This document shows, in pieces, positions 1-64,000 of a DNA stretch of 64,000 nucleotides. The DNA lies in contig NC_013929.1 in the NCBI RefSeq assembly GCF_000091305.1, positions 930,001 through 994,000 of the forward strand, written 5' to 3'. Position numbers and translations under genes: made by a program. Position 1 is the first letter of the stretch; each line of letters opens with the position of its first letter. Under the pieces are notes generated by a model. It did not search any database, was not told the origin of the DNA, and saw only the letters and a program-made list of their open reading frames with translations. The DNA comes from Streptomyces scabiei 87.22 (GTDB lineage: Bacteria; Actinomycetota; Actinomycetes; Streptomycetales; Streptomycetaceae).

Positions 1-627
1 GCCGCCGACGGCGAGACGGCCGTGCGGCTGGCCCGCGAGCTGCGGCCCGACGTGTGTCTGCTGGACATCCGGATGCCGAGGCTGGACGGTCTGGAGGCGA
101 CCCGGCTGCTGGCCGGTCCGGGTGTCGCCGATCCGCTGCGGGTGGTGGTGGTGACGACGTTCGACCTCGACGAGTACGTCTACGGGGCGCTGCGCGGCGG
201 CGCCTGCGGCTTCCTGCTCAAGGACTCGGGGCCGACCCTGCTGGCCGAGGCCGTCCGGGCGGCCGCGGCGGGGGACGCGTTGGTGTCGCCGTCGGTGACG
301 GTCCGGCTGCTCCGGCACGTCACGGCGGAGAAGGCGGAGGCGCCGGAAAGGAAGGAAAAGACGGGGAGGGCGGAGAAGAGGCGGCAGGAGGGCGGGGCGG
401 GCCCCGGTGCCCCGCGCTCGCAGGAGGCGCTGACCGAGCGGGAACTCGACGTGGTGCGCCTGGTCGCGCTCGGGCACACCAACGCCGAGATCGCCGCCTC
501 GATGTTCGTCTCCCTCTCCACGGTCAAGACGCACCTCGGCAGCATCCAGCTGAAGCTCGCCGCCCGGAACCGGGTGGAGATCGCCGCGTGGGCGTGGCGG
601 ACGGGGCATGCGGGCAAGCAGGGATGA
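1..627 (+). CDS. LuxR/NarL-family response regulator, 5' end cut by window edge
   Basis: Two-component response regulator whose reading frame is already open at the first base, so the N-terminal part of the receiver domain is missing. What remains shows the receiver phosphorylation region (PDVCLLDIRMPRLDG, with the Asp in LLDIRMP), the conserved Thr in VVVVTTFD and the Lys in FLLKDSGP. A long charged Glu/Lys/Arg-rich linker follows, then a C-terminal LuxR helix-turn-helix (LTERELDVVRLVALGHTN, then STVKTHL). The linker of about 35 residues is longer than usual for NarL proteins. The partner histidine kinase is presumably upstream, outside the window. The target genes cannot be read from this sequence. 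Confidence 0.93.
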   Translation, partial: AADGETAVRLARELRPDVCLLDIRMPRLDGLEATRLLAGPGVADPLRVVVVTTFDLDEYVYGALRGGACGFLLKDSGPTLLAEAVRAAAAGDALVSPSVTVRLLRHVTAEKAEAPERKEKTGRAEKRRQEGGAGPGAPRSQEALTERELDVVRLVALGHTNAEIAASMFVSLSTVKTHLGSIQLKLAARNRVEIAAWAWRTGHAGKQG

Positions 628-711
628 CGGCCCGCCGGTGAGCCGGGAAGGGCTGCGCGGGGCCCTCGGAGTGAGGCGAGGCCCTCGGAGTGCCGCGGGC
701 CCTCGGGGTGT

Positions 712-1101
712 CTACGGCGTGAGGGTGACGCGGATGCCGACCGTGCCGTCGGAGCCCCGGCGCAGTCGGCTGCCGAGCAGGGTGAGGCGGCCGAGGACGC
801 CGTACTTGCGGGCGATCAGACCGCGGTAGGCGGCGGAGCCGGCCGCGTCCAGGATCTCGGCGCGTGCGGGCACGTTGCCGCCGGTGGGGTTGCCCCGCAC
901 GTCGCAGGGGCCGACCAGGACGTCGGCGCGGTTGCGGACGCGCTTGACCTTCCAGGAGTCCGCCACCGTCCAGACACCGAGCGCGTCCCCGTCCCGTACC
1001 ACCCACACCGGCGTCGGGACGGTGGTGCCGTTCTTGCGGTAGGTGGTGAGCAGCAGGTACTTGCCCGCGCCGAGCGCGTCGAGCGAGGTGTCGTCAGCCA
1101 T
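712..1101 (-). CDS. PPOX-class (split-barrel flavin/F420) oxidoreductase-like protein
   Basis: A 129-aa single-domain protein of the pyridoxamine-phosphate-oxidase-like split-barrel class. It resembles the actinobacterial PPOX-class F420-dependent group: ALGAGKYLLLTTYRKNGTTVPTPVWVV at the start, then WKVKRVRN and a mid-protein VLVGPCDVRGNP segment. Members bind F420 or a flavin and reduce small substrates, but the substrate here is unknown. It is a monocistronic gene whose stop faces the upstream regulator convergently. The start is ATG at 1101. Confidence 0.82.
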   Translation of the reverse strand: MADDTSLDALGAGKYLLLTTYRKNGTTVPTPVWVVRDGDALGVWTVADSWKVKRVRNRADVLVGPCDVRGNPTGGNVPARAEILDAAGSAAYRGLIARKYGVLGRLTLLGSRLRRGSDGTVGIRVTLTP

Positions 1102-1217
1102 GGCGGGAGTCTAGGGCCCTTCTGACGGATCCCCGTGGGAGGAGGACCCTCCCCGGGTGCGCGGGCGCCGGAAGGGACCGGCGGCCGGGCACCCGGGTGC
1201 GGACGGGCACAGCGGTG

Positions 1218-1853
1218 TCAGTCGAGCAGCCCGTCGTAGTCGGGCAGCTTGTACGTGCGCTCGGCGTGACCGCCGACCAGGTCGGTGGTGTTGTTGCCGA
1301 CGTTGGCGATGATCGTGTAGCCGTCGGACTCGATGTCCGCGCGCGAGGCGGTCTTGTAGGCCGAGACCTCGGCGAACAGGTCGGGCAGGTCACGGACGTA
1401 CAGGCCGTCGACGGGGTAGCCGACGTTCTTCAGGTTCCACTTGGTGACGCTCTCGATGATGCCCGGCCGGGCGGTGACGAAGAAGACGGCTACCCCGCGG
1501 GACTTGGCGTACGTGGCCAGCGCGAGGGAGGGCTTCAGGGCCGGGGTCGGCAGCTGGTACCAGGGCGTGTAGTGCGTCTCCAGCGTCGTGTTGTCGATGT
1601 CGAAGACGATGGCGAGCTTCTGCCCCGAGGAGTTCGCGGTGCGCTGCTGGACGTACGGCGTCGCCGTGTCGACGACGGCCTTCACGTCCTTCTGCCAGGT
1701 GGCGTAGTCCACCTCGGCGGCCGCCGCGGTGGCGGCCGTGGTCCCGCTCTGCGCGGCGGCCGCGGGCACCGCCGCGGTCACCGAACCGCCCAGACCCAGT
1801 ACGGCCACCGCGGCGACCGTCGTGATGCGGCGTCCCACACCGCTTCCTGTCAT
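1218..1853 (-). CDS. Secreted HAD-family class B-like acid phosphatase
   Basis: Secreted phosphomonoesterase of the HAD acid phosphatase (PF03767-like) family. The ATG at 1853 gives an Arg-rich n-region, a hydrophobic core (TTVAAVAVLGLGG) and an AAAAQS cleavage region, so a Sec signal peptide is likely. An ATG one short step upstream (1874) would only add MRKKGTN. The catalytic motif DIDNTTL supplies the nucleophile and acid/base aspartates. FFVTARPG carries the motif II Thr, and a late Asn/Asp-rich region (NVGNNTTDLVGG) fits motif IV. It probably scavenges phosphate outside the cell. No Pho box was identified with confidence. Confidence 0.88.
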   Translation of the reverse strand: MTGSGVGRRITTVAAVAVLGLGGSVTAAVPAAAAQSGTTAATAAAAEVDYATWQKDVKAVVDTATPYVQQRTANSSGQKLAIVFDIDNTTLETHYTPWYQLPTPALKPSLALATYAKSRGVAVFFVTARPGIIESVTKWNLKNVGYPVDGLYVRDLPDLFAEVSAYKTASRADIESDGYTIIANVGNNTTDLVGGHAERTYKLPDYDGLLD

Positions 1854-2142
1854 GTTCGTCCCCTTTTTTCTCATGTCGACGCGGCGAGGCCGTCACCGTC
1901 CCCGCCGCGCTCGTCATGGTCATGCCCAATGGTGGCCGGGAGACTACCCAAGAGTTACCGGTTGGTAGAAGGGTCGCGACAACCCTTGTTCCACAGCCCG
2001 CGGGCCGAGCCGGGCGGCACGCGGCGGAACCTGGCGAATCCGGGCGCCGAGAAGATCGCCGAAGTCTCGGCAAAGGCCAACCGACGGGTCTACATTGCGG
2101 GTTGGATGAAGCACCTTCACAGAAGATCCAGGAGTCGACTCC

Positions 2143-2982
2143 GTGACGGACAACCCGGCAGCCCCGGACTTCCCCTCGTCGCCGCTGAACCGGCGCATCG
2201 TCACCACACGGCCGGCCGCGGCGCGGATCTGGAACTACTGGCTCGGCGGCGGTGACTACTACGAGGTCGACCGCAAGGCCGGGGACGAGATACGCCGGCT
2301 GTATCCGAGCATCGGCGACTACGCCCGCGCGGACCGGCAGTTCCTGGGGCGGGCGGTGCGCCATCTGGCCGCCGAGGTGGGCATCCGGCAGTTCCTGGAC
2401 ATCGGCGCCGGGCTGCCGACCGCGGAGAACACCCACGAGGTCGCCCAGCACATCGCGCCGGACTCCCGGATCGTCTACGTGGACAACGACCCGCTCGTCC
2501 TCGTGCACGCCCGCGCCCTGCTGACCAGCGCGCCCGAGGGCCGCACGGACCACGTGGACGAGGACCTGCGCAACGTCGACTCCGTCCTCGCCCACGCGGC
2601 GCGCACCCTGGACCTGACCCGACCGGTCGCCCTGCTGCTGCTCGACGTACTGGCCTTCATCCGTGACGACGAGGACCCGGACGGCATCGTGCGCCGTCTG
2701 CTGGACGCCCTGCCCCGGGGCAGTCATCTGGTGCTCTCCCACACCATCACCAGCCCGGAGTGGCCCGATGTGGACATCGCGGCGGCCTGGTGGAACGAAC
2801 ACGGCATCCCGCCGCTGACCCAACGCACGCCGGAGAGGATCGCCCGGTTCTTCGACGGGCTCGACCTGCTGGAGCCCGGCGTCGTCCCGTGCACGCGCTG
2901 GCGGCCGGACACCCCCGGCGATCCCGCTTGCGGGGAACCGGCGATCGTGCCCATGTACTGCGGAGTGGGAGCCAAGCCGTGA
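2143..2982 (+). CDS. SAM-dependent methyltransferase of the DUF574/Methyltransf_19 type
   Basis: A 279-aa protein of the family expanded in Streptomyces as PF04672 S-adenosyl methyltransferases. It shows the family-specific N-terminus (ARIWNYWLGGGDYYEVDR), a SAM-binding glycine motif (QFLDIGAGLPT) and an acidic loop (IVYVDNDPLVL). It starts at a GTG within a short purine-rich context. The gene stands alone, divergent from the acid phosphatase across about 290 bp. The substrate is unknown for nearly all members of the family. Confidence 0.88.
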   Translation: MTDNPAAPDFPSSPLNRRIVTTRPAAARIWNYWLGGGDYYEVDRKAGDEIRRLYPSIGDYARADRQFLGRAVRHLAAEVGIRQFLDIGAGLPTAENTHEVAQHIAPDSRIVYVDNDPLVLVHARALLTSAPEGRTDHVDEDLRNVDSVLAHAARTLDLTRPVALLLLDVLAFIRDDEDPDGIVRRLLDALPRGSHLVLSHTITSPEWPDVDIAAAWWNEHGIPPLTQRTPERIARFFDGLDLLEPGVVPCTRWRPDTPGDPACGEPAIVPMYCGVGAKP

Positions 2983-3232
2983 CGGGAACGGACCCGGCCG
3001 GGGTTGCACGAACCGGACAAGGAGTGCTCGGCGGACATCCCGGAGCGGGGCCCCTTCCTCGTCCACGACGAGTACCACCGGATCCGGTCACCATGAACCG
3101 GACGCCGGGATACGTCGACGCGGACCGGTGAACATGTGCCGACCCCCGCACGTATGAAAGGAAGGGCGCTCAAGGACCGGACGCCCTGGCGGTGTTGACA
3201 CCGTGTCGGACGGGGTTCGGGAGAGCCAGGCG

Positions 3233-4612
3233 ATGAGGCACGCACGACGGCGAGTCGTGAAGCGGGTGGCGCGGCTGACGGCCGCCGGTGGACTGATCTG
3301 CGGAACCCTGATGGTCGCGCAGGCGGCGATGGCGACCGAACCCACCACCTCCCCGCCCACGACCCGAAGTGCGGTGCTGGCCGCCTCCGGCACCGGGAAC
3401 GGCCTGGTCGGCGAACTGGGCTCCGAGCGTACGGCCGGCACCTGGATCGCCGACGACGGCAAGCCGGTCGTCGCGGTCACCGACGAGGAGGCCGCCGCCG
3501 AGGTCGAGCGGGCGGGCGCCCGTCCCAAGATGGTCGAGTTCAGCGGTGAGGATCTCGAGTCCGCCGCGAAGGCGCTGCGGTCCGCGCCCCGGGTGTCGGG
3601 CACCTCCTGGGCCATCGATCCCGCGTCCAACGAGGTCGTGGTGCGGGCCGACAGCACCGTGTCCAAGAAGGACTGGTCGAGCCTGACCGATCTCGCCGAG
3701 AAGATCGGCGCGTCCGTGCGGATGGAGCGCACCGAGGGCACGTACACGATGCGGCTCAACGGCGCCCAGCCCATCTTCGGCACGGGCGGACGCTGCTCGA
3801 TCGGCTTCAACGTGACCGACGGCGAGCGGGACTTCATGCTCACCGCCGGGCACTGCGGTCCGGCCGGCTCCGTCTGGTTCTCCGACAACGAGGGCCGGCA
3901 GGAGATCGGCCGGACGACCGAGTCGGAGTTCCCCGGCAGCGACTACTCGCTCGTGCAGTACCTCCAGGACGCACCCAGCAACCGGACCAACGTGGTCTCG
4001 GTGGGCGACGGCCGGGGCGTGCGGATCACCTCGGTCGGTGAGGCGGCGGTCGGCCAGCGCGTCTTCCGCAGCGGCAGCACCAGCGGTTTCCGCAACGGCG
4101 AGGTGACCGGCCTCGACGCCACGGTGAACTACCCCGAGGGAACCGTCAGCGGCCTCATCGAGACCACGGTCTGCGCCGAGCCGGGCGACAGCGGCGGCCC
4201 GCTCTTCTCGGAGGGGGTGGCCCTGGGAGTGACCTCGGGCGGCAACGGGGACTGCAAGGAGGGCGGTACGACGTTCTTCCAGCCGCTGTCCGACGCCCTT
4301 GACGACCTCGGCGTCCGGCTGACCGGCCTGCCCCAGTCCGCCGCCCAGCCGACCGCGGCGGCCGACGGTTCCTCCGGCGACGACTCCCAGGGCGCCGCCG
4401 CTCCCGGCGGGGCCGAGCCGGGGTCCGTGGAGCCCGTCGACTCCGTGAGCGCCGCCTCCGATCTCCTCGACCGCCTCGCCGACCCCCGCAACGTCGGGCC
4501 CGGTCTGCTGGTCGTCGCCGGCAGCATGGTCGCCCTGGCGGCCACCCGTTTCATCCGCACCGAACAGGACCGCCAGGCGTACCGGCGGCAGTACTCGGGG
4601 AGTTGGGGGTAG
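3233..4612 (+). CDS. Membrane-anchored S1-family (alpha-lytic/streptogrisin-like) serine protease
   Basis: Preproprotease with an N-terminal signal segment, a pro-region, a chymotrypsin-fold catalytic domain and a C-terminal anchor. The triad is visible: His207 (LTAGHCG), Asp237 (GSDYSLV) and Ser320 (EPGDSGGP). The catalytic domain is followed by a Gly/Ala/Ser/Pro-rich spacer and a single hydrophobic helix (GPGLLVVAGSMVALAATRF) with a basic tail, so the enzyme is probably held at the membrane facing out. The ATG at 3233 was chosen because GGGAG precedes it and the Arg-rich n-region starts there. A GTG at 3203 would add 10 residues. A paralogue lies at 48417-49844. Confidence 0.9.
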   Translation: MRHARRRVVKRVARLTAAGGLICGTLMVAQAAMATEPTTSPPTTRSAVLAASGTGNGLVGELGSERTAGTWIADDGKPVVAVTDEEAAAEVERAGARPKMVEFSGEDLESAAKALRSAPRVSGTSWAIDPASNEVVVRADSTVSKKDWSSLTDLAEKIGASVRMERTEGTYTMRLNGAQPIFGTGGRCSIGFNVTDGERDFMLTAGHCGPAGSVWFSDNEGRQEIGRTTESEFPGSDYSLVQYLQDAPSNRTNVVSVGDGRGVRITSVGEAAVGQRVFRSGSTSGFRNGEVTGLDATVNYPEGTVSGLIETTVCAEPGDSGGPLFSEGVALGVTSGGNGDCKEGGTTFFQPLSDALDDLGVRLTGLPQSAAQPTAAADGSSGDDSQGAAAPGGAEPGSVEPVDSVSAASDLLDRLADPRNVGPGLLVVAGSMVALAATRFIRTEQDRQAYRRQYSGSWG

Positions 4613-4648
4613 AGGTCCACGCCCTGCGCGATGTGCGCTCCCGGCGCT

Positions 4649-4670
4649 CCGCGCCCCGCGAGGGGCGCGG
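4649..4670. terminator. GC-rich hairpin between convergent genes
   Basis: A perfect 9-bp stem CCGCGCCCC / GGGGCGCGG with a 4-base loop lies just after the protease stop and just before the stop of the convergent small gene. It can terminate both transcripts. There is no T-run, as is common in Streptomyces. Confidence 0.6.
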
Positions 4671-4678
4671 CCGGCGGA

Positions 4679-4861
4679 CTACGAGGCGGCGGCCCACTCC
4701 AGGACCAGACGCTCGTACTCGCTCCGCTGCTCCCTGTTCAACGTCCCGCCGCTCCGGAACCAGAGCGCCCGGATCTCCTCGTTGACCTCGGCGGCCGTTC
4801 GCGCCGGTACTTCCGCTCTTTCCAGGACGACATCAGGGGTAGTGGACATGGTGTAAACCAT
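4679..4861 (-). CDS. Small conserved-looking hypothetical protein
   Basis: A 60-aa hydrophilic protein (MVYTMSTTPDVVLERAEVPA at the start) with a helical, charged body and a TLNREQRSEYERLVLEW C-terminus. No known domain is recognised. The start is either ATG 4861, with GAGGA close upstream, or ATG 4849. The frame keeps a normal Streptomyces third-position GC pattern, which supports coding. It lies between the protease and the ROK repressor and shows no operon partner. Confidence 0.6.
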   Translation of the reverse strand: MVYTMSTTPDVVLERAEVPARTAAEVNEEIRALWFRSGGTLNREQRSEYERLVLEWAAAS

Positions 4862-4939
4862 ATGTCCTCGAACGTGAAGCCGATGTGAGTAAAGGTCCCA
4901 CTTCAGACATTACGGACCGTGAAGCTGATCACGCTGCGT

Positions 4940-6100
4940 TTACGGGTCCACGGTCCCGAGCACGAGGACCTGAATGGCCAGCACGGCGGCCCCCCGCGCC
5001 CAGTCGTGGAAGTCGGACACCTTCGTCTCCAGCGGGACGGGCGCGGCCAGCGGATGCCGGTGCGCGCGGACGGCCTCGTCCACCGCCTCCCGCGCCACCT
5101 CCATCAGCCCCACCCCCTCCCCCGCGAGCAGGATCTTCTGCGGCATCACGAAGTTGGCGATCTGGGCCACCAGCGTCCCCAGCGCCCGCCCCGCCTCCCC
5201 GACGACCCGCGCGCACATGGGCTCGCCGCCGGCCGCGCCGGCCAGGATCTCCTCGTACGTCACCTCGCGCCCCGTCGCCGCCCGCACCTGGTACCGGATG
5301 CCGGGAATGCTCAGCAGCGAGTCGGCGCTGCCGCGCCGGCCGTCGGGGGTGAGCGGGCCGGCAGGGTCCACGATCCAGTGGCGGCCGAAGCCCCGGTCCT
5401 CCTCCGCGTGCGCCACCCGCCTGCCGCCGAGGACCAGGCCGTAGCCGATGCCCGCGCCGATGGTGAGGACCACGAACCGGTCGAGGCCGCGTCCCGCGCC
5501 GAACCAGGTCTCCGCCTCGACTAGCGCGGCGACGTCGTTCTCGACGACGACCGGCAGCCCGGTGCGCTCCTCGACGAGTGCGGCCAGCGGGACGTCGCGC
5601 CACGACAGAAAGGGCGACTCCCCGACCGTCGTACGGTCGCGGACGAACCCGCCGACCCCGATACCGATCCCGGCGAGCGAGGGATGGGTGCGGGCGAGCA
5701 GCGCGGTCATCTCGGCGAGCAGATCGGCGACCCGTGCGGGTTCATGGGTGGTGAGCGGGCGGTCGTGCCGGGCGACGATCTCGCTGCGGAGCGTGGTGAC
5801 GACGCCGTACACCATGTCGTCGGTGATCTTGAAGCCGAGGAAGGAGCAGGACTCGGCGACGATGTCCAGCGGCTGCGAGGGGCGCCCCTGACGGGCCCCC
5901 GGGAACGCGGCGCCCTCGGCGGCCTCCACCAGCAGGCCCGATTCGGTCAGCGGTTTGGTCAGACGGGTGAGACTTCCGGCCGAGAGACCGAGCCGCCGGG
6001 CGAGTTCCGTGCGCGAGAGCGGACCGTGCACGAGCACCTCGATCGCCACCGAGCGTTCCCCGGGACTGAGCGGCAGCCAACTGGCGGCGAGTGCGGTCAT
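4940..6100 (-). CDS. ROK-family transcriptional regulator lacking the zinc-binding cysteines
   Basis: Transcription factor with an N-terminal winged helix (GPLSRTELARRLGLSAGSLTRLTKPL) and a C-terminal sugar-kinase-like ROK domain (GIGIGVGGF, VVENDVAAL, LTIGAGIGYGLVLGG). The usual ROK zinc motif CxCGxxGCxE is missing: the stretch after IVDPAGP reads LTPDGRRGSADS with no cysteine. The ATG at 6100 was preferred over the GTG at 6136 because the latter would overlap the palindrome at 6128-6140. It is divergent from a Gfo/Idh/MocA dehydrogenase. Together they look like a sugar- or polyol-responsive repressor and its target. Confidence 0.88.
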   Translation of the reverse strand: MTALAASWLPLSPGERSVAIEVLVHGPLSRTELARRLGLSAGSLTRLTKPLTESGLLVEAAEGAAFPGARQGRPSQPLDIVAESCSFLGFKITDDMVYGVVTTLRSEIVARHDRPLTTHEPARVADLLAEMTALLARTHPSLAGIGIGVGGFVRDRTTVGESPFLSWRDVPLAALVEERTGLPVVVENDVAALVEAETWFGAGRGLDRFVVLTIGAGIGYGLVLGGRRVAHAEEDRGFGRHWIVDPAGPLTPDGRRGSADSLLSIPGIRYQVRAATGREVTYEEILAGAAGGEPMCARVVGEAGRALGTLVAQIANFVMPQKILLAGEGVGLMEVAREAVDEAVRAHRHPLAAPVPLETKVSDFHDWARGAAVLAIQVLVLGTVDP

Positions 6101-6127
6101 GGAGGCCAGACTCCCACATCCAGTTTC

Positions 6128-6140
6128 TTCCGTCACGGAA
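6128..6140. promoter_or_regulatory. Palindrome upstream of the ROK regulator (candidate operator)
   Basis: TTCCGTCACGGAA is a perfect inverted repeat (5-3-5) 28 bp upstream of the regulator ATG. It is suited to autoregulation, but no binding protein is proven by sequence. Confidence 0.45.
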
Positions 6141-6196
6141 ACAACCAGCCCCCCTCGGCCACCACAACCGCTACCGAAAGATAATCACGCAACCCC

Positions 6197-6225
6197 TTGA
6201 CGTCATAATTCTTTCGCGACGAAAG
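6197..6225 (+). promoter_or_regulatory. Promoter -35 and overlapping palindrome for the Gfo/Idh/MocA gene
   Basis: TTGACG at 6197-6202 is a good -35 element. The perfect inverted repeat CTTTCGCGACGAAAG (6-3-6) at 6211-6225 covers the expected -10 area. A repressor bound there would block the polymerase. The ROK regulator encoded next door is the natural candidate. Confidence 0.5.
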
Positions 6226-6267
6226 TAAGTGGGCAGTGACTCTTCAGCAGAGAAGGACATTCCTCAC

Positions 6268-7470
6268 ATGACGTTCTCCCTCGGCATCGTGGGCGCCGGC
6301 CAGTTCTCCGGCCAGTTCGCCACGCTGTTCCAGGCCCACCCCGGCGTCGGCGACGTCTACGTCACGGACCTGCTGCCCGAGCGGGCCGACGAGCTCGTGG
6401 CCGCCCAGGGTCTGGCCGGCACCTTCCCCTCGTACGAGGCCATGCTGGAGTCGCCGGAGGTCGACGCGGTCGCGATCTTCACCCAGCGCTGGACGCACGG
6501 ACCTCTGGTGCTCCAGGGGCTGGCGGCCGGAAAGCACGTCTACTCGGCCGTGCCCATGGCGATCACCACCGAGGAGATCGCGGCGATCATCGACGCGGTC
6601 CGGGAGACCGGGCTGACGTACATGATGGGCGAGACGAGCCAGTACAACCCGGCGACCGTGCACGCCCGCAACCAGATCGCCGAGGGCGCGTTCGGCAGGA
6701 TCTTCTACGCCGAGGGCGACTACGTCCACGACATGGACCTCGGCTTCTACGAGGCCTACCAGTACAGCGGCGGCGAGGACTGGAAGCGGACCGCCAGCTA
6801 CCCCCCGCTGCTCTACCCGACCCACTCGGTGGGCGGCGTGCTGGGCGCCTGGGGGACGCACGCGGTGAGCGTGTCGGCGATCGGGGTCGTGGACGAGCGC
6901 GGGGACGGCGTGTTCGACAAGGAGGTCAGCCAGTTCGGCAACGACTTCTCCAACGCGACCGCGCTGTTCGAGGTCGCGGGCGGCGGTTCGTTCCGCACGA
7001 ACGAGTTCCGGCGGGTCGGCTACCCCTCGCAGATACGGGAGTCGCGCTTCCGGTTCTTCGGCACCGAGGCCAGCATGGAGCAGCTCGCCACGGTGGCGTT
7101 CTGGCAGGACAAGAAGGGGGTGACGGACATCAGCGAGCTGCTGGAGCCCAAGCAGACCCTGTCCCCCGACGATCCCTCGCTGAAGCACATCGCGCCGGAC
7201 CTGCGGGCCGCCTTCACCTCCGGGTCGGCGCCGGTGCACGACCGGTCCCGCCTGCCGCGGGAGTTCGACGAGCTGCACAACGGGCACGAGGGCAGCCACC
7301 ACTTCCTGGTGGACGACTTCGTGACCGCCGTCAACACCCGGACCCTGCCGTCGGTCAACGCCTGGGTGGCGGCCCGCTACACCCTGCCGGGCATCGTCGC
7401 GCACGAGTCCGCACGGCAGGGCGGGGTCAGGCTGGAGATCCCGGACTTCGGGGACGCCCCCGAGGCGTGA
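6268..7470 (+). CDS. Gfo/Idh/MocA-family NAD(P)-dependent oxidoreductase
   Basis: A 400-aa sugar/inositol-type dehydrogenase. The N-terminal Rossmann fold begins at once (SLGIVGAGQFSGQFA) and is followed by the family hallmark region DAVAIFTQRWTHGPLVLQGLAAGKHVYSAVPMA, in which the usual EKP is replaced by a VPMA variant. The C-terminal alpha/beta domain contains HSVGGVLGAWG. ATG 6268 was selected because it opens the Rossmann strand and is preceded by GAAGGA. The upstream in-frame 6229 start only adds 13 unlike residues. Its divergent partner is the ROK regulator. The substrate is not deducible. Confidence 0.88.
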   Translation: MTFSLGIVGAGQFSGQFATLFQAHPGVGDVYVTDLLPERADELVAAQGLAGTFPSYEAMLESPEVDAVAIFTQRWTHGPLVLQGLAAGKHVYSAVPMAITTEEIAAIIDAVRETGLTYMMGETSQYNPATVHARNQIAEGAFGRIFYAEGDYVHDMDLGFYEAYQYSGGEDWKRTASYPPLLYPTHSVGGVLGAWGTHAVSVSAIGVVDERGDGVFDKEVSQFGNDFSNATALFEVAGGGSFRTNEFRRVGYPSQIRESRFRFFGTEASMEQLATVAFWQDKKGVTDISELLEPKQTLSPDDPSLKHIAPDLRAAFTSGSAPVHDRSRLPREFDELHNGHEGSHHFLVDDFVTAVNTRTLPSVNAWVAARYTLPGIVAHESARQGGVRLEIPDFGDAPEA

Positions 7471-7506
7471 CGTCCCGCCACCGGCCGGCCGGGCCCCCGA
7501 CCCCCG

Positions 7507-8202
7507 TCAGGTGCCCGGCTTGCGGCCGTACACGTAGACGTCGTCGCCGTTCTTCAGCAGCGACCAGTACTTCTTGGCGTCCGTCTTCGTCATGTTGGCG
7601 CAGCCGTGGGAGCCGGGCGGGTTCCACATGCTGACGCCGACGGAGTGGAAGGCCTGGCCGCCGTCGAAGAACTGGGCGTAGGGCATGGGCACGTGGTAGA
7701 TCGACGAGACGTGGTCGATGTTCCGCCAGTAGATCTTCTTCAGGCCGGTGCGGGTCTCGTAGCCGTCGCGGCCGGTGCGGACCGGGACGGGCCCGTAGAC
7801 CAGCTTGCCGCCGTCCTGGATCCAGCTCAGCTGCAGCGTCAGGTTCACACAGGCGATACGGCCCTTGTTCGTCGGGCACTTGCCCGCCGCGTTGGGGTTC
7901 TTGCCCACGGCCTTCTGCTTGTTCATGAGGTCCATCACGCCCCAGGTGACGGCGCCCGCGTAGCCGATGTTCGGCGAGATGCCGTGCTTGGTCTGGAAGG
8001 CCCTGATGGCCTCGCAGTCGGCGGTGGACTGCTTGCCGTCGACCGGCCGCCCGAGGAACTTCTCCACCTGCTTCTGGTACGGACCCTTCGTCGCCGTACA
8101 ACTCGCCGCCTGCGCGGGCGTGATGCCCATCGCGAGCGTCAGCGGTGCCAGCAGACCGGTGACCGTGAGCGCGACCGCGCCTCTTCTGCGTATGTCCCCC
8201 AT
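7507..8202 (-). CDS. Secreted L,D-transpeptidase-like protein with peptidoglycan-binding domain
   Basis: Exported cell-wall enzyme candidate. ATG 8202 has an excellent GGGGAGGA site 8 bp upstream and opens a signal peptide (RRRGAVALTVTGLLAPLTLA, cleavage after AQA). A PG_binding_1-like segment follows (VEKFLGRPVDGKQ, then ADCEAIRAFQTKHG), and then a YkuD catalytic domain ending in SHGCANM, with His199 and Cys201 as active-site residues. Such enzymes form 3-3 crosslinks in peptidoglycan. Length is normal (231 aa). It is convergent with the upstream dehydrogenase. Confidence 0.9.
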   Translation of the reverse strand: MGDIRRRGAVALTVTGLLAPLTLAMGITPAQAASCTATKGPYQKQVEKFLGRPVDGKQSTADCEAIRAFQTKHGISPNIGYAGAVTWGVMDLMNKQKAVGKNPNAAGKCPTNKGRIACVNLTLQLSWIQDGGKLVYGPVPVRTGRDGYETRTGLKKIYWRNIDHVSSIYHVPMPYAQFFDGGQAFHSVGVSMWNPPGSHGCANMTKTDAKKYWSLLKNGDDVYVYGRKPGT

Positions 8203-8337
8203 GCCGGGTCCTCCCCCTTCGCGTGATTTCGCTGCTACTGCCTGCCTAGACATGCGGCCGACGGCCACGGTTGTGGGTCGGCCCACGTCGAGACGAAACA
8301 GTTACACAGCCTGGAATTCGGATATAGAGTTCCCCCC

Positions 8338-8823
8338 ATGAGCAACAGTCATTCCCCGTCTCGTGTGGCCCTCAAGAAAACAACTCCCGATGTGTCCAAG
8401 GCGATGGGCTCCCTGCACGGCGCCGCCGTCACCGCGGCCCAGGACGCGAAGGTCGAGCCCGAGATACTCGAACTGATCAGAATTCGCGCCTCGCAGATCA
8501 ACGGCTGTGCGTTCTGCCTGGACATGCACACCAAGGACGCCCGCGCCCAGGGCGAGACCGAGCAGCGGATCTACGCGCTCAGCGCCTGGCGCGAGACCCC
8601 CTTCTTCACCGAACGGGAGCGCGCCGCGCTGGCGTTGACCGAGGCGGTGACGCTGGTCACCGACGGTCAGGTGCCCGACGACGTCTACGCGGGCGCCGCG
8701 GAGGTGTTCGACGAGGAGCAGATCGCGGCTCTGATCTGGGCGGCCACGGTGATCAACGCGTACAACCGGATCGCGATCGCCACCCGTATGGTTCCCGGGG
8801 CCTACCAGCCCGCCCAGAAATAA
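8338..8823 (+). CDS. Carboxymuconolactone decarboxylase/AhpD-like protein
   Basis: A 161-aa all-helical protein of the CMD/AhpD core family. The redox motif CAFCLDMH places Cys57 and Cys60 four apart with His64 behind them, as in alkylhydroperoxidase-like members. It probably reduces peroxides or acts as a small disulfide reductase. It is a single gene divergent from the L,D-transpeptidase over 135 bp and is followed by a strong hairpin. Confidence 0.88.
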   Translation: MSNSHSPSRVALKKTTPDVSKAMGSLHGAAVTAAQDAKVEPEILELIRIRASQINGCAFCLDMHTKDARAQGETEQRIYALSAWRETPFFTERERAALALTEAVTLVTDGQVPDDVYAGAAEVFDEEQIAALIWAATVINAYNRIAIATRMVPGAYQPAQK

Positions 8824-8871
8824 CTCCGAGGCATTCGCGCACCTTTCGCCGCGATTTCCGGAAACATTTGC

Positions 8872-8907
8872 AGCGCCGGGCCGAATTCCTTTCGGACCGG
8901 CGCTTTT
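8872..8907. terminator. Intrinsic terminator after the AhpD-like gene
   Basis: The stem AGCGCCGG plus CCGAA pairs with TTCGG plus CCGGCGCT, with one internal mismatch and a 5-base loop, and is followed by TTTT. It sits 48 bp after the stop and also faces the end of the PABA operon from the other side, so it may work in both directions. Confidence 0.75.
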
Positions 8908-8926
8908 CCACGCCCGCATGTCGGTG

Positions 8927-8970
8927 TCGGTATGTTGCTTTCGGTATGTCGCTGCCGGTATGTCGCTGCC
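8927..8970. repeat. Three tandem 14-15 bp repeats
   Basis: Three head-to-tail copies of a unit close to CGGTATGTCGCTGC run from 8927 to 8970 and end right at the stop of the lyase gene. The first copy is diverged (TTGCTT). They fall between the terminator and the convergent operon end. Confidence 0.6.
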
Positions 8971-8973
8971 GGT

Positions 8974-9768
8974 TCAGTCCTGCGGCAGCGGCTCCATGAG
9001 ACCGTCCAGCCATGCCCGCCACCGGGGGGCGTGGACGGCCGGGCCGGGGGTCATCGGGCGTCCGGTCCAGGCGGCGACCGGACGGATGCCGTGGAGGGCG
9101 TTCACCAGCCACACCTCGCGGCCGTCCAGTTCGGCCAGGGAGCGTTCGCGGTGGGCGACCTGGATCCCGGTGCGGGCGGCCCGTTCCAGGACGAGGGCCA
9201 GGGTGACCCCGGCGAGCAGGGGCAGGCGGGGCGGCGGCAGACAGAGGGTGTCGTCCTCCCACCACAGCAGGCTGGAGTTGGCCGCCTCCAGCACCAGGCC
9301 GGAGGGGGCGATGAGGACGGCCTCGTCGGCGCCGGCGTTCGCCGCCCGTCCGCGTACCCGGGCCAGGGCGTCCAGGTCCGGTCCCTTGCGCCGGGGCACG
9401 GTCCGCGGGTCGGGCTGACCGGCCGCCCACACCCGCACCTCGGCGGTGACGGTCGGCGCGGGGCGCAGCAGAAGCCGCAGCTCCAGGGACCCGGAGGCGA
9501 GTTCGACCCGGGGGAACCACTCCCCCGTGCGCGGCAGGGCGCGGGTCATGTCCCGCCAGAAGTCGGCGACCCGCGCCGGGGCCGGGGCGCCGCACTCGCC
9601 ACAGGACCGCAGGAACCGTTCGCGGTGCCGGTCGAAGCCGCGCACCCGTCCGTCGCGCAGCAGCCACGAGTCCGCGACGAGGAGGCGGCCGCCGTGCGAC
9701 TGGCCGGGGACGAGGCCGTGTTCGGGTGACCAGGTCAGCAGACCTTCCGCGATGGCGGGTGGTGTCAC
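8974..9768 (-). CDS. pabC: Class IV aminotransferase-fold protein, likely 4-amino-4-deoxychorismate lyase
   Basis: A 264-aa PLP enzyme of fold type IV. As the last gene of an operon that opens with a fused ADC synthase, it most likely removes pyruvate from aminodeoxychorismate to give PABA. Visible features are ADSWLLRDGRVRGFDRHRERF near the N-terminus, a candidate PLP lysine in RRKGPDLDAL and the GADEAVLIAPSGLVLEAANSSLL segment typical of PabC-like proteins. The GTG start at 9768 has AGGAG upstream. It follows the flavin hydroxylase after 23 bp. A D-amino-acid or branched-chain aminotransferase role is less likely given the neighbours. Confidence 0.82.
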   Translation of the reverse strand: MTPPAIAEGLLTWSPEHGLVPGQSHGGRLLVADSWLLRDGRVRGFDRHRERFLRSCGECGAPAPARVADFWRDMTRALPRTGEWFPRVELASGSLELRLLLRPAPTVTAEVRVWAAGQPDPRTVPRRKGPDLDALARVRGRAANAGADEAVLIAPSGLVLEAANSSLLWWEDDTLCLPPPRLPLLAGVTLALVLERAARTGIQVAHRERSLAELDGREVWLVNALHGIRPVAAWTGRPMTPGPAVHAPRWRAWLDGLMEPLPQD

Positions 9769-9791
9769 TCGGTGCTCCTGTCGGTCTTCGG

Positions 9792-10979
9792 TCAGTACTT
9801 GCGGCCCGCGACGGCCGGGGAGCCGTGGCGGGGGCCGTAGGGGGCGTGCTCCAGCCAGGCGCCGCAGCGGGGCACCAGGGGAGCGAGGGCCGCCGCCGCG
9901 CGCTGTTTGACGCGGACGATACGGCGCCGAGGCCGCAGGTGGTCCAGGGCCGTGCCGGCGGCGGCGCTGTTGAACAGGCCCGCCGAGCGCCGGACCTCGG
10001 CGAAGGAGTCGACCGCCGCGGGGGTGCCGTCGGCGATCGCGCGGGCCGCGGCGACCGCGTCCGCGATGCCGCTGTTCATGCCGCGCGCGCCGAACGGCGG
10101 GAAGAGATGGGCGGCCTCGCCGGCCAGCAGCACCCGGCGGTGCGGGTCGGTGAAGGCGGCGGCGACCTTGCGCAGGAAGCGGTAGGTGGACACCCACAGG
10201 ACGCGCTCGGCGTACCCGTCGCCGACGACCTCCGGCAGCCAGCGCCGTACGGCCTCCTCGGTGCCGAACTCCTGCGTCGCGTCGTCGTCGCGGCACTGCA
10301 GGTCGACCTGGAAGCCCCCGGTGAAGGGCACGCGCATCACGCTGCGCCTGCCGAGCGCCGGGTGCTCGTAGTGGAAGACCCGCTCCAGGGGCAGTTCGGC
10401 GCCGGGGAGGTCGGCGATGTCGGCGACGACGTGGAAGCCCTCTCCGTGGGTGCCCTCCATGGGGATGCCCAGTTCGCGCCGTACGGCCGAGCGGGCACCG
10501 TCGGCGGCCACCGCGTGGACGCCGGTCCAGGTGCGGCCGTCCTCGGCGGTGAGCCGCACCCCGTCCGGGTCGGTGGTCACGGCGGCGATCCGCGCGTCCC
10601 AGACGAACTCCACGCCCGCGTCCCGGCAGGCGGCGAGCAGGAAGCGCTCGGTGTCGACCTGGCGGAGGCTGGTGAAGGGCGGGGTGCCGGCGGGCGGCGG
10701 GAAGGTGCGGGCGTAGACCTCGCGGCCCCGGTACAGGGTGCGTCTGGTGTGCCAGGTCCGGCCGTACGAGGCGATCTTGACCGCGAGTCCGGGGTGGATG
10801 CCCTCCAGCAGTTCCAGGGTCTCGCGGTGCACGAACAGGGCGCGGCTGCCGGGGCGTTCGCGGCCCTCGGGGTCGCCTTCGAGGAGCGTGACGGGGAGGT
10901 CGTGGGCGCGCAGCGCGAGTGCGGCGCTCAGGCCCACGGGGCCGGCGCCCACGACGAGGACGGGGGCGGGGGGCGTCAT
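9792..10979 (-). CDS. FAD-dependent aromatic hydroxylase-type monooxygenase
   Basis: A 395-aa group A flavoprotein monooxygenase (PF01494 type). The N-terminal FAD motif is VLVVGAGPVGLSAALALRAH. A DG-type motif is present at VAADGARSAVR, and the second FAD motif is LLAGEAAHLFPPFGARGMNSG. Its ATG overlaps the stop of the AMP-ligase gene (ATGA), showing translational coupling. In this operon the natural substrate would be PABA or an activated derivative. It could hydroxylate the ring or act by decarboxylative hydroxylation, as some 4-aminobenzoate/4-hydroxybenzoate hydroxylases do. Which of these applies cannot be read from sequence. Confidence 0.87.
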   Translation of the reverse strand: MTPPAPVLVVGAGPVGLSAALALRAHDLPVTLLEGDPEGRERPGSRALFVHRETLELLEGIHPGLAVKIASYGRTWHTRRTLYRGREVYARTFPPPAGTPPFTSLRQVDTERFLLAACRDAGVEFVWDARIAAVTTDPDGVRLTAEDGRTWTGVHAVAADGARSAVRRELGIPMEGTHGEGFHVVADIADLPGAELPLERVFHYEHPALGRRSVMRVPFTGGFQVDLQCRDDDATQEFGTEEAVRRWLPEVVGDGYAERVLWVSTYRFLRKVAAAFTDPHRRVLLAGEAAHLFPPFGARGMNSGIADAVAAARAIADGTPAAVDSFAEVRRSAGLFNSAAAGTALDHLRPRRRIVRVKQRAAAALAPLVPRCGAWLEHAPYGPRHGSPAVAGRKY

Positions 10980-12604
10980 GCGCGGGTGCTCTCGGTGAGC
11001 ATGCGGGTGATCTCGACCCGCTTGACCTTCCAGGTGGACGTCATCGGCAGTTCCTCGAACCGCCACTGGCGGGGCTCGGCCATGGTCGGCAGGTCGGCCG
11101 TGGCCTCGTGCCAGCGCCGCAGGTCCAGGGGGCGTTCGCCGCGCACGCACACCACGGGGACGGGTTCCCGGTCGACGCCGGGAACGATGACGACCTCGCG
11201 CAACTCCTCCAGGCGGGACATCAGGGTGTCCTCGACCTCCAGGTTGCTGTGCACGGCGTCGATCTGGTCGATCTCGCGGTCGATGAGGTAGAGGGCGCCC
11301 CAGCGGCTCTGGTAGCCCATGTCGCCCATCTGCCACCAGCCGCCGTCGAGCTGGCGGAGGTAGCGCTCGCGGGCGCCGAGGTAGGTGAGGATGCGGCCCC
11401 GGGTGCGGGCCTCGATCCGGCCCGCGGTGCCGGGGGCCACCCGGCGTCCGGCGTCGTCGGCGACGCGGACGCGGGTGAAGCCGGGGATGCCGATGCCGAC
11501 CCGGCGGCCGTCGGCGCGGGCGGCGCTGCGGCGGGTGAACCACTGGAAGGCCACCGGACCCGTCTCGCTCTGCCCGTAGAGCTGGATCAGCCACGGCGAG
11601 CGCCGCCGGGAGGCGTCCAGCAGCCGCTGCACGGTGCGCGGGTGGATGGCGTCGAAGGTGGAGCCGTAGGAACGGACGCGGGACAGCGGTGCTCCGGGCG
11701 CGTCGGCCAGCTCCTCCCACAGGACGAAGGTGTTGGGGTGGGTCTCGACGATGCCGGGGCGGTGACGGGCCAGCAGGGGCCCCACGTTGGACGGTTCCGG
11801 GTCGATGATCAGGACCAGCGGGCTGCCGAAGTGCAGCAGGACCCCGAGCAGGTGGTAGAAGCGCGAGTGCACGAACGACATGTGCAGGGCGGCGGTCTCG
11901 CCGCGCGTGGGCCAGCCCATCGCCTTCTGCGGGACGAGCCGGTTCCACATGGTGTTCGGGCAGTGCACGGCCAGCTTGGGCAGGCCGGTGGTGCCGGAGC
12001 TGTGGGTGATGAGGGACGGGTCGCGGGGGTGGAGCCGGACGGCCGCCGGGGCCGGGGCTCCCGCGTACGTCCGCAGGGGTTCGGCGCCGGGCGCGTCGTC
12101 GACGCTGAGGGTGCGCCGCACCAGGCCGGTGAGGGGGACGTCCGCGAGGGCGCCGTCGAGCTTGGCCCGGTCCGTGATCAGCCAGGGGCGGTGCAGGCGT
12201 TCGAGGAGCTGCCCGGCCACGGGGCCCGCGAGGCCGGGCGACAGCAGGACCGGGACGGCACCGATACGGGAGACCGCGCAGGTCAGCAGCACGATGTCGA
12301 CGTTGTCCGTCTTGTGGACGACCACCTCCTCGGAGGGGCGCACACCCGCTTCCCACAGGAGGCCGGAGAGTTCGTCGACCACGTCGGCGAGGACCGTGTA
12401 GGAGAGGTCGGTCCCGAGGTCGGGGCGGACGTCGAGGGGCCGGTCCAGGGTGACGAAGACGGAGCCGTGCCGGTCGGCGGCCTCTCTGAACATCGAGCCC
12501 AGGTAGAAGCCGCGGCCGGTGAGGGCGAGCGCGGGCTGCCGGTCGGCCTGGAGCTGGTCGCGCATGGGACCGGACCTTTCTGCGGGGACGAGGGTGCCGG
12601 ACAT
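10976..12604 (-). CDS. AMP-forming adenylate enzyme (ANL superfamily), divergent member
   Basis: A 542-aa acyl-AMP-forming enzyme. It shows the P-loop LITHSSGTTGLPK, a YGQSETG motif, the GDMGYQSRWG hinge region and a C-terminal Lys in STWKVKRVEI. The middle is divergent from standard benzoate or acyl-CoA ligases (HMSFVHSRFYHLLGVLL), so it may use a different acid, or use the adenylate to form an amide or ester. ATG 12604 lies 2 bp after the upstream stop; a GTG at 12613 would overlap it. Coupled downstream to the flavin hydroxylase. It is the second ligase of the operon, and the two are not near-duplicates. Confidence 0.85.
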   Translation of the reverse strand: MSGTLVPAERSGPMRDQLQADRQPALALTGRGFYLGSMFREAADRHGSVFVTLDRPLDVRPDLGTDLSYTVLADVVDELSGLLWEAGVRPSEEVVVHKTDNVDIVLLTCAVSRIGAVPVLLSPGLAGPVAGQLLERLHRPWLITDRAKLDGALADVPLTGLVRRTLSVDDAPGAEPLRTYAGAPAPAAVRLHPRDPSLITHSSGTTGLPKLAVHCPNTMWNRLVPQKAMGWPTRGETAALHMSFVHSRFYHLLGVLLHFGSPLVLIIDPEPSNVGPLLARHRPGIVETHPNTFVLWEELADAPGAPLSRVRSYGSTFDAIHPRTVQRLLDASRRRSPWLIQLYGQSETGPVAFQWFTRRSAARADGRRVGIGIPGFTRVRVADDAGRRVAPGTAGRIEARTRGRILTYLGARERYLRQLDGGWWQMGDMGYQSRWGALYLIDREIDQIDAVHSNLEVEDTLMSRLEELREVVIVPGVDREPVPVVCVRGERPLDLRRWHEATADLPTMAEPRQWRFEELPMTSTWKVKRVEITRMLTESTRA

Positions 12605-12606
12605 GC

Positions 12607-14223
12607 TCACCACGCCCCTTGGCGGACGAGGTGCCGGCGGAGCTTGCCGGTCGCGGTGCGGGGCAGGGTGGGCACGAAGCTGACACTGCGGGGGACCTTG
12701 AAGGCGGCGAGCCGGTCGCGGGCCATGCGGATCAGTTCGGCCTCCAGACCCACCCCGATCGGCGGGACGGGGACGACGAAGGCCCGCAGCCGGCTGGCGC
12801 CGCGCTCGTCGGTGACCGCGGCCACGGCGACGTCCCGGACCCCGGGATGGGTGCGCAGCAGGGCCTCGACCTCCAGCGGGGAGACGGTGATGCCGCCGAC
12901 CATCTCCATGTCGTCGGCCCGGCCCAGGTGCCGGTAGGTGCCGTCGGGTTCGCGGACGGCCCGGTCCCGGGTGTTGAGCCAGCCGCCGACGAGGGTGCGC
13001 TCGTTCTCCTCGGGCCGGTTGAGGTAGCCGGGGGTCACCGTCGGGCCGCGCACCCAGAGTTCGCCGGCCTCGCCGTCCGCGACCTGGGCGCCGGCGCGGT
13101 CGCGGAGTTCGACCTCGAAGCCGGGGACGGGGCGGCCGACGGTGCCGGGGTGGTTGTGGTCGAAGCTGTTCGCGCAGAAGGCGTGTCCGGCCTCGGTGGA
13201 GCCGATCTGTTCCAGGACGGGGGCCCCGAGCAGTTCGGTGACCTGCTTGCCGAGTCCGGCGGGCATGCCCTCACCGGCCGACACCGCCGCGCGCACCGAG
13301 GCGAAGCACTCCTCGTGGCCGTCCGCCCGGTCGGCGACGAGGGCCGCGTAGGCCGAGGGCACCGAGTACAGGAGGGTCACACGGTGCCGGGCGACGAGTT
13401 CGTCGACCGCCGCGGGGGTGGGACGGCGGTCGGCGAGGACCGCGGAGGATCCGGAGAACAGGGGGAAGACGAGGGCGTTGCCGAACCCGTAGGCGAAGTA
13501 CAGCCGGGAGACGGACAGGGTGACGTCGTCCGGGGTGACACGCAGGAGGCGGCGGCCGATGAGGTCGTGGTAGGTCCGGGGGTCGCCGTGGACGTGCACG
13601 ACACCCTTGGGGCGGCCGGTGGTCCCGGAGGTGTACTGGATGTAGAGCGGGGTGTGGGCGTCCACGGGGTGGGCGTACGGGGTGGGGAGGGCCGTGGCGC
13701 TCAGGGCGGTCAGCTGGTCCGAACCCAGGCGCGGGGGCGAGGCGGTGGCGCCGCCGCGGGCCGGGCGGTGCCGCTCGTGGGCCTGCGGCGGGGCCGCGGC
13801 CGCGCGCGGCGTCCGGGGCGCCGGGATGTAGGAGTCCAGTGCCGGTCCGGTGACCCAGAGCACCGCCTCGGTGTCCTCGGCCATGAACTGCAGTTCCGGC
13901 GGGGTGAGTTCGGGGTTCACCAGGACCGCGACCGCGCCCAGGCGGGCCAGGGCGAGGAACGTGGTGACCCAGGTGACGGAGTCCGGGAGGGCGAGGAGGA
14001 CGCGGTCGCCGGGACGGACGCCGTGGTCGGCGAGGACCGTGGCGGTACGGGCCGCGAGGTCGTGCACCTCGCCGTGGGAGTAGGCCCGGTGGCCCTGGTG
14101 GAAGGCGGGGCGGCCGGTCCAGCCGCGGCGCTCGGCGAGGGCCGCGAGGTGCGCCGCGAGGTTGCCGGGGGCGCCCGCGTCGGCGGGGAGCCGGGTGGGC
14201 TGCGCCGTGGTCGTGATCGTCAT
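12607..14223 (-). CDS. Benzoate/4-hydroxybenzoate-CoA-ligase-type AMP-dependent synthetase
   Basis: A 538-aa ANL ligase whose core matches the benzoate-CoA ligase group: LYFAYGFGNALVFPLFSG is a hallmark of that group, with the P-loop YIQYTSGTTGRPKG, the IGSTEAGHAF specificity segment and the C-terminal catalytic Lys in PRTATGKLRR. It probably converts PABA, or a relative, into its CoA thioester. Its ATG overlaps the stop of the pabAB gene (ATGA), so it should be made in step with PABA supply. A Gly/Ala/Arg/Pro-rich insert near residue 140 looks like a family-variable linker. Confidence 0.88.
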   Translation of the reverse strand: MTITTTAQPTRLPADAGAPGNLAAHLAALAERRGWTGRPAFHQGHRAYSHGEVHDLAARTATVLADHGVRPGDRVLLALPDSVTWVTTFLALARLGAVAVLVNPELTPPELQFMAEDTEAVLWVTGPALDSYIPAPRTPRAAAAPPQAHERHRPARGGATASPPRLGSDQLTALSATALPTPYAHPVDAHTPLYIQYTSGTTGRPKGVVHVHGDPRTYHDLIGRRLLRVTPDDVTLSVSRLYFAYGFGNALVFPLFSGSSAVLADRRPTPAAVDELVARHRVTLLYSVPSAYAALVADRADGHEECFASVRAAVSAGEGMPAGLGKQVTELLGAPVLEQIGSTEAGHAFCANSFDHNHPGTVGRPVPGFEVELRDRAGAQVADGEAGELWVRGPTVTPGYLNRPEENERTLVGGWLNTRDRAVREPDGTYRHLGRADDMEMVGGITVSPLEVEALLRTHPGVRDVAVAAVTDERGASRLRAFVVPVPPIGVGLEAELIRMARDRLAAFKVPRSVSFVPTLPRTATGKLRRHLVRQGAW

Positions 14224-16370
14224 CGCGTCGGCTCCTCGGTGGCGGCCGGGGCTGCGGCGTGCTCCCGGGTGACGGCCGGGGCGGCGGCGTGCTCCCGGTG
14301 GGCCCGCATCAGTGCCGCGGTCTTCAGCAGCATCTCGTCGTACTCGGCGGCCGGATCGGAGTCGAGGACGATCGCGCCGCCCGCGCCCAGATGCATACGG
14401 CCGCCCTGGAACACGGCGGTGCGGATGACGATGCTGAGGTCCGCGCCGCCGGCGCACCCGAGGTAGCCGAGGGCTCCGGAGTACACACCGCGCGCCTCGG
14501 TCTCCAGCGAGTCGATGATCTCCAGCGTGCGGAGCTTGGGCGCCCCGGTCATCGACCCGCCGGGGAAGCAGGCCCGGACGCAGTCGACGGCGCCGGTGCC
14601 CTCGCGCAGTCTGCCTTCGACGGTGGAGACCAGCTGGTGCACCGTGGCGTAGGTCTCGGTGGCCATCAGGCGGGTGACCTGTACGGAGCCGGTGCGGGAG
14701 ACCCGGCCGAGGTCGTTGCGGAGCAGGTCGACGATCATCAGGTTCTCGGCGCGGGTCTTGGGGTCCGCCGCCAGTTCGTCGCGCAGCCGCTCGTCCTCCG
14801 CCGGAGTGGCGCCGCGGGGGGCGGTGCCCTTGATGGGCTTGGCCTCGGCGAGGCCGTCGCGGGTGATCCTCAGGAACCGCTCGGGCGACGAGCCCGCGAT
14901 GTCGAGGTCGCCGAACCTGAGGAAGGCCGCGTACGGCGCCGGGTTGATGCGGCGCAGCACCCGGTAGAAGTCGTAGGGGTCGTACGGGGCCGGTAAGCGG
15001 GCCGCGTTGGTCAGACAGATCTCGTAGCTGGTGCCCGCGTGCAGCTCGGCCTTGCAGGCGTCGATGTCGGCGAGGTAGGTGGCGCGGTCGCGGACGAGCC
15101 AGGGTTCGGCGGCGCGCGGGTAGGGTGCCGTGGCCGACCGCAGGGGGACGGTGGTGTCCGAGCCGACGAAGGTCAGCTGGGCCAGCGCGGTGTCGAGCCA
15201 GTCCCCGGCCTCGCGGGAGGCGGCGGGGGTGTCCTCGGCCAGGCAGACGGCGTAGGTGTGGCCCTCCTCGTGGTCCACCGCGATCAGCCGGTCCGCGAAC
15301 AGCCAGGCGGCGTCCGGGGTCTCGGCCGTGTGCCGGTTGGGGGAGCCGGTGTCGGCCTTGAGCTCGTAGCCGAAGTAGCCGACGTATCCGCCGGTGAAGT
15401 CGAAGGGCAGGCCCGTCGCGTCGACCTTGCGGCTCGCCAGCTGCCGCTTCAGGTAGTCGAAGACGCTCGCCCTGACCCGGCGGGTGGGCCGCCCGTCCCG
15501 CTCGATCTCGCACACGCCGCTGTCGACGTCGTAACGGACGGTCTCGGCCAGCGGACCGCTGCCGTCGCCGAAGAAGGAGAACCGGGACGCCCCCCGCTCG
15601 ACGCGGGAGCTGTCCAGCCAGAACGCGTGGGGCGCGTCGGCGTACATGCGGGTGAAGGCGGCCTCGGCGTCGACCGCGCCGGCGATCCGGCGGGTGTGCA
15701 GCCGGTAGGCGGGCCCCGGGGCCCTGCGGGGGCGGGGGATCGCACCGCTGAGGGGGATGACCGCGGTGTTGTGGGTGCGCGGGCTGCCGGCCCGTTCCTC
15801 CGTGAGGTCACGGAAGTTGACCAGCAGGCGCCGGCCGTGGTCGGTCAGGATCGACTCGGGGTGGAACTGCACGCCCCACAGCGGCCGTTCCCGGTGCCGC
15901 AGTCCCATCAGGACGCCGTCCTCGGCCCAGGCGGTGGCCTCCAGCGTCGGGGGCAACGGCTCTCGCACGGTCAGCGAGTGGTAGCGCACGACCGTGAAGT
16001 TCTGGGGCAGCCCCCGGAACAGGTCGCGGCCGTCGTGCCGGACCGTGGAGAGGTGCCCGTGGCGCGGCCACGGGGCCGGCTCCACGGCGGCCCGCTCGCC
16101 CGCCGCGATGCCCTGATGGCCCAGGCAGACGCCGAGCACGGGGATCTCGGCCTCGGCGATCACCCGGGCGGCGATGCCGAAGTCGCGCGGCTGCGAGGGG
16201 TGGCCGGGGCCCGGCGACACCACCACGTTGTCGAATTCCCGCAGCTCCGGAATGCTTTCCGCCGGAGCGTCGTTGAGCACGACCACCGGTTCCTCGCCGT
16301 TGACCTGGGCGATCAGCTGGAACAGGTTGTACGTGTACGAGTCATAATTGTCGATGAGCAGGGTCTTCAC
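14220..16370 (-). CDS. pabAB: Fused aminodeoxychorismate synthase (PabA-PabB)
   Basis: A 716-aa bifunctional enzyme. An N-terminal glutamine amidotransferase (LLIDNYDSYTYNL; nucleophile Cys in VCLGHQG; His/Glu in VQFHPES) feeds ammonia to a C-terminal chorismate-binding domain (PGGSMTGAPKLRTLEIIDSLE). The motif AKPIKGT carries the lysine typical of ADC synthases, where anthranilate synthases have PIAGT. It therefore makes 4-amino-4-deoxychorismate rather than anthranilate. Fused PabAB proteins are frequently found in actinomycete clusters for PABA-derived compounds, alongside separate folate genes. It heads the operon pabAB, ligase, ligase, hydroxylase, lyase, apart from the ABM gene 30 bp upstream. 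Confidence 0.94.
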   Translation of the reverse strand: MKTLLIDNYDSYTYNLFQLIAQVNGEEPVVVLNDAPAESIPELREFDNVVVSPGPGHPSQPRDFGIAARVIAEAEIPVLGVCLGHQGIAAGERAAVEPAPWPRHGHLSTVRHDGRDLFRGLPQNFTVVRYHSLTVREPLPPTLEATAWAEDGVLMGLRHRERPLWGVQFHPESILTDHGRRLLVNFRDLTEERAGSPRTHNTAVIPLSGAIPRPRRAPGPAYRLHTRRIAGAVDAEAAFTRMYADAPHAFWLDSSRVERGASRFSFFGDGSGPLAETVRYDVDSGVCEIERDGRPTRRVRASVFDYLKRQLASRKVDATGLPFDFTGGYVGYFGYELKADTGSPNRHTAETPDAAWLFADRLIAVDHEEGHTYAVCLAEDTPAASREAGDWLDTALAQLTFVGSDTTVPLRSATAPYPRAAEPWLVRDRATYLADIDACKAELHAGTSYEICLTNAARLPAPYDPYDFYRVLRRINPAPYAAFLRFGDLDIAGSSPERFLRITRDGLAEAKPIKGTAPRGATPAEDERLRDELAADPKTRAENLMIVDLLRNDLGRVSRTGSVQVTRLMATETYATVHQLVSTVEGRLREGTGAVDCVRACFPGGSMTGAPKLRTLEIIDSLETEARGVYSGALGYLGCAGGADLSIVIRTAVFQGGRMHLGAGGAIVLDSDPAAEYDEMLLKTAALMRAHREHAAAPAVTREHAAAPAATEEPTR

Positions 16371-16400
16371 CCGCCCACCCCCCTCTGTTCGTTCGCGGAC

Positions 16401-17066
16401 CTAGGCGGTCCGTCGTTTGTGCCGGCCGCGCAGCGCCTGCAACGGCGGGTACAGCCATTTCTTCAGGAATCGCTGGAGTCTCGGCATGAGAATCCAGGTC
16501 ACGATGGCTGTAACGGCCAGACACAGCAGAAGTGTACGAAAAAGCGGATTCAGGTCGTTGAGATAGGGAAGTATGAGCAGGTTGAATAAGAGCACGGGCG
16601 GGAAGACCGCACTCATGTTCACCAGCCAGAGTTTCCATTTCGGGGGCGGCCCCGGGGGGCCGGCCGGAGCCGGGGCCCCGGAGGTCTGGGAGTCGAACCA
16701 GGCCCTCGACCCCGCGATGCTCCGGCGACCGGTCTCCTGCGCCAGGGCGTCGACGCGAGCCGACCACTGCGCCCAGACCACGGAGTTCTCCCAGGTCCGG
16801 ACCGTTTCATCACTGTCGAAGCGGTAGACCACATGCCACTCAGCCTCTCCGTCGACGAGTACGCCACCCCCCAGAAAACCCGGCTGCTGCGCACTCGTAC
16901 GCAGCGCGGCCCACCCCCAGGAGTGGAAGTCGGCCTCGCGCCCCGGCACCACCTGGTACGCGACGGTGACGGTAACGGGATTCCTGCTCACGCCGTCGAA
17001 TACGGAGAGGACCGGGGGCCCGTTCACATCTTCAACATATTTTTTGCGGCTGTCCGGAACGTGCAT
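16401..17066 (-). CDS. Membrane-bound antibiotic-biosynthesis-monooxygenase (ABM)-domain protein
   Basis: Protein with an N-terminal ferredoxin-like ABM domain (NPVTVTVAYQVVPGREADFH, then FLGGGVLVDGEAEWHVVYRFDSDETV) and two C-terminal membrane segments (AVFPPVLLFNLLILPYLN; LLLCLAVTAIVTWILMPRL) ending in a basic tail. This ABM-plus-two-helix layout is known as a conserved family of unproven function. ATG 17066 begins close to the domain. A TTG at 17132 would add 22 residues, and neither has a clear Shine-Dalgarno site. The stop lies 30 bp before pabAB on the same strand, so it probably belongs to the PABA operon. Confidence 0.75.
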   Translation of the reverse strand: MHVPDSRKKYVEDVNGPPVLSVFDGVSRNPVTVTVAYQVVPGREADFHSWGWAALRTSAQQPGFLGGGVLVDGEAEWHVVYRFDSDETVRTWENSVVWAQWSARVDALAQETGRRSIAGSRAWFDSQTSGAPAPAGPPGPPPKWKLWLVNMSAVFPPVLLFNLLILPYLNDLNPLFRTLLLCLAVTAIVTWILMPRLQRFLKKWLYPPLQALRGRHKRRTA

Positions 17067-17219
17067 TTTTGACGGTGTTTCAGATGCCTTGAGGTCTTCT
17101 GTCGGCGAGTACGCCGGGGTAACTTTCGGCAATTCCGGGAAGCGCTTGCCCGGTCTGCCGGAAAAGGAGCACCATCACCGACAGGCTCGGGGGGAATTGC
17201 AGGAAAGTGAAGGAGAGCC

Positions 17220-17999
17220 ATGTCCAGGTACGACTGGGATGTGAACCACGACGGAATCGACCGGGCGCGCGCCGCGGTCGAACCGGTACGAAAAGAAGTC
17301 ACCACGCACCCGATCTATCAGCGCATCGAAAACCGTGCCGATCTGGCGGTTTTCATGGAGCACCACGTCTTCGCGGTGTGGGACTTCATGTCCCTGCTCA
17401 CCTCCCTCCGGCGGGACCTGACCTGTGTGGAGGTCCCCTGGGTCCCGCGCGGGTCACCGGTCGGGCGGCGGCTCGTCAACGACATCGTGCTGGCCGAGGA
17501 GAGTGACGCGCTGAACGGCGGGTTCACCAGTCACTTCGAGCTGTACCGCGCGGCCATGGCCGAGGCGGGCGCGGACATCTCCCGCCTCGACACCTTCCTC
17601 GGGCTCGTCGGCGAGGGCCACGCCGTGTCCGCCGCCCTGCGGGTCGCCCGGGTGCCGGGCCCCGCAGCCGAGTTCGTCCGCACGACCTTCGAGATCGTCG
17701 AGGAACGGCCGCTGCACTGCAGGGCCGCCGCCTTCGCCTTCTCCCGGGAGGACCTGATCCCCGACATGTTCGACCAGGTGATCGAGAGGGAGGGCACGGA
17801 GCGGTTCCCGTTGTTCCGCGACTACCTCGCACGGCACATCGAGGTGGACGGGGAGGAGCACACACCGATGGCGATGGCCATGGTGGCGGAGCTGTGCGGC
17901 GAGGAGGACCGCCGGTGGGAGGAGGCGGTGGAGACGGCCACGACGGCACTGCAGGCACGCACACGCTTCTGGGACGGGATCGTCACGGCGATGGGGTGA
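17220..17999 (+). CDS. DUF3050 haem-oxygenase-like protein (putative diiron oxygenase)
   Basis: A 259-aa protein of the DUF3050 family, whose predicted fold is that of haem-oxygenase-like proteins. Several members of that fold class are diiron or dimanganese oxygenases acting on amines or acids. Conserved candidate metal ligands are visible: [23 protein letters not shown] acidic segment (residues about 95), IVEERPLHC and [12 protein letters not shown]. The ATG follows GAAGGAGA. It is divergent from the PABA operon over 88-150 bp, and that shared promoter region suggests co-regulation. N- or C-oxidation of a PABA-derived intermediate is possible but is inference. Confidence 0.82.
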
Positions 18000-18037
18000 G
18001 CCCGCGCCACGGTCGCCGTCCCGGTTACCGTCTGCCC

Positions 18038-18625
18038 ATGTCGAGTTTCGTCCAGCAACTCCCCGCCCTGCTCGGTGTGGTGATCGGTGCGTTCGGTTCC
18101 TATCTGGTGGTGATGCGGGGCGAGCAGGTGCGGTTCCGGCGCGAGCGGGAGAGCCGCTGGGAGGAGCGGCGGCTCGCCGTCTACGCCGACTGGGCACGGA
18201 CCGTCAAGCAGTCCGTCACGCTGGCCTACCGGGTCGCCTCCCATCTCGGCAACGACCCGCATCCCCACCCGCTGTCGCCGGAGGAGGCCGCGCCCCTCAT
18301 GGCGGAGGCGACGGCCGCCCGGGACCCCTCCGGGGAGGCGCTGCTGCTCCTCGGCAGCCCGGAGGTGGTCGAGAAGGCCCGGGCCTGGGTGGTCACGGTG
18401 ATGCGGATGGAGGAGTTCCTGCGCGGCGAGACCCGTGACCCGGCGGCCTGGCAGACGCTGCTGGAGCGGCAGCGCGCCGGGCGGGACGCCTACTACACCG
18501 CCGTACGCGAGGATCTGGCGCTGCCGCCCGGCCACGCCGGGCGTTGGCAACTGCCGCCCGCGCCGGCGACGGGGGCCACGGGCAGCACGCCTCCGTCCGC
18601 CCCACCGCCGGCGCCGCGCACCTGA
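18038..18625 (+). CDS. Membrane-anchored hypothetical protein
   Basis: A 195-aa protein with one N-terminal hydrophobic helix (LPALLGVVIGAFGSYLVVM), then a charged, helical body (RFRRERESRWEERRLAVYADW) that could form a short coiled coil, and a Pro/Ala-rich tail. This pattern is common in Streptomyces as a hypothetical family. The ATG at 18038 begins the helix. No function is recognised, and no operon link to the preceding DUF3050 gene is evident beyond the 38-bp spacing. Confidence 0.72.
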   Translation: MSSFVQQLPALLGVVIGAFGSYLVVMRGEQVRFRRERESRWEERRLAVYADWARTVKQSVTLAYRVASHLGNDPHPHPLSPEEAAPLMAEATAARDPSGEALLLLGSPEVVEKARAWVVTVMRMEEFLRGETRDPAAWQTLLERQRAGRDAYYTAVREDLALPPGHAGRWQLPPAPATGATGSTPPSAPPPAPRT

Positions 18626-18632
18626 GCAGGGC

Positions 18633-19547
18633 TCAGCGGTAGCCCGTGGTGTCCGCCGGCTTGCCCGCGTCCTGGACCTCGACGAGGTAGCGCCAGGCGT
18701 CCGGGCGGCTGCCGTCGAGGTCGGTGAAGCCGTAGGTCCGGGCGAGGGAGCCGCTGGAGAGGGAGTCGCCGTTGAAGCGGGCGACCTCGGGGTCGGCGGC
18801 GAGGGCGGCCACGGCCCGGCCGACGTAGCGGGGCGTCTCGGAGATGGCGAAGTGGGGCACGCGGTCGAGGGCCTCGCGCCAGTCCTCCTCGGTGACGCCG
18901 AACCCGTCGAGCATCATCTCCGAGCGCAGCCAGCCCGGGGTGAGCGCGACGGCGGTGGCACCGCGCGGGCCGAGTTCGTGGCCGAGGGCGAACGCCATGC
19001 GCAGGACGGAGGACTTGGCGAGGTCGTAGAAGAAGGTGGCCCGGTAGTTGACGCTGTTGTACTCGGCCGTGCCGTCGGTCATCTCCACGACCAGGCCGCC
19101 GGGGTTGCGCAGCAGCAGCGGCAGGGCGAAGTGGCTGGTGATGGCATGGGTCTCGACGGCGAGGCGCAGCAGCCGCAGCCCGTTGTCGAGATCGTGCTCC
19201 CAGACCGGACTCTCCCATTCGAAGAGCTTCTCGCCGCCCCAGACGTCGTTGACGAGGACGTCGAGCCTGCCCTGCTCCTCGGCGATCCGGTCCACCAGAG
19301 CCCGTACCTGTGCCGGTTCGAGATGGTCGGTGGGGACGGCGATGCCGTGGCCGCCCGCCTCATCGACCAGGTCGGCGGTGTCCTCCAGGGTCTCCGGACG
19401 GTCGTACTCGGAGCGCCGCTCCCGTGTGGAGCGCCCTGTGACGTAGACCGTCGCCCCGGCCGCGCCCAGTTCCACGGCGATCCCCCGGCCCGCTCCGCGG
19501 GTGGCTCCCGCGACCAGTGCGACCTTGCCGTCCAGCGGCTTCGACAT
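18633..19547 (-). CDS. Short-chain dehydrogenase/reductase (SDR)
   Basis: A 304-aa classical-type SDR. The cofactor motif is VALVAGATRGAGRGIAVELG and the NNAG-equivalent is VLVNDVWGG. A catalytic Tyr-x3-Lys is less clear: NYRATFFYDLAKSS gives Y-x-x-x-K. The C-terminus is longer than in minimal SDRs. The ATG at 19547 has GGAGGT five bases upstream. It is a single gene, convergent with the upstream membrane protein (7 bp apart). The substrate is unknown. Confidence 0.87.
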   Translation of the reverse strand: MSKPLDGKVALVAGATRGAGRGIAVELGAAGATVYVTGRSTRERRSEYDRPETLEDTADLVDEAGGHGIAVPTDHLEPAQVRALVDRIAEEQGRLDVLVNDVWGGEKLFEWESPVWEHDLDNGLRLLRLAVETHAITSHFALPLLLRNPGGLVVEMTDGTAEYNSVNYRATFFYDLAKSSVLRMAFALGHELGPRGATAVALTPGWLRSEMMLDGFGVTEEDWREALDRVPHFAISETPRYVGRAVAALAADPEVARFNGDSLSSGSLARTYGFTDLDGSRPDAWRYLVEVQDAGKPADTTGYR

Positions 19548-19754
19548 CTGCGACCTCCATCGCGTACGGATGACACCTTGGCGGACGTCGGAGGTGTTCC
19601 GGCGTCCTCGACACGAGGGTGTCGTGGAAGCCGGACATCTTCTGTCGGGTTTTCTGCGGGGCGCCCGGTAGCTCGGTCGATGGGGTGTTCGGATGGCGGC
19701 GGGTTCGTTGCGGCTTGTCGCGCCCACGCGGCGGAGCCGCATGTTCGATACAGC

Positions 19755-19778
19755 CCCGCGCCCCTTTCGGGGCGCGGG
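19755..19778 (-). terminator. GC hairpin downstream of the MBL-fold gene
   Basis: A perfect 10-bp stem CCCGCGCCCC / GGGGCGCGGG with loop TTTC lies 16 bp after the MBL-fold stop on the minus strand. The preceding GCGGCGGAGCCGC string is a typical dispersed Streptomyces intergenic motif. Confidence 0.65.
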
Positions 19779-19794
19779 TGCGGGACTCCTCGGA

Positions 19795-20424
19795 TCAGTG
19801 ACCCCTGTCGATCCACTCCTGCAGATGCGGGGCCTCGGCCCCGATCGTCGTGCTGTCGCCGTGACCCGTGTGCACGACCGTCTCGGGCGGGAGGGCGAGG
19901 AGACGGTCGCGGATGGAGTCGATGATCGTCGGGAAGTGCGACCAGGAGCGGCCGGTGGCGCCGGGGCCGCCGGCGAAGAGGGTGTCGCCGGTGAAGACCG
20001 TGCCGAGGCCCGGGTCGTACAGGCAGACGGCGCCCGGCGCGTGGCCGGGGGTGTGCAGGACGGTCAGGTCGGCGCCGGCGGCCTCGATGACCTGCCCGTC
20101 GGCCAGCCAGTGGTCGGGCAGCCGGTCCGGGTGGGTCTGCTTCCACAGCGGCAGATCGTCCGGATGGAGCCAGATCGGCGCGCCGGTGCGCTCGGCGAGC
20201 GCGGGGGCGGCGTCGATGTGGTCGTTGTGGGCGTGCGTGCAGACGATGGCCGCCAGCCTGCGGTCGCCCACGGCCTCGGCGATCGCGTCGGCGTCGTGGG
20301 CGGCGTCGATGACGACGACCTCGTGGTCGTCGCCGACGAGCCAGACGTTGTTGTCGACGTCCCAGGTGCCGCCGTCGAGGCTGAACGTGCCCGAGGTGAC
20401 GAGGTGTTCGATGCGGGCGGCCAT
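19795..20424 (-). CDS. Metallo-beta-lactamase-fold hydrolase linked to MscR
   Basis: A 209-aa MBL-fold hydrolase of glyoxalase II type. The zinc motif THAHNDHID is intact, with further ligand regions HTPGHAPG, FTGDTLF and HTGHG. Its start overlaps the stop of the mycothiol-dependent formaldehyde dehydrogenase. The same mscR-MBL gene order is known in other actinobacteria, including mycobacteria. A thioester hydrolase role, splitting the S-formylmycothiol made by the dehydrogenase, fits well but is inferred from context. Confidence 0.9.
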   Translation of the reverse strand: MAARIEHLVTSGTFSLDGGTWDVDNNVWLVGDDHEVVVIDAAHDADAIAEAVGDRRLAAIVCTHAHNDHIDAAPALAERTGAPIWLHPDDLPLWKQTHPDRLPDHWLADGQVIEAAGADLTVLHTPGHAPGAVCLYDPGLGTVFTGDTLFAGGPGATGRSWSHFPTIIDSIRDRLLALPPETVVHTGHGDSTTIGAEAPHLQEWIDRGH

Positions 20425-21509
20425 CAGAGCGTCACCACCGAGCGCAGGACGTCGCCGCCGTGCATCCGCTCGAAGGCCTTCTCCACGTCGTCGAGCCCGA
20501 TGGTCTCGGTGACGAAGGCTTCCAGGTCCAGGCGCCCCTGCAGATACAGGTCGATCAGCATGGGGAAGTCGCGGTCGGGCAGGCAGTCGCCGTACCAGGA
20601 GGACTTCAGCGCGCCGCCGCGGCCGAAGACGTCGAGCAGGGGGAGTTCGAGCTTCATCTCCGGGGTGGGGACACCGACCAGGACGACCGTCCCGGCCAGG
20701 TCACGGGCGTAGAACGCCTGCTTGTACGTCTCCGGACGGCCCACCGCCTCGATGACCACGTCGGCGCCGAAACCGCCGGTCAGCTCACGGATCGCCTCGA
20801 CGGGGTCGGTGTCCTTGGAGTTGACCGTGTGCGTGGCGCCGATGCTCCTGGCGGTGGTGAGCTTCCGGTCGTCGATGTCGACGGCGATGATCTTCGCGGC
20901 ACCCGCCAGCAGGGACCCGGCGATGGCAGCGTCCCCGACGCCGCCGCAGCCGATCACGGCGACCGTGTCACCCCGGCCCACATTGCCGGTGTTGATCGCC
21001 GCACCGATACCCGCCATCACCCCGCAGCCCAGCAGACCCGCCACCGCAGGCGCGGCCGCCGGGTCCACCTTCGTGCACTGGCCCGCCGCCACCAGCGTCT
21101 TCTCCGCGAACGCACCGATACCCAGCGCCGGAGACAACTCCGTGCCGTCCAGCAGCGTCATCTTCTGCGTCGCGTTGTGCGTGTTGAAGCAGTACCACGG
21201 ACGACCCCGCCGACAGGCCCGACAACTCCCGCACACCGCACGCCAGTTGAGAATCACGAAATCACCGGGCGCCACATCCGTGACCCCTTCCCCGACCGAC
21301 TCCACCACACCCGCCGCCTCATGACCCAGGAGGAACGGGAAGTCGTCACTGATGCCGCCCTGCTTGTAGTGGAGGTCGGTGTGGCACACGCCGCACGCCT
21401 GCACCTTCACCACGGCCTCCCCCGGCCCCGGGTCGGGCACGACGATCGTCTCGATCCGCACCGGCTCGTTCCTGCCCGGTGCGATCACGCCGCGTACTTG
21501 CTGCGCCAT
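20424..21509 (-). CDS. mscR: S-(hydroxymethyl)mycothiol dehydrogenase
   Basis: A 361-aa zinc-dependent class III-type alcohol dehydrogenase that oxidises the formaldehyde-mycothiol adduct. Catalytic zinc ligands are in [10 protein letters not shown] and GHEAAGVVE. Structural zinc cysteines lie in [15 protein letters not shown]. The NAD-binding motif is [12 protein letters not shown]. The sequence closely follows the mycothiol-dependent formaldehyde dehydrogenase family, including TGNVGRGD and the [14 protein letters not shown] segment. ATG 21509 leads a two-gene operon with the MBL-fold hydrolase. Confidence 0.93.
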
Positions 21510-21700
21510 GGTGAACCCTTCCGTCGATCCGAGATCGGGCGGTCGCCCGCCCATGGTCACCCTACGGAGTGACCAGCCGGTACGGCCTGCGGAGGGGTTC
21601 GTTCGCGGTCGAAAGTCGTTCCGGGTGTCGCCCGGCACCGACGTAGGGTGAAGCTCCGCGCCCCGGTCCCCACTCCCCGACCGACCTGCCGAGGAGCCCT

Positions 21701-23461
21701 GTGAGCACCCCTGAGACCACGGCCGAACGGCAGCCGCCCACCTGGCGGCTGCTGCTCGGTTATGTACGGCCCCACCGCTGGGCACTGTTGCTGGGCGCGC
21801 TGCTGTCCCTCGTGACCGGCGCCACCGGGCTCGCGCTGCCGCTGGTGGCCCGTGAGCTGATCGACGATCTCTCGCACGACCGGACCATCACCTGGGCCCT
21901 GGTGCTGATGTCCGTCCTGGTGGTCACCAACGCGGCGGTGGGCGCGGTGGGTTCGTACGTGCTGCGGCGCACCGCGGAGTCGGTGGTGCTCGGCGCGCGG
22001 CGCGCCCTGTCCTCGTATCTGCTGCGGCTGCGGATCACGGCGGTGGACCGCAGCGAGCCGGGCGACCTGATGGCCCGGATCACCTCCGACACCACCCTGC
22101 TGCGCGAGGTCACCACCGACACCCTGGTGGGCCTCGGCACCGGCGGGCTCACCCTGGTCGCGACGGTGGTGCTGATGGGTCTGGTGGACCCGGTGCTGCT
22201 GGCCGTGACGCTGGGCGTGATCGTGGGCGCGGGCCTTGTCTTCGGGGTGATCGTGCCACGTATCAACCGGGCGAGCAGGGCCGCGCAGGACGCGGTCGGC
22301 GCGATGGGCGCCTCCCTGGAGCGGATCCTCGGCGCGCTGCGCACGGTGAAGGCGTCCGGCGCCGAGCACCGCGAGGAGGAGACGATCCACGCGGCCGCCG
22401 AGGAGTCGTGGCGCCAGAGCGTCCGGGCCGCCAAGTGGTCGGCCGCCGCCGGGAACACGGCGGGGCTCGCCATGCAGATCGCCTTCATCACGGTACTGGC
22501 GGTGGGCGGCGCCCGGGTCGCGACCGGCGCGATCGACGTGGGCACGCTGGTGGCGTTCCTGCTGTACGTCTTCTACCTGATGTCGCCGATACAGCAGGTC
22601 GTGGGAGCGGTCACCCAGTACCAGACCGGTGCCGCCGCGCTCGCCCGCATCCAGGAGGCGCTGCGGCTGCCCGCGGAGCCCGCCGCCGCACCGGCACCGC
22701 TGCCGTCCCCCGACGCCGCACCCGCCGCGCTCGCCTTCGACGAGGTCCGCTTCCGCTACGCCGACGACCTTCCGTACGTCCACCACGGGGTGACCTTCGA
22801 GGTGCCGGCGCGGGGCATGACGGCGTTCGTCGGCCCCTCGGGTGCCGGCAAGACGACGGTCTTCTCGCTCATCGAGCGGTTCTACGACCCCGAGGCGGGC
22901 CTCATCACGGTCGACGGCCGCGATGTCGCCGAGTGGGAGCTGACCCGGCTGCGGTCCGCGATCGGGTACGTCGAACAGGACGCGCCCGTGCTGTCGGGCA
23001 CGCTGCGGGACAACCTGCTCCTGGGCAACCCGGACGCCGGCGAAGGTGACCTGACACGGGTGCTGAAGACCACCCGGCTGGACGGTCTGGTGGCCAAGCT
23101 GCCGCAGGGGCTGGAGACGCTGGTCGGTCACCGGGGCACCAAGCTGTCCGGCGGCGAACGCCAGCGGGTGGCCATCGCCCGCGCCCTGCTGCGCAGCCCC
23201 CGGCTGCTGCTGCTCGACGAGGCGACGAGCCAGCTGGACGCCGTGAACGAGGCGGCGCTGCGCGACACGGTCGCCGACGTGGCCCGGACGACGACGGTGC
23301 TGGTCGTCGCCCACCGGCTGTCGACGGTGACGGCGGCCGACCGCATCGTCGTGATGGACGCGGGCCGGGTCCGCGCGGTCGGTACCCACCGCGAACTCGT
23401 GGCCGCCGACCCGCTGTACGCGGAGCTGGCGGCCACGCAGTTCCTCGCGACGGCCGGTTAG
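21701..23461 (+). CDS. ABC exporter half-transporter (permease fused to ATPase)
   Basis: A 586-aa type IV (MsbA/LmrA-like) exporter. Six membrane segments occupy about residues 20-300. The ATPase domain has Walker [10 protein letters not shown], a Q-loop at YVEQDAPV, the signature LSGGERQ, Walker B LLLLDEAT and the H-loop VAHRL, so it is catalytically complete and probably homodimeric. The GTG start is preceded by GAGGAG. It is a single gene, divergent from mscR. The substrate is unknown; multidrug or lipid export is the family norm. Confidence 0.92.
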
Positions 23462-23492
23462 CCCGGCCCGCCGCGAGCCCTTCCCTGCCGGA

Positions 23493-24953
23493 TCAGAAGG
23501 GGAAGTGGGAGTGCTGGGTGGCGATGGTGACCCAGCGGGTGTTGGAGAAGGCCTCGATGCCCCAGCGGCCGCCGAAGCGGCCGTAGCCGGACGCCTTCAC
23601 CCCGCCGAAGGGGACCATGGGCTCGTCGGCCACGGACTGGTCGTTGACGTGCACGATGCCGGTACGGATCCGGCGCGCGACGGCCAGGCCGTGGGTGGCG
23701 CTCTCGGTGATGATGCCGCAGCTCAGACCGTTGTCGGTGTCGTTGGCGGCGGCCACCGCCTCCTCGTCGTCGGTGAACGTCTGCAGGACGCACAGCGGGC
23801 CGAAGGACTCCTGGTGGTACAGGTCGGCGTCCTGGGAGACATCGCTGAGCACGGTCGCCGGGTGCACCGCGCCCTCCGGCCGGCCGCCTCCGGCCAGGAC
23901 CGTGGCGCCCTTGGCGACCGCGTCCTCGACCAGCGCGGCGATCCGCCCGGCGGCAGCCGCGCTGACCAGCGGGCCGACCACGGTGTGCGGGTGGCCGGGG
24001 TCGCCGGCCTGCAGGGTGGCGACCTTGGCGGTGAACTTCCGCGTGAACTCCTCCGCCAGCGACTCGTGCACCAGGATGCGGTCCCCGCACATGCAGATCT
24101 GCCCGGCGTTCATGAACACGCTGAAGGTGACGGCGTCGACGGCGTAGTCCACATCGGCGTCCTCGAGCACGATCACGGAGTTCTTCCCGCCCAGCTCCAG
24201 CACGGCGGGCTTGAGGTGCCGGGCCGCGTGCTCGCCGATGATCCGCCCCACCCCGGTGGAACCGGTGAAGTTCACCGCGCGCACCCGTGCGTCGGAGATC
24301 AGCGCCTCCGCGATCTCGGCGGCGTCCTCGGGCGCGTTGGTCACCACGTTCAGCACGCCGTCGGGCAGCCCGGCCTCCCGCAGCACGTCCGCGACCAGCA
24401 GCCCGCAGGCGATCGGGGCGTCCTCGCTGGGCTTGACGACCACGGTGTTGCCGGCGGCCAGCGGCGCCGCCACGGCCCGCACCCCCAGGATGACCGGCGC
24501 GTTCCACGGCGCGAACGCCGCCACCACGCCCAGCGGCTCGCGTACCGCCAGGCTCAGCGCGCCCTCCTTCTGCGTGGCGAGGACCTCACCGCGCGGAGCG
24601 GTGACCGCGGCCGCCGCCTCGCGCAGCATGTTGGCCGCCAGCGCCACGTTGAAGTACGCCCACGGCCGGGTGCCGCCCACCTCGCGGGCCATGATGTCGG
24701 CGATCTGCTCGCCGCGGCCCTCCAGCAGGTCGGCGGCCTTGTGGAGGATCGCCCGCCGGGCGAACGGGGCCAGCGCGGCCCACTGTTCGAACGCGGCGTC
24801 GGCCGCGTCCACCGCCCGAGTCACATCCTCCGGCCCGGCCGCCGCGACCGTCGCGTACACCTCCCCCGTGAACGGGTCGAGGTCCTCGGCGGTGCGGCCG
24901 GACGCGGCGGGCACGTCCTTGCCGCCGATCAGAAGGTCACGGGTCAGAGCCAT
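23493..24953 (-). CDS. Aldehyde dehydrogenase (aromatic/benzaldehyde-type)
   Basis: A 486-aa NAD(P)-dependent aldehyde dehydrogenase. It shows the N-terminal DLLIGGKDVPAASGRT, the general base Glu in LELGGKNS, the nucleophile Cys in NAGQICMCGDR, the FTGSTGVGR cofactor loop and the ESFGPLC segment. The layout resembles vanillin/benzaldehyde dehydrogenases. ATG 24953 follows GAGGAA; the longer 25001 start adds unlike residues. It is convergent with the ABC exporter (31 bp). No catabolic partner gene lies beside it. Confidence 0.9.
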   Translation of the reverse strand: MALTRDLLIGGKDVPAASGRTAEDLDPFTGEVYATVAAAGPEDVTRAVDAADAAFEQWAALAPFARRAILHKAADLLEGRGEQIADIMAREVGGTRPWAYFNVALAANMLREAAAAVTAPRGEVLATQKEGALSLAVREPLGVVAAFAPWNAPVILGVRAVAAPLAAGNTVVVKPSEDAPIACGLLVADVLREAGLPDGVLNVVTNAPEDAAEIAEALISDARVRAVNFTGSTGVGRIIGEHAARHLKPAVLELGGKNSVIVLEDADVDYAVDAVTFSVFMNAGQICMCGDRILVHESLAEEFTRKFTAKVATLQAGDPGHPHTVVGPLVSAAAAGRIAALVEDAVAKGATVLAGGGRPEGAVHPATVLSDVSQDADLYHQESFGPLCVLQTFTDDEEAVAAANDTDNGLSCGIITESATHGLAVARRIRTGIVHVNDQSVADEPMVPFGGVKASGYGRFGGRWGIEAFSNTRWVTIATQHSHFPF

Positions 24954-25084
24954 GATGCTGCTTCCTCGGGTACGTAGCGACGACGGTACGTGATCGAGCA
25001 TGATCGCTCACGAACGATCGTAGTGCGAAATTCAATTACGTTACTGTTCCGTGATGCTCTGCCCGGCTCCCGGGGAATGTCAAG

Positions 25085-25113
25085 AGCCCCACCGCTCCGT
25101 GCGCGGCGGGGCT
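25085..25113 (-). terminator. Hairpin after the small secreted protein gene
   Basis: AGCCCC plus CCGC pairs with GCGG plus GGGGCT across one mismatch and a 7-base loop, 24 bp beyond the stop of the minus-strand gene ending at 25138. Confidence 0.6.
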
Positions 25114-25137
25114 CCCGGCCGTGTCCGGCCGCCTGCG

Positions 25138-25434
25138 TTACTGGACGGCGCCCAGCAGACCGTAGGCGGGCGCGGCCAGGTCGGTGACCTGGTGCAGCTC
25201 GCTGAGCCGGTTCAGCTCGTGGACCTGGTCGAGGCTCCTGAGCTGCTGCGAGGGACGCGGAAGGCTCTGCCTCTGCTCCTCGGGGAGGTCGCTGACGGCG
25301 AGCGAGTCCAGCGTGGACATCGGGTTGATGCGGGTCGCTTCCGCGGTCGCGTCCGCGTTCGCCATCGGTGCGGCCAGGCCCGTGACACCGATGGCGAGAC
25401 CCACGGCGGCGACGACACGTCGAGTTGAGATCAT
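25138..25434 (-). CDS. Small secreted hypothetical protein
   Basis: A 98-aa protein with a clear signal peptide (MISTRRVVAAVGLAIGVTGL, cleavage after ANA) and a mature part of about 70 residues that is Leu/Gln/Ser rich (SLPRPSQQLRSLDQVHELNR). There are no cysteines and no known domain. ATG 25434 was chosen because it opens the signal sequence; the longer frame from 25479 lacks any signal. A role in the cell envelope is possible, but nothing more can be said. Confidence 0.72.
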   Translation of the reverse strand: MISTRRVVAAVGLAIGVTGLAAPMANADATAEATRINPMSTLDSLAVSDLPEEQRQSLPRPSQQLRSLDQVHELNRLSELHQVTDLAAPAYGLLGAVQ

Positions 25435-25612
25435 GCCCTCAGCAACGCGTGCCGGCCCCGGTCGGTCACGGCCGCTCACGGCCGCTCACCCGTGAGGCGC
25501 ATGTCCGCCACCGCACTTGCCGGGCGCCGCCCGGCGGAGGAGCCTGGCAGGAGAGGCCTTGAGCGGCCCGCTGCCTCCTGCCGGGCCCCGCGGCCTTCGA
25601 AGGAGGTCAGCC

Positions 25613-25978
25613 ATGGGCACCTCGACGAGCCCCGCCTTCGATGTCGAAGCGCTGCGCCGGGGCACGGAGGAAGCGAACGCGACGACGCTGACGTCGCTCT
25701 ACGCGGACGACGCCGAGATGCGCGTCGTGGACCGCAACACCCAGCCCAGCCACCCCAAGGTGCTGCACGGCCGGGACGAGATCGCCGCGATGTACGACGA
25801 CGTCTGCGGCCGGGAGATGACCCACAAGGTCGAGCAGGTGCTCGTCCAGGGCGATCAGGTCGCCCTCACCGAGTCCTGCGAGTACCCCGACGGGGTGCGG
25901 GTCTGGGCCAGTTCGATGATCTCCCTGCGCGACGGCAAGATCATCGACCACACCATGGTGCAGGCCTGGGACGAGTAA
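25613..25978 (+). CDS. NTF2/SnoaL-like fold protein
   Basis: A 121-aa single-domain protein of the nuclear-transport-factor-2-like fold: an N-terminal helix, then TLTSLYADDAEMRVVDR and a sheet ending in ISLRDGKIIDHTMVQAWDE. The ATG has a perfect AAGGAGGT site at 25600-25607, which fixes the start. Such small proteins act as isomerases, cyclases or binding subunits. The specific role here is unknown. Confidence 0.85.
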   Translation: MGTSTSPAFDVEALRRGTEEANATTLTSLYADDAEMRVVDRNTQPSHPKVLHGRDEIAAMYDDVCGREMTHKVEQVLVQGDQVALTESCEYPDGVRVWASSMISLRDGKIIDHTMVQAWDE

Positions 25979-26072
25979 CCGTCCCGCGCGGGCCCTTGCG
26001 GGCAGCGGCTCTTTCGGGACATCGCGGTGCGTTCCCCTGCCGGGGTCCCGCGGCGACGCGATACTGGCGGGC

Positions 26073-27305
26073 GTGCGTGTAGCGATCATGACGGCGGGCT
26101 CCCGGGGTGACGTGGCCCCCTACACCGGGCTGGGACACGGACTGGCGCGGGCCGGGCACGAGGTCACGCTGGTGACGCACGCCCGGTTCGAGCCGCTGGT
26201 GGCGGGCTCGGGGGTCGCCTTCCACGCCCTTCCCGTCGATCCCCGGGCGGAGCTGGAGTCGGAGCGCGGCCGGGGACTGCACCGGAGTTCCACCGGGGCC
26301 GGGAAGCTGTACCGGGCGGCGGAGATGGCGCGGAGTCTGGTGGGGCGGATGGCGGGTGACCTGGTGGCAGCCGCCCGGGCGGCCGACGTCCTGCTGCTGG
26401 CCGGTGCGGTCGCGCCGCTCGGCCAGGCCATCGGCCGGGGGCTGTCGGTCCCGAGCCTGGGCGTGAACCTGCAACCCCTGGCGCCGACCCGGGAGTTCGC
26501 GCCGCCGATGACCGGGGTCCGGTCCTGGGGCCCGGTCGGCAACCGGATGGCCGGGCACGCGGTGAACGCGGCCGTCGAGTGGATCTTCAAGGAGGAGGTG
26601 CGGCGGCTGGGCACGGAGTACGGTCTCGCCCCCGCCGGCCGGGCGGGGGCCCTGCGCGGCGGGGACCGGCCGGTGCTGCACGGCTTCAGCCCCCGGGTGG
26701 TGCCCCGCCCCGGCGACTGGCGGGCCGGGCTCGACGTCATCGGCTACTGGTGGCCGTACGACGGCGAGGACCTGCTGCCCGCGGCGCTGCTCGACTTCCT
26801 CGACGCCGGGCCGCCCCCGGTCTTCGTGGGCCTGGGCAGCGCGACCGTGCCCGACGCGGGGCGGATGAGCGGCGAGATCGTCCGGGCCCTGCGGGCGGCC
26901 GGGCTGCGCGGGGTCGTCCAGCGGGGCTGGGGCGGACTGCGGGGCGAGGGCGAGGACATGTTCACCGTGGGCGAGGTGCCGCACTCCCTGCTCTTCCCGA
27001 GGATGGCGGCCGTCGTCCACCACGCCGGCGCGGGCACCACGGCGGCGGGCCTGCGCGCCGGGGTCCCGGCGGTGCCGGTGCCCGTCCAGTTCGACGAGGG
27101 CTTCTGGGCGGCCCGGCTGGTCGCCCTCGGGGTCTCCCCGGGAGCCGTCCCGCTGCGCGGCTTCACCCCCACCGCGCTGGCCGCCGCCCTGCGACGCGCG
27201 ACCACCGACCCGTCGTACGCCCGTCGCGCGCGCGTCCTGGCGGAGGAGCTGCGCGGTGAGGACGGGGTCCGCCCGGTCCTGACGGCCCTGGACCGGCTCG
27301 CCTGA
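26073..27305 (+). CDS. UDP-glucosyltransferase-like (GT1/MGT) glycosyltransferase
   Basis: A 410-aa GT-B fold glycosyltransferase. The N-terminal domain starts MRVAIMTAGSRGDVAPYTGLGHGLARAG, as in the sterol/macrolide glycosyltransferase group. The C-terminal nucleotide-sugar motif is VHHAGAGTTAAGLRAGVPAV with QFDEGFWAARL. The GTG start at 26073 is directly followed by the conserved strand. It is a single gene with no sugar-biosynthesis neighbours. The acceptor could be a lipid, an antibiotic or a sterol-like molecule. Confidence 0.88.
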   Translation: MRVAIMTAGSRGDVAPYTGLGHGLARAGHEVTLVTHARFEPLVAGSGVAFHALPVDPRAELESERGRGLHRSSTGAGKLYRAAEMARSLVGRMAGDLVAAARAADVLLLAGAVAPLGQAIGRGLSVPSLGVNLQPLAPTREFAPPMTGVRSWGPVGNRMAGHAVNAAVEWIFKEEVRRLGTEYGLAPAGRAGALRGGDRPVLHGFSPRVVPRPGDWRAGLDVIGYWWPYDGEDLLPAALLDFLDAGPPPVFVGLGSATVPDAGRMSGEIVRALRAAGLRGVVQRGWGGLRGEGEDMFTVGEVPHSLLFPRMAAVVHHAGAGTTAAGLRAGVPAVPVPVQFDEGFWAARLVALGVSPGAVPLRGFTPTALAAALRRATTDPSYARRARVLAEELRGEDGVRPVLTALDRLA

Positions 27306-27642
27306 CCGGTCGGCACCGGGCCCGGCGGCCTCCGCACCCGGCCGGGAACACGGACGCGGACACCGGCCCGCCCCATGACCCCAGCCCGTCCCCGGTCACC
27401 GGCGGCCCCGCTCCGTCACCGCCGTCCGCCTCGGCCTTCCCGTCACCGAAGCGGCCGGCCCTTGTCATGGCACGGCCGGCCGGTGCAGCCTCGCCCGGAC
27501 CGCCGCCCTCCCCTGGAGGTCCGTCACCCGACGGCCGGGCGACCGCCGGCCCGGTCGGTCGGGAACGGACCGCGATCCTTCTCCTCCCCGGCCCGTCTCC
27601 CCCACCGCCCCTCGGCCACCGGCGCCCCGTTCGGGCCCCCTC
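27306..27642. other. Intergenic region between convergent genes
   Basis: 337 bp of very GC-rich DNA between the glycosyltransferase and the TetR gene. It has several short GGCCGG-type palindromes, but no clear gene, promoter or strong hairpin was seen. Confidence 0.5.
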
Positions 27643-28308
27643 CTACGCCCCCTCCCCCGGGCTCCATCCCGCCGGGCGCAGGATCCCCAGCAGCAGGCCG
27701 ACCAGTTCGTCGACGACCTCGTCCAGGGGGGCGTCGACCCAGCCGGCCTGCCAGTCGTGGAGGAGGCCGTTGACGCTGCCGATGAAGGCCGCGGCGGCGA
27801 TGCGGTAGTCGCGGGGGACGGCCTCGCCGCGTTCGGCGGCCGCGGTGGCCTCGGCGCAGATGAAGTCGACCCAGCGGGAGCGGCGTTCGAGGCGTTGGCG
27901 CTCCAGGCGGGGGCTGACGCCGATGATCTCGGTGAAGGTGATCCGCAGCCGGCGCGGGTCGCCGGTGACGTTCGCGGCGTAGGCGCGGAACGCCGCCGTG
28001 GCACGCTCGGCGATCGACTGCCCCTCGGCCGCCGCGAGTCCGGTGAGCGCGGCCTCCTCCGCCCAGTCGTTGACCCTCAGGTGCAGCGCGGCCAGGACCT
28101 CCTCCAGGGTGCTGAACTCCTCGTAGAACTGGCGGGTCGACAGGCCGGCGGCCTCGCTCAGTCCCGCGATCGTGGTCGCCCGGAAACCGGGACTGTCGCC
28201 GAACAGCTGAAGACCCGCTTCGAGGAACCGGTCCCGGCGCTCGGCCGTCCGCTCCGCCGCGGACCTCCCCCCGTACCGTCCGGTGGGCTGTCTGAGCCTG
28301 CCCGCCAC
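27643..28308 (-). CDS. TetR-family transcriptional regulator
   Basis: A 221-aa regulator with an N-terminal TetR helix-turn-helix (LEAGLQLFGDSPGFRATTIA, then LSTRQFYEEFSTLEE) and a helical ligand domain. The GTG at 28308 is preferred because GGGAGGA sits six bases upstream; that same GGGAGGA would be coding if the ATG at 28326 were used. It is divergent from a secreted beta-propeller gene, and a perfect TetR-style palindrome lies between the two. It therefore probably represses itself, the propeller gene, or both. Confidence 0.9.
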   Translation of the reverse strand: MAGRLRQPTGRYGGRSAAERTAERRDRFLEAGLQLFGDSPGFRATTIAGLSEAAGLSTRQFYEEFSTLEEVLAALHLRVNDWAEEAALTGLAAAEGQSIAERATAAFRAYAANVTGDPRRLRITFTEIIGVSPRLERQRLERRSRWVDFICAEATAAAERGEAVPRDYRIAAAAFIGSVNGLLHDWQAGWVDAPLDEVVDELVGLLLGILRPAGWSPGEGA

Positions 28309-28405
28309 GTTGAATCCTCCCGACATGACGCCACTCGCGACGGCCGGGTTCGGCCGTCGGTCGATTTTGTCGTGTCCCCGGTCTTGTGGTGAAGCGGGAC
28401 CGTTC

Positions 28406-28421
28406 CTTACTTTCCAGTAAG
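28406..28421. promoter_or_regulatory. Perfect TetR-type operator palindrome
   Basis: CTTACTTTCCAGTAAG is a perfect 6-4-6 inverted repeat midway between the divergent TetR and propeller genes. TTACT..AGTAA palindromes of this kind are common operators for TetR-family proteins. Confidence 0.65.
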
Positions 28422-28522
28422 TCCATGTGAACGCCGACGTATTCAGACTCCCCGTCGCCCCCTGAGACCCTCGCGGTCCCCGAGCCGCCTTGTCATGCCT
28501 TGAGCAAGTTGGAGGAACCGAA

Positions 28523-29788
28523 ATGTCCGTCGTCCCCACCCCCCGCCGCCGCAGGACCCGGAATGTCGGTGCCGCCGTCGCCGCGCTCGCGCTGACCGCC
28601 TCGGCCGTGGCGACCGCCTCTCCGGCGAGCGCCGCCGCCGACCTGCGGGAGGTGATGTTCGTGGGCAACAACTGGGAGGGCACCGCGGACGTCATCAAGG
28701 CCTCCGGCGACTTCGCCAAGATCGGCCGGATCAACGTCATCCCCGACAAGGACGCCCGGATGGCGGAGATCAACGCCGATCCGATCCGCTGGATCGCCTA
28801 CATGACGATCCGCAACAGCGTCGGCGAGGGCCACGACCAGTACGTGGACGACATGTACTCCACGCCGGACGGCTCCTCGATGGTCGTCTCCCGCCCCAGC
28901 TTCGCCGACGTGGTCTCCATCAACGTCAGGACCGGCGCCATCAACTGGCGCTTCCCGGTGTCGGGTTACCGCTCCGACCACATGGCGGTCTCCCCCGACG
29001 GCAAGCGCGTGGCGGTGTCGGCGTCGACCGGCAACACCGTGCACGTGCTGGACATCGTCACCGGCAAGCAGCTGGGATCGTTCAAGACCGGCGACAAGCC
29101 GCACGAGAACATCTTCACCAAGGACGGCAAGTACATCTGGAACATGGCGATCGGTGACGTCAACACCCAGAGCGACGCGCCCTGGCTGGACTGGACGAAG
29201 GGCGACCGCAAGATCACGGTTGCCGACGCGAACACCTTCCAGCAGGTCAAGGTGATCGACATGCGCGCACGCCTCGACGCCATCGGGCTGCGCGACTACT
29301 CCGACGCGGTCCGTCCCGCCGCCTTCTCGCCCGACGAGACGAAGCTGTACTTCCAGGTGTCGTTCTTCAACGGCTTCTTCGAGTACGACATCGCCACCGA
29401 CAAGATCACCCGCACCAAGACCCTGCCGAAGTCCCCGGGCGTCAGCGACGACCGCACGACCTTCGTCAACGACTCGCGCCACCACGGCCTCACGATGAAG
29501 CCGGACGGCACGAAGCTGTGCATCGCCGGCACGATGGACGACTACGCCACCGTGGTGGACCGCGCGACCTTCCAGGAGGGCCCGCTCGTCCCCGTCTCCA
29601 AGCCGTACTGGTCGACCGTCAGCGGTGACAGCAAGTCCTGTGTGGTCTCCGAGAGCGGCGCCGACCAGGTCACGGCGATCGACTTCGCCACCGGGAAGAA
29701 GACCGTGTCCGTCGCAGTCGGCGACCACCCCCAGCGGGTGCGCGTGGCACAGGTGCCCGCCGACTGGACCGGACCCTCGGCTAACTGA
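28523..29788 (+). CDS. Secreted YncE-like beta-propeller protein
   Basis: A 421-aa exported protein. ATG 28523 follows GGAGG and opens a signal peptide (TRNVGAAVAALALTASAVAT, then SPASAAAD). The mature part is built of repeated blades (SPDGKRVAVSASTGNTVHVL, KPDGTKLCIAGTMDDYATVV, ATGKKTVSVAVGDHPQRV), matching YncE/quinoprotein-like propellers. No haem or copper site is apparent, so it may be a binding or scaffold protein. Its stop overlaps the convergent GH5 gene by 8 bp. The divergent TetR gene and the palindrome suggest ligand-controlled expression. Confidence 0.85.
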   Translation: MSVVPTPRRRRTRNVGAAVAALALTASAVATASPASAAADLREVMFVGNNWEGTADVIKASGDFAKIGRINVIPDKDARMAEINADPIRWIAYMTIRNSVGEGHDQYVDDMYSTPDGSSMVVSRPSFADVVSINVRTGAINWRFPVSGYRSDHMAVSPDGKRVAVSASTGNTVHVLDIVTGKQLGSFKTGDKPHENIFTKDGKYIWNMAIGDVNTQSDAPWLDWTKGDRKITVADANTFQQVKVIDMRARLDAIGLRDYSDAVRPAAFSPDETKLYFQVSFFNGFFEYDIATDKITRTKTLPKSPGVSDDRTTFVNDSRHHGLTMKPDGTKLCIAGTMDDYATVVDRATFQEGPLVPVSKPYWSTVSGDSKSCVVSESGADQVTAIDFATGKKTVSVAVGDHPQRVRVAQVPADWTGPSAN

Positions 29789-31646
29789 ACCTGGCGGTCA
29801 GCCAGTTCGACAGCTCCGTCCGTGCCGCGCCCAGTTGCGCGGCGGACGGGGCTGTCGCGCCGTTGGTGACCAGGGCGTAGTGCAGCTTGCCCGTGTCGGC
29901 GGCGGTCAGCAGCAGACGGCGGCTGCCGGTGCCGCCCGGCTCCTTGGCGGCGGCGATCGGTGTGGACGTGGTGTACGCCGGCGGCGCCGCCGTCACCCCG
30001 AGGTCGGACACCACCGTGGTGGACGCGGTGGGGAAGGACGCCGGGAGGTGGAGTTCGGTCGGCTCCGCGCTGCCGTCCGAGCGCCAGACCAGCAGGGAGT
30101 ACTGGCCGGAGCCGACGAGCGAGGAGACGTTCGGCAGTGAACCGGGCACCGGGTTCCACGTCAGGGTCGTGGAACCGTCGCGCGAACGGTCCTCGTAGGT
30201 GAAGGCCACCGTGCTGCCCGCCGTGGCGCTCGGGTAGATCCGGTCCAGCATCCGGGCGTCCTGGCGGAGCACGGCCGTACCGGAGTCGTCGAGGCGTACG
30301 GCCGAGAGGTCCTCACCGTTCCAGCCGTCCGCCTCGGCCTGCACCTTGTCGGGGTTGTCGTTCATCAGCTCGTGGTGGCGGCCCCAGTAGATGTCCCACT
30401 GCCACTGGGAGCCGGAGAGGACCGGACCCGAGGAGGCCGGCTTCGACCACCAGTCGACGCCCTTCACCCGGGAGTCGAGCGCCTGGTACATGGCCTTGTA
30501 GACCGTGGGCGCCTTGTCGGAGACCGAGCCGCTCAGCGGGTGTCCGAACTCGCTGACGACGGCCGTGGTCCCGCCGGCGGCGGCCCGGTCGCGCACGGTC
30601 CCGAAGTCGTTGACGTACTGGCCGTTCTCCGCCTTGCCCCACATGAAGATGCCGGAGATCGCCTTCTGGTCGTAGAAGTGGGTGTTGAAGACGTAGCGCG
30701 GTCCGATGGTGCCCGCGTCGAGGAGGCCGCCCTCCTGCTTCTGGAAGTCGATGTTGGCGTTCCAGAAGAGGTTCGGCTCCACGAAGGCCGGTTTGGCCTG
30801 CCAGCCCGCCGCGTCCATCCGGGAGCGGAACTTGACGTAGAACGGCCACAGGACGTCCTTCTCCCACGTCCTGCTGGTCTGGCCCGAGTCGAGCACGCCG
30901 GGGTGCGGCTCGTTCCACGGGTCGAAGCCGACGACGCCCTGGAACTGGGCGGAGGTGAGGTTCGACTTCACGTACGCCATCGTCTTCTGCGCGGTGTCGA
31001 GGAAGGAGTCCTGGACACCGTAGGTGTTGTGCCAGAAGTCGTACGTCGACTTCGTCACCGCCGCGTTGGAGGTGATGTTCTGGCCCCAGAACGGGCAGAT
31101 CCCGCAGTACTCGTCGGGGTAGTTGCCGAGGTCGACGGCCCACTTGGGCGCGCCGTCGCCGGTGTACCAGCTGTCGGAGTCGAACAGCCAGCGGGAGTAC
31201 AGGTCCTGGTGCCAGTCGGGGTAGACCCTGATCCCCGCGTCCAGGAAGGCACCCATCTGTGCGGTGGCCGCCGCGAGGTAGGTGGTGCTCACCTGCCCGC
31301 GCACCGGTTCCGCGTACGCCCAGGAGAGCAGGAAGCGGACGGAGTTGCCGCCGCCGAGCGCTCTGAGCGCGGTCGCCGACTTCCTCGCGTCGGCGACCGA
31401 CGCGAAGGGCAGACCGTTGTTCTCCTTGAGTTTCGTCTCACCCGAGACGTTGTAGCCGCGCAGGACGACCTCGCGGCCGAGTCCGTCCTTGAAGCGGCCG
31501 CCCTCGACGGTGAGGGTGGCCGCGGCCTGCGAGTCGAACCAGAGATCATCAGTGAGAGCGGAGGCGGGCTGGGTGGGGCCCGCCATGGTCAGGAAGCCGG
31601 TGACGAGTACCAGGACACCGAGCAGACGAATACGCAATCTTGACAT
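29781..31646 (-). CDS. Secreted GH5-family glycoside hydrolase (endoglycoceramidase-like)
   Basis: A 621-aa secreted glycosidase. A signal peptide (RLRIRLLGVLVLVTGFLTMA) ends near ASA. A GH5 TIM barrel follows: the acid/base Glu246 lies in GFDPWNEPHPG and the nucleophile Glu366 in AVVSEFGHP. A C-terminal beta-sandwich-like part follows (residues about 470-620). The barrel's long loops and WHQDLYS segment resemble bacterial endoglycosylceramidases more than cellulases. ATG 31646 opens the signal; ATG 31664 and the 31715 start are alternatives, and none has a strong ribosome site. Confidence 0.86.
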   Translation of the reverse strand: MSRLRIRLLGVLVLVTGFLTMAGPTQPASALTDDLWFDSQAAATLTVEGGRFKDGLGREVVLRGYNVSGETKLKENNGLPFASVADARKSATALRALGGGNSVRFLLSWAYAEPVRGQVSTTYLAAATAQMGAFLDAGIRVYPDWHQDLYSRWLFDSDSWYTGDGAPKWAVDLGNYPDEYCGICPFWGQNITSNAAVTKSTYDFWHNTYGVQDSFLDTAQKTMAYVKSNLTSAQFQGVVGFDPWNEPHPGVLDSGQTSRTWEKDVLWPFYVKFRSRMDAAGWQAKPAFVEPNLFWNANIDFQKQEGGLLDAGTIGPRYVFNTHFYDQKAISGIFMWGKAENGQYVNDFGTVRDRAAAGGTTAVVSEFGHPLSGSVSDKAPTVYKAMYQALDSRVKGVDWWSKPASSGPVLSGSQWQWDIYWGRHHELMNDNPDKVQAEADGWNGEDLSAVRLDDSGTAVLRQDARMLDRIYPSATAGSTVAFTYEDRSRDGSTTLTWNPVPGSLPNVSSLVGSGQYSLLVWRSDGSAEPTELHLPASFPTASTTVVSDLGVTAAPPAYTTSTPIAAAKEPGGTGSRRLLLTAADTGKLHYALVTNGATAPSAAQLGAARTELSNWLTARFS

Positions 31647-31767
31647 GTCCGCCACATTCGACATGTGCACTACCGTCCCAATGGTCAGGCGGGCCGTCAA
31701 TAGCAACTGACGCACGAGTAAGTACCCCTTTTTTCAGGGGAGTTCACCTTTCACGGCCGATTCTTTG

Positions 31768-31807
31768 CCCCGCGCGGCCCGGTGGGCCCTTGCGCGGGCG
31801 CGCGGGG
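31768..31807 (-). terminator. Hairpin downstream of the ribosomal protection gene
   Basis: CCCCGCGCG and CGCGCGGGG form a 9-bp stem with an internal GGCCC/GGGCC helix, about 40 bp beyond the minus-strand stop at 31848. Confidence 0.55.
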
Positions 31808-31847
31808 ACCCGATAGAGGCCCCCGCGCGTACGTCCCGCGCCGCCGC

Positions 31848-33878
31848 TCAGATCCCCAGCCGCCGGGTCAGGTTCAGCAGGTACTCCTTGCGGTCGAGGG
31901 GGTTGTGGTCGGTGCGCGGCCGTGCGGGGACGTCCGGGCCGGCGACGGGCGCGAAGTGGTCGAACGCGGTCTCCAGCTCGCCCTCCCCGTTGGTCGGTCC
32001 GGGCAGCCGCTGCTCCAGCTCGTGCACCCGGGCGGCGGGCACCAGCCCCTCCAGCCGTACGGCCGCCCCGCTCGCGCGGGTGTCCCGCGGCACGGCCCGC
32101 AGCGCGGCGAGCACCGGCAGCAGCGCGCCCAGGGTGTCGGCCGGGGCCTCCACGCGGAAGCGGTGCACCGGCTCGTGGACGCGGGTGCCGGCCTGCCGCA
32201 GGGCGTCCGTCAGGACCAGCGGGGTCAGGCCCCGGAAGTCCGCGCCGGTGCTCGACATGCTCTTGTCGAAGCCCTGATGGGCGTGGCTCTGGCGGGGCGA
32301 GTAGCCGCAGTGCGTCAGCGTGACCGTGCAGTCCGGGACCCGCCAGCCGTGCAGTCCCTGCTCCAGGGTCTCCCGGACCGTGTCCTCGACGGCCTTGAAG
32401 AAGGCGTACGGCATGGATCCCAGCTCCACCTCCAGCCGGAACCCGACCCCGGCGCCGGCCGGCGCCGGCTCCACCCGCAGCCCGACCGTCGCGAGGAACG
32501 GGTTGCCGTCCTTCTTGTTGTACTCGACGGCCGCGCCGCATCCGGCGAGACGCTCGACGCAGAGGGGCGTCGTCTCGCGGAAGGTGACGTCGAGTCCGTA
32601 CTCGTCGGCGAGCGTCGCCTGGACGACCTCCTTCTGCACCTCCCCGTAGAGTGACACCGAGAGCTCCTGGCGGAGTTCGTCGTGGCGCAGACCGATCAGC
32701 GGGTCCTGCTCGGCGAGTTGGGTGAGGGCGACGTGCAGGGCGCCGGCGTCCTCGGCGCGGGCGGGCAGGACGACCGTTTCCAGGGTGGGCGGGGCGAAGT
32801 GGTGCCCGCCGGCCGCGCGGGCCCGCGGGGTGCCGACGGTGTCGCCGATCCGGATGTCGGCGAGGCCCCACAGCCGTGCGATCCGGCCCGCCCTCACGGC
32901 CGTCGCGCGCACGGCGCCCCCGCCCTCGAAGACGCCGATCCCGGTGACCTTGCCTTCGCGGGTGCCGTCCCGGAAGGGCAGACGATCGCGGACGCGTACG
33001 GTTCCGGTGAACATCCGCACATAGGCGATCTTCTCGCCCGCCGGACCGCGCTCGACCTTGAAGACGGTGGCGGAGGGCGGGGTGTCCGCGCCGGCCGAGC
33101 CCGTGACGTCCGTGGGGTCCGTCGTGTCGGTCGTGTCCGTCGCCGGCAGCAGTCCGCTGATGCCGTCGACGAGTTCGGCGATTCCCGCGCCGGTGATCGC
33201 CGAGCCGTGGAACACCGGGTGGACCAGGGCCGCGCCCGTCTGGGCGGCGAGGGCCTCGCGCAGTCGGCTGTCGGGGACGGCCGCCCCGTCGTCCACGTAG
33301 GCGGCGAGCAGGTCCTCGTCGTGCTCGGCGAGGAGTTCGAGGAGCCGGGGCGGCAGGGGGGCGTACGGGGTGAAGCGGGCCGCGGGTGTGCCGAGTTCGG
33401 CGACCTCGCCCAGGGAGACGATCGCCGGGTCGAGCCGGGCCGCGATGCTCTCCAGCAGGTCCCGGTGGCGCGCGCCGCGGCGGTCGACCTTGTTGACGAA
33501 GACCAGCGTGGGGATGCGCAGGCGCCGCAGGGTGCGCATCAGCACACGGGTCTGTGCCTGGACGCCCTCGACGGCCGAGACGACCAGGACGGCGCCGTCG
33601 AGCACGTCGAGCACGCGCTCCACCTCGGCGATGAAGTCGGGGTGGCCGGGGGTGTCGATGAGGTTGACGGTGAGGTCGTCGATCTCGAACGAGACGACGG
33701 CGGACTTGATGGTGATGCCTCGTCGCCGTTCCAGCGCGAGGGTGTCCGTGCGGGTGCTGCCGTCGTCCACGCTGCCGATCTCGTCGATGACGCCGACGGT
33801 GTGCAGGAGGCGTTCGGTCAGGCTGGTCTTACCGGCGTCGACGTGCGCGAGGATGCCGAGGTTCAGGATGCGTGACAA
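31848..33878 (-). CDS. Tetracycline-resistance-type ribosomal protection GTPase (OtrA/TetM-like)
   Basis: A 676-aa EF-G-like GTPase of the family that displaces tetracyclines from the ribosome. It shows the G1 motif AHVDAGKTS, the switch region RRRGITIKSAVVSF, G3 DTPGHPDF, G4 NKVD and the EF-G domains III-V (EVQKEVVQATLADEYG; ELGSMPYAFFKAVE; C-terminal NPLDRKEYLLNLTRR). Length is near OtrA (663) and TetM (639). The protein opens like OtrA with LNLGILAHVDAG. A TTG start at 33878 with AAGGA eight bases upstream is favoured over far longer frames. Whether it confers real resistance is not shown. No tetracycline genes lie nearby. Confidence 0.9.
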   Translation of the reverse strand: MSRILNLGILAHVDAGKTSLTERLLHTVGVIDEIGSVDDGSTRTDTLALERRRGITIKSAVVSFEIDDLTVNLIDTPGHPDFIAEVERVLDVLDGAVLVVSAVEGVQAQTRVLMRTLRRLRIPTLVFVNKVDRRGARHRDLLESIAARLDPAIVSLGEVAELGTPAARFTPYAPLPPRLLELLAEHDEDLLAAYVDDGAAVPDSRLREALAAQTGAALVHPVFHGSAITGAGIAELVDGISGLLPATDTTDTTDPTDVTGSAGADTPPSATVFKVERGPAGEKIAYVRMFTGTVRVRDRLPFRDGTREGKVTGIGVFEGGGAVRATAVRAGRIARLWGLADIRIGDTVGTPRARAAGGHHFAPPTLETVVLPARAEDAGALHVALTQLAEQDPLIGLRHDELRQELSVSLYGEVQKEVVQATLADEYGLDVTFRETTPLCVERLAGCGAAVEYNKKDGNPFLATVGLRVEPAPAGAGVGFRLEVELGSMPYAFFKAVEDTVRETLEQGLHGWRVPDCTVTLTHCGYSPRQSHAHQGFDKSMSSTGADFRGLTPLVLTDALRQAGTRVHEPVHRFRVEAPADTLGALLPVLAALRAVPRDTRASGAAVRLEGLVPAARVHELEQRLPGPTNGEGELETAFDHFAPVAGPDVPARPRTDHNPLDRKEYLLNLTRRLGI

Positions 33879-33939
33879 GCGTCGGGTCCTTGGAGAGGGG
33901 GGACGTTCCTTCCTGGCGGGACAGGGACGCTGCGCGCAT
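33829..33939 (-). CDS. Possible leader peptide ORF overlapping the ribosomal protection gene start
   Basis: A 36-codon ORF (starts MRAASLSRQEGT, ends PRARRRR) has a strong GAGGAG site seven bases before its ATG at 33939. It reads through the TTG start of the GTPase in another frame and ends 50 bp inside it. Ribosomal protection and ribosome-methylase genes often have such control ORFs. Coding function is unproven, and the Arg-rich tail simply reflects the overlapped GTPase codons. Confidence 0.4.
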   Translation of the reverse strand: MRAASLSRQEGTSPLSKDPTLVTHPEPRHPRARRRR

Positions 33940-34108
33940 CGGGGTTCTCCTCGGTCGCTCGGGGCTTCCGCCGGCTGCCGCCGGTCTCCTCCGCAGTGAA
34001 CCAAGGCGGTCTGCGCACCCGCAAACGGTTTTCCCGTCCCTCGGCGGGCGGCGGGGACCGAGTCGGCGGACGCTGGAGGCACGGGGCTGCGGCGAGAGGA
34101 GTGGGCCC

Positions 34109-35245
34109 GTGCGTGAGGTTCTTCCGGCGCTCGGCGAGTGGTACGCGGCGGGCTCCCCGTTCGGGCTGGCCACGGTGGTCGCGGTCAGCCGTAGCGCGCC
34201 GCGCGGGCCGGGAGCCGCCATGGCGGTCGGGCCCGGTGACGAGGTCGTCGGCAGTGTCTCCGGGGGATGCGTGGAGGGGGCGGTGTTCGAGCTGGCCCGG
34301 GAGGTCGTGGCGTCCGGCCGGGCGCGGCTGGAGACCTTCGGCTACAGCGACGAGGACGCGTTCGCCGTGGGGCTCATGTGCGGCGGGGAGATCACGCTGC
34401 TGGTGCGGCGGGTGACGGCGGCCGAGGACCCCGCCTTCGGGCGGGTGGCGGAGTCCGTGGCCGCCGGGCGCCCGGTGACCGTGGCGACCGTGGTCGACGG
34501 CCCGGCCCCGCGCGGGGCCGCCCTCGCCGTGTGGCCGGACCCGGCGCCGGGCGCGCCCCCCGCGCCGGGCACCCTCGGCGCGCTCGGCTCGGCGGGGCTG
34601 GACGCGGCCGTGACCGCCGACGCGCGGGGTGAGCTGGCCCAGGGTGCCACGGGACTGCGGCACTACGGTCCGCACGGTGAACGGCGCGAGGACGAGGTCG
34701 CCGTCTTCCTGCACTCCTTCGCGCCGCCGCCCCGCATGCTGGTGTTCGGGGCGATCGACTACGCGGCCGCGGTGGCCCGGATCGGCGACTTCCTGGGCTA
34801 CCGGGTCACGGTGTGCGACGCGCGCCCGGTGTTCGCCACCCCGAAGCGCTTCCCCGCCGCCGTCGAGGTGGTCGTCGACTGGCCGCACCGGTATCTGCGC
34901 GGCACGCCCACCGACGACCGCACGGTGATCTGCGTCCTGACCCATGACCCGAAGTTCGACGTGCCGCTGCTGCGCGAGGCGCTGCGCCGGCCGGCCGCGT
35001 ACATCGGGGCGATGGGCAGCCGCCGTACGCACGACGACCGGGCGCGGCGGCTGCGGGAGGCCGGGCTCGACGCGGCCGACCTGTCCCGGCTGCGCTCCCC
35101 CGTCGGCCTGGACCTCGGCGCCCGTACGCCGGAGGAGGTCGCCGTCTCCGTGGCGGCGGAGATCGTCGCACTGAGGTGGGGCGGCAGCGGGGTGCCGCTG
35201 TCGGTGACGACCGGGGTGATCCATCCGCCGGCCCCGGGTGGGTGA
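34109..35245 (+). CDS. XdhC/CoxF-family protein
   Basis: A 378-aa protein of the XdhC family, which helps insert the sulfurated molybdenum cofactor into xanthine dehydrogenase-type enzymes. The N-terminal XdhC_CoxI domain shows LATVVAVSRSAPRGPGAAM, SGGCVEGAVFE and LMCGGEITLLV. The C-terminal Rossmann domain shows MLVFGAIDYAAAV, VCVLTHDPKFDVP-like HDPKFD and YIGAMGSRRTHDDR. The GTG at 34109 was chosen for the GAGAGGAG upstream; the longer frame from 33872 overlaps the divergent GTPase. No molybdoenzyme genes lie beside it here. Confidence 0.9.
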   Translation: MREVLPALGEWYAAGSPFGLATVVAVSRSAPRGPGAAMAVGPGDEVVGSVSGGCVEGAVFELAREVVASGRARLETFGYSDEDAFAVGLMCGGEITLLVRRVTAAEDPAFGRVAESVAAGRPVTVATVVDGPAPRGAALAVWPDPAPGAPPAPGTLGALGSAGLDAAVTADARGELAQGATGLRHYGPHGERREDEVAVFLHSFAPPPRMLVFGAIDYAAAVARIGDFLGYRVTVCDARPVFATPKRFPAAVEVVVDWPHRYLRGTPTDDRTVICVLTHDPKFDVPLLREALRRPAAYIGAMGSRRTHDDRARRLREAGLDAADLSRLRSPVGLDLGARTPEEVAVSVAAEIVALRWGGSGVPLSVTTGVIHPPAPGG

Positions 35246-35261
35246 GCGGCGGGCGCCCGGT

Positions 35262-35765
35262 TCAGGTCCGGGGTGGCAGCCGGTGCAGTTCCACGTCCGT
35301 CAGCGCGCCCTCCGTGACCGTCGCCGTCATGTACGTGCAGTGCGGCTGACGGCGGCGGTCGGTCGGGGAGCCGGGGTTGAGGAGGCGCAGGCCGCCGGCC
35401 GCGGTCGTGTCCCAGGGGATGTGGCTGTGGCCGAAGACCAGGACGTCGGTGTCGGGGAAGCGGGCGGCGCAGCGCGCCTCGCGGCCCTGCGCGGGGCCCG
35501 TCTCGTGGACGACGGCGAGGCGCACCCCGGCGACTTCGGCGTGGGCGACCTCGGGGAGGCGGGCGCGCAGGGCGGGGCCGTCGTTGTTGCCGTACACGGC
35601 GATCAGCCGGCGGGAACGGGCCTCCAGCAGGTCGAGGGTGTCCTCGTCGACCCAGTCGCCGGCGTGGACGACCACGTCGGCCTCGGCGATCTCGGCGAGG
35701 AGCCGCTCAGGCAGCGCCTTCGCGCGCTGGGGCAGGTGGGTGTCGGTCGTCAGCAGCAGGCGCAC
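35262..35765 (-). CDS. YfcE/MJ0936-type calcineurin-like metallophosphoesterase
   Basis: A 167-aa small metallophosphoesterase. Its metal-binding signature is complete: TDTHLP, HAGDWVD, GNNDG, the VVHETG segment and FGHSHIP. It probably cleaves small phosphodiesters, as characterised YfcE relatives do. GTG 35765 opens the first strand (RLLLTTDTH); the longer frame adds 11 unlike residues. It is convergent with xdhC (16 bp) and 40 bp from the neighbouring SpoIIE gene on the same strand. Confidence 0.87.
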   Translation of the reverse strand: MRLLLTTDTHLPQRAKALPERLLAEIAEADVVVHAGDWVDEDTLDLLEARSRRLIAVYGNNDGPALRARLPEVAHAEVAGVRLAVVHETGPAQGREARCAARFPDTDVLVFGHSHIPWDTTAAGGLRLLNPGSPTDRRRQPHCTYMTATVTEGALTDVELHRLPPRT

Positions 35766-35804
35766 GGGGTCAGGGTCGCATCCCGTGGGGGCTCGCACCG
35801 GCGT

Positions 35805-38225
35805 TCAGTCGAGCGGGATCTCCGCCCACACCTGCTTGCCCCCGCTGACCGGGACGGTGCCCCAGGCCGTGGACACGGCCTCGACCAGGAGGATGCCGCG
35901 GCCGCCGGTGGCCTCCCAGCCGATGACGGTGGGCTTCGCCGGCGTACGGGGTGAGGAGTCGGCGACCGCGACGCGCAGGCGGTCGGCCAGCAGGGTGAGG
36001 TCGAGACGTACTCGGCCGTCGGTGTGGACGAGGGCGTTGGTGACGAGTTCGGAGACGACGAGGAGCACGGTGTCGGCCGTGGACTCCACGCCCCAGCGGC
36101 GCAGGACGCGCCGGGTGTAGCGGCGGGCCTGGCCGACCGCCTGGGGGACCCGCCACACGCTCCAGTTCTCGCGCTGGGGCCGCAGGGCCATGCCGTCGTA
36201 GCGCACGAGGAGCAGGGCCACGTCGTCGTCGCGGTTGGCGCCGCCCAGCAGGGTGTCGGCGACCACCCCGAGGTGGGCGGGGTCGGCGGCGGCCAGTTCG
36301 GCGGCGAGATGGTCGAGGCCGTCCTCGACGTCGATGTCGGCGGACTCGACGAGCCCGTCCGTGGTGAGGGCCAGCAGTGTGCCGGGGGCCAGCCGCAGCG
36401 GGCTCATCGGGAAGTCCGCGCGCATGACGACACCGAGGGGCGGACCGCCCTCCGCCTCGCTGATCTCGGTGGAGCCGTCCGGGTGACGCACCACCGGCGG
36501 GATGTGTCCGGCGCGCACGTACCAGGCGGACCCCTCCTCCATGTCGATGTCGACGTAGCAGCAGGTGGCGAAGAGGTCGGTCTCCATGTCCATCAGAAGC
36601 CGGTTGGCGTGCGAGACCACGACGTCCGGGGGGTGTCCCTCGACGGCGTAGGCGCGCAGGGCGGTGCGCATCTGGCCCATGAGGGTGGCGGCGCCCGCGT
36701 TGTGGCCCTGGACGTCGCCGATGACGAGGGCGACGTGGTTGTCCGGCAGCGGGATGACGTCGTACCAGTCGCCGCCGACCTCCAGACCGGCCGTGGTGGG
36801 CAGGTACCGGGCGACGGCGACCGCGCCCGGCAGCTGGGGCAGCCGGCGCGGCAGGAGCGTGCGCTGGAGCATGCCGACGAGTTCGTGTTCGGCGTCGAAG
36901 GCGTGGGCCCGCATCAGGGCCTGCCCGGCGAGGCCCGAGGCGGCGGTGAGCAGGGCGCGCTCCTCGGGGCCGAAGTCGTGGGGGGTGTCCCAGCCGATCA
37001 GACAGGCACCGGCCATCCGGCCGCCGGCGGGCAGCGGGAGGACGGCCAGGCCGCCGGGGCCTACGCCGGCCAGGGCGGGTTCCAGATCGGCGCCGGCGGG
37101 CCAGATCCCGGCGCGTCCCTCGCGGAGCGCGGTGGCGAGGGTGGGCATGGTGCGCACGGGCGCGTCGGGCCACTCGGAGCGCCATTCGGAGCGCCACACC
37201 TCGGGCCAGATCTCCGGCTGCGGCGGATCGAGGACGGTGACGACCAGCCGGTCCCCCTCCAGCTCGGCGAGGGCGATCCGGTCGGCGCGCAGCGGCTTGC
37301 GCAGGGCGGTCACCACGGCCTGGCTGACGTCCCGTACCGTGCCGGCGGTGGCCAGGGCGGCGGCGAGGCGCTGGATGCGGGCCACGTCGCCGCGGCCGGT
37401 GCGCAGGGTGGAGGCGTCGGCGACGGTGCCGACGAGACGGGCGGGGCTGTCCTCGCGGCCGGGCAGGATCCGGCCGCGCAGCCTGAGCCACTTCTGTTCG
37501 CCGGAGGGCTGCAGAATGCGGAACTCCAGCTCCCGGTCGCCGATGGACATGTGGTCCGCCTCCACGACGGACATCAGCGCGGGCAGGTCCTCGGGCACGG
37601 TCAGCGCGATCAGGGTCTCCACCCGGCCGTCGAAGTCGTCCGGGCCCATGCCGAACAGCTCCAGCAGCCCCTCGTCGACCTCGACCCGCCCGGTGTCCAT
37701 CGCCAGGTCGAACGAGGCGCCGGGCCCGGCGGGCGGCGCCGGGGCGGAGCTGGTGACGGCCTCGGCGAACAGGTCGAGGCAGTGGCGGTCCTCGGCGCCG
37801 AAGGCGTGCGTGCCGTCACCGACGGCGACGAGGCAGCCGCGTTCGCGCAGGGGCAGCACGCCCAGCGAGAAGTCCCCGGCGTGGGCGCGGCGGACGTCGG
37901 GGTCCTGCTGGAGGTCGGCGGAGACGAGCCAGCGCGACCGGCCCGAGCGGCACACGTCGGCGACCGGGGTGGTCCCCGAGGCCGGATAGCTGTCGCGGAG
38001 CCCGTACAGGGTCCTCGGGACGCCGGCGACGCCCGCGAGCAGCAGGGCGTCGCCCTCGCCGTCCGGGAGGTACACGGCGGCCACGGTCGCACTGGTGAAC
38101 ACGAGCACCTGTTCGAGGATGGCGTGCAGCCGCTCGTGCGGATCGAGATGGCCGCCGAGCGACTTGAGCGCGAGTTCGGCACGCAGCGTCCTCGTTCCGC
38201 GTTCCGCAGCGCCTGCACTGACCAC
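35805..38225 (-). CDS. GAF-PAS-GAF-SpoIIE phosphatase with C-terminal anti-sigma-type ATPase domain
   Basis: An 806-aa multidomain regulator: an N-terminal GAF (about 30-170), a PAS region (about 185-290), a second GAF (about 300-450), a SpoIIE/PP2C phosphatase (LPRRLPQLPGAVAVARYLPT; metal-binding GGDWYDVIPL, IGDVQGHN, TTDGLVES, NRDDDVALLLV) and a C-terminal HATPase of RsbW type (LVVSELVTNALVHT, GRGILLVE). It therefore carries both a phosphatase and a kinase-like module, as many Streptomyces partner-switch proteins do. Metal Asp residues appear intact. It is divergent from lanKC over 252 bp. The signal and target anti-sigma antagonist are unknown. Confidence 0.92.
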   Translation of the reverse strand: MVSAGAAERGTRTLRAELALKSLGGHLDPHERLHAILEQVLVFTSATVAAVYLPDGEGDALLLAGVAGVPRTLYGLRDSYPASGTTPVADVCRSGRSRWLVSADLQQDPDVRRAHAGDFSLGVLPLRERGCLVAVGDGTHAFGAEDRHCLDLFAEAVTSSAPAPPAGPGASFDLAMDTGRVEVDEGLLELFGMGPDDFDGRVETLIALTVPEDLPALMSVVEADHMSIGDRELEFRILQPSGEQKWLRLRGRILPGREDSPARLVGTVADASTLRTGRGDVARIQRLAAALATAGTVRDVSQAVVTALRKPLRADRIALAELEGDRLVVTVLDPPQPEIWPEVWRSEWRSEWPDAPVRTMPTLATALREGRAGIWPAGADLEPALAGVGPGGLAVLPLPAGGRMAGACLIGWDTPHDFGPEERALLTAASGLAGQALMRAHAFDAEHELVGMLQRTLLPRRLPQLPGAVAVARYLPTTAGLEVGGDWYDVIPLPDNHVALVIGDVQGHNAGAATLMGQMRTALRAYAVEGHPPDVVVSHANRLLMDMETDLFATCCYVDIDMEEGSAWYVRAGHIPPVVRHPDGSTEISEAEGGPPLGVVMRADFPMSPLRLAPGTLLALTTDGLVESADIDVEDGLDHLAAELAAADPAHLGVVADTLLGGANRDDDVALLLVRYDGMALRPQRENWSVWRVPQAVGQARRYTRRVLRRWGVESTADTVLLVVSELVTNALVHTDGRVRLDLTLLADRLRVAVADSSPRTPAKPTVIGWEATGGRGILLVEAVSTAWGTVPVSGGKQVWAEIPLD

Positions 38226-38361
38226 GTCCGCAATTACAGCGCTTCCGGCACGGTCGCGCAGCCCCTGCGACCGTCCCGGGGGTCCGGGAGCCCGTCCGCG
38301 CGGCGTCCCGTTCGAAAGGCGTCGAACACATCTTTACGTGTGCGTTCCGCACGGTGAGGGC

Positions 38362-38397
38362 GTGACAGGCGTGAGGGGTTTCTGGTGACAGCCGTGA
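38362..38397 (+). promoter_or_regulatory. Direct repeat upstream of lanKC (candidate activator site)
   Basis: GTGACAGGCGTGA at 38362-38374 and GTGACAGCCGTGA at 38385-38397 differ at one of 13 bases and are spaced 23 bp start to start, close to two DNA turns. They lie about 80 bp before the lanKC start. That fits a dimeric response regulator such as the RamR-like protein of this locus, which is inference. Confidence 0.45.
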
Positions 38398-38477
38398 CTG
38401 TCGGGCGCCTCGGCGGGCTGGAAGGCTCGTCCTCACTTGGCCCAGGGAGCGACGGAACACGACCCGGGGGAACCTGC

Positions 38478-41132
38478 ATGGACAAGCGGTACGAGGCGTA
38501 CGCGCTCGCCGACAGACACTTCTACGAGACACCGGACCGGATCCCGGCCGGCGACCGCACCGGCGCGGCGGCCCCCGGTTACGCGACCGCCGGGCGCCCG
38601 GTCCCCGAGGGCTGGCGGGCGGTGCGGATCGGGGACTGGCTGACGCTGACCCCGGTCGACGACGGCGGGCGGCCCCGTCCCGGACCCACCCAGGGATGGA
38701 AGGTGCACGCCTCCGCCACCCGGGGGAACGCGGACCGGATCGCGGCGATCGTGTGGGACTACTGCGTGCCCCGCCAGATCCCGTTCAAGTTCGTGCCGGG
38801 ACCCCATCTGCTGCATCTGCGCAACGCCAAGTACGCGGCCCGCGACACCAGCGGCAAGTTCGTCACGGTCTACCCGGCGGACGAGGAGCAGCTGCACCTC
38901 GTCCTGCGCGAGCTGGGCGCACTCCTCGACGGCCACGAGGGGCCGTACATCCTCACCGATCTGCGCTGGAACGACGGACCGCTGTACGTCCGCTACGGCG
39001 CGTTCGCCCGTTCCTTCGTCGTCGACGAGCGCGGCACGCTCGTCCCGGCCGTCCGTGACGGCGTCGGCACGCTGGTGCCGGACCAGCGGAAGCCGACCTT
39101 CCATGTGCCCGAGTGGGTGACCCTGCCCGCGTTCCTGGAGCCGCAGCTGGCGGCGCGCAACACGACGACGGTCGGCGATCTGCCGTACCGGATCGACAAG
39201 GCGCTGCACTTCTCCAACGGCGGCGGCGTGTACGTCGGCACGGACACCCGTGACGGCGGCCGGGTGGTCCTCAAGGAGGGACGTCCGCACGCCGGGCTGG
39301 CCGCCGACGGGGCCGACGCGGTGACCCGTCTGGAGCGGGAGAAGGAGGCGCTGGAGCGGCTGGCCGGGCTGGGGGTCGTGCCCGGGGTGCGCGACTGGTT
39401 CACGCTCGGCGACCACCGCTTCCTCGTCATGGACTTCGTCGAGGGCCGCCCGCTGAACTCCTGCGTCGCCGAACGGCACCCCCTGCTGTCCGCGGACCCC
39501 GGGCCGGGCGCGGTCGCCGCGTACACGGACTGGGCGCTGCGGGTGCACCGGGCCGTGGAGGAGGCGGTCGCGGCGGTGCACTCGCGCGGGATCGTCTTCA
39601 ACGACCTGCACGTCTTCAACATCATGGTCGCGCCGGACGACCGGTCGGTGACCCTCCTCGACTTCGAGGCGGCGGCCTCCGCCGAGGAGAACGGCCGGCA
39701 GACCGTCGCCCACCCCGGCTTCCTCGCGCCCCCGGACCGCACCGGCCCGGACGTCGACCGCTACGCCCTGGCGTGTCTGCGCCTCGCGCTGTTCCTGCCG
39801 GTCACCTCCCTGCTGGTGGTGGAGCGGGAGAAGGCCGCCCATCTGGCCTCGGTGATCGCGGAGCGGTTCCCGCGGGTGCCGCGCGCGTTCCTCGACGAGG
39901 CGGTCGCGGAGATCACCCGGGGAACGGGGACCTCCGGACGCGGGGATCGGGGGGCACGGGCCGACGGGGGCGGCTGGTCCCTCGCCGAGCCCGGGGACTG
40001 GCCGTACAGCCGGGACTCGATGGTCAAGGCGATCCTGGCCTCGGCCACCCCGGAACGCGACGACCGGCTCTTCCCCGGGGACGTCGCCCAGTTCTCCGAC
40101 GGCGGCGGCCTCGGCCTCGCGCACGGCGCGGCGGGCGTCCTGTACGCGCTCGCGGAGGTCGGCGCGGAGCGCTACGAGGAGGGCGAGCGCTGGCTGCTCG
40201 ACCACACCGCCCCGGTACCCGTCGGGACCCCGCTCGGCCTGTACGACGGTCTCGCCGGCGTGGCGCTCACCCTGGACCGGCTGGGCCACCGGCAGCGGGC
40301 CCTGGACCTGACCGAGCAGATCCTCGCCGAGAAGTGGCACCGGCTCTCCTCCGACCTGCGCGGGGGTCTGGCCGGGCTCGGGCTGGTGCTGGACGAGCTG
40401 GCGCGGACCACCGGTGAGCAGGGGCTGCGCGACCACGCGGCCGAGGCCGCGCGCCTCCTCGCCCAGCGCCTCGGCGAGCCCCGCCCGGCCCCGCCCCGCC
40501 GCCGCGCCGGTCTGCTGCGCGGCGCGAGCGGGCCCGCCCTGTTCCTGCTGCGCCGCTACGAGACGACGGGCGACCCCGCGCTGCTCGCGTCGGCCCGTGA
40601 GGCACTGCGGCAGGACCTGGAGTGTCTGGTCGACCAGAAGAACGGCGGGCTCGCCGTCGACGAGGGCTGGCGGACGATGCCGTACCTCGGCGACGGGAGC
40701 GTGGGCGTCGGCATGGTGCTCGACGACTGCCTGGCCGCCACCGGCGCCGCGGCGGACGCTCGCGGACCGGAGGAGACCGCCGGCGCGCAGGACGGGCTCG
40801 CGCGGATCCGCGCGGGGATCCTCACCGCCGCGGCCTACCGCTTCTACGCACAGCCCGGGCTGTTCGAGGGCCGTGCCGGGATGATCCTGCACCTGGCCCG
40901 GACGGGCGCCCCGCGCGAGGCGCTCGCGGAACAGATCGCCGCGCTCGGCTGGCACTCGATGCCCTACGAGGGGCAACTGGCCTTTCCCGGCAACCACCTG
41001 ATGCGGCTCTCCATGGACCTCGGTACCGGGACGGCGGGATGCCTGCTGGCTCTCGGCGCGGCGCACGCCACGGCTGACGACGCCACGCCCCGCCTTCCGT
41101 TCCTGCCGCCGCCACGACGGCGGCCCCATTGA
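38478..41132 (+). CDS. lanKC: Class III lanthipeptide synthetase (RamC/LanKC-like)
   Basis: An 884-aa trifunctional enzyme that phosphorylates and dehydrates Ser residues and forms (labi/lan)thionine rings. The N-terminal lyase region (GWKVHASATRGNADRIAAIV; HLLHLRNAKYAARDTSGKFV) comes first. A Ser/Thr-kinase-like domain follows (Lys in VVLKEGRPH, catalytic GIVFNDLHVFNIMV, LLDFEAA in place of DFG). The LanC-like C-terminus follows (GLAHGAAGVLYAL, YDGLAGVALTL, FPGNHLMRLSMDLGTGTAG) without the zinc Cys-His-Cys set, as usual for class III. The ATG at 38478 has GGGGGAA upstream; the longer frame from 38385 covers the promoter. It leads the lan operon. Confidence 0.94.
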   Translation: MDKRYEAYALADRHFYETPDRIPAGDRTGAAAPGYATAGRPVPEGWRAVRIGDWLTLTPVDDGGRPRPGPTQGWKVHASATRGNADRIAAIVWDYCVPRQIPFKFVPGPHLLHLRNAKYAARDTSGKFVTVYPADEEQLHLVLRELGALLDGHEGPYILTDLRWNDGPLYVRYGAFARSFVVDERGTLVPAVRDGVGTLVPDQRKPTFHVPEWVTLPAFLEPQLAARNTTTVGDLPYRIDKALHFSNGGGVYVGTDTRDGGRVVLKEGRPHAGLAADGADAVTRLEREKEALERLAGLGVVPGVRDWFTLGDHRFLVMDFVEGRPLNSCVAERHPLLSADPGPGAVAAYTDWALRVHRAVEEAVAAVHSRGIVFNDLHVFNIMVAPDDRSVTLLDFEAAASAEENGRQTVAHPGFLAPPDRTGPDVDRYALACLRLALFLPVTSLLVVEREKAAHLASVIAERFPRVPRAFLDEAVAEITRGTGTSGRGDRGARADGGGWSLAEPGDWPYSRDSMVKAILASATPERDDRLFPGDVAQFSDGGGLGLAHGAAGVLYALAEVGAERYEEGERWLLDHTAPVPVGTPLGLYDGLAGVALTLDRLGHRQRALDLTEQILAEKWHRLSSDLRGGLAGLGLVLDELARTTGEQGLRDHAAEAARLLAQRLGEPRPAPPRRRAGLLRGASGPALFLLRRYETTGDPALLASAREALRQDLECLVDQKNGGLAVDEGWRTMPYLGDGSVGVGMVLDDCLAATGAAADARGPEETAGAQDGLARIRAGILTAAAYRFYAQPGLFEGRAGMILHLARTGAPREALAEQIAALGWHSMPYEGQLAFPGNHLMRLSMDLGTGTAGCLLALGAAHATADDATPRLPFLPPPRRRPH

Positions 41133-41217
41133 CGCGGTTCCGCCACCCGGCGGAGTCGTGACGTGACACCCCCGTCCCCCAGGCCCGCCGAGCGGGCCAC
41201 GACCGAAAGGAATCGAC

Positions 41218-41334
41218 ATGGCACTTCTCGACCTGCAGACGATGGAAGCCGACGAGACGACCGGTACCGGCGGGCCCAGCTCCCTGAGCGTGCTGTCCTG
41301 TGTGAGCGCGGCCAGCATCACGCTCTGCCTCTGA
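41218..41334 (+). CDS. lanA: Class III lanthipeptide precursor (SapB/avermipeptin-type)
   Basis: A 38-aa precursor missed by length cut-offs. It starts MALLDLQTMEAD, with the LLDLQ leader motif needed for class III synthetases. The C-terminal core reads SSLSVLSCVSAASITLCL and carries two SxxSxxxC ring motifs: Ser21-Ser24-Cys28 and Ser30-Ser33-Cys37. Each can form one labionin or lanthionine ring, as in SapB/AmfS-type surfactant peptides. A leader/core boundary near the GTGG stretch is likely. AAAGGA lies seven bases upstream of the ATG. The gene follows lanKC by 85 bp and is followed by a strong hairpin. Confidence 0.9.
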   Translation: MALLDLQTMEADETTGTGGPSSLSVLSCVSAASITLCL

Positions 41335-41403
41335 CCCGGCCCGGGCGCCCGGGTCGTCCCGGACGCCCGACGGACCGGCACAGCGGCTGAGCCGCGCCGA
41401 ACA

Positions 41404-41450
41404 GCCCCGGACGGTTCCTCTCCCCTGCCCGGGAAGGAACCGTCCGGGGC
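41404..41450 (+). terminator. Strong hairpin between lanA and the transporter genes
   Basis: A perfect 16-bp stem (left arm 41404-41419, right arm 41435-41450, GCCCCGGACGGTTCCT and its complement) with a 15-base loop sits 70 bp after lanA and 24 bp before the first transporter ATG. It can act as a partial terminator or mRNA stabiliser, giving more precursor than transporter message. Confidence 0.75.
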
Positions 41451-41474
41451 TCATTCATCCACGTCAGGACGGGT

Positions 41475-43307
41475 ATGACGACCCTCTGTGAAGCCGGCGC
41501 CCCCGGCCCGGCAGCCGCGTCCGTCCCCCTGCTGCGCTCCACCGTCCGGCACTCCGGCCCCCGCTGCACGACCCTGGCGCTGGTGTCCGTGGCCTCGGCG
41601 GGGGCGAACCTGGCGCTGCCGCTCGCCCTGGGGCGGGCCCTGGACCTGCTGCTGGCCGGCGACCCGGGCGGCGCGCGCTGGGTGCTGTGGTCGACGGGGC
41701 TGGTGCTCGCCGTCGCCGCCCTGGACGCGGTCGAGACCGTCCTCGCCGGGACCACGAGCGCCCGGTCCACGGCCTGGCTGCGCCACCGTCTCGTCGGGCA
41801 CGTCCTGGCCGTGGGGCCCCGGGCGGTCGGCCGTTTCGGGCCCGGCGACCTGGTGGCCCGGCTCGTCGGGAACGCGGCCCAGACCGGAACCGCCCCCGCC
41901 ACCACGGCCGCGCTGCTCGCCGCGCTCGCCGGGCCGCTGGGCGCGGTGGCGGCACTGGCCCTGATCGACCGGTTGCTCATGGTGGTGTTCCTGGCCGGAG
42001 CCCCCCTGCTCGCCCTGGTGCTGCGCGCCCTCGCCCGGGGCTCCTCCGACTGCGTCGCGCGCTACCAGCGGGCCCAGGGGCGTATCGCGGGCGCGCTGGC
42101 CGAGGCCGTCGCCGGACACCGCACGATCGCCGCCGCGGGCATCGCCGACCGGACCGTCGCCCGCGTCCTCGGCCCCCTGCCCGCACTCTCCCGCGAGGGG
42201 CACCGGATGTGGCGGGTCCAGGGCCGGGCCGCCGCGCGGACGGCCGCCGTGGCCCCCCTGCTGCAGCTCTCCGTGGTGGCCACGGCGGGCGTCCTGCTGA
42301 CCCGGCACCGGCTGTCCGTGGGCGAGCTGCTCGCCGCGTCCCGCTACGCGGTGCTGGCCGCCGGCATCGGCGTCCTCGTCGGCCATGTCTCGGGCCTGGT
42401 CCGCGCCCGGGCGGGGGCGGAGCGGCTCGCCGAGGTACTGGCCGAGCCCCCGACCCCGTACGGCGGACGGACGCTGCCGCCCCCGGACCGGGGACAGCCG
42501 GTGGGACGCCTGGAGCTGCGCTCCGTGACCGTCCGGCGCGGTGGGCGGACCGTCCTGGACGGGGTCGATCTCCTCGTGCCGGGCGGGAGCACACTGGCCG
42601 TCGTGGGCCGCTCGGGAGCGGGCAAGTCGCTGCTCGCGGCCGTCGCCGGGCGGCTCACCGACCCGGACGAGGGCGAGGTACGGCTCGACGGGGTGCCCCT
42701 GCGCGCACTGGACCGCCGGGAACTGCGCGCGGCGGTCGCCCACGCCTTCGAACGCCCGGCCCTGCTGGGCGACTCCGTGGCGGACACCATCGCCTTCGGT
42801 GTCCCGCGCCCCTCCCCGGCCCGCGTCCGGGAGGCCGCCCGTGCCGCGCACGCCGACGCCTTCGTCCGGCGCCTCCCCGACGGTTACGCCACCGCCTGCG
42901 CCGACGCCCCCCTGTCGGGCGGGGAGGCCCAACGCCTTGGCCTCGCGCGGGCGTTCGCCCGCGACAGCCGTCTCCTCGTCCTCGACGACGCCCTGTCCAG
43001 CCTCGACACCGTCACCGAGCACCACATCACCGAGGCGCTCCTCTGCCGCGCGGGCGGCAGCCGTCTGGTCATCGCCCATCGCGTCACCACGGCCGCCCGC
43101 GCGGACGCGGTGGCATGGCTGGACGGAGGGAGGATCCGGGCGGTCGGGCCGCACGCCGTGCTGTGGCGGACGGCGGCCTACCGGGGCCTGTTCGGGGAAG
43201 GAACCGGGGCCGACGCCCCGGCGGCCGACGAGGACCGGGCCGCCCCGCCCGGCAGGGACGGGCTCCGGGACACCGGGTCCGGCACGCCTCCGCACGGCGG
43301 TGGGTGA
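41475..43307 (+). CDS. ABC half-transporter of the lanthipeptide locus (RamA-like)
   Basis: A 610-aa membrane-ATPase fusion. Six membrane segments lie in the first 300 residues. The ATPase has Walker A GRSGAGKSL, signature LSGGEAQ and Walker B LLVLDDAL, where the catalytic Glu after the Asp is replaced by Asp. This predicts a degenerate site, as in heterodimeric exporters, with the partner encoded immediately downstream (TGATG overlap). Its position after lanKC-lanA matches ramA in SapB-type loci, where the pair exports the peptide. The leader protease is not encoded here. Confidence 0.9.
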   Translation: MTTLCEAGAPGPAAASVPLLRSTVRHSGPRCTTLALVSVASAGANLALPLALGRALDLLLAGDPGGARWVLWSTGLVLAVAALDAVETVLAGTTSARSTAWLRHRLVGHVLAVGPRAVGRFGPGDLVARLVGNAAQTGTAPATTAALLAALAGPLGAVAALALIDRLLMVVFLAGAPLLALVLRALARGSSDCVARYQRAQGRIAGALAEAVAGHRTIAAAGIADRTVARVLGPLPALSREGHRMWRVQGRAAARTAAVAPLLQLSVVATAGVLLTRHRLSVGELLAASRYAVLAAGIGVLVGHVSGLVRARAGAERLAEVLAEPPTPYGGRTLPPPDRGQPVGRLELRSVTVRRGGRTVLDGVDLLVPGGSTLAVVGRSGAGKSLLAAVAGRLTDPDEGEVRLDGVPLRALDRRELRAAVAHAFERPALLGDSVADTIAFGVPRPSPARVREAARAAHADAFVRRLPDGYATACADAPLSGGEAQRLGLARAFARDSRLLVLDDALSSLDTVTEHHITEALLCRAGGSRLVIAHRVTTAARADAVAWLDGGRIRAVGPHAVLWRTAAYRGLFGEGTGADAPAADEDRAAPPGRDGLRDTGSGTPPHGGG

Positions 43308-45355
43308 TGGACCGCCAGGACACCCGGCCCCGAGCCGGCCGGCCGGAGACCGCACAAGAGCCAGGGGCGGGGGCGGACCCCGCGAGGGGCGAGCCCTCCG
43401 GGCCGGGACGGCCCGAGCGCCCCTCCCCGCCCGGCCTCCCCCGGCGCGGCCTGCGTTTCCTGCGGAGCCGGGGGCGGGTCGTCGTACGGCTGGTGCTGTG
43501 GTCCGTGCTGGAGGCGGCGCAGACGTTCCTGACGGGGTACGCCCTGGCGCGGGCCCTGGACGACGGGTTTCTCGCCGGGCGGCCGGGGGCCGGGCTGGCG
43601 TGGCTCGGGGCCGGGGCGGGGGCGGTGGCCGTCGGGGCGTACGGGACCGGGCGGGTGTACGGGTGTGTGGCGGGGCTGGTGGAACCCCTGCGGGACCGGC
43701 TGGTGCGCGAGGTGGTGGCGCGAGGGGTGCGGGAGGCGGACGGCGGGGCCCTGTCCGGGCTGACCCAGCAGGTGGAGATCGCCCGGGACACCTTCGCCGG
43801 GCTGGTGATGGTCTCGCGCTCGTTCCTGTTCACGGCCGCCGGGGCACTCGCCGGACTCTTCTCGCTGGCGCCGCCGCTGCTGCTCGTGGTGGCGCCCCCG
43901 CTGGTCGCCGGCGTGGCCCTCTTCCTGGCGACGCTCGGGCCGCTGGCCCGCCGTCAGGAGACCTTCCTCGTCGCCGACGAGGCCCTCGCCGCCCGGCTCG
44001 GCGACGTCTGCACCGGGCTGCGGGACATCACGGCGGCCGGCGCGGAGGACCCCGTCGCCGCCGACACCGGCCGCCGCGTCGACGCCGAGCACCGGGCCGC
44101 CCGTTCGCTGGCCCGCTGGGGCGTCGTCCGGGTCGCCGCGCTCGCGATCGGCGGCCATCTGCCCGTCGTCCTGCTGCTGGCCTGCACCCCCTGGCTGCTG
44201 GGCCGGGGAGTCACCGCGGGCGCCCTGATCGGCGCCCTCGCCTACGTCACCCAGTCCCTCCTGCCCGCGCTGCAGAACCTGGTGCACGGCCTGGGCACCA
44301 GCGGCTCCCGGCTCGTGGTGGTCCTGCGCAGACTGCTCCCGCCGAGCCCCACCGCCCGCCCTCCGTACGCGCCCTGCCGACCCGAGCCTGCCGAGCCGCC
44401 GGTGCACACACCGCCCCGGCCCGTCTCGTCGACGCCCCCGACACCGCGCGAGGCCGCCGCCCTCTACCTCTCCGGCGTCACCTTCGCCTACGGCCCCGAC
44501 GCCGCCCCCGTCCTCGACGACGTCAGTCTCCGTCTCCCCCACGGCACGCATCTGGCCGTCGTCGGTCCCAGCGGCGCCGGGAAGTCCACCCTCGCCGGAC
44601 TCGCCGCGGGTCTGCTGCGCCCGCGGCACGGCACCGTCCGCTTGTGCGGGGAACGGGCAGCCGGCGCCACGGCGCGCGCACACCGGGTGCTCATTCCGCA
44701 GGAGGCGTACGTCTTCGGGGGATCCCTCGCCGAGAACCTCGGCGAACTGCGGCCGAAACCCGTGCCCGAGGGGGAGCTGTGGGAGGCGGCGGAGGCGGTG
44801 GGACTCACCGAGGTGATGGTCCGGCTGGGCGGTCCGGCCGCCGAGGTCGACCCGCGTGCGCTGTCCGCCGGGGAGCGGCAGCTCGTGGCGCTGGGCCGGG
44901 CGTATCTGTCGCACGCGCCGGTCGTGATCCTCGACGAGGCGACCTGTCACCTGGACGCGGAGGCGGAGGAGCGCGCGGAACGGGCCTTCGCCCGCCGGCC
45001 GGGCACGACCCTGGTGGTCGTCGCCCATCGCGTCAGTTCGGCCCGCCGCGCCGACCGGGTGCTCGTCATGGACGGGCGGTCCGTCGCGTACGGGGAGCAC
45101 GCCGACCTGCTGGCCCGTTCGCCGCTGTACCGGGACCTGGTCGGCGCCTGGTCCGCCGTACCGGCCCCGCCGGGTCCCCGGGGCGGACGGTCCTCAGAGC
45201 CAGCCCTCTCCCTGCGAGATCCGGATGGCGTCGATCCTGTTGCGCGCCCCCGTCTTGCGGGTGATGGCGGCCATGTAGTTGCGCACCGTCCCGTGGGACA
45301 GGTGCAGGCTGCCGGCGATCTCGGCGACGGAGGCCCCCTCCGCGGCCAGGGATAA
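43307..45355 (+). CDS. Second ABC half-transporter (RamB-like), overlapping the convergent regulator
   Basis: A 682-aa exporter subunit. An N-terminal Gly/Pro/Glu-rich stretch of about 50 residues precedes the membrane domain (LRFLRSRGRVVVRLVLWSVL onward). The ATPase has Walker A GPSGAGKST, the unusual signature LSAGERQ and a full Walker B VVILDEATCHLD, complementing the degenerate first subunit. The frame stays open past the natural family end (PLYRDLVGAW, near 45150) and runs 162 bp into the antisense of the RamR-like gene, stopping at 45355. The last 60 residues look like antisense shadow rather than domain. Confidence 0.85.
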   Translation: MDRQDTRPRAGRPETAQEPGAGADPARGEPSGPGRPERPSPPGLPRRGLRFLRSRGRVVVRLVLWSVLEAAQTFLTGYALARALDDGFLAGRPGAGLAWLGAGAGAVAVGAYGTGRVYGCVAGLVEPLRDRLVREVVARGVREADGGALSGLTQQVEIARDTFAGLVMVSRSFLFTAAGALAGLFSLAPPLLLVVAPPLVAGVALFLATLGPLARRQETFLVADEALAARLGDVCTGLRDITAAGAEDPVAADTGRRVDAEHRAARSLARWGVVRVAALAIGGHLPVVLLLACTPWLLGRGVTAGALIGALAYVTQSLLPALQNLVHGLGTSGSRLVVVLRRLLPPSPTARPPYAPCRPEPAEPPVHTPPRPVSSTPPTPREAAALYLSGVTFAYGPDAAPVLDDVSLRLPHGTHLAVVGPSGAGKSTLAGLAAGLLRPRHGTVRLCGERAAGATARAHRVLIPQEAYVFGGSLAENLGELRPKPVPEGELWEAAEAVGLTEVMVRLGGPAAEVDPRALSAGERQLVALGRAYLSHAPVVILDEATCHLDAEAEERAERAFARRPGTTLVVVAHRVSSARRADRVLVMDGRSVAYGEHADLLARSPLYRDLVGAWSAVPAPPGPRGGRSSEPALSLRDPDGVDPVARPRLAGDGGHVVAHRPVGQVQAAGDLGDGGPLRGQG

Positions 45356-45802
45356 CACGCTCAGCTCGCGGCGCGTCAGCGGCATCTCGGCGGCCTTGAG
45401 GAAGCCGAAGCCGAGCGAGTCGTCGACGAAGCGTCTCCCCCGGGCGACCTCCCGTATCGCGGACACCAGCCGCTGGGGCGAGCCCTCCTTGTCCACGTAC
45501 CCGAGGGCCCCGGCCTCGGCCGCCCGCTTCAGCAGTCCGGGTCTGCCCGCGTGGGCCAGGACCAGCAGCCCGGGGGCGGGAGCGGAGCCGCCCGCGCCGC
45601 GCAGGTCGCCCAGGGGCGGGATGCCGACCGCGTCGGCACAGTCCAGGTCGGCGGCGCAGACGTCGGGCCGCAGGGACCGCGCACGGCCCGGCGCCGCGCG
45701 CCACGACGCGTCGTGGACCGCCAGGTCGGGTTCCCGGCGCAGCCACTCCGCGAGGACCGACCTGACCAGACATTCGTCGTGCACGAGCAGTACCCCGATC
45801 AC
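45194..45802 (-). CDS. RamR-like LuxR-family response regulator
   Basis: A 202-aa regulator: an N-terminal receiver-like domain (MIGVLLVHDECLVRSVLAEWL) with a partial acidic pocket, the probable phospho-site region PDVCAADLDCADAVG and YVDKEG with the conserved Lys. The C-terminal LuxR helix-turn-helix is LTRRELSVLSLAAEGASVAE, then HGTVRNYMAAITRKTGARNR. In ram/amf loci the fifth gene is such a regulator and activates lanKC transcription. The receiver is atypical, so control by phosphorylation is doubtful. The GTG at 45802 starts the receiver strand. It is convergent with the RamB-like gene. Confidence 0.88.
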   Translation of the reverse strand: MIGVLLVHDECLVRSVLAEWLRREPDLAVHDASWRAAPGRARSLRPDVCAADLDCADAVGIPPLGDLRGAGGSAPAPGLLVLAHAGRPGLLKRAAEAGALGYVDKEGSPQRLVSAIREVARGRRFVDDSLGFGFLKAAEMPLTRRELSVLSLAAEGASVAEIAGSLHLSHGTVRNYMAAITRKTGARNRIDAIRISQGEGWL

Positions 45803-46085
45803 GTTCGCCCTCCGCCTCCCGGCCCACCGATGTCCTCCCGCCCCAAGCGCGTGCCCATTGTCGGCGTCCGTGACCACACACCAGGGCGCGAAGAACCAGC
45901 CATCGGGGAGCGCGGGGGCGCACTCACGGCGCCCGTGCGCGAGTGCGCGCATCGGGCGAGGGGGCATGGGCCGGGCGGGAAGGGGTACGGCGGTTCGTCC
46001 GGGGCGGCGCTCGCCGTGCGTGGGCGGCCCCCTAGGAGGAGCCTGGACCCTGGAACCGTCGCGCGGCCGCGAGGAGGTGGTGGGC

Positions 46086-48224
46086 ATGTCCGACGTCCAT
46101 GGGGCCGCGGGGCGGACGACCGTGGAGACGGAACGCGTCGGCCATCCGCTGCTCTCCCTGGCACTGGCCTCGATGATGGACGACGTGGGGGCCCACTCGG
46201 GGGCGATGTATCTGCTGGCGCCGGACGAGCCGGTCCTGGAGATGGCGGTCATGGCGGGCCTGCCGAGGTCGTTCGCCGCGCCGTGGGAGCGGGTGGGGCT
46301 GAGCGCGCCGGTACCCGTCTCCGAGGCGGTGCGCGGTCAGCGGCTGGTGTGGGTCAGCGGCGAGGAGCAGATGGCCCGCCGCTATCCCCGGATCGCCGTG
46401 GTCCTGCCCTATCCGTTCGCCCTGGCCGCGCTGCCGGTGGCGACCCGCGACACCACCTACGGGGCCGTCTTCCTGACCTGGCCCGGCTCCCACCCGCCGG
46501 AGCTGAGCGAACGCGAGCGGGACCAGCTGACCTCCGCCTGCGACCGGCTGGCGAAGCGGCTGCGGCGCGCCGAGGAGGAGGGCCGGCCGGTGCTGCCGGA
46601 GCCGGACCTGTCGGCGCCGTCGGCGACCATGGTCGCGGGCACGCTCGGCACGGTGGAGGCGGCGCGGATGGTGGCGCGGCTGCCGTACGGGATGTGCGCG
46701 CTCGACCTGCACGGACGGATCACCTTCGCCAACGCGGCCACGGCCGAGCTGCTCGGCATCCCGGTGAGCGGTCTGCTGGGCACCCAGCTGTGGGTGTCGG
46801 TGCCGTGGCTCAACGATCCCGCGTACGAGGACCGGTACCGGGCGGCGCTGATGAGCCAGCACGTGACGTCGTTCGTGGCGCTCCGGCCGCCGAGCGACTG
46901 GCTGTCGTTCCGGCTGTACCCGGGCACGAACGGGCTGAGCGTACGGATCTCACGGGCCCGCGCGGTCGCCGAGGCCGAGCACGCCGCCCGGGTGGAGGGG
47001 CCGGGCCGCCTGGTGACCATCCACCATGTGCTGGCACTGGCGAGCGCCCTCACCGAGGCGGTGAGCGTGCAGGACGTGGTGGACCTGGTCGCCGACGAGA
47101 TCGTCCCGGCCATCGGCGGCCAGGCCCTGGTGATGTACGGCTCGCGTGGCGGGCGTCTGCACGTGCTCGGGCACCGTGGCTATGCCGACCCGCATCTCGT
47201 GGAGCGTTTCGACGGCACGCCGCTCACCGCGCCGATGCCCGGGGCGCACGCCCTGACCACCGGTGTGCCCGCCTTCTTCGAGTCCCGGCAGCAGCTGGAG
47301 CACCTGTATCCGGTGCGGCGGGACACCCCGGACGGGCTGAACGCCTGGGCGTACGTCCCGCTGATCGCCTCGGGGCGGCCGGTGGGCACCTGGGTGCTCG
47401 GGTACGCGGAGCCGCACCCGTTCCCCGCCGACGAGCGCGCGGTGCTGACCAGCCTCAGCGGTCTCATCGCCCAGGCTTTGGAGCGGGCGCTGCTGTACGA
47501 CGCCAAGCACCAGCTCGCGCACGGGCTGCAGCAGGCGCTGCTGCCGCACTCGCTGCCGTCGATCCCGGGGATCGAGGCCGCCTCCCGCTATCTGCCCGCC
47601 ACCCGGGGCATGGACATCGGCGGCGACTTCTTCGACCTGGTCCTCTCGCACGGGCGGGCCTCCGCCGTGATCGGGGACGTCCAGGGACACAACGTGACGG
47701 CGGCGGGCCTGATGGGGCAGATCCGTACGGCGGTCCGCGCGTACACCACCGTCGGGCAGGGGCCGCAGGAGGTGATGAGCAGTACCAACCGGCTGCTGAT
47801 CGACCTGGGTTCGGAGCTGTTCGCGAGCTGTCTGTATCTGCGGCTCGACCCGGCGCACGGGACGGCGGTCATGGCGCGGGCGGGGCATCCGCCACCGTTG
47901 CTGCGCCGGCCGGACGGGAAGGTCCGGGTGCTGGACCTCGCGGGTGGTCCGCTGCTCGGTATCGACGCGGCGGCGGCGTATCCGACGACCGAGGTGGCGC
48001 TGGCGGAGGGGTCCGTGCTGGTCCTGTACACCGACGGGCTGATCGAGTCGCCGGGGGTGGACATCGAGGACGCGCTGGCGAGTCTCGGGGAGCGGCTGTC
48101 GACGGCCGGGGAGCGGCCCCTGGAGTGGCTCGCCGACCGTCTCGTGCAGGAGACGGAGGCGGCGCAGGAGCGGGCGGACGACGTGGCGTTGCTGCTGCTG
48201 CGGGCCACCGGCACCGCCGGGTGA
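46086..48224 (+). CDS. GAF-PAS-GAF-SpoIIE serine/threonine phosphatase
   Basis: A 712-aa regulator with GAF (about 15-165), PAS (LPYGMCALDLHGRITFANAA, about 195-300), a second GAF (LTEAVSVQDVVDLVADEIVP, about 320-470) and a C-terminal SpoIIE/PP2C domain (LQQALLPHSLPSIPGIEAAS; metal motifs GGDFFDLVLS, IGDVQGHN, YTDGLIES, ERADDVALLLL). It has no ATPase domain, unlike the homologous protein on the other side of the lan locus. ATG 46086 follows GAGGAGG. It probably dephosphorylates an anti-sigma antagonist in response to a small-molecule or redox cue. Followed by a 16-bp perfect hairpin. Confidence 0.91.
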   Translation: MSDVHGAAGRTTVETERVGHPLLSLALASMMDDVGAHSGAMYLLAPDEPVLEMAVMAGLPRSFAAPWERVGLSAPVPVSEAVRGQRLVWVSGEEQMARRYPRIAVVLPYPFALAALPVATRDTTYGAVFLTWPGSHPPELSERERDQLTSACDRLAKRLRRAEEEGRPVLPEPDLSAPSATMVAGTLGTVEAARMVARLPYGMCALDLHGRITFANAATAELLGIPVSGLLGTQLWVSVPWLNDPAYEDRYRAALMSQHVTSFVALRPPSDWLSFRLYPGTNGLSVRISRARAVAEAEHAARVEGPGRLVTIHHVLALASALTEAVSVQDVVDLVADEIVPAIGGQALVMYGSRGGRLHVLGHRGYADPHLVERFDGTPLTAPMPGAHALTTGVPAFFESRQQLEHLYPVRRDTPDGLNAWAYVPLIASGRPVGTWVLGYAEPHPFPADERAVLTSLSGLIAQALERALLYDAKHQLAHGLQQALLPHSLPSIPGIEAASRYLPATRGMDIGGDFFDLVLSHGRASAVIGDVQGHNVTAAGLMGQIRTAVRAYTTVGQGPQEVMSSTNRLLIDLGSELFASCLYLRLDPAHGTAVMARAGHPPPLLRRPDGKVRVLDLAGGPLLGIDAAAAYPTTEVALAEGSVLVLYTDGLIESPGVDIEDALASLGERLSTAGERPLEWLADRLVQETEAAQERADDVALLLLRATGTAG

Positions 48225-48261
48225 CCCGGCCGGTCCCGTCCCCGCGCGCCGCACGGACGAC

Positions 48262-48297
48262 AACGGTCCGGCCCTCCCGCCGGAGGGCCGGACCGTT
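48262..48297 (+). terminator. Strong terminator hairpin after the SpoIIE phosphatase gene
   Basis: A perfect 16-bp stem (AACGGTCCGGCCCTCC and its complement) with a 4-base loop lies 38 bp after the stop, between two convergent genes. Confidence 0.8.
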
Positions 48298-48416
48298 CCA
48301 CCCGCCGGCCGCACCACGGGGGTGAGGCCGGCGGGTGGGTCGTGGGACGACGGCCCGGGGTCAGTGGCCGCTGACCGGCGGGGCGTCGTCCACGTACGGG
48401 GTGGGTTCCGCCTCGG

Positions 48417-49844
48417 TCAGCGCTGGACGCCCTGCTGCTCGGCACCCTGCTGCTCGGCACCCTGCTGCTGCTCGCCGCCCTGGTCACCGGCGCCCTGGTC
48501 GTGCTGCTGGCCCGCTCCGGCGTCGTCACCGGCACCGGCCGCGGCGCCCTGCTCCTCGCCCGCACCGGCCGCGGCGGCGCCCTCTTCCTCGCCGGCGCCC
48601 GCGGCGGCGGCGCCCTCTTCCTGGCCGGCACCGGCGGCGGCACCGCCGTCCGCCTGCTCACCGGCACCGGCGGCGGCACCGCCGTCGGCCTGCTCACCGG
48701 CGCCCGCGCCGGCGTCGCCGAGGGTCGCGCCGACCGCCGCGAGGGCGGTGGTGACCGGCTGGAAGAACGTCTCGCCGCCGACGGTGCAGTCGCCGCTGCC
48801 GCCGGAGGTCAGGCCGATGGCCTGGCCGTCCTGGGTGAACAGCGAGCCGCCGCTGTCGCCGGGCTCGGCGCAGACGTCGGTCTGGATGAGCCCGGTGACC
48901 GTGCCCTCGGGGTAGTTCACCGTGGCTTCGAGACCGGTGACCTGGCCGTCGGCGAGGCCGGTGGTGCTGCCCATGCGGAAGACCTGGAGGCCGACCTCGG
49001 CCTCGCCGGCCGCCTTGATGTCGACCGTCTGGCCGTTGCCGAGGTCGACCGTGCTGGCCGCCTGGGTCGCCGGGTCGTTGTAGTTGACCAGGGCGAAGTC
49101 ACCGGCGCCGGGGAAGGTGGCGGTCGCGGCGTCGACCGTGGCGATCGGGGCGCCGCCCTCCTCCTCGGACCATTCGGCCTCGGCGACACCGCAGTGACCG
49201 GCGGTCAGGAAGGCCGGGGCGCCTTCGGCGTTGACGACGTTGAAGCCGGCCGAGCAGCGCGCGCCGCCGCCGAAGATGGCGTCGCCGCCCTCCAGGAACG
49301 GCTTGAACGTGCCGGCCGACTTCTTGATGGTCGCCATGCCCGTGCCGAGCGACTTGGTGGCCGACTCGATGGTGTCCCAGTTCTCGCCCGTGACCGTGGA
49401 GTCGGCGGTGACCTGGATCTTGTTCGTGCGGGGGTCGATGGCCCACGCGGTGCCCGGAACGGCGGCCTTCGCCTTGAGCGTCGCGGCGCCCTTCTGGAGC
49501 TCGGACCAGCTGTTGTCGACCTCACGGACCTTCGCACCGGCCGACTGCGCCTGGATGATCACGTTGTTGTCGTCGCCGTCGATCTGCAGGCCGTCGATGA
49601 CGTTGATGACGAGCTGCTTCTCGGCCGAGTCGTAGTACGCGCCTGCGAACGCGTCACCGAGTGCCTCGCGGAGCTTGGAGGCGAGGTCCGAGGCGTCACT
49701 CGCGGCGAGCGTCCTGGGGGCGGCGCCCTTCGCGTCCGTCTGCGACGCCATGGCGTTCGGCAGGATGAGGGCTGCCGCGCCGAGCGCCGCCACGCCGCCT
49801 GCAGCTATGAACGCCTTGCGCTTGGTGGCTCGTTTGTGACTCAA
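48417..49844 (-). CDS. Secreted S1-family serine protease with repetitive acidic C-terminal tail
   Basis: A 475-aa protein: signal peptide (AFIAAGGVAALGAAALILPN), pro-region and chymotrypsin-fold domain with His217 (LTAGHCG), Asp249 (GAGDFALVNY) and Ser331 (EPGDSGGSL). The last 97 residues are low-complexity: two exact GAGEQADGGAAA units, then GAGQEEGAAAA, GAGEEEGAAAA and GAGEEQGAAA, ending in Gln-rich QQGAEQQ repeats. The paralogue at 3233 has a membrane anchor instead. The tail may tether the enzyme to the wall or act as a spacer. Confidence 0.92.
   Translation of the reverse strand: MSHKRATKRKAFIAAGGVAALGAAALILPNAMASQTDAKGAAPRTLAASDASDLASKLREALGDAFAGAYYDSAEKQLVINVIDGLQIDGDDNNVIIQAQSAGAKVREVDNSWSELQKGAATLKAKAAVPGTAWAIDPRTNKIQVTADSTVTGENWDTIESATKSLGTGMATIKKSAGTFKPFLEGGDAIFGGGARCSAGFNVVNAEGAPAFLTAGHCGVAEAEWSEEEGGAPIATVDAATATFPGAGDFALVNYNDPATQAASTVDLGNGQTVDIKAAGEAEVGLQVFRMGSTTGLADGQVTGLEATVNYPEGTVTGLIQTDVCAEPGDSGGSLFTQDGQAIGLTSGGSGDCTVGGETFFQPVTTALAAVGATLGDAGAGAGEQADGGAAAGAGEQADGGAAAGAGQEEGAAAAGAGEEEGAAAAGAGEEQGAAAGAGDDAGAGQQHDQGAGDQGGEQQQGAEQQGAEQQGVQR
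48420..48710 (-). repeat. Imperfect coding tandem repeats in the protease tail
   Basis: 33-36 bp units encoding GAGEQADGGAAA-type modules repeat about five times, then shorter Gln-rich units. The first two units are identical at protein level. This region may vary in copy number. Confidence 0.75.
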
Positions 49845-50526
49845 CTCTTGACCTCCTGGGGACGGGGTCCGTGCCGCCGTCCGGCGGGTGAACTGGGGGC
49901 GCCTGGTTGCCAGTTGGTACGGATGGTTCCGGTGGGGTGTTCAACGCTCCGCAAAAAGATTCCGCTCTTCCATTTCGCAAAGCGCGCTACGCCCCCCGTT
50001 CGCCCGGCATGTCAGGACTTCCCGCCCGCACCTCCCGTGGAGCGCCCGTGCGCACCGGGGGCCCGCGCCGCACCCGGCACGCTCGGCGACCGTCCGGTAG
50101 CGGTCCGTCCCCCTCGGCGGCCGGGAAACCGGCTTCCGGGAATCTCCACACCGAATGCCCAGCGGGGTCACGGCCGACGGGAGTTCTGCACACGGGTGAC
50201 TCGTGTCCCGTGCCTTTCAGGCGGACTGTCCCATTCGTTTTACTGACGGCAACGAACCGCGTATGACGATGCCGCGATCCGTGTGAAGAAGCTGCCCCCA
50301 ACCCGTGCCCGAGCCTGCACGGATGGAACGCCATGGTCACCAAGAGCGCTGGTGGGAGCCCTTGTTGATTGGAAGTGCGCCACGGCGGTCTGCTTTGATC
50401 CATCGCACCGCGGGGGCCGCCGGACTCTCGGAGACGAGAGCGGGCACCCACGTGCGCGGCCGTCGTTCTGTCCCCAGAAGGGGGCCGCTCCCCCCTATGA
50501 AGAGCTATACGAAGGGAAGTTCCCCC
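49845..50526. other. Long intergenic region between divergent protease and peptide operon
   Basis: 682 bp with no convincing gene on either strand. It must hold the promoters for both divergent transcripts. The part at 50340-50410 is less GC-rich than its surroundings and contains a TTGTTG -35-like element near 50363. No known operator was recognised. Confidence 0.5.
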
Positions 50527-50742
50527 ATGAACTCCACCCCCCAGGTCGAGACCGCCGAGATCTCGGACGCCGCCCTCGACGCCGTCTCCGGTGGCCTGTC
50601 CGTCAACGCCGTCGGTACCGTCACCGGCCTGGTGGACGGCGTCGCCCCGGTCTCCGGCCTGGTCAACACGGCCGTCGGCACGGTCGAGGGTGTCACCGGC
50701 CTGAACACCGCCCCGGTGACGGGCCTGGTCGCCGGTCTCTGA
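50527..50742 (+). CDS. Double-glycine leader peptide precursor with tandem Gly/Val repeats
   Basis: A 71-aa peptide. Residues 1-23 form a leader (ETAEISDAALDAVSGG) ending in the Gly-Gly site cut by C39 peptidase-ABC transporters, with the upstream hydrophobic pattern such leaders use. The 48-residue core has no cysteine and is rich in Gly, Val, Leu and Thr. It is built of two tandem copies of about 20 residues (AVGTVTGLVDG.., AVGTVEGVTGL.., each with an APV(S/T)GLV end). The ATG at 50527 has GAAGGGAAG upstream. Adaptor and two ABC transporters follow. It may be a bacteriocin, signal or surface-active peptide. No modifying enzyme lies nearby. Confidence 0.85.
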   Translation: MNSTPQVETAEISDAALDAVSGGLSVNAVGTVTGLVDGVAPVSGLVNTAVGTVEGVTGLNTAPVTGLVAGL

Positions 50743-50760
50743 TCGAGCCCCGGTGCCACT

Positions 50761-50794
50761 GAGTCCCGGAACCACCTGACCGGTTCCGGGACTC
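50761..50794 (+). terminator. Hairpin between precursor and adaptor genes
   Basis: GAGTCCCGGAACC and GGTTCCGGGACTC form a perfect 13-bp stem with an 8-base loop, 18 bp after the precursor stop. This is the same precursor-hairpin-export layout as in the lan locus, likely a partial terminator that favours precursor mRNA. Confidence 0.75.
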
Positions 50795-50844
50795 TCCGGT
50801 GCCCGAACGTCCTCCTCCCGAGTCGCGCAGGTGAGGGAAGTCCC

Positions 50845-51651
50845 GTGCAGTTCCGCCAACAGGCCCTCGCCAAGCTCCGGTCACCGGAGGAACTCGACCT
50901 GCCGGTGCGGTTCGCCCGCCCGCAGGGCTGGCTGGTGCTGTCCGTGACGGTGGCCGCCATGGCCGCCGCGTCCGTGTGGGCCGTGACGGGTTCCGTCGCC
51001 TCCACCGTCAGCGCCCCCGCCGTCCTCACCCACGGCCAGGGCAGCTACATCCTGCAGAGCCCCGTCGCCGGCCAGGTCACCGCCGTGCTCGCACGGCAGG
51101 GCGAGCGGCTGCCCGCCCGGGCCCCCGTCCTGAAGGTCGCCACCGCCGACGGCGAGAAGGTCGTCCGGTCCGTCGCCGCGGGCCGGGTCTCCGCGCTCGC
51201 CGCCACGATCGGCCGGATCATCAGCACGGGCACCGACGTCGCGGCGATCGAGAAGGTCGCCGACGCCGACGATCCGCTCTACGCGACGGTGTACGTCCCC
51301 GCCGAGAACGCCGCCTCGATCCCCGACGACGCCGCCGTGGACCTGACCGTGCAGTCGGCGCCCACCCAGCGGTACGGCGTGCTGCGCGGCCACGTGAAGA
51401 AGGTGGACCGCACCGCGCAGACGCCGCAGTCGATCGCCGCGTTCCTCGGGGACACCCAGCTGGGCGAACAGTTCACCAGGAAGGGCCGGCCGGTGGCCGT
51501 CACCGTACGGCTGGACCGCAGGGCGTCGACCGATTCCGGCTACGCGTGGTCCTCGCAGGACGGGCCGCCGTTCGGGCTGACCTCCATGACCATGGCCACC
51601 GGTTCGATCCGGCTGGCCGACGAGCGTCCCGTCGATTGGCTGCTCCCGTGA
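50845..51651 (+). CDS. HlyD-like membrane fusion protein of the NHLM export system
   Basis: A 268-aa adaptor. A short cytoplasmic N-terminus (FRQQALAKLRSPEELDLPVR) precedes one transmembrane helix (GWLVLSVTVAAMAAASVWAV). A biotinyl-lipoyl-like half-motif follows (SYILQSPVAGQVTAVLARQG, then RSVAAGRVSALAATIG). Such NHLM-type adaptors accompany the C39/ABC pair in RiPP and bacteriocin export. The GTG at 50845 has GAGGGAAG. Its TGA overlaps the next GTG (GTGA), so the transporter is translationally coupled. Confidence 0.86.
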   Translation: MQFRQQALAKLRSPEELDLPVRFARPQGWLVLSVTVAAMAAASVWAVTGSVASTVSAPAVLTHGQGSYILQSPVAGQVTAVLARQGERLPARAPVLKVATADGEKVVRSVAAGRVSALAATIGRIISTGTDVAAIEKVADADDPLYATVYVPAENAASIPDDAAVDLTVQSAPTQRYGVLRGHVKKVDRTAQTPQSIAAFLGDTQLGEQFTRKGRPVAVTVRLDRRASTDSGYAWSSQDGPPFGLTSMTMATGSIRLADERPVDWLLP

Positions 51652-53885
51652 CCGCGTCCCAGGACACCGCCCGGCCGCCGGCGCGCGGGAGACGCAAGGC
51701 CGCCCCGCAGAAGCGCCCGGTGCCCAAGGGCCGGCAGCGGACGGTGCGGACGCCGACCGTGCTGCAGATGGAGGCCGTGGAGTGCGGCGCCGCCGCCCTC
51801 GCCATGGTCCTCGGACACCACGGCCGGCATGTCCCGCTGGAGGAACTGCGCATCGCCTGCGGTGTCTCCCGCGACGGCTCCCGCGCCAGCAACCTGCTGA
51901 AGGCCGCCCGCAGTTACGGTCTGACCGCCAAGGGCATGCAGATGGACGTGGCCGCCCTCGCCGAGCTGAAGGCCCCGGCCGTCCTCTTCTGGGAGTTCAA
52001 CCACTACGTCGTCTACGACGGCATGGGGCGCCGTCTCGGCCGGCGCGGCGTCCACATCAACGACCCCGGCAAGGGACGCCGGTTCGTGCCCATGGAGGAC
52101 TTCGACGCCGCCTTCACCGGGGTCGTGCTCGTCATGGAGCCCGGCGACGACTTCGCGAGGGGCGGCCGCAGGCCGGGGGTCCTCGGCGCCATGCCCGCCC
52201 GGATGCGCGGCACCGCCGGCACCCTGCCCGCCGCCGTCCTCGCCAGTCTGCTGCTGGTGGCGGTCGGCGCGGCGGTGCCCGCGCTGAGCCGCACCTATAT
52301 CGACATGTTCCTGATCGGCGGTCAGACCTCCCTGCTGGGGGTGCTGTTCGGGTCGATGGGCGCCTGCGTGCTGCTGACGGTCCTGCTGACCTGGCTGCAG
52401 CAGGCCAACCTGCTGCGCGGCCGTCTGATCTCCTCGACCCTGTCCAGCGCCCGCTTCCTGCGGCACCTGCTGCGGCTGCCCGTCACCTTCTTCTCCCAGC
52501 GCAGCCCCGCCGACCTCGTCCAGCGTCTGAGGTCCAACGACGCGGTCGCCGAGACCCTGGCCCGCGACCTGGCGGCCGCCGGTGTCGACGCCGTCGTCGT
52601 CCTCCTCTACGCCGTGCTCCTCTACACCTACGACCCGCAGCTGACCTTCGTCGGTGTCGCGGTGGCGCTGCTGAACGTGGTGGCGATGCGGGTGGTGATC
52701 CGGCTGCGCGCGACCCGTACGGCGAAGCTGCGCGCCGACAACGCCCGGCTCGTCACCACGGCGTACACCGGGCTGCAGCTGATCGAGACGATGAAGGCGA
52801 CCGGCGGCGAGGAGGGCTACTTCCGCAAGTGGGCAGGGCAGCACGCCACCACACTGGAGGAGCAGCAGCGGCTCGGGGTGCCGAGCGCCTGGCTGGGGGT
52901 CGTCGCCCCGACCCTCGCCACCCTCAACAGCGCGCTCATCCTCTGGATCGGCGGCATGCGGGCCGTCGAGGGGCATGTCTCCGTCGGCCTGCTGGTGGCC
53001 TTCCAGGCGCTGGTCACCCGGTTCACCGCGCCGATCACCCGGCTCAACGGCGTCGCGGGCCGTATCCAGGACTTCGCGGCGGACGTGGCCCGCCTCAAGG
53101 ACGTCGAGAACTTCCGGGCCGACCCGCTGTACGCCCGCCCGGACGCCGCCGAGTCCACCCGCAGGCTGCAGGGCCATGTGGAGCTGGAGAACATCACCTT
53201 CGGCTACAGCCCCCTCGACACCCCCCTGCTCACCGGCTTCGACCTCACCGTCGGCCCCGGCCGGCAGGTGGCGCTGGTCGGCGGCTCGGGCAGCGGCAAG
53301 TCGACGGTGTCCCGGCTGATCTCCGGGCTGTACACCCCCTGGGAGGGGGTGATCCGGATCGACGGCCGGCGTCTGGAGGACATTCCGCGGGGAGCCCTGG
53401 CCGCCTCGGTGTCCTTCGTCGACCAGGAGGTCTTCCTGTTCGAGGGCACGGTCCGCGACAACGTGGCCCTGTGGGACCCGTCGATCCCGGACGAGGCCGT
53501 GGTGGAGGCGCTGCGGGACGCGGCCCTGTACGAGGTGGTGGCCCGTCGGCCGGGCGGCATCGCCAGCAGGGTCGAGCAGGACGGCCGTAACTTCTCGGGC
53601 GGTCAGCGGCAACGTCTGGAGATCGCGCGGGCGTTGGTTCGCAGGCCCAGCATCCTGGTCCTCGACGAGGTGACCAGCGCGCTCGACGCGGAGACCGAAC
53701 TGATCGTGATGGACAACCTCCGCAAGCGCGGCTGCGCGTGCGTGGTGATCGCCCACCGGCTCTCCACCGTCCGCGACAGCGACGAGATCGTCGTCCTGCG
53801 GCACGGGACGATCGTGGAGCGCGGACGGCACGAGGAGCTGGTGGCACGCGGCGGCGCGTACGCCCAGCTGGTCAGGGAGCACTGA
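51648..53885 (+). CDS. C39 peptidase-containing ABC transporter (NHLM/NHLP type)
   Basis: A 745-aa transporter that cuts the leader after Gly-Gly and exports the core. The N-terminal C39 peptidase has its full triad: Cys46 (MEAVECGAAALAM), His119 (WEFNHYVVYDG) and Asp139 (HINDPGKG). Six membrane segments follow, then an ATPase with Walker A GGSGSGKST, signature FSGGQRQ, Walker B ILVLDEVTSALD and H-loop IAHRLS. All catalytic residues are present. It is directly coupled to the adaptor and separated by one base from the second ABC protein. Confidence 0.93.
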   Translation: MTASQDTARPPARGRRKAAPQKRPVPKGRQRTVRTPTVLQMEAVECGAAALAMVLGHHGRHVPLEELRIACGVSRDGSRASNLLKAARSYGLTAKGMQMDVAALAELKAPAVLFWEFNHYVVYDGMGRRLGRRGVHINDPGKGRRFVPMEDFDAAFTGVVLVMEPGDDFARGGRRPGVLGAMPARMRGTAGTLPAAVLASLLLVAVGAAVPALSRTYIDMFLIGGQTSLLGVLFGSMGACVLLTVLLTWLQQANLLRGRLISSTLSSARFLRHLLRLPVTFFSQRSPADLVQRLRSNDAVAETLARDLAAAGVDAVVVLLYAVLLYTYDPQLTFVGVAVALLNVVAMRVVIRLRATRTAKLRADNARLVTTAYTGLQLIETMKATGGEEGYFRKWAGQHATTLEEQQRLGVPSAWLGVVAPTLATLNSALILWIGGMRAVEGHVSVGLLVAFQALVTRFTAPITRLNGVAGRIQDFAADVARLKDVENFRADPLYARPDAAESTRRLQGHVELENITFGYSPLDTPLLTGFDLTVGPGRQVALVGGSGSGKSTVSRLISGLYTPWEGVIRIDGRRLEDIPRGALAASVSFVDQEVFLFEGTVRDNVALWDPSIPDEAVVEALRDAALYEVVARRPGGIASRVEQDGRNFSGGQRQRLEIARALVRRPSILVLDEVTSALDAETELIVMDNLRKRGCACVVIAHRLSTVRDSDEIVVLRHGTIVERGRHEELVARGGAYAQLVREH

Positions 53886-53886
53886 G

Positions 53887-56709
53887 ATGACGTCCCCGTC
53901 CGGCGAGGGCGACCTCGTCATCGGCGCCTTCGGCGCCCTGGGCACCCCCCTCGACTGCGCCGGCCGCACCCGCCTCGACCTCGAAGGGCCGCAGACCCTG
54001 TGGCTGGTGGCCTCCGGCGCCCTGGACCTGTTCGCGGTCGACGCCGACGGCCAGGGCCAGTGGCACCATCTGGGCCGTCTGGAGGCGGGCGCGCTGCTGC
54101 TCGGCCCGGTCGCCGGGCCCCAGCACACCCTGGTCGCCCGCCCGCTGCGCGACTGCGTGGTGCGGCGCGTCGGCCTGCGCGAGCTGTACCAGCAGGCGGG
54201 CACCGAGACCTGGTCGTACGACGCATGGGGCAACCCCCAGCTCGTCGAGCCACAGGCCAGTCCTCTCGAACACGCCCTGGCGCTGGGCGTCGGCCGCGGT
54301 CTGTCCGTCCTCTTCCAGGCGCCGATGGCCGGCGAGCAGGCCGCCGTGCCCACCGACGACGACGTGTTCTGGATGCGGGTGCCGCCCGGCAGCGTCCAGT
54401 ACGGCTCGCTCTACGGTGCCGAGGCGGCGGCCGACCTGCTGATGGACCCCGGGGTCTGGCAGAGCATGGTCGACCAGCAGTTCCGGCTGCTGGCCACGCT
54501 GGACCGCTGGATCGAACAGCTGGAGCGCACCCACGAGGACCGGACGGCCGCCGGGATCAAGGCCGGTGAGGCGGTGCGCGCCCAGGCCGACCGTACGCTC
54601 CTCGCGTCGATCGGCACGTCCTCCGCGAACCGGCGGACGACCGCCGCCGACGCGGACGCCACGTACGCGGCCTGTGAACGCGTCGCCCGGGCGGCCGGGA
54701 TCACCCTGTCCGAGCCGGCACGGAGCGGCACCGAGAGCGACCGGCTCGATCCGGTGGAACGCGTCGCGCTCGCCTCGCGGGTCCGGATCCGGGCCGTACG
54801 CCTCGCCGGGAGCTGGTGGCGGGAGGACGTGGGCCCGCTGGTCGGGCACCGGGCGCTGTCCGGGGCGCCGGTCGCGCTGCTGTGGCGGCGCGGCGGTTAT
54901 GTGGCCGTACAGCCCTCGTCCGGCCGGGAGACGCCGATCGAGAAGGCGAACGCGGCGGAGTTCGAGCCGCGGGCGGTGATGTTCTACCGTCCGTTGCCCG
55001 AGCGGGTGCCGGGCCCGCTGCGGCTGATGCGGTTCGGTCTGCACGGCACGCGCGGCGACATGACGGGGCTGCTGCTCAGCGGCCTGGTGACGGTCCTGCT
55101 CGGCTCGCTGGTGCCCGTCGCGACGGGGAAGATCCTCGGCGAGTACGTGCCGAAGGCGCAGGAGGACCTGATCGTGCAGGTCTGTCTGGCGATCATGCTG
55201 GCGAGCGTGGTGTCGGCCGCGTTCCTGCTGCTGCAGAACATGACGATCCTCCGGCTGGAGGGCCGTATCGAGGCGAACCTCCAGCCTGCGGTCTGGGACC
55301 GGCTGCTGCGGCTCCCCACCGCGTTCTTCGCCTCGCGTTCCACGGGTGAACTGGCCGGGGCCGCCATGGGCATCAGCGCGATCCGCCGCACCCTGGCCGG
55401 GGTCGGCCCGGTCGTCGCGCAGTCGGTGACCGTCGGTGCCGTGAACCTCGCCCTGCTGCTCTGGTACAGCGTGCCCATGGCCCTGGCGGCGATCGCCATG
55501 CTGGTGCTGGTGGCCTCCGTCTTCCTCGGCCTCGGCCTGTGGCAGGTCCGCTGGCAGCGGCGTCTGGTGGTCCTCGGCAACAAGCTCGACAACCGGGCCT
55601 TCCAGACCCTGCGCGGTCTGCCGAAGCTGCGGGTGGCCGCCGCCGAGAACTACGCGTACGCCGCCTGGGCGGGCGAGTTCGCGCGCAGCCGGGAGCTGCA
55701 GCAGAAGGTCGGCGGCATCAAGAACCTCAACACCGTGCTGGGGGCGGTGTATCTCCCGCTGTGCACCCTGTTGATGTTCATGCTGCTGGCGGGGCCGGCG
55801 CGGGGGTCCCTGTCGGCGGCGGAGTTCCTGACCTTCAACACCTCGGTGACGATGCTGCTGACGTCGGTCACCCAGCTGACGGGCGCGTTCGTCTCGGCGG
55901 TCGCGGTGCTGCCGCTGTTCGAGGAGATCAAGCCGGTCCTGGAGGCCACGCCGGAGGTGCGGACGGGGAGTACGCGTCCGGGTGTCCTCACCGGTGCGCT
56001 GGAGGCCCGCCGGCTCTCCTTCCGCTACGCGGACGACGGCCCGCTGGTGCTGGACGACGTGTCGTTCGCCGTCGGGGCCGGTGAGTTCGTGGCGATCGTC
56101 GGCCCGAGCGGCTGCGGCAAGTCGACCCTGCTGAGGCTGCTCATCGGCTTCGACAAGCCGGTCTCCGGCAGCGTGCTCTACGACGGTCAGGACCTCGGCG
56201 CCCTCGACCGGTCCGCCGTGCGCCGGCAGTGCGGTGTCGTCCTGCAGCACGCGCAGCCGTTCACCGGCTCGATCCTGGACGTCATCTGCGGGACCGAGCC
56301 GTACACGCCCGAGGAGGCGATGGCGGCGGCGGCGATGGCGGGCCTGGCGGAGGACATCCAGCGCATGCCGATGGGGCTGCACACCATCGTCCAGGGCAAC
56401 GGGGCGATCTCCGGGGGGCAGCGTCAACGCCTGATGATCGCGCAGGCGTTGATCCGCCGCCCCCGCATCCTCTTCTTCGACGAGGCCACGAGCGCGCTCG
56501 ACAACGAGACGCAGCGGACGGTGATCGAGAGCACGCGTGCGCTGAACGCGACGCGGGTGGTCATCGCGCACCGGTTGTCCACGGTGATGGACGCGGACCG
56601 GGTGGTGGTGATGGAGGACGGCAAGGTGGCGGAGGTCGGCTCTCCGGCCCAGCTGCTGGCGAACCCTGCGGGGCGGCTGCGCGAGCTGGTGCGGCGTCAG
56701 ATGGCCTAG
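53887..56709 (+). CDS. NHLM-system ABC transporter without peptidase
   Basis: A 940-aa partner transporter. A long N-terminal region of about 370 residues begins with a cyclic-nucleotide-like beta domain (GPQTLWLVASGALDLFAVDADG) and has no protease residues. Membrane segments occupy about 380-650, then comes an ATPase with Walker A GPSGCGKST, signature ISGGQRQ, Walker B ILFFDEATSALD and H-loop IAHRLS. Length and layout fit the NHLM bacteriocin-system second ABC subunit. It ends the operon, followed by a compound repeat/terminator. Confidence 0.9.
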   Translation: MTSPSGEGDLVIGAFGALGTPLDCAGRTRLDLEGPQTLWLVASGALDLFAVDADGQGQWHHLGRLEAGALLLGPVAGPQHTLVARPLRDCVVRRVGLRELYQQAGTETWSYDAWGNPQLVEPQASPLEHALALGVGRGLSVLFQAPMAGEQAAVPTDDDVFWMRVPPGSVQYGSLYGAEAAADLLMDPGVWQSMVDQQFRLLATLDRWIEQLERTHEDRTAAGIKAGEAVRAQADRTLLASIGTSSANRRTTAADADATYAACERVARAAGITLSEPARSGTESDRLDPVERVALASRVRIRAVRLAGSWWREDVGPLVGHRALSGAPVALLWRRGGYVAVQPSSGRETPIEKANAAEFEPRAVMFYRPLPERVPGPLRLMRFGLHGTRGDMTGLLLSGLVTVLLGSLVPVATGKILGEYVPKAQEDLIVQVCLAIMLASVVSAAFLLLQNMTILRLEGRIEANLQPAVWDRLLRLPTAFFASRSTGELAGAAMGISAIRRTLAGVGPVVAQSVTVGAVNLALLLWYSVPMALAAIAMLVLVASVFLGLGLWQVRWQRRLVVLGNKLDNRAFQTLRGLPKLRVAAAENYAYAAWAGEFARSRELQQKVGGIKNLNTVLGAVYLPLCTLLMFMLLAGPARGSLSAAEFLTFNTSVTMLLTSVTQLTGAFVSAVAVLPLFEEIKPVLEATPEVRTGSTRPGVLTGALEARRLSFRYADDGPLVLDDVSFAVGAGEFVAIVGPSGCGKSTLLRLLIGFDKPVSGSVLYDGQDLGALDRSAVRRQCGVVLQHAQPFTGSILDVICGTEPYTPEEAMAAAAMAGLAEDIQRMPMGLHTIVQGNGAISGGQRQRLMIAQALIRRPRILFFDEATSALDNETQRTVIESTRALNATRVVIAHRLSTVMDADRVVVMEDGKVAEVGSPAQLLANPAGRLRELVRRQMA

Positions 56710-56749
56710 GGGTGGGTGCGTGGTCGGGTGCGGGTGCGTGGGGGCTGGT

Positions 56750-56892
56750 CGCGCAGTTCCCCGCGCCCCTAGAAGCCCGGGCCCTGCGGGCCTGAAAGCC
56801 AACGGCCCTGCGGGCCTGAAAAGCGTCGGCCCTGCGGGCCTGAAAAGCTCGGGGCGCAGCCCCGGCTTTTCAGGGGCGCGGGGAACTGCGCG
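56750..56892. repeat. Long inverted repeat enclosing three 24-bp tandem repeats
   Basis: Arms CGCGCAGTTCCCCGCGCCCC(T) at 56750-56770 and the exact complement at 56872-56892 (21 bp, no mismatch) enclose three copies of GGCCCTGCGGGCCTGAAA at 56780, 56804 and 56828, period exactly 24 bp. Each copy holds its own GGCCC/GGGCC hairpin. A further GGGGC/GCCCC hairpin follows. The element sits between convergent genes and could end both transcripts. The GCAGTTCCCCGCGCCCC arm is a dispersed Streptomyces intergenic motif. Confidence 0.8.
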
Positions 56893-56928
56893 AGAAGCCC
56901 CACCGGACCCGCACGTACCCACCCACCG

Positions 56929-58233
56929 CTATGACCGGTCCACCGCGCGGCGCGGCAGCAGCAGAAGCGCCGCCACCGGAACCACCGCGAGGACGACCCA
57001 CGGCACCACCCGGGACACCCCCGCGTCCATCAACGCCCCGGCCCCCGCACTGCCCCCCAGCACGATCAGCCCCGAGACCGACGACATCGCCCCGGTGTAG
57101 AGCCCCAGCCGCCCCGCCGCCGCGAGATCCGGCACCCACGCCCGCGCCGCCGGCGCCACCAGCATCTGCCCGACCGTCAGCAGCACCACGAACCCGGCGG
57201 CGGGCAGCAGCCCCGCGTACCCCGTCCACCCGGCGGGCAGCGCCACCGCCACCACCACGAACCCGGCCGCGATCAGCAGCAGCCCCGTCGTCATGGACCG
57301 CCGCAGGTCCAGCCGCTCCCCCACCCACCGCGTGACCGGCAGCTGCGCGGTCACCACCAGCAGCGAGGACAGCCCGAACAGCCAGGCCAGCGCGGCCTGC
57401 GATCCCGTGGCCCGTTCGACCTCGTCGGGGAGCAGCAGGTAGAGCTGGTTGTAGGCCAGCAGATACGCCCCGTACGCGCAGCACAGCGCCAGGAACCGCC
57501 GGTTGCGCAGCAGCCCGCCGAGGCCGCCGCGCACCTCGACGCGTTCACGGCCCGGTATGTGCTGCGGCAGCAGTCGCGCGTGCCCGGCGAGGACGAGCAC
57601 GAAGATCCCGGCGCCCGCGAGGCACACCACCCGGAAGTCGACGGCCAGCAGCAGCGCGCCGAGCAGCGGTCCGACGAACGCCCCGGCCTGTCCGGCCACC
57701 GTGAACAGCGCGAGGACGCCGGTGCGGGGGCCGCCGCCCGACCGCTCCCACACCACGGCCTGCCGGGCGACCTCGGACTCCACGGCGGGCGAGAACAGGG
57801 CCGCCGCGAACCCGATCAGCAGGACCGACCCGATGACGGACCAGTCGGCGTCGGCGTAGCCGAGCCAGGCGAACCCGGCGATCCGCAGCGCGCATCCGGC
57901 CAGGACCACCGGCCGGACGCCGTAGCGGTCGGCGAGCGCGCCGCCCACCACGAACAGACCCTGCTGGCTGAAGGTCCGCAGCCCGAGCACGAAGCCGACC
58001 ATCCAGCCGGCCATGCCGATCGCCGTCCCCAGATGCTCGGCGAGGAACGGCAGCACGGCGTAGAAGCCGACGTTGAAGGCGAGCTGGGTGAGGATCAGCA
58101 GCCGAAGGAGCGGGTCGAGTCGCGCCCAGGTGCCGCGCCGGGACGACGCGGTGATGCTCCTCCCGGGGGGCCGGTGGGGCGTCCGCCGCTCCGGTATGCC
58201 GCTCACCGGCTGCTTCTTCGGGGGCTCGGTCAT
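56929..58233 (-). CDS. MFS transporter linked to the Zur-box ABC operon
   Basis: A 434-aa major facilitator protein with about 12 hydrophobic segments. A motif-A-like loop (GGALADRYGVRPVV) follows TM2, and TM regions such as GSVLLIGFAAALFSPAVESEVAR are typical of efflux MFS proteins. Its ATG overlaps the stop of the fused permease gene (ATGA), so it is the last gene of the binding protein-permease operon. In opine-metallophore loci an MFS exports the metallophore that the family 5 ABC system reimports. A similar role is inferred here. General drug efflux is the alternative. Confidence 0.86.
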   Translation of the reverse strand: MTEPPKKQPVSGIPERRTPHRPPGRSITASSRRGTWARLDPLLRLLILTQLAFNVGFYAVLPFLAEHLGTAIGMAGWMVGFVLGLRTFSQQGLFVVGGALADRYGVRPVVLAGCALRIAGFAWLGYADADWSVIGSVLLIGFAAALFSPAVESEVARQAVVWERSGGGPRTGVLALFTVAGQAGAFVGPLLGALLLAVDFRVVCLAGAGIFVLVLAGHARLLPQHIPGRERVEVRGGLGGLLRNRRFLALCCAYGAYLLAYNQLYLLLPDEVERATGSQAALAWLFGLSSLLVVTAQLPVTRWVGERLDLRRSMTTGLLLIAAGFVVVAVALPAGWTGYAGLLPAAGFVVLLTVGQMLVAPAARAWVPDLAAAGRLGLYTGAMSSVSGLIVLGGSAGAGALMDAGVSRVVPWVVLAVVPVAALLLLPRRAVDRS

Positions 58234-60002
58234 CCTGTCTCTCCGACGGTGGGGGCGACGACGGGCGGCGTTCGGCGCGGGGACCCCACGAGGCGCAAGC
58301 GCGGCCACCGCACCCCGCCCGCGGCCGTGACCGCGAGCGCGCCGAGGAGGGCGAGGGCGGTGGCGGGGGCGAGGACGGCCCAGGGGGCGCGTTCGGCGTA
58401 GGGCTGGTTCTCGGCGAGGAGGAGGCCCCATTCCGGGTCGGGCGGCTGCGCGCCCAGGCCGAGGAAGCCGAGGGAGGTCAGGGCGAGGGCCACTCCGGGC
58501 AGCCGGAGGAGGGCGTGGCGGGCGACGGGCGGCAGGACGGCGGGCAGCAGTTCGCGGCGGAGCAGATGGCCGTTGCCCGCGCCGAGTCCCTTTGTGGCCG
58601 TGATGTGCGTGGTGGCCCGCTCCTGTTCGAGCAGGGCCGTGGTGTGCGCGGCGAGCGGTACCCAGGCCACGGCGGCGACGGCCAGCGCCGGTGTCGTCGC
58701 TCCGCTGCCGGCGACTCCGGCGACGAGCAGTCCCGCCAGGACCGCCGGGATCGCGTTGACCGTGTCGACGAGGGGCCCGGAGAAGCGGGGCAGCAGTCCG
58801 AGGAGCAGGCCCGCGAGGAGCGCGGCGGCGCTGATGGTGACGGCCAGGGCGAGGGTGGTGAACGCCCCGTGGCCGATCCGGGCGAGCAGGTCGCGACCGA
58901 GCGCGTCGGTGCCCAACGGGTGGGCCCAGGACGGAGGCCGGAGCCGGGCACCCGTGTCGAGGGCGAGCGGGTCACGGGTCAGGCCGAGCGCGACGACCGT
59001 GAGGAGCAGCGTGCCGTGGAACAGCGGAGCGCGGCGGGGTGCGGGCGGCTTCGGGCCGTGCAGGGAGTGCAGGGCGCCGTCGCGCAGGGCCGGGCCGATC
59101 AGCAGCCGGGCGGCGAGGCGGGCGAGGGCGCCGGCGACGGCGGCCAGCAGGACCAGGGCGAGCGTGCCGGCCTGGAGGACGGGCAGGTCCTGGGCGATGG
59201 CGGCCTGGAGGGTGGTGCGGCCGAGACCGGGTATGTCGAAGATCTGCTCGACGGTGACGGCACCGCCGGTGAGCCCGACCACGAACAGGCCGATGTTGGG
59301 CAGGAGTCCGGGCACGCAACGGCGTACGGCCTGGCGGGCGATGGACCGCCCCGGTATGCCGCGCGCGGCGGCGGCCAGCGCCCAGGGCTCGGCGAAGGCG
59401 CCGGGCAGCAGGTCGTCGAGCATCCGGCCCAGCAGCGCGCCGGCGGGCAGACCGAGGGCGAGGGCGGGCAGCACCGTCCACTGCGGCCCGTACCAGCCGA
59501 GCGCGGGCAGCCAGCCCAGGTGGACGCCGACGACGACGGCGAGCACGGAGCCGGTGAGGAACTCGGGGAGCGCGGCGAGCATCGCGGCCAGGCTGCCGCC
59601 GGCGCGGCGGTCGTCCAGGCGGCGGTGCGCGCCCAGCCACAGGGTGCGGGCGCAGACCGTCGCGGCCGTGGCCGCCGCGACGAGGAGCGCGGCTGCCATC
59701 AGCAGCAGCGAGGCGCCGAGGGCCTGGACGACGGCGGGGGTGACCTCCGCGCCGGAGATCCACGAGCGGCCCGCGTCACCGCGGACCAGCCCGCCGCACC
59801 ACTGCCCCAGCAGGCGCAACGGGCCCGCGTCGAGGCCGATCTCCTCGCGTACGGCGGCCAGCACCTCCGGCGTGGGGTCGCGTTCGGCCGAGCGCGCCTT
59901 GAGGACGGTGAGCGCGGGGTCCGTGCGCGACAGCCACGGCAGCAGACCGATGCCGCACAGCAGCGTGGCGGCGAGCAGAACCCGCCAGAGTGCCCGTCTC
60001 AG
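58230..60002 (-). CDS. Fused two-domain ABC permease of the peptide/nickel (Dpp/Nik/Cnt) family
   Basis: Two permeases in one chain. The first half is DppB-like (GLDAGPLRLLGQWCGGLVRGD, then GAVTVEQIFDIPGLGRTTLQ) and the second is DppC-like (HPLGTDALGRDLLARIGHG). The usual GTG start at 59864 would remove the first membrane helix. Translating upstream in frame gives RRALWRVLLAATLLCGIGLL, a proper first helix, reaching a CTG at 60002 that overlaps the preceding TGA as CTGA. A CTG start with GGGGA upstream is therefore proposed (590 aa). No ATPase gene accompanies it here. Confidence 0.85.
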   Translation of the reverse strand: MRRALWRVLLAATLLCGIGLLPWLSRTDPALTVLKARSAERDPTPEVLAAVREEIGLDAGPLRLLGQWCGGLVRGDAGRSWISGAEVTPAVVQALGASLLLMAAALLVAAATAATVCARTLWLGAHRRLDDRRAGGSLAAMLAALPEFLTGSVLAVVVGVHLGWLPALGWYGPQWTVLPALALGLPAGALLGRMLDDLLPGAFAEPWALAAAARGIPGRSIARQAVRRCVPGLLPNIGLFVVGLTGGAVTVEQIFDIPGLGRTTLQAAIAQDLPVLQAGTLALVLLAAVAGALARLAARLLIGPALRDGALHSLHGPKPPAPRRAPLFHGTLLLTVVALGLTRDPLALDTGARLRPPSWAHPLGTDALGRDLLARIGHGAFTTLALAVTISAAALLAGLLLGLLPRFSGPLVDTVNAIPAVLAGLLVAGVAGSGATTPALAVAAVAWVPLAAHTTALLEQERATTHITATKGLGAGNGHLLRRELLPAVLPPVARHALLRLPGVALALTSLGFLGLGAQPPDPEWGLLLAENQPYAERAPWAVLAPATALALLGALAVTAAGGVRWPRLRLVGSPRRTPPVVAPTVGETG

Positions 60003-61492
60003 CGCCGGGTCCCCGTTCCGACCAGGGTGCGCTCGTACGGGTCGAGGATCACGCCCCGCACCGAGGTGCCGACGCCGGTGATGATCTTCTGGTGGACGAG
60101 CGGGACGGTGGCGTCCGTGGCGAGGATCGCGGCCTCGGCGTTCATCGCCGCCTGCTGCCGCTTCGCGGTGTCGGACTCCTTCGCGGCGGCGGCGACGGCC
60201 CGGTCGACCTTCTTGTCGCAGAGCAGGGCGAGGTTGTAGCTGCCGTCGCAGGTGAAGTCGCTGGTGAGGATGGAGACGGGGTCGCCGGTGTCCAGGAGGG
60301 AGTTGCGGGCGCCGACGAGGGCGTCGAACTTGCCGGCGAGGGCGTCGCTCTCCAGCCGGGAGTACTCTCGGACCTCCAGCTTCACCTTGAACCCGGCCTT
60401 CTGGAGCTGCTGTTGCAGCACCTGGGCGACCTCGGGCAGTTCGGGCCGGTTGTCGTAGGTGGCGATGGTGATCGCGGTGCCGTCGGCGTCGGTGGCCCTC
60501 GCGCGTCCGGCGGGCTCGACACGCTTGTCGGCGGCCCAGGTCACGGCGGGTCCGAAGATGCCTGCTCCGGCGTCGGCGTAGCCCTCGTAGACGTCCTCGG
60601 CGAGGACGGAGCCGTCGACGGCCTCGCGGGCGGCGGCCCGGAGCTTCGGGTCCTTGAAGGCGCCGGACTCGGTGTTGAGGAGGAGGCTGGTGGTGCGGGT
60701 GGTGGCCGTCTCGCGCCGGGTTCCCTTGTCCAGGGTGGACGCCTGGGCCACGGGGACGGCTTCGGCGATGTCGACCTGGTCGGTGCGCAGGGCGTTGGTG
60801 CGGGCCGAGCCGTCGGCTATGAAGCGGGCGTCGATGCCGCTCGCCTGGGCGCGGCCGCCCCAGTAGGCGTCGTAGCGGTCCAGGGTGGCGGCGGTGGTGC
60901 CGGTGACCTCGGTCAGTTCGAAGGGGCCGGTGGCCGTGCCGACGGGGTTCACGCGCTTGGCGTCGTAGGCCTTGGCGGACAGGATCACGAGGCCGGGGCT
61001 GGAGAGGCGCAACGGCAGGGCGGGGTCCGGGCTTTCGGTGGTGACGCGCACCTGGCGGTCGCCGTTCGCCTTCGCGGTGAGGGTGGTGCCGGAGAGCGCG
61101 GCGGTGACCGGCTCCGCCTCGGTGGCGTGGACGAGGGCGGTGGCGACGGCGGCCGACGTGACCTCGGTGCCGTCCTGGAAGGTGGCCTCCCGCAGGGTGA
61201 AGAGCCAGCTCCGGTCGTTCTCCCTGGTCCAGGACTCGGCGAGCGCGGGGGCGGGGGCGCCGTTGGCGTCCAGCCTGGTGAGTCCCTCGGTGACGCCGAG
61301 CCGGCTGAGGAGGGTGGCGTCGGCGCCGTAGGGGGAGAAGTTCTCGGCGGGCGGGAAGGCCAGGGCCACCCGCAGTCGGGAACCGCCGTCGGAGGAGTCC
61401 TCCGAGGTGTCACCGCCCGAGGCGAAGCAGCCGGTCAGCACGGGGGCGAGGAGCAGGCCGGCGACGACGCGACGGCTACGGGGAGAGCGCAT
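59999..61492 (-). CDS. Family 5 substrate-binding lipoprotein of an ABC importer
   Basis: A 497-aa extracellular solute-binding protein of the peptide/nickel/opine class. The signal ends in the lipobox LTGC (SRRVVAGLLLAPVLTGCFAS), so it should be lipid-anchored. Typical segments follow: ENFSPYGADATLLSRLGVTE, LAESWTRENDRSWLFTLRE and ATFQDGTEVTSAAV. The ATG at 61492 lies 57 bp after a Zur-like box. It heads an operon with the fused permease and an MFS transporter. Metal-chelate uptake is inferred from the zinc box and the operon shape. Confidence 0.9.
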   Translation of the reverse strand: MRSPRSRRVVAGLLLAPVLTGCFASGGDTSEDSSDGGSRLRVALAFPPAENFSPYGADATLLSRLGVTEGLTRLDANGAPAPALAESWTRENDRSWLFTLREATFQDGTEVTSAAVATALVHATEAEPVTAALSGTTLTAKANGDRQVRVTTESPDPALPLRLSSPGLVILSAKAYDAKRVNPVGTATGPFELTEVTGTTAATLDRYDAYWGGRAQASGIDARFIADGSARTNALRTDQVDIAEAVPVAQASTLDKGTRRETATTRTTSLLLNTESGAFKDPKLRAAAREAVDGSVLAEDVYEGYADAGAGIFGPAVTWAADKRVEPAGRARATDADGTAITIATYDNRPELPEVAQVLQQQLQKAGFKVKLEVREYSRLESDALAGKFDALVGARNSLLDTGDPVSILTSDFTCDGSYNLALLCDKKVDRAVAAAAKESDTAKRQQAAMNAEAAILATDATVPLVHQKIITGVGTSVRGVILDPYERTLVGTGTRR

Positions 61493-61549
61493 GGTCCTTG
61501 GTTCTCTGTGAGGACAGGGGGGTGGCGGTGGTGCGCGACGCAGCCTACA

Positions 61550-61564
61550 TGAGAATGATTTTCA
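61550..61564 (-). promoter_or_regulatory. Zur-like (zinc uptake regulator) box
   Basis: TGAGAATGATTTTCA is a 7-1-7 palindrome with one mismatch, matching the Fur-family Zur box type TGAAAATGATTTTCA known in Streptomyces. It lies 57 bp upstream of the binding-protein start and covers the last codons and stop of the upstream GNAT gene. Confidence 0.75.
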
Positions 61565-62116
61565 TCCCGCGATGAGGGGGCCGGCGGGCACGGGCACGGG
61601 GATCTCGAAGTGCACGACCCGCTCCCCCGTCAGCTCGCGCTCGTCGCACACGGCCACACCCTGCGAGCGCCAGAACGCCTCGGCGCCGGGCACCTGGGGG
61701 TCGGTGTGCAGATAGACCGAGCGGTAACCGCCGTCGGCCGCGGCGAAGTCGAGCAGCGCGGCGACCAGCCGCCGCGCCAGCCCGCGCCGCCGGTGCTCGG
61801 CCCGTACGTACACCCGGCGCAGCTGGGCGGTCTCGCCGGAGGGGTAACGCTCGGCGAGCCAGTGGGGGTTGGGCGGATGGGCGGGCCCCCGGGAGTCCAG
61901 CGCGCCGGTGGCGACGACGGCGCCGTCCCGCTCGTCGACCGCCACCAGCAGCACATGCCGTTCGGGGGCGACGTACGCGCCGAGCGGATCGATGATGTCC
62001 GCGTGCCAGCGCGGCACATAGCCCGTACCGAAGTCGCGGTAGAGGGTGTCGAGCATCACCGCGCGGGCACTGTCGAGTTCACCGGGTCCCGCCACCCTGA
62101 TGTCATAGTCATGCAC
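61562..62116 (-). CDS. GNAT-family N-acetyltransferase
   Basis: A 184-aa acetyltransferase. The acetyl-CoA site is AQLRRVYVRAEHRRRGLARRLVAALL, the classic RRxGxA/G loop, followed by a C-terminal strand and HTDPQVPGAEAFWRSQGV. The GTG at 62116 (VHDYDIRVAG) opens the first strand; GTG 62122 or ATG 62146 are also possible, with no decisive ribosome site. The stop codon is part of the Zur-like box for the next operon. The substrate is unknown. Confidence 0.83.
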   Translation of the reverse strand: MHDYDIRVAGPGELDSARAVMLDTLYRDFGTGYVPRWHADIIDPLGAYVAPERHVLLVAVDERDGAVVATGALDSRGPAHPPNPHWLAERYPSGETAQLRRVYVRAEHRRRGLARRLVAALLDFAAADGGYRSVYLHTDPQVPGAEAFWRSQGVAVCDERELTGERVVHFEIPVPVPAGPLIAG

Positions 62117-62138
62117 CTGCACATCATATGCAAGAAGG

Positions 62139-62155
62139 CTGATCATTCCGATCAG
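62139..62155. promoter_or_regulatory. Palindrome upstream of the GNAT gene
   Basis: CTGATC-ATTCC-GATCAG is a perfect 6-5-6 inverted repeat in the region between the divergent GNAT and Ppx/GppA-like genes. It could be an operator, though if ATG 62146 were used it would overlap the coding start. Confidence 0.35.
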
Positions 62156-62329
62156 GAGTGCGAGTGTGCACCCTCGGGCATGCCGGGGCGGCGCCTGCGC
62201 GGCACCCCGCGCGGCCGGCCCTCCGCCGGGCGTGTGCGACGGCGCCCGGTCGGCCGGTGTGCGACCGCGTGCCCCCGCCCGCCGAGCCGGGCACGCGTGC
62301 GCAGGCCCCGTACGGGTACTTCGTGGGTC

Positions 62330-63352
62330 ATGCGGATGAGCGTGGTGGATGTCGGATCGAACACCGTACGGCTGGTGGTGGCGGACGCCGAGGGGGGTGT
62401 GCCGCTGCCGGTGCACACCGCGAAGTGGCGCCTGCGCCTGTCGGAGCACGTGACGCCCGGGGGTGCCGTACCCGACGAGGCCGTACGGCAGTTGTGCGAC
62501 GCGGTCGAGGCCGCGGCACGCACGGCGGAGAAATGGGGAGCGTCGACGCCGCTCGCGTTCGCGACCGCCGTGGTGCGCTCCGCGCCGAACTGCCAGGACG
62601 TGCTGCGGGCCGTGCGCGCGGCGACCGGGATACCGATCTGCACCCTGCCCGGCGAGGTGGAGGCCGAGTTGACCTTCCTCGGGGCGCGGCGGTGGATGGG
62701 CTGGCGGTCGGGCCCGCTGGCGCTGATGGACATCGGCGGCGGCTCGCTGGAGGTGGCCTTCGGCCGGGGCCGGCTGCCGGACTTCGTGGCCTCGCTGCCC
62801 CTGGGCGCCAACCGGCTGACCCACGAGTTCTTCCTCGCACAGGACCCTCCGTCACCGGAGAGCGTCAAGGCGCTGCGCCGCAAGGTCCGGCATCAACTGC
62901 GCGACGTCTCCGCGCGCATCCGCTGGGAGGGGCCGCGCACCGCCGTGGCCACCTCGCGGACCTTCCAGCAGCTCTCCCGGCTGTGCGGCTCCGCGCCGGG
63001 CCGCCACGGACCTTTCGTGGAGCGCGAGTTGCGGTGCGCGGACCTGGAGGTGGCCATCGCGCGCCTCTCCCGTCTCCCGGCGGCCGAGCGGTCCGCGCTC
63101 CCGGGCATCTCCGCACCCCGGGCGAGGCAGAGCCTGGCCGGCGCGCTGGTCGGGCACACCGCGATGAAGCTCATCGGTCTGAAGTCCGTGACGATCTGCC
63201 CCTGGGCGATCCGCGAGGGCGTGCTCCTGCGGCACATCGAGGACGGCCCGGCGTGGTGGTCGGAGGTGACGCGGGACGTCGAGGACACCGGACCGGCCGC
63301 GCCGGGCAGAGCGGGCGCGGTCCCCCTGCGCATCGCCGTACCGGCCCGATGA
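62330..63352 (+). CDS. Ppx/GppA-family exopolyphosphatase-like protein
   Basis: A 340-aa member of the ASKHA-fold Ppx/GppA family that acts on polyphosphate or pppGpp. It shows the phosphate-1 motif VVDVGSNTVRLVV, the mid-protein FATAVVRSAPNCQDVL, the catalytic region CTLPGEVEAELTFLGA, the phosphate-2 motif LMDIGGGSLEVAFG and the C-terminal CPWAIREGVLLRHIE. Length matches the short single-core actinobacterial members. ATG 62330 or 62336 are equally near the fold. The small ORF at 63378 follows it by 25 bp. Confidence 0.9.
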   Translation: MRMSVVDVGSNTVRLVVADAEGGVPLPVHTAKWRLRLSEHVTPGGAVPDEAVRQLCDAVEAAARTAEKWGASTPLAFATAVVRSAPNCQDVLRAVRAATGIPICTLPGEVEAELTFLGARRWMGWRSGPLALMDIGGGSLEVAFGRGRLPDFVASLPLGANRLTHEFFLAQDPPSPESVKALRRKVRHQLRDVSARIRWEGPRTAVATSRTFQQLSRLCGSAPGRHGPFVERELRCADLEVAIARLSRLPAAERSALPGISAPRARQSLAGALVGHTAMKLIGLKSVTICPWAIREGVLLRHIEDGPAWWSEVTRDVEDTGPAAPGRAGAVPLRIAVPAR

Positions 63353-63377
63353 CCCCTCCCACCGAAAGGCACACCCC

Positions 63378-63563
63378 ATGACCCGCCACGCCAAGCGGAA
63401 CGCCGACAAGACGCCCGACACCGCCCTGGACGAGGTCCTGCACGAGGCGGAGGAGGCCGCGACCCGGGTCACCGACCCCGGGGAACGGCGCCGCCGCCGG
63501 GGCGAGGCGGGCGACGCGATCACACCCGCCGAGCAGGCGCAGGAGGAGTCCCACCACGACTGA
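63378..63563 (+). CDS. Small hydrophilic hypothetical protein
   Basis: A 61-aa very charged protein (TALDEVLHEAEEAATRVTDP, then GERRRRRGEAGDA), probably helical or disordered, with no Cys or hydrophobic core. AAAGG precedes its ATG and it lies 25 bp after the Ppx/GppA-like gene, so the two may be cotranscribed. No function is recognised. Confidence 0.62.
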   Translation: MTRHAKRNADKTPDTALDEVLHEAEEAATRVTDPGERRRRRGEAGDAITPAEQAQEESHHD

Positions 63564-63644
63564 CACGCCGGCCACCGACGGGCCCGCGGGCCCGCGGGCG
63601 ATCCTCCCCTGGATCAGCAGCCCTCGACCGTGTCAATGCATAGC

Positions 63645-63659
63645 AAGGTAATTCACCTT
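63645..63659. promoter_or_regulatory. Short AT-richer palindrome before the STAS gene
   Basis: AAGGT-AATTC-ACCTT (5-5-5, perfect) lies in a locally less GC-rich stretch about 110 bp before the STAS start. It could be an operator or a weak hairpin. Confidence 0.35.
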
Positions 63660-63765
63660 TTCGAGTGCCGTAGTTCTTGCGTGCGGCACGGCAGGGATGG
63701 CCGGCCCCACCTCGGGGTAGCAAACGGAACCGAACGCGCCCTACCCGTGACGAGGTGGAGCCGCC

Positions 63766-64000
63766 ATGACTCCGGATGCCCATGACCGTGCCGCTCCTCG
63801 GCCCGGGGACACGGCCGCCGGGACCGGGCCCCGGCCCGGTCCCCTCCCCGGTCGGGCGGCGCACTCCGCCCCTCCTCCCGCGAACCGGTACGCGCACACC
63901 CGTCGGACCGGCCCGTACACCGTCGTCGTGGTCGCGGGCGAGATCGACGTGGCGTCGGCGGAGCTGCTGGCGGAGCACCTGACGGCCGCGGTCGGCGGGC
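63766..64000 (+). CDS. STAS-domain anti-sigma factor antagonist, 3' end cut by window edge
   Basis: The reading frame from ATG 63766 (GAGGTGGAG upstream) has a Pro/Ala/Gly-rich N-terminal stretch of about 40 residues. The STAS first strand and helix follow: YTVVVVAGEIDVASAELLAE. This is the SpoIIAA-like antagonist fold that partners with SpoIIE-type phosphatases and RsbW kinases. The phosphorylatable Ser should lie beyond the window. The N-terminal extension is longer than in minimal antagonists. Another frame starting at 63776 is a shadow. Confidence 0.85.
   Translation, partial: MTPDAHDRAAPRPGDTAAGTGPRPGPLPGRAAHSAPPPANRYAHTRRTGPYTVVVVAGEIDVASAELLAEHLTAAVGG

Follow-up and report, generated by a model that had tools for sequence, protein, structure and literature searches.

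A cysteine-free double-glycine peptide and its NHLM-type exporter in Streptomyces scabiei: a candidate unmodified, surfactant-like peptide

NHLM exporters tend to be taken as marks of modified peptides. The window analysed here, a stretch of 64,000 nucleotides from Streptomyces scabiei 87.22 (NC_013929.1, positions 930,001 to 994,000), carries such an exporter behind the gene for a short peptide and, as the original prediction had noted and our analysis confirmed, no maturase in the operon. The locus thus raises the question of whether the peptide leaves the cell unmodified and, if so, what it does there.

The precursor and its exporter

The operon and its associated elements are as follows.

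50130..50526, + strand: conserved upstream region with the likely ribosome-binding site GAAGGGAAG (alignment of 81 sequences)
50527..50742, + strand: precursor peptide gene, 71 residues, identified from the sequence; likely SCO0753 counterpart
50527..50595, + strand: double-glycine leader, 23 residues
50596..50739, + strand: core, 48 residues, Cys-free, with two tandem imperfect repeats and amphipathic periodicity
50761..50794, + strand: stem-loop between the precursor and exporter genes, 13-bp stem, no T run
50845..51651, + strand: HlyD-like adaptor, GTG start (TIGR03794, HlyD_3); likely SCO0754 counterpart
51648..53885, + strand: C39 peptidase-ABC exporter, NHLM ABC1, GTG start (TIGR03796, Peptidase_C39, ABC_membrane, ABC_tran)
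53887..56709, + strand: partner ABC protein, NHLM ABC2, with an N-terminal extension of about 256 residues (TIGR03797)

The precursor reading frame runs from the ATG at 50527 to the stop codon at 50740-50742. The double-glycine precursor of 71 residues and its Cys-free core of 48 residues were recovered as proposed: the leader ends in LDAVSGG, and the core has a computed mass of 4418 Da, a pI of 4.05, nine Ser/Thr residues and no Cys. Up to an E-value of 0.1, the precursor had no match to the NHLP- and Nif11-type leader profiles (TIGR03793, TIGR03798); its sole profile match was an implausible ATP synthase. A similarity search returned 638 homologues at E ≤ 1e-3, and many of the 120 listed bear the NCBI name 'type A2 lantipeptide'. 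The family nevertheless lacks Cys, and no synthetase dedicated to it is linked.

Profiles and motifs likewise confirmed the proposed adaptor, C39-ABC protein with an intact triad and NHLM-type partner. The adaptor scored 142.5 bits (E = 1.7e-41) against TIGR03794, just below the cut-off of 156.2, and exceeded the cut-off of HlyD_3. ABC1 (745 residues) passed TIGR03796 with 1012.2 bits (cut-off 853.3), contains the catalytic residues Cys46, His119 and Asp139, and aligns over residues 38-741 to the solved bacteriocin transporter 4ry2. ABC2 passed TIGR03797 with 877.7 bits from residue 257 onward (cut-off 709.4), and both ABC proteins carry complete sets of Walker A, Walker B and signature motifs. 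For the N-terminal part of ABC2, no credible sequence relative was found in the PDB, and the model of residues 1-395 was of low confidence (pLDDT 45.0), too weak for a fold search. By analogy with the family, the C39 domain would cleave the leader after Gly23, and the ABC1/ABC2 pair, with the adaptor, would export the 48-residue core unmodified.

The adaptor and ABC1 genes overlap by 4 nt and the gap between ABC1 and ABC2 is 1 nt, whereas the precursor lies 102 nt from the adaptor, with a strong stem-loop in between. The claim of translational coupling throughout the operon therefore stands for adaptor/ABC1 and ABC1/ABC2, and not for the precursor.

A C39 domain fused to an ABC protein, the same triad and a Gly-Gly leader are shared with transporters of the ComA and PCAT1 type. 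These differ from the present system, in which the complete loci examined add an adaptor and a peptidase-less second ABC protein whose N-terminal extension is long. The class II unmodified bacteriocins also combine a Gly-Gly leader with a C39-ABC exporter. The NHLM/NHLP system (TIGR03794, TIGR03796, TIGR03797) is matched in all three exporter parts, the adaptor by a score near the threshold, and in the Gly-Gly motif; in some species it has several precursors per genome, as is also seen in part of the Streptomyces genomes, and the paper that defines these exporter families links them to modified-peptide precursors (PMC2887384). Unlike that system, the S. scabiei locus has no nitrile-hydratase/Nif11 leader match and no tailoring enzyme (TOMM, LanM), and its adaptor stays just under the cut-off.

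The search for a modifying enzyme

The surroundings had been described without the SapB-type synthetase at 38385-41132, which lies inside the window. The upstream neighbours are the following.

38385..41132, + strand: RamC-type class III lanthionine synthetase LanKC, outside the operon (NF038151, RamC_N domain)
41218..41334, + strand: RamS-type lanthipeptide precursor reading frame, 38 residues, with Cys (from the sequence; name inferred from position)
41475..45355, + strand: RamA/RamB-type ABC pair (names inferred from synteny with RamC)
45194..45922, - strand: RamR-type LuxR-family response regulator (GerE above cut-off; name from position)
48417..49844, - strand: divergent secreted serine protease (alpha-lytic prodomain and trypsin)

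The LanKC scored 1121.1 bits against NF038151 (cut-off 575) and lies 9.4 kb upstream of the precursor operon; the receiver domain of the RamR-type protein scored just under its cut-off. These genes, adjacent to the operon in the window, resemble it in that SapB/RamCSABR combines a small peptide with an ABC pair. They differ from it in the Cys of the RamS-type reading frame, in the LanKC synthetase and in the leader, and no C39 domain is reported in the RamA-type protein, unlike ABC1.

The core could in principle be modified in trans, for example by dehydration of its Ser/Thr residues by RamC or by another maturase encoded elsewhere, to give a RiPP. The proximity of RamC, the three sites with LanC-like matches in the S. 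scabiei genome (RamC included), the nine Ser/Thr residues, the 'type A2 lantipeptide' label on many of the listed homologues, and the tie of the exporter families to modified-peptide precursors in PMC2887384 are consistent with this reading. We compared the operon with related loci: a close set, namely the best 80 of 369 by precursor similarity, so that its identity figures are biased upward, with 9-kb flanks; and a wider set with flanks no longer than about 8 kb, to which divergent orthologues and weaker matches contributed 20 loci each and exporter-only genomes 15.

Of the close loci, 72 extend at least 6 kb upstream; 30 of these carry ram genes there, and none were found in the fetched flanks of the other 42 or of the 20 divergent loci. 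RamC itself was reached in 3 of the 80 close loci within the 9-kb flanks, and may lie just beyond the flank in the 30 ram-linked loci, which would favour modification in trans. On a quick ABC1 tree with 72 labelled rows (the window, 30 linked and 41 unlinked; 28 of 77 inner branches weak), ram adjacency changed at least 10 times. Because of this pattern and the 30/72 count, we treat ram adjacency as context and not as a defining trait. Similarly, the serine protease is upstream in 75/80 close loci and adjacent in 0/20 divergent loci, with weaker matches farther away in 3/20, and was rejected as a part of the system. An exopolyphosphatase gene lies downstream in 46 of 73 close relatives; in S. 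scabiei, a stretch of about 5.6 kb with other genes lies between it and the operon.

Among 33 divergent loci, the only families of reading frames (at least 70 residues) that recur in more than three are the precursor and the exporter. LanKC, YcaO and SagB had no match in these 33 loci. Other maturases, such as radical SAM and ATP-grasp enzymes, were sought only via the clustering of recurring reading frames, and none recurred there in more than three. A tailoring pair is detectable when present, since in a genome of the same genus with a more distant NHLM exporter a thiazole/oxazole cyclodehydratase and a dehydrogenase adjoin the exporter. We therefore rejected a maturase lying just outside the window, and the homologous loci do not always include one, ram genes being found in the fetched flanks of 30/72 close and 0/20 divergent loci. 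The absence of Cys from 77 distinct close sequences and from 28 divergent cores argues against a lanthionine. Processing by RamC was rejected, as there is no Cys and no ram genes lie near the divergent loci, and so was the lanthipeptide assignment implied by the NCBI name, since the core has no Cys, no synthetase is linked and the LanKC, at a distance of 9.4 kb, comes with a separate precursor. The leader of the operon is also, by eye, unlike that of the RamS-type reading frame. Taken together, modification in trans appears quite unlikely, and the comparison of loci supports the proposal that the peptide would be exported without a maturase.

The core and its possible role

The tandem repeats of the core were not equalled in any of 1000 shuffles. 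Helix periodicity across the whole S. scabiei core is modest (52/2000 shuffles equally good); for residues 28-59, a segment picked post hoc, no shuffle of 2000 was equally good. The AlphaFold model of the precursor draws helices at low confidence (pLDDT 54.8), too weak for a fold search. Amphipathic-helix periodicity was seen in 23 of 28 divergent cores, compared with 21% of shuffles; this set is 28 of 32 cores, with four near-duplicates removed by hand, and 5/28 do not show the periodicity while the single-core p is at least 0.05 in 12/28. Each of the 28 has no Cys and at most one Lys/Arg, and Lys, Arg and His are absent from 74 of 77 distinct close cores. The core is more variable than the leader (pN/pS 0.505 and 0.341, respectively; adaptor 0.358, ABC1 0.171), and among the divergent cores the sequence drifts while composition and pattern are kept.

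We consider it somewhat probable that the NHLM exporter secretes the core as an unmodified, amphipathic, surfactant-like helix that would bind to the surface of hyphae or to the air-water interface. The peptide would act at the cell surface, likely coating the filaments much as a detergent does. SapB, which has a surface role, provides a parallel. Of the three roles offered originally, that of a surface peptide appears to fit best, a bacteriocin fits less well and a signal is possible.

An unmodified class II-like bacteriocin, directed against other bacteria, would account for the Gly-Gly leader, the C39-ABC exporter, the hydrophobic amphipathic core and the greater variability of the core relative to the leader, and S. 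coelicolor papers annotate the SCO locus as a bacteriocin cluster. However, the operon has no room for an immunity gene, no such neighbour recurs among reading frames of at least 60 or at least 70 residues, the core is acidic with almost no Lys/Arg, and two thirds of the Streptomyces genomes sampled carry the precursor. For these reasons, the bacteriocin was not our first choice and seems quite unlikely.

Many Gly-Gly peptides that leave through C39-ABC exporters act as signals, ComC/ComA being an example. A cleaved core perceived by the producer or by cells nearby, controlling growth form or envelope stress responses, would agree with the ComA structures among the PDB matches of ABC1 and with the strong, switch-like control in a two-component mutant in PMC6629963. 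Against this, the 33 divergent loci show no recurring receptor or kinase next to the operon, a strongly hydrophobic repeat core of 48 residues is, in our judgement, unlike a typical receptor ligand, and the core drifts in sequence while keeping its composition and pattern. A signal is therefore unlikely, and the surface peptide remains the preferred reading.

The S. scabiei operon is likely the counterpart of S. coelicolor SCO0753-SCO0756, which are described as a short hydrophobic peptide, an HlyD homologue and two ABC genes, followed by the exopolyphosphatase SCO0757. This assignment is by description and synteny rather than by alignment of the SCO0753 record, which is published as 77 residues, compared with 71 residues by the conserved start for S. 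scabiei. In PMC6629963, no gene is more strongly induced than SCO0753 (log2 6.3) in a sensor-kinase mutant that grows as dispersed mycelium; SCO0754-0756 reach log2 4.25-4.4 there, and all four show almost no expression in the null mutant. The same text groups the four with envelope genes and proposes SCO0753 as an exported hydrophobic peptide that lacks Cys and hence is not processed as a lantibiotic. A coat role at the hyphal surface is already suggested in print for the likely S. coelicolor counterpart, and this paper is the only one, as far as the literature search reached, that discusses the possible role of the peptide. In PMC13047742, a related gene is called only 'type A2 lantipeptide', and antimicrobial use is inferred from the name. 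Added here are the genus distribution, the orphans, the stem-loop, the amphipathic repeats and the lack of a recurring maturase; the literature reached, largely open-access main text, made no mention of the orphans with the common leader, of the stem-loop or of the repeats and their amphipathic pattern.

Distribution, orphan precursors and the control region

Across 199 evenly drawn Streptomyces genomes, 146 have the exporter (ABC2) and 132 the precursor, the latter all lying within the 146; outside the genus, the exporter was found in 0 of 24 genomes. Exporter-only genomes number 14, and in 12 of them the adaptor is directly preceded by a divergent Gly-Gly precursor without Cys. The close relatives, fetched by precursor similarity, have the adaptor and ABC1 downstream in 80/80 loci and ABC2 in 79/80, the remaining contig (L029) ending before ABC2. 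Two close records not titled Streptomyces, L044 ('Actinobacteria bacterium') and L068 ('Kitasatospora aureofaciens'), both group among Streptomyces rows on the ABC1 tree.

The leader is common to the operon precursor and to orphan precursors encoded elsewhere. A shared-leader profile had more than one match in 60 of the 199 genomes, all 60 with the exporter, and the 18 orphans inspected had no orthologous exporter in the fetched flank; an orphan-based profile (A4) drew on 10 of the 11 orphans in its class. The S. scabiei genome itself has one match to the shared-leader profile and no second convincing precursor copy. The description of the system as self-contained is thus too strong for the family. 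Because orphans lack a nearby exporter, the exporter may serve several peptides, and in many species it probably also carries orphan shared-leader peptides encoded elsewhere; as the orphans share the leader, its substrate list becomes predictable. More tentatively, these operon and orphan peptides could form a genus-wide, enzyme-free family of ribosomal surfactant peptides, in which one NHLM exporter per genome would be the hub that cuts the common leader from the operon peptide and from scattered orphans with different cores, as a second morphogenetic system beside SapB and sometimes encoded beside it. If the preferred reading of an unmodified surface peptide is right, about three quarters of the sampled Streptomyces (146/199) can secrete unmodified amphipathic peptides, with consequences for how hyphal surfaces behave and for the formation of pellets in fermenters.

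The region upstream of the precursor contains several blocks of at least 90% identity among 81 sequences; for 50130..50526, no Rfam match and no sigma-70 consensus were found, and promoter and terminator scans were empty. For the stem-loop between the precursor and adaptor genes, the covariation alignment took in 44 of the 81 sequences, with 98.6% of cells paired and changes on both sides at 5 of the 13 pairs, and the fold z was -2.32. Similar stems, with G-U pairs allowed and in comparison with single-base shuffles, occur in 28 of 32 divergent loci, the other four having no clear stem-loop. Such a structure would leave more precursor than exporter transcript.

A conserved precursor-exporter unit in Streptomyces

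Re-reading of the sequence confirmed the four genes of the original prediction and their coordinates, as follows.

50527..50742 (+): precursor peptide
50845..51651 (+): HlyD-like adaptor (TIGR03794)
51648..53885 (+): ABC1, C39 peptidase-ABC protein (TIGR03796)
53887..56709 (+): ABC2, partner ABC protein (TIGR03797)

The precursor comprises 71 aa, with a leader of residues 1-23 and a core of 48 aa. All three exporter proteins match NHLM families, the adaptor scoring slightly under its curated cut-off, and the C39 triad Cys46-His119-Asp139, predicted to be intact, is present in the sequence, as are the ATPase motifs. The N-terminal extension of ABC2 (53887-54654, ~256 aa), which is conserved in the family, lies outside the TIGR03797 match and gave no Pfam match and no credible PDB sequence match. 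The predicted coupling of the operon holds for the tightly packed adaptor, ABC1 and ABC2 genes, whereas 102 nt separate the precursor from the adaptor.

Among the best 80 of 369 loci by precursor similarity (close loci), the adaptor and ABC1 lie downstream of the precursor in 80/80 and ABC2 in 79/80, and the exporter genes were downstream in 20/20 divergent orthologues (45-71% precursor identity). The precursor was found (E<=1e-3) in 132 of 199 evenly drawn Streptomyces genomes, all of which fall within the 146 carrying ABC2 (E<=1e-150). For the 14 exporter-only genomes, 15 loci were fetched. Twelve of these, one in each of 12 genomes, contain orthologues of the adaptor, ABC1 and ABC2, each time with a Cys-free Gly-Gly precursor ahead of the adaptor (eight from the first search and four from the second). 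The remaining loci are a cut contig (L171) and two distant NHLM exporters (L175 and L177, ABC2 identity 44 and 40%, respectively). ABC2 was found in none of 24 genomes outside the genus (E<=1e-100), a sample with 15 from the same order, nine from the same class and none from other genera of the same family. One close record (L068) carries a Kitasatospora name and is placed among Streptomyces on the tree. We conclude that the system is real and conserved, and that it belongs to the NHLM kind as a variant.

Maturase genes and the ram cluster

The search for conserved co-occurring enzymes yielded no recurring maturase in 33 divergent loci: upon clustering of their ORFs of at least 70 aa, only the precursor and exporter genes were repeated, every other cluster occurring in three loci or fewer, and the LanKC, YcaO and SagB queries gave zero matches. 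LanKC was found in 3/80 close loci, a figure that is a floor because RamC, the LanKC synthetase of the ram cluster, would mostly fall outside their 9-kb flank. The predicted absence of a maturase is thus borne out within the operon, but the window does contain, at a distance of 9.4 kb, a lanthipeptide synthetase with its own substrate. The neighbouring features are as follows.

38385-45922: SapB-type ram cluster, with LanKC (RamC), a 38-aa Cys-containing precursor ORF, an ABC pair and a LuxR-type response regulator
48417-49844: divergent serine protease of the alpha-lytic type, secreted and with an alpha-lytic prodomain, upstream of the operon

LanC-like matches occur at three places in the window's genome, the LanKC gene of the window being one. 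The ram genes lie upstream in 30 of the 72 close loci for which 6 kb or more of upstream sequence was available, and this linkage has undergone at least 10 changes on a quick ABC1 tree. Ram orthologues were not found in the flanks of the 20 divergent orthologues. In S. chartreusis, the entire ram-to-ABC2 block is present on the record of a linear plasmid of 1.16 Mb (L089, NZ_CP108841.1). The closest relatives of the window among the matches listed are S. stelliscabiei and S. caniscabiei. The serine protease, which has a long Ala/Gly/Glu/Gln-rich tail, is matched upstream in 75/80 close loci, and a PAS/GAF/SpoIIE phosphatase also lies upstream of the operon.

A maturase-linked NHLM locus is illustrated by L175 (G167:C66, 7182-11040), where a distant Streptomyces exporter has a YcaO cyclodehydratase of the TOMM type and a SagB dehydrogenase as neighbours. 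A second distant NHLM exporter of similar kind lies at L177 (G188:C1). A Gly-Gly motif search gave no precursor at either locus.

Core peptide, stem-loop and expression context

The core consists of two tandem repeats (0/1000 shuffles equally good). Hydrophobic periodicity of the amphipathic-helix type was matched by 52/2000 shuffles for the whole core and by 0/2000 for residues 28-59, a segment picked after inspection. A better test is provided by 28 divergent cores, in which the best angle fell within 90-115 degrees in 23, versus 21% of shuffles; 16 reached p<0.05 singly, p-values that are not combinable as the sequences are related. None of these cores contains Cys, each has at most one Lys/Arg, and some have His. 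AlphaFold drew helices in the precursor at low confidence. Among the 80 close loci, pN/pS was 0.34 for the leader and 0.51 for the core, so that the core varies more freely. At synonymous sites the precursor has diverged half as much (0.14-0.16) as the exporter genes (0.30-0.32), compatible with codon bias or RNA constraint.

A 13-bp stem starts 18 nt past the precursor stop codon. Across 44 aligned sequences, pairing holds in 98.6% of cells, and five pairs are changed on both sides; the covariation exceeds the slid controls and nearly all shuffles, although kinship alone can also beat such shuffles. In 28/32 divergent loci the same gap holds a stem of 11 bp or more (reached by at most 2/100 shuffles each), 26 of the 28 with CCCCGG in the 5' arm, and a clear stem is missing from the other four. 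The stem-loop lacks a T run, and simple rho-independent termination is therefore not indicated. Upstream, region 50130-50526 contains several blocks at least 90% conserved; TCTGCACA is repeated in the alignment consensus, as is TTGAT in the window, and these repeats may mark regulator sites.

The operon is the likely counterpart of S. coelicolor SCO0753-0756, matched by description and synteny rather than by aligning SCO0753, so that a counterpart has probably been published and its role already hinted at in print. SCO0753 is described as the most induced gene in a dispersed-mycelium sensor-kinase mutant (log2 6.3, versus 4.25-4.4 for the exporter genes) and SCO0753-0756 as almost silent in the null mutant (PMC6629963). 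Other papers describe up-regulation of SCO0753 upon aor1 deletion (PMC5733086) and of sco0756 in a strain lacking Ppm1 activity (PMC5882110), and slightly lowered SCO0756 in a copper-related mutant (PMC6414726). What the present analysis adds is the nesting of precursor genomes within exporter genomes across the genus, the absence of a recurring maturase, the stem-loop and the orphans that share the leader.

Transcription driven by the conserved upstream region would give much precursor and less exporter message, with the stem-loop as a putative barrier between them, in agreement with the stronger induction of SCO0753. By analogy with the family, the C39 domain would cut after Gly-Gly during export of the peptide by the ABC pair. 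Composition, periodicity and the published expression context suggest that, once secreted, this acidic amphipathic core without Cys likely settles on the hyphal surface or at interfaces, which is the least certain step.

Orphan precursors with a shared leader

Twenty weaker precursor matches were fetched with their flanks: one is an ordinary operon (L161), one gave no hit (L159), and the other 18 combine the leader with a different core, with no orthologous exporter found in their flanks. The commonest class (11 loci: L143, L144, L146, L147, L149-L151, L153, L156, L158 and L162) has a second conserved core and, besides itself, no neighbour recurring in more than three loci.

A4, a profile built from 10 of these 11 orphans, gave leader-type matches (E<=0.01) in 142/146 exporter genomes versus 3/53 exporter-less genomes, a count that mostly reflects the operon precursor. 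The new part is the second matches: 60 genomes, every one with the exporter, have two or more, some possibly by chance at this threshold. Strong class matches (E<1e-24) occurred in 20 genomes, again every one with the exporter. These distributions suggest that the exporter serves orphan precursors too. The window's own genome has a single A4 match, and one orphan with the shared leader (L154) has Cys in its core.
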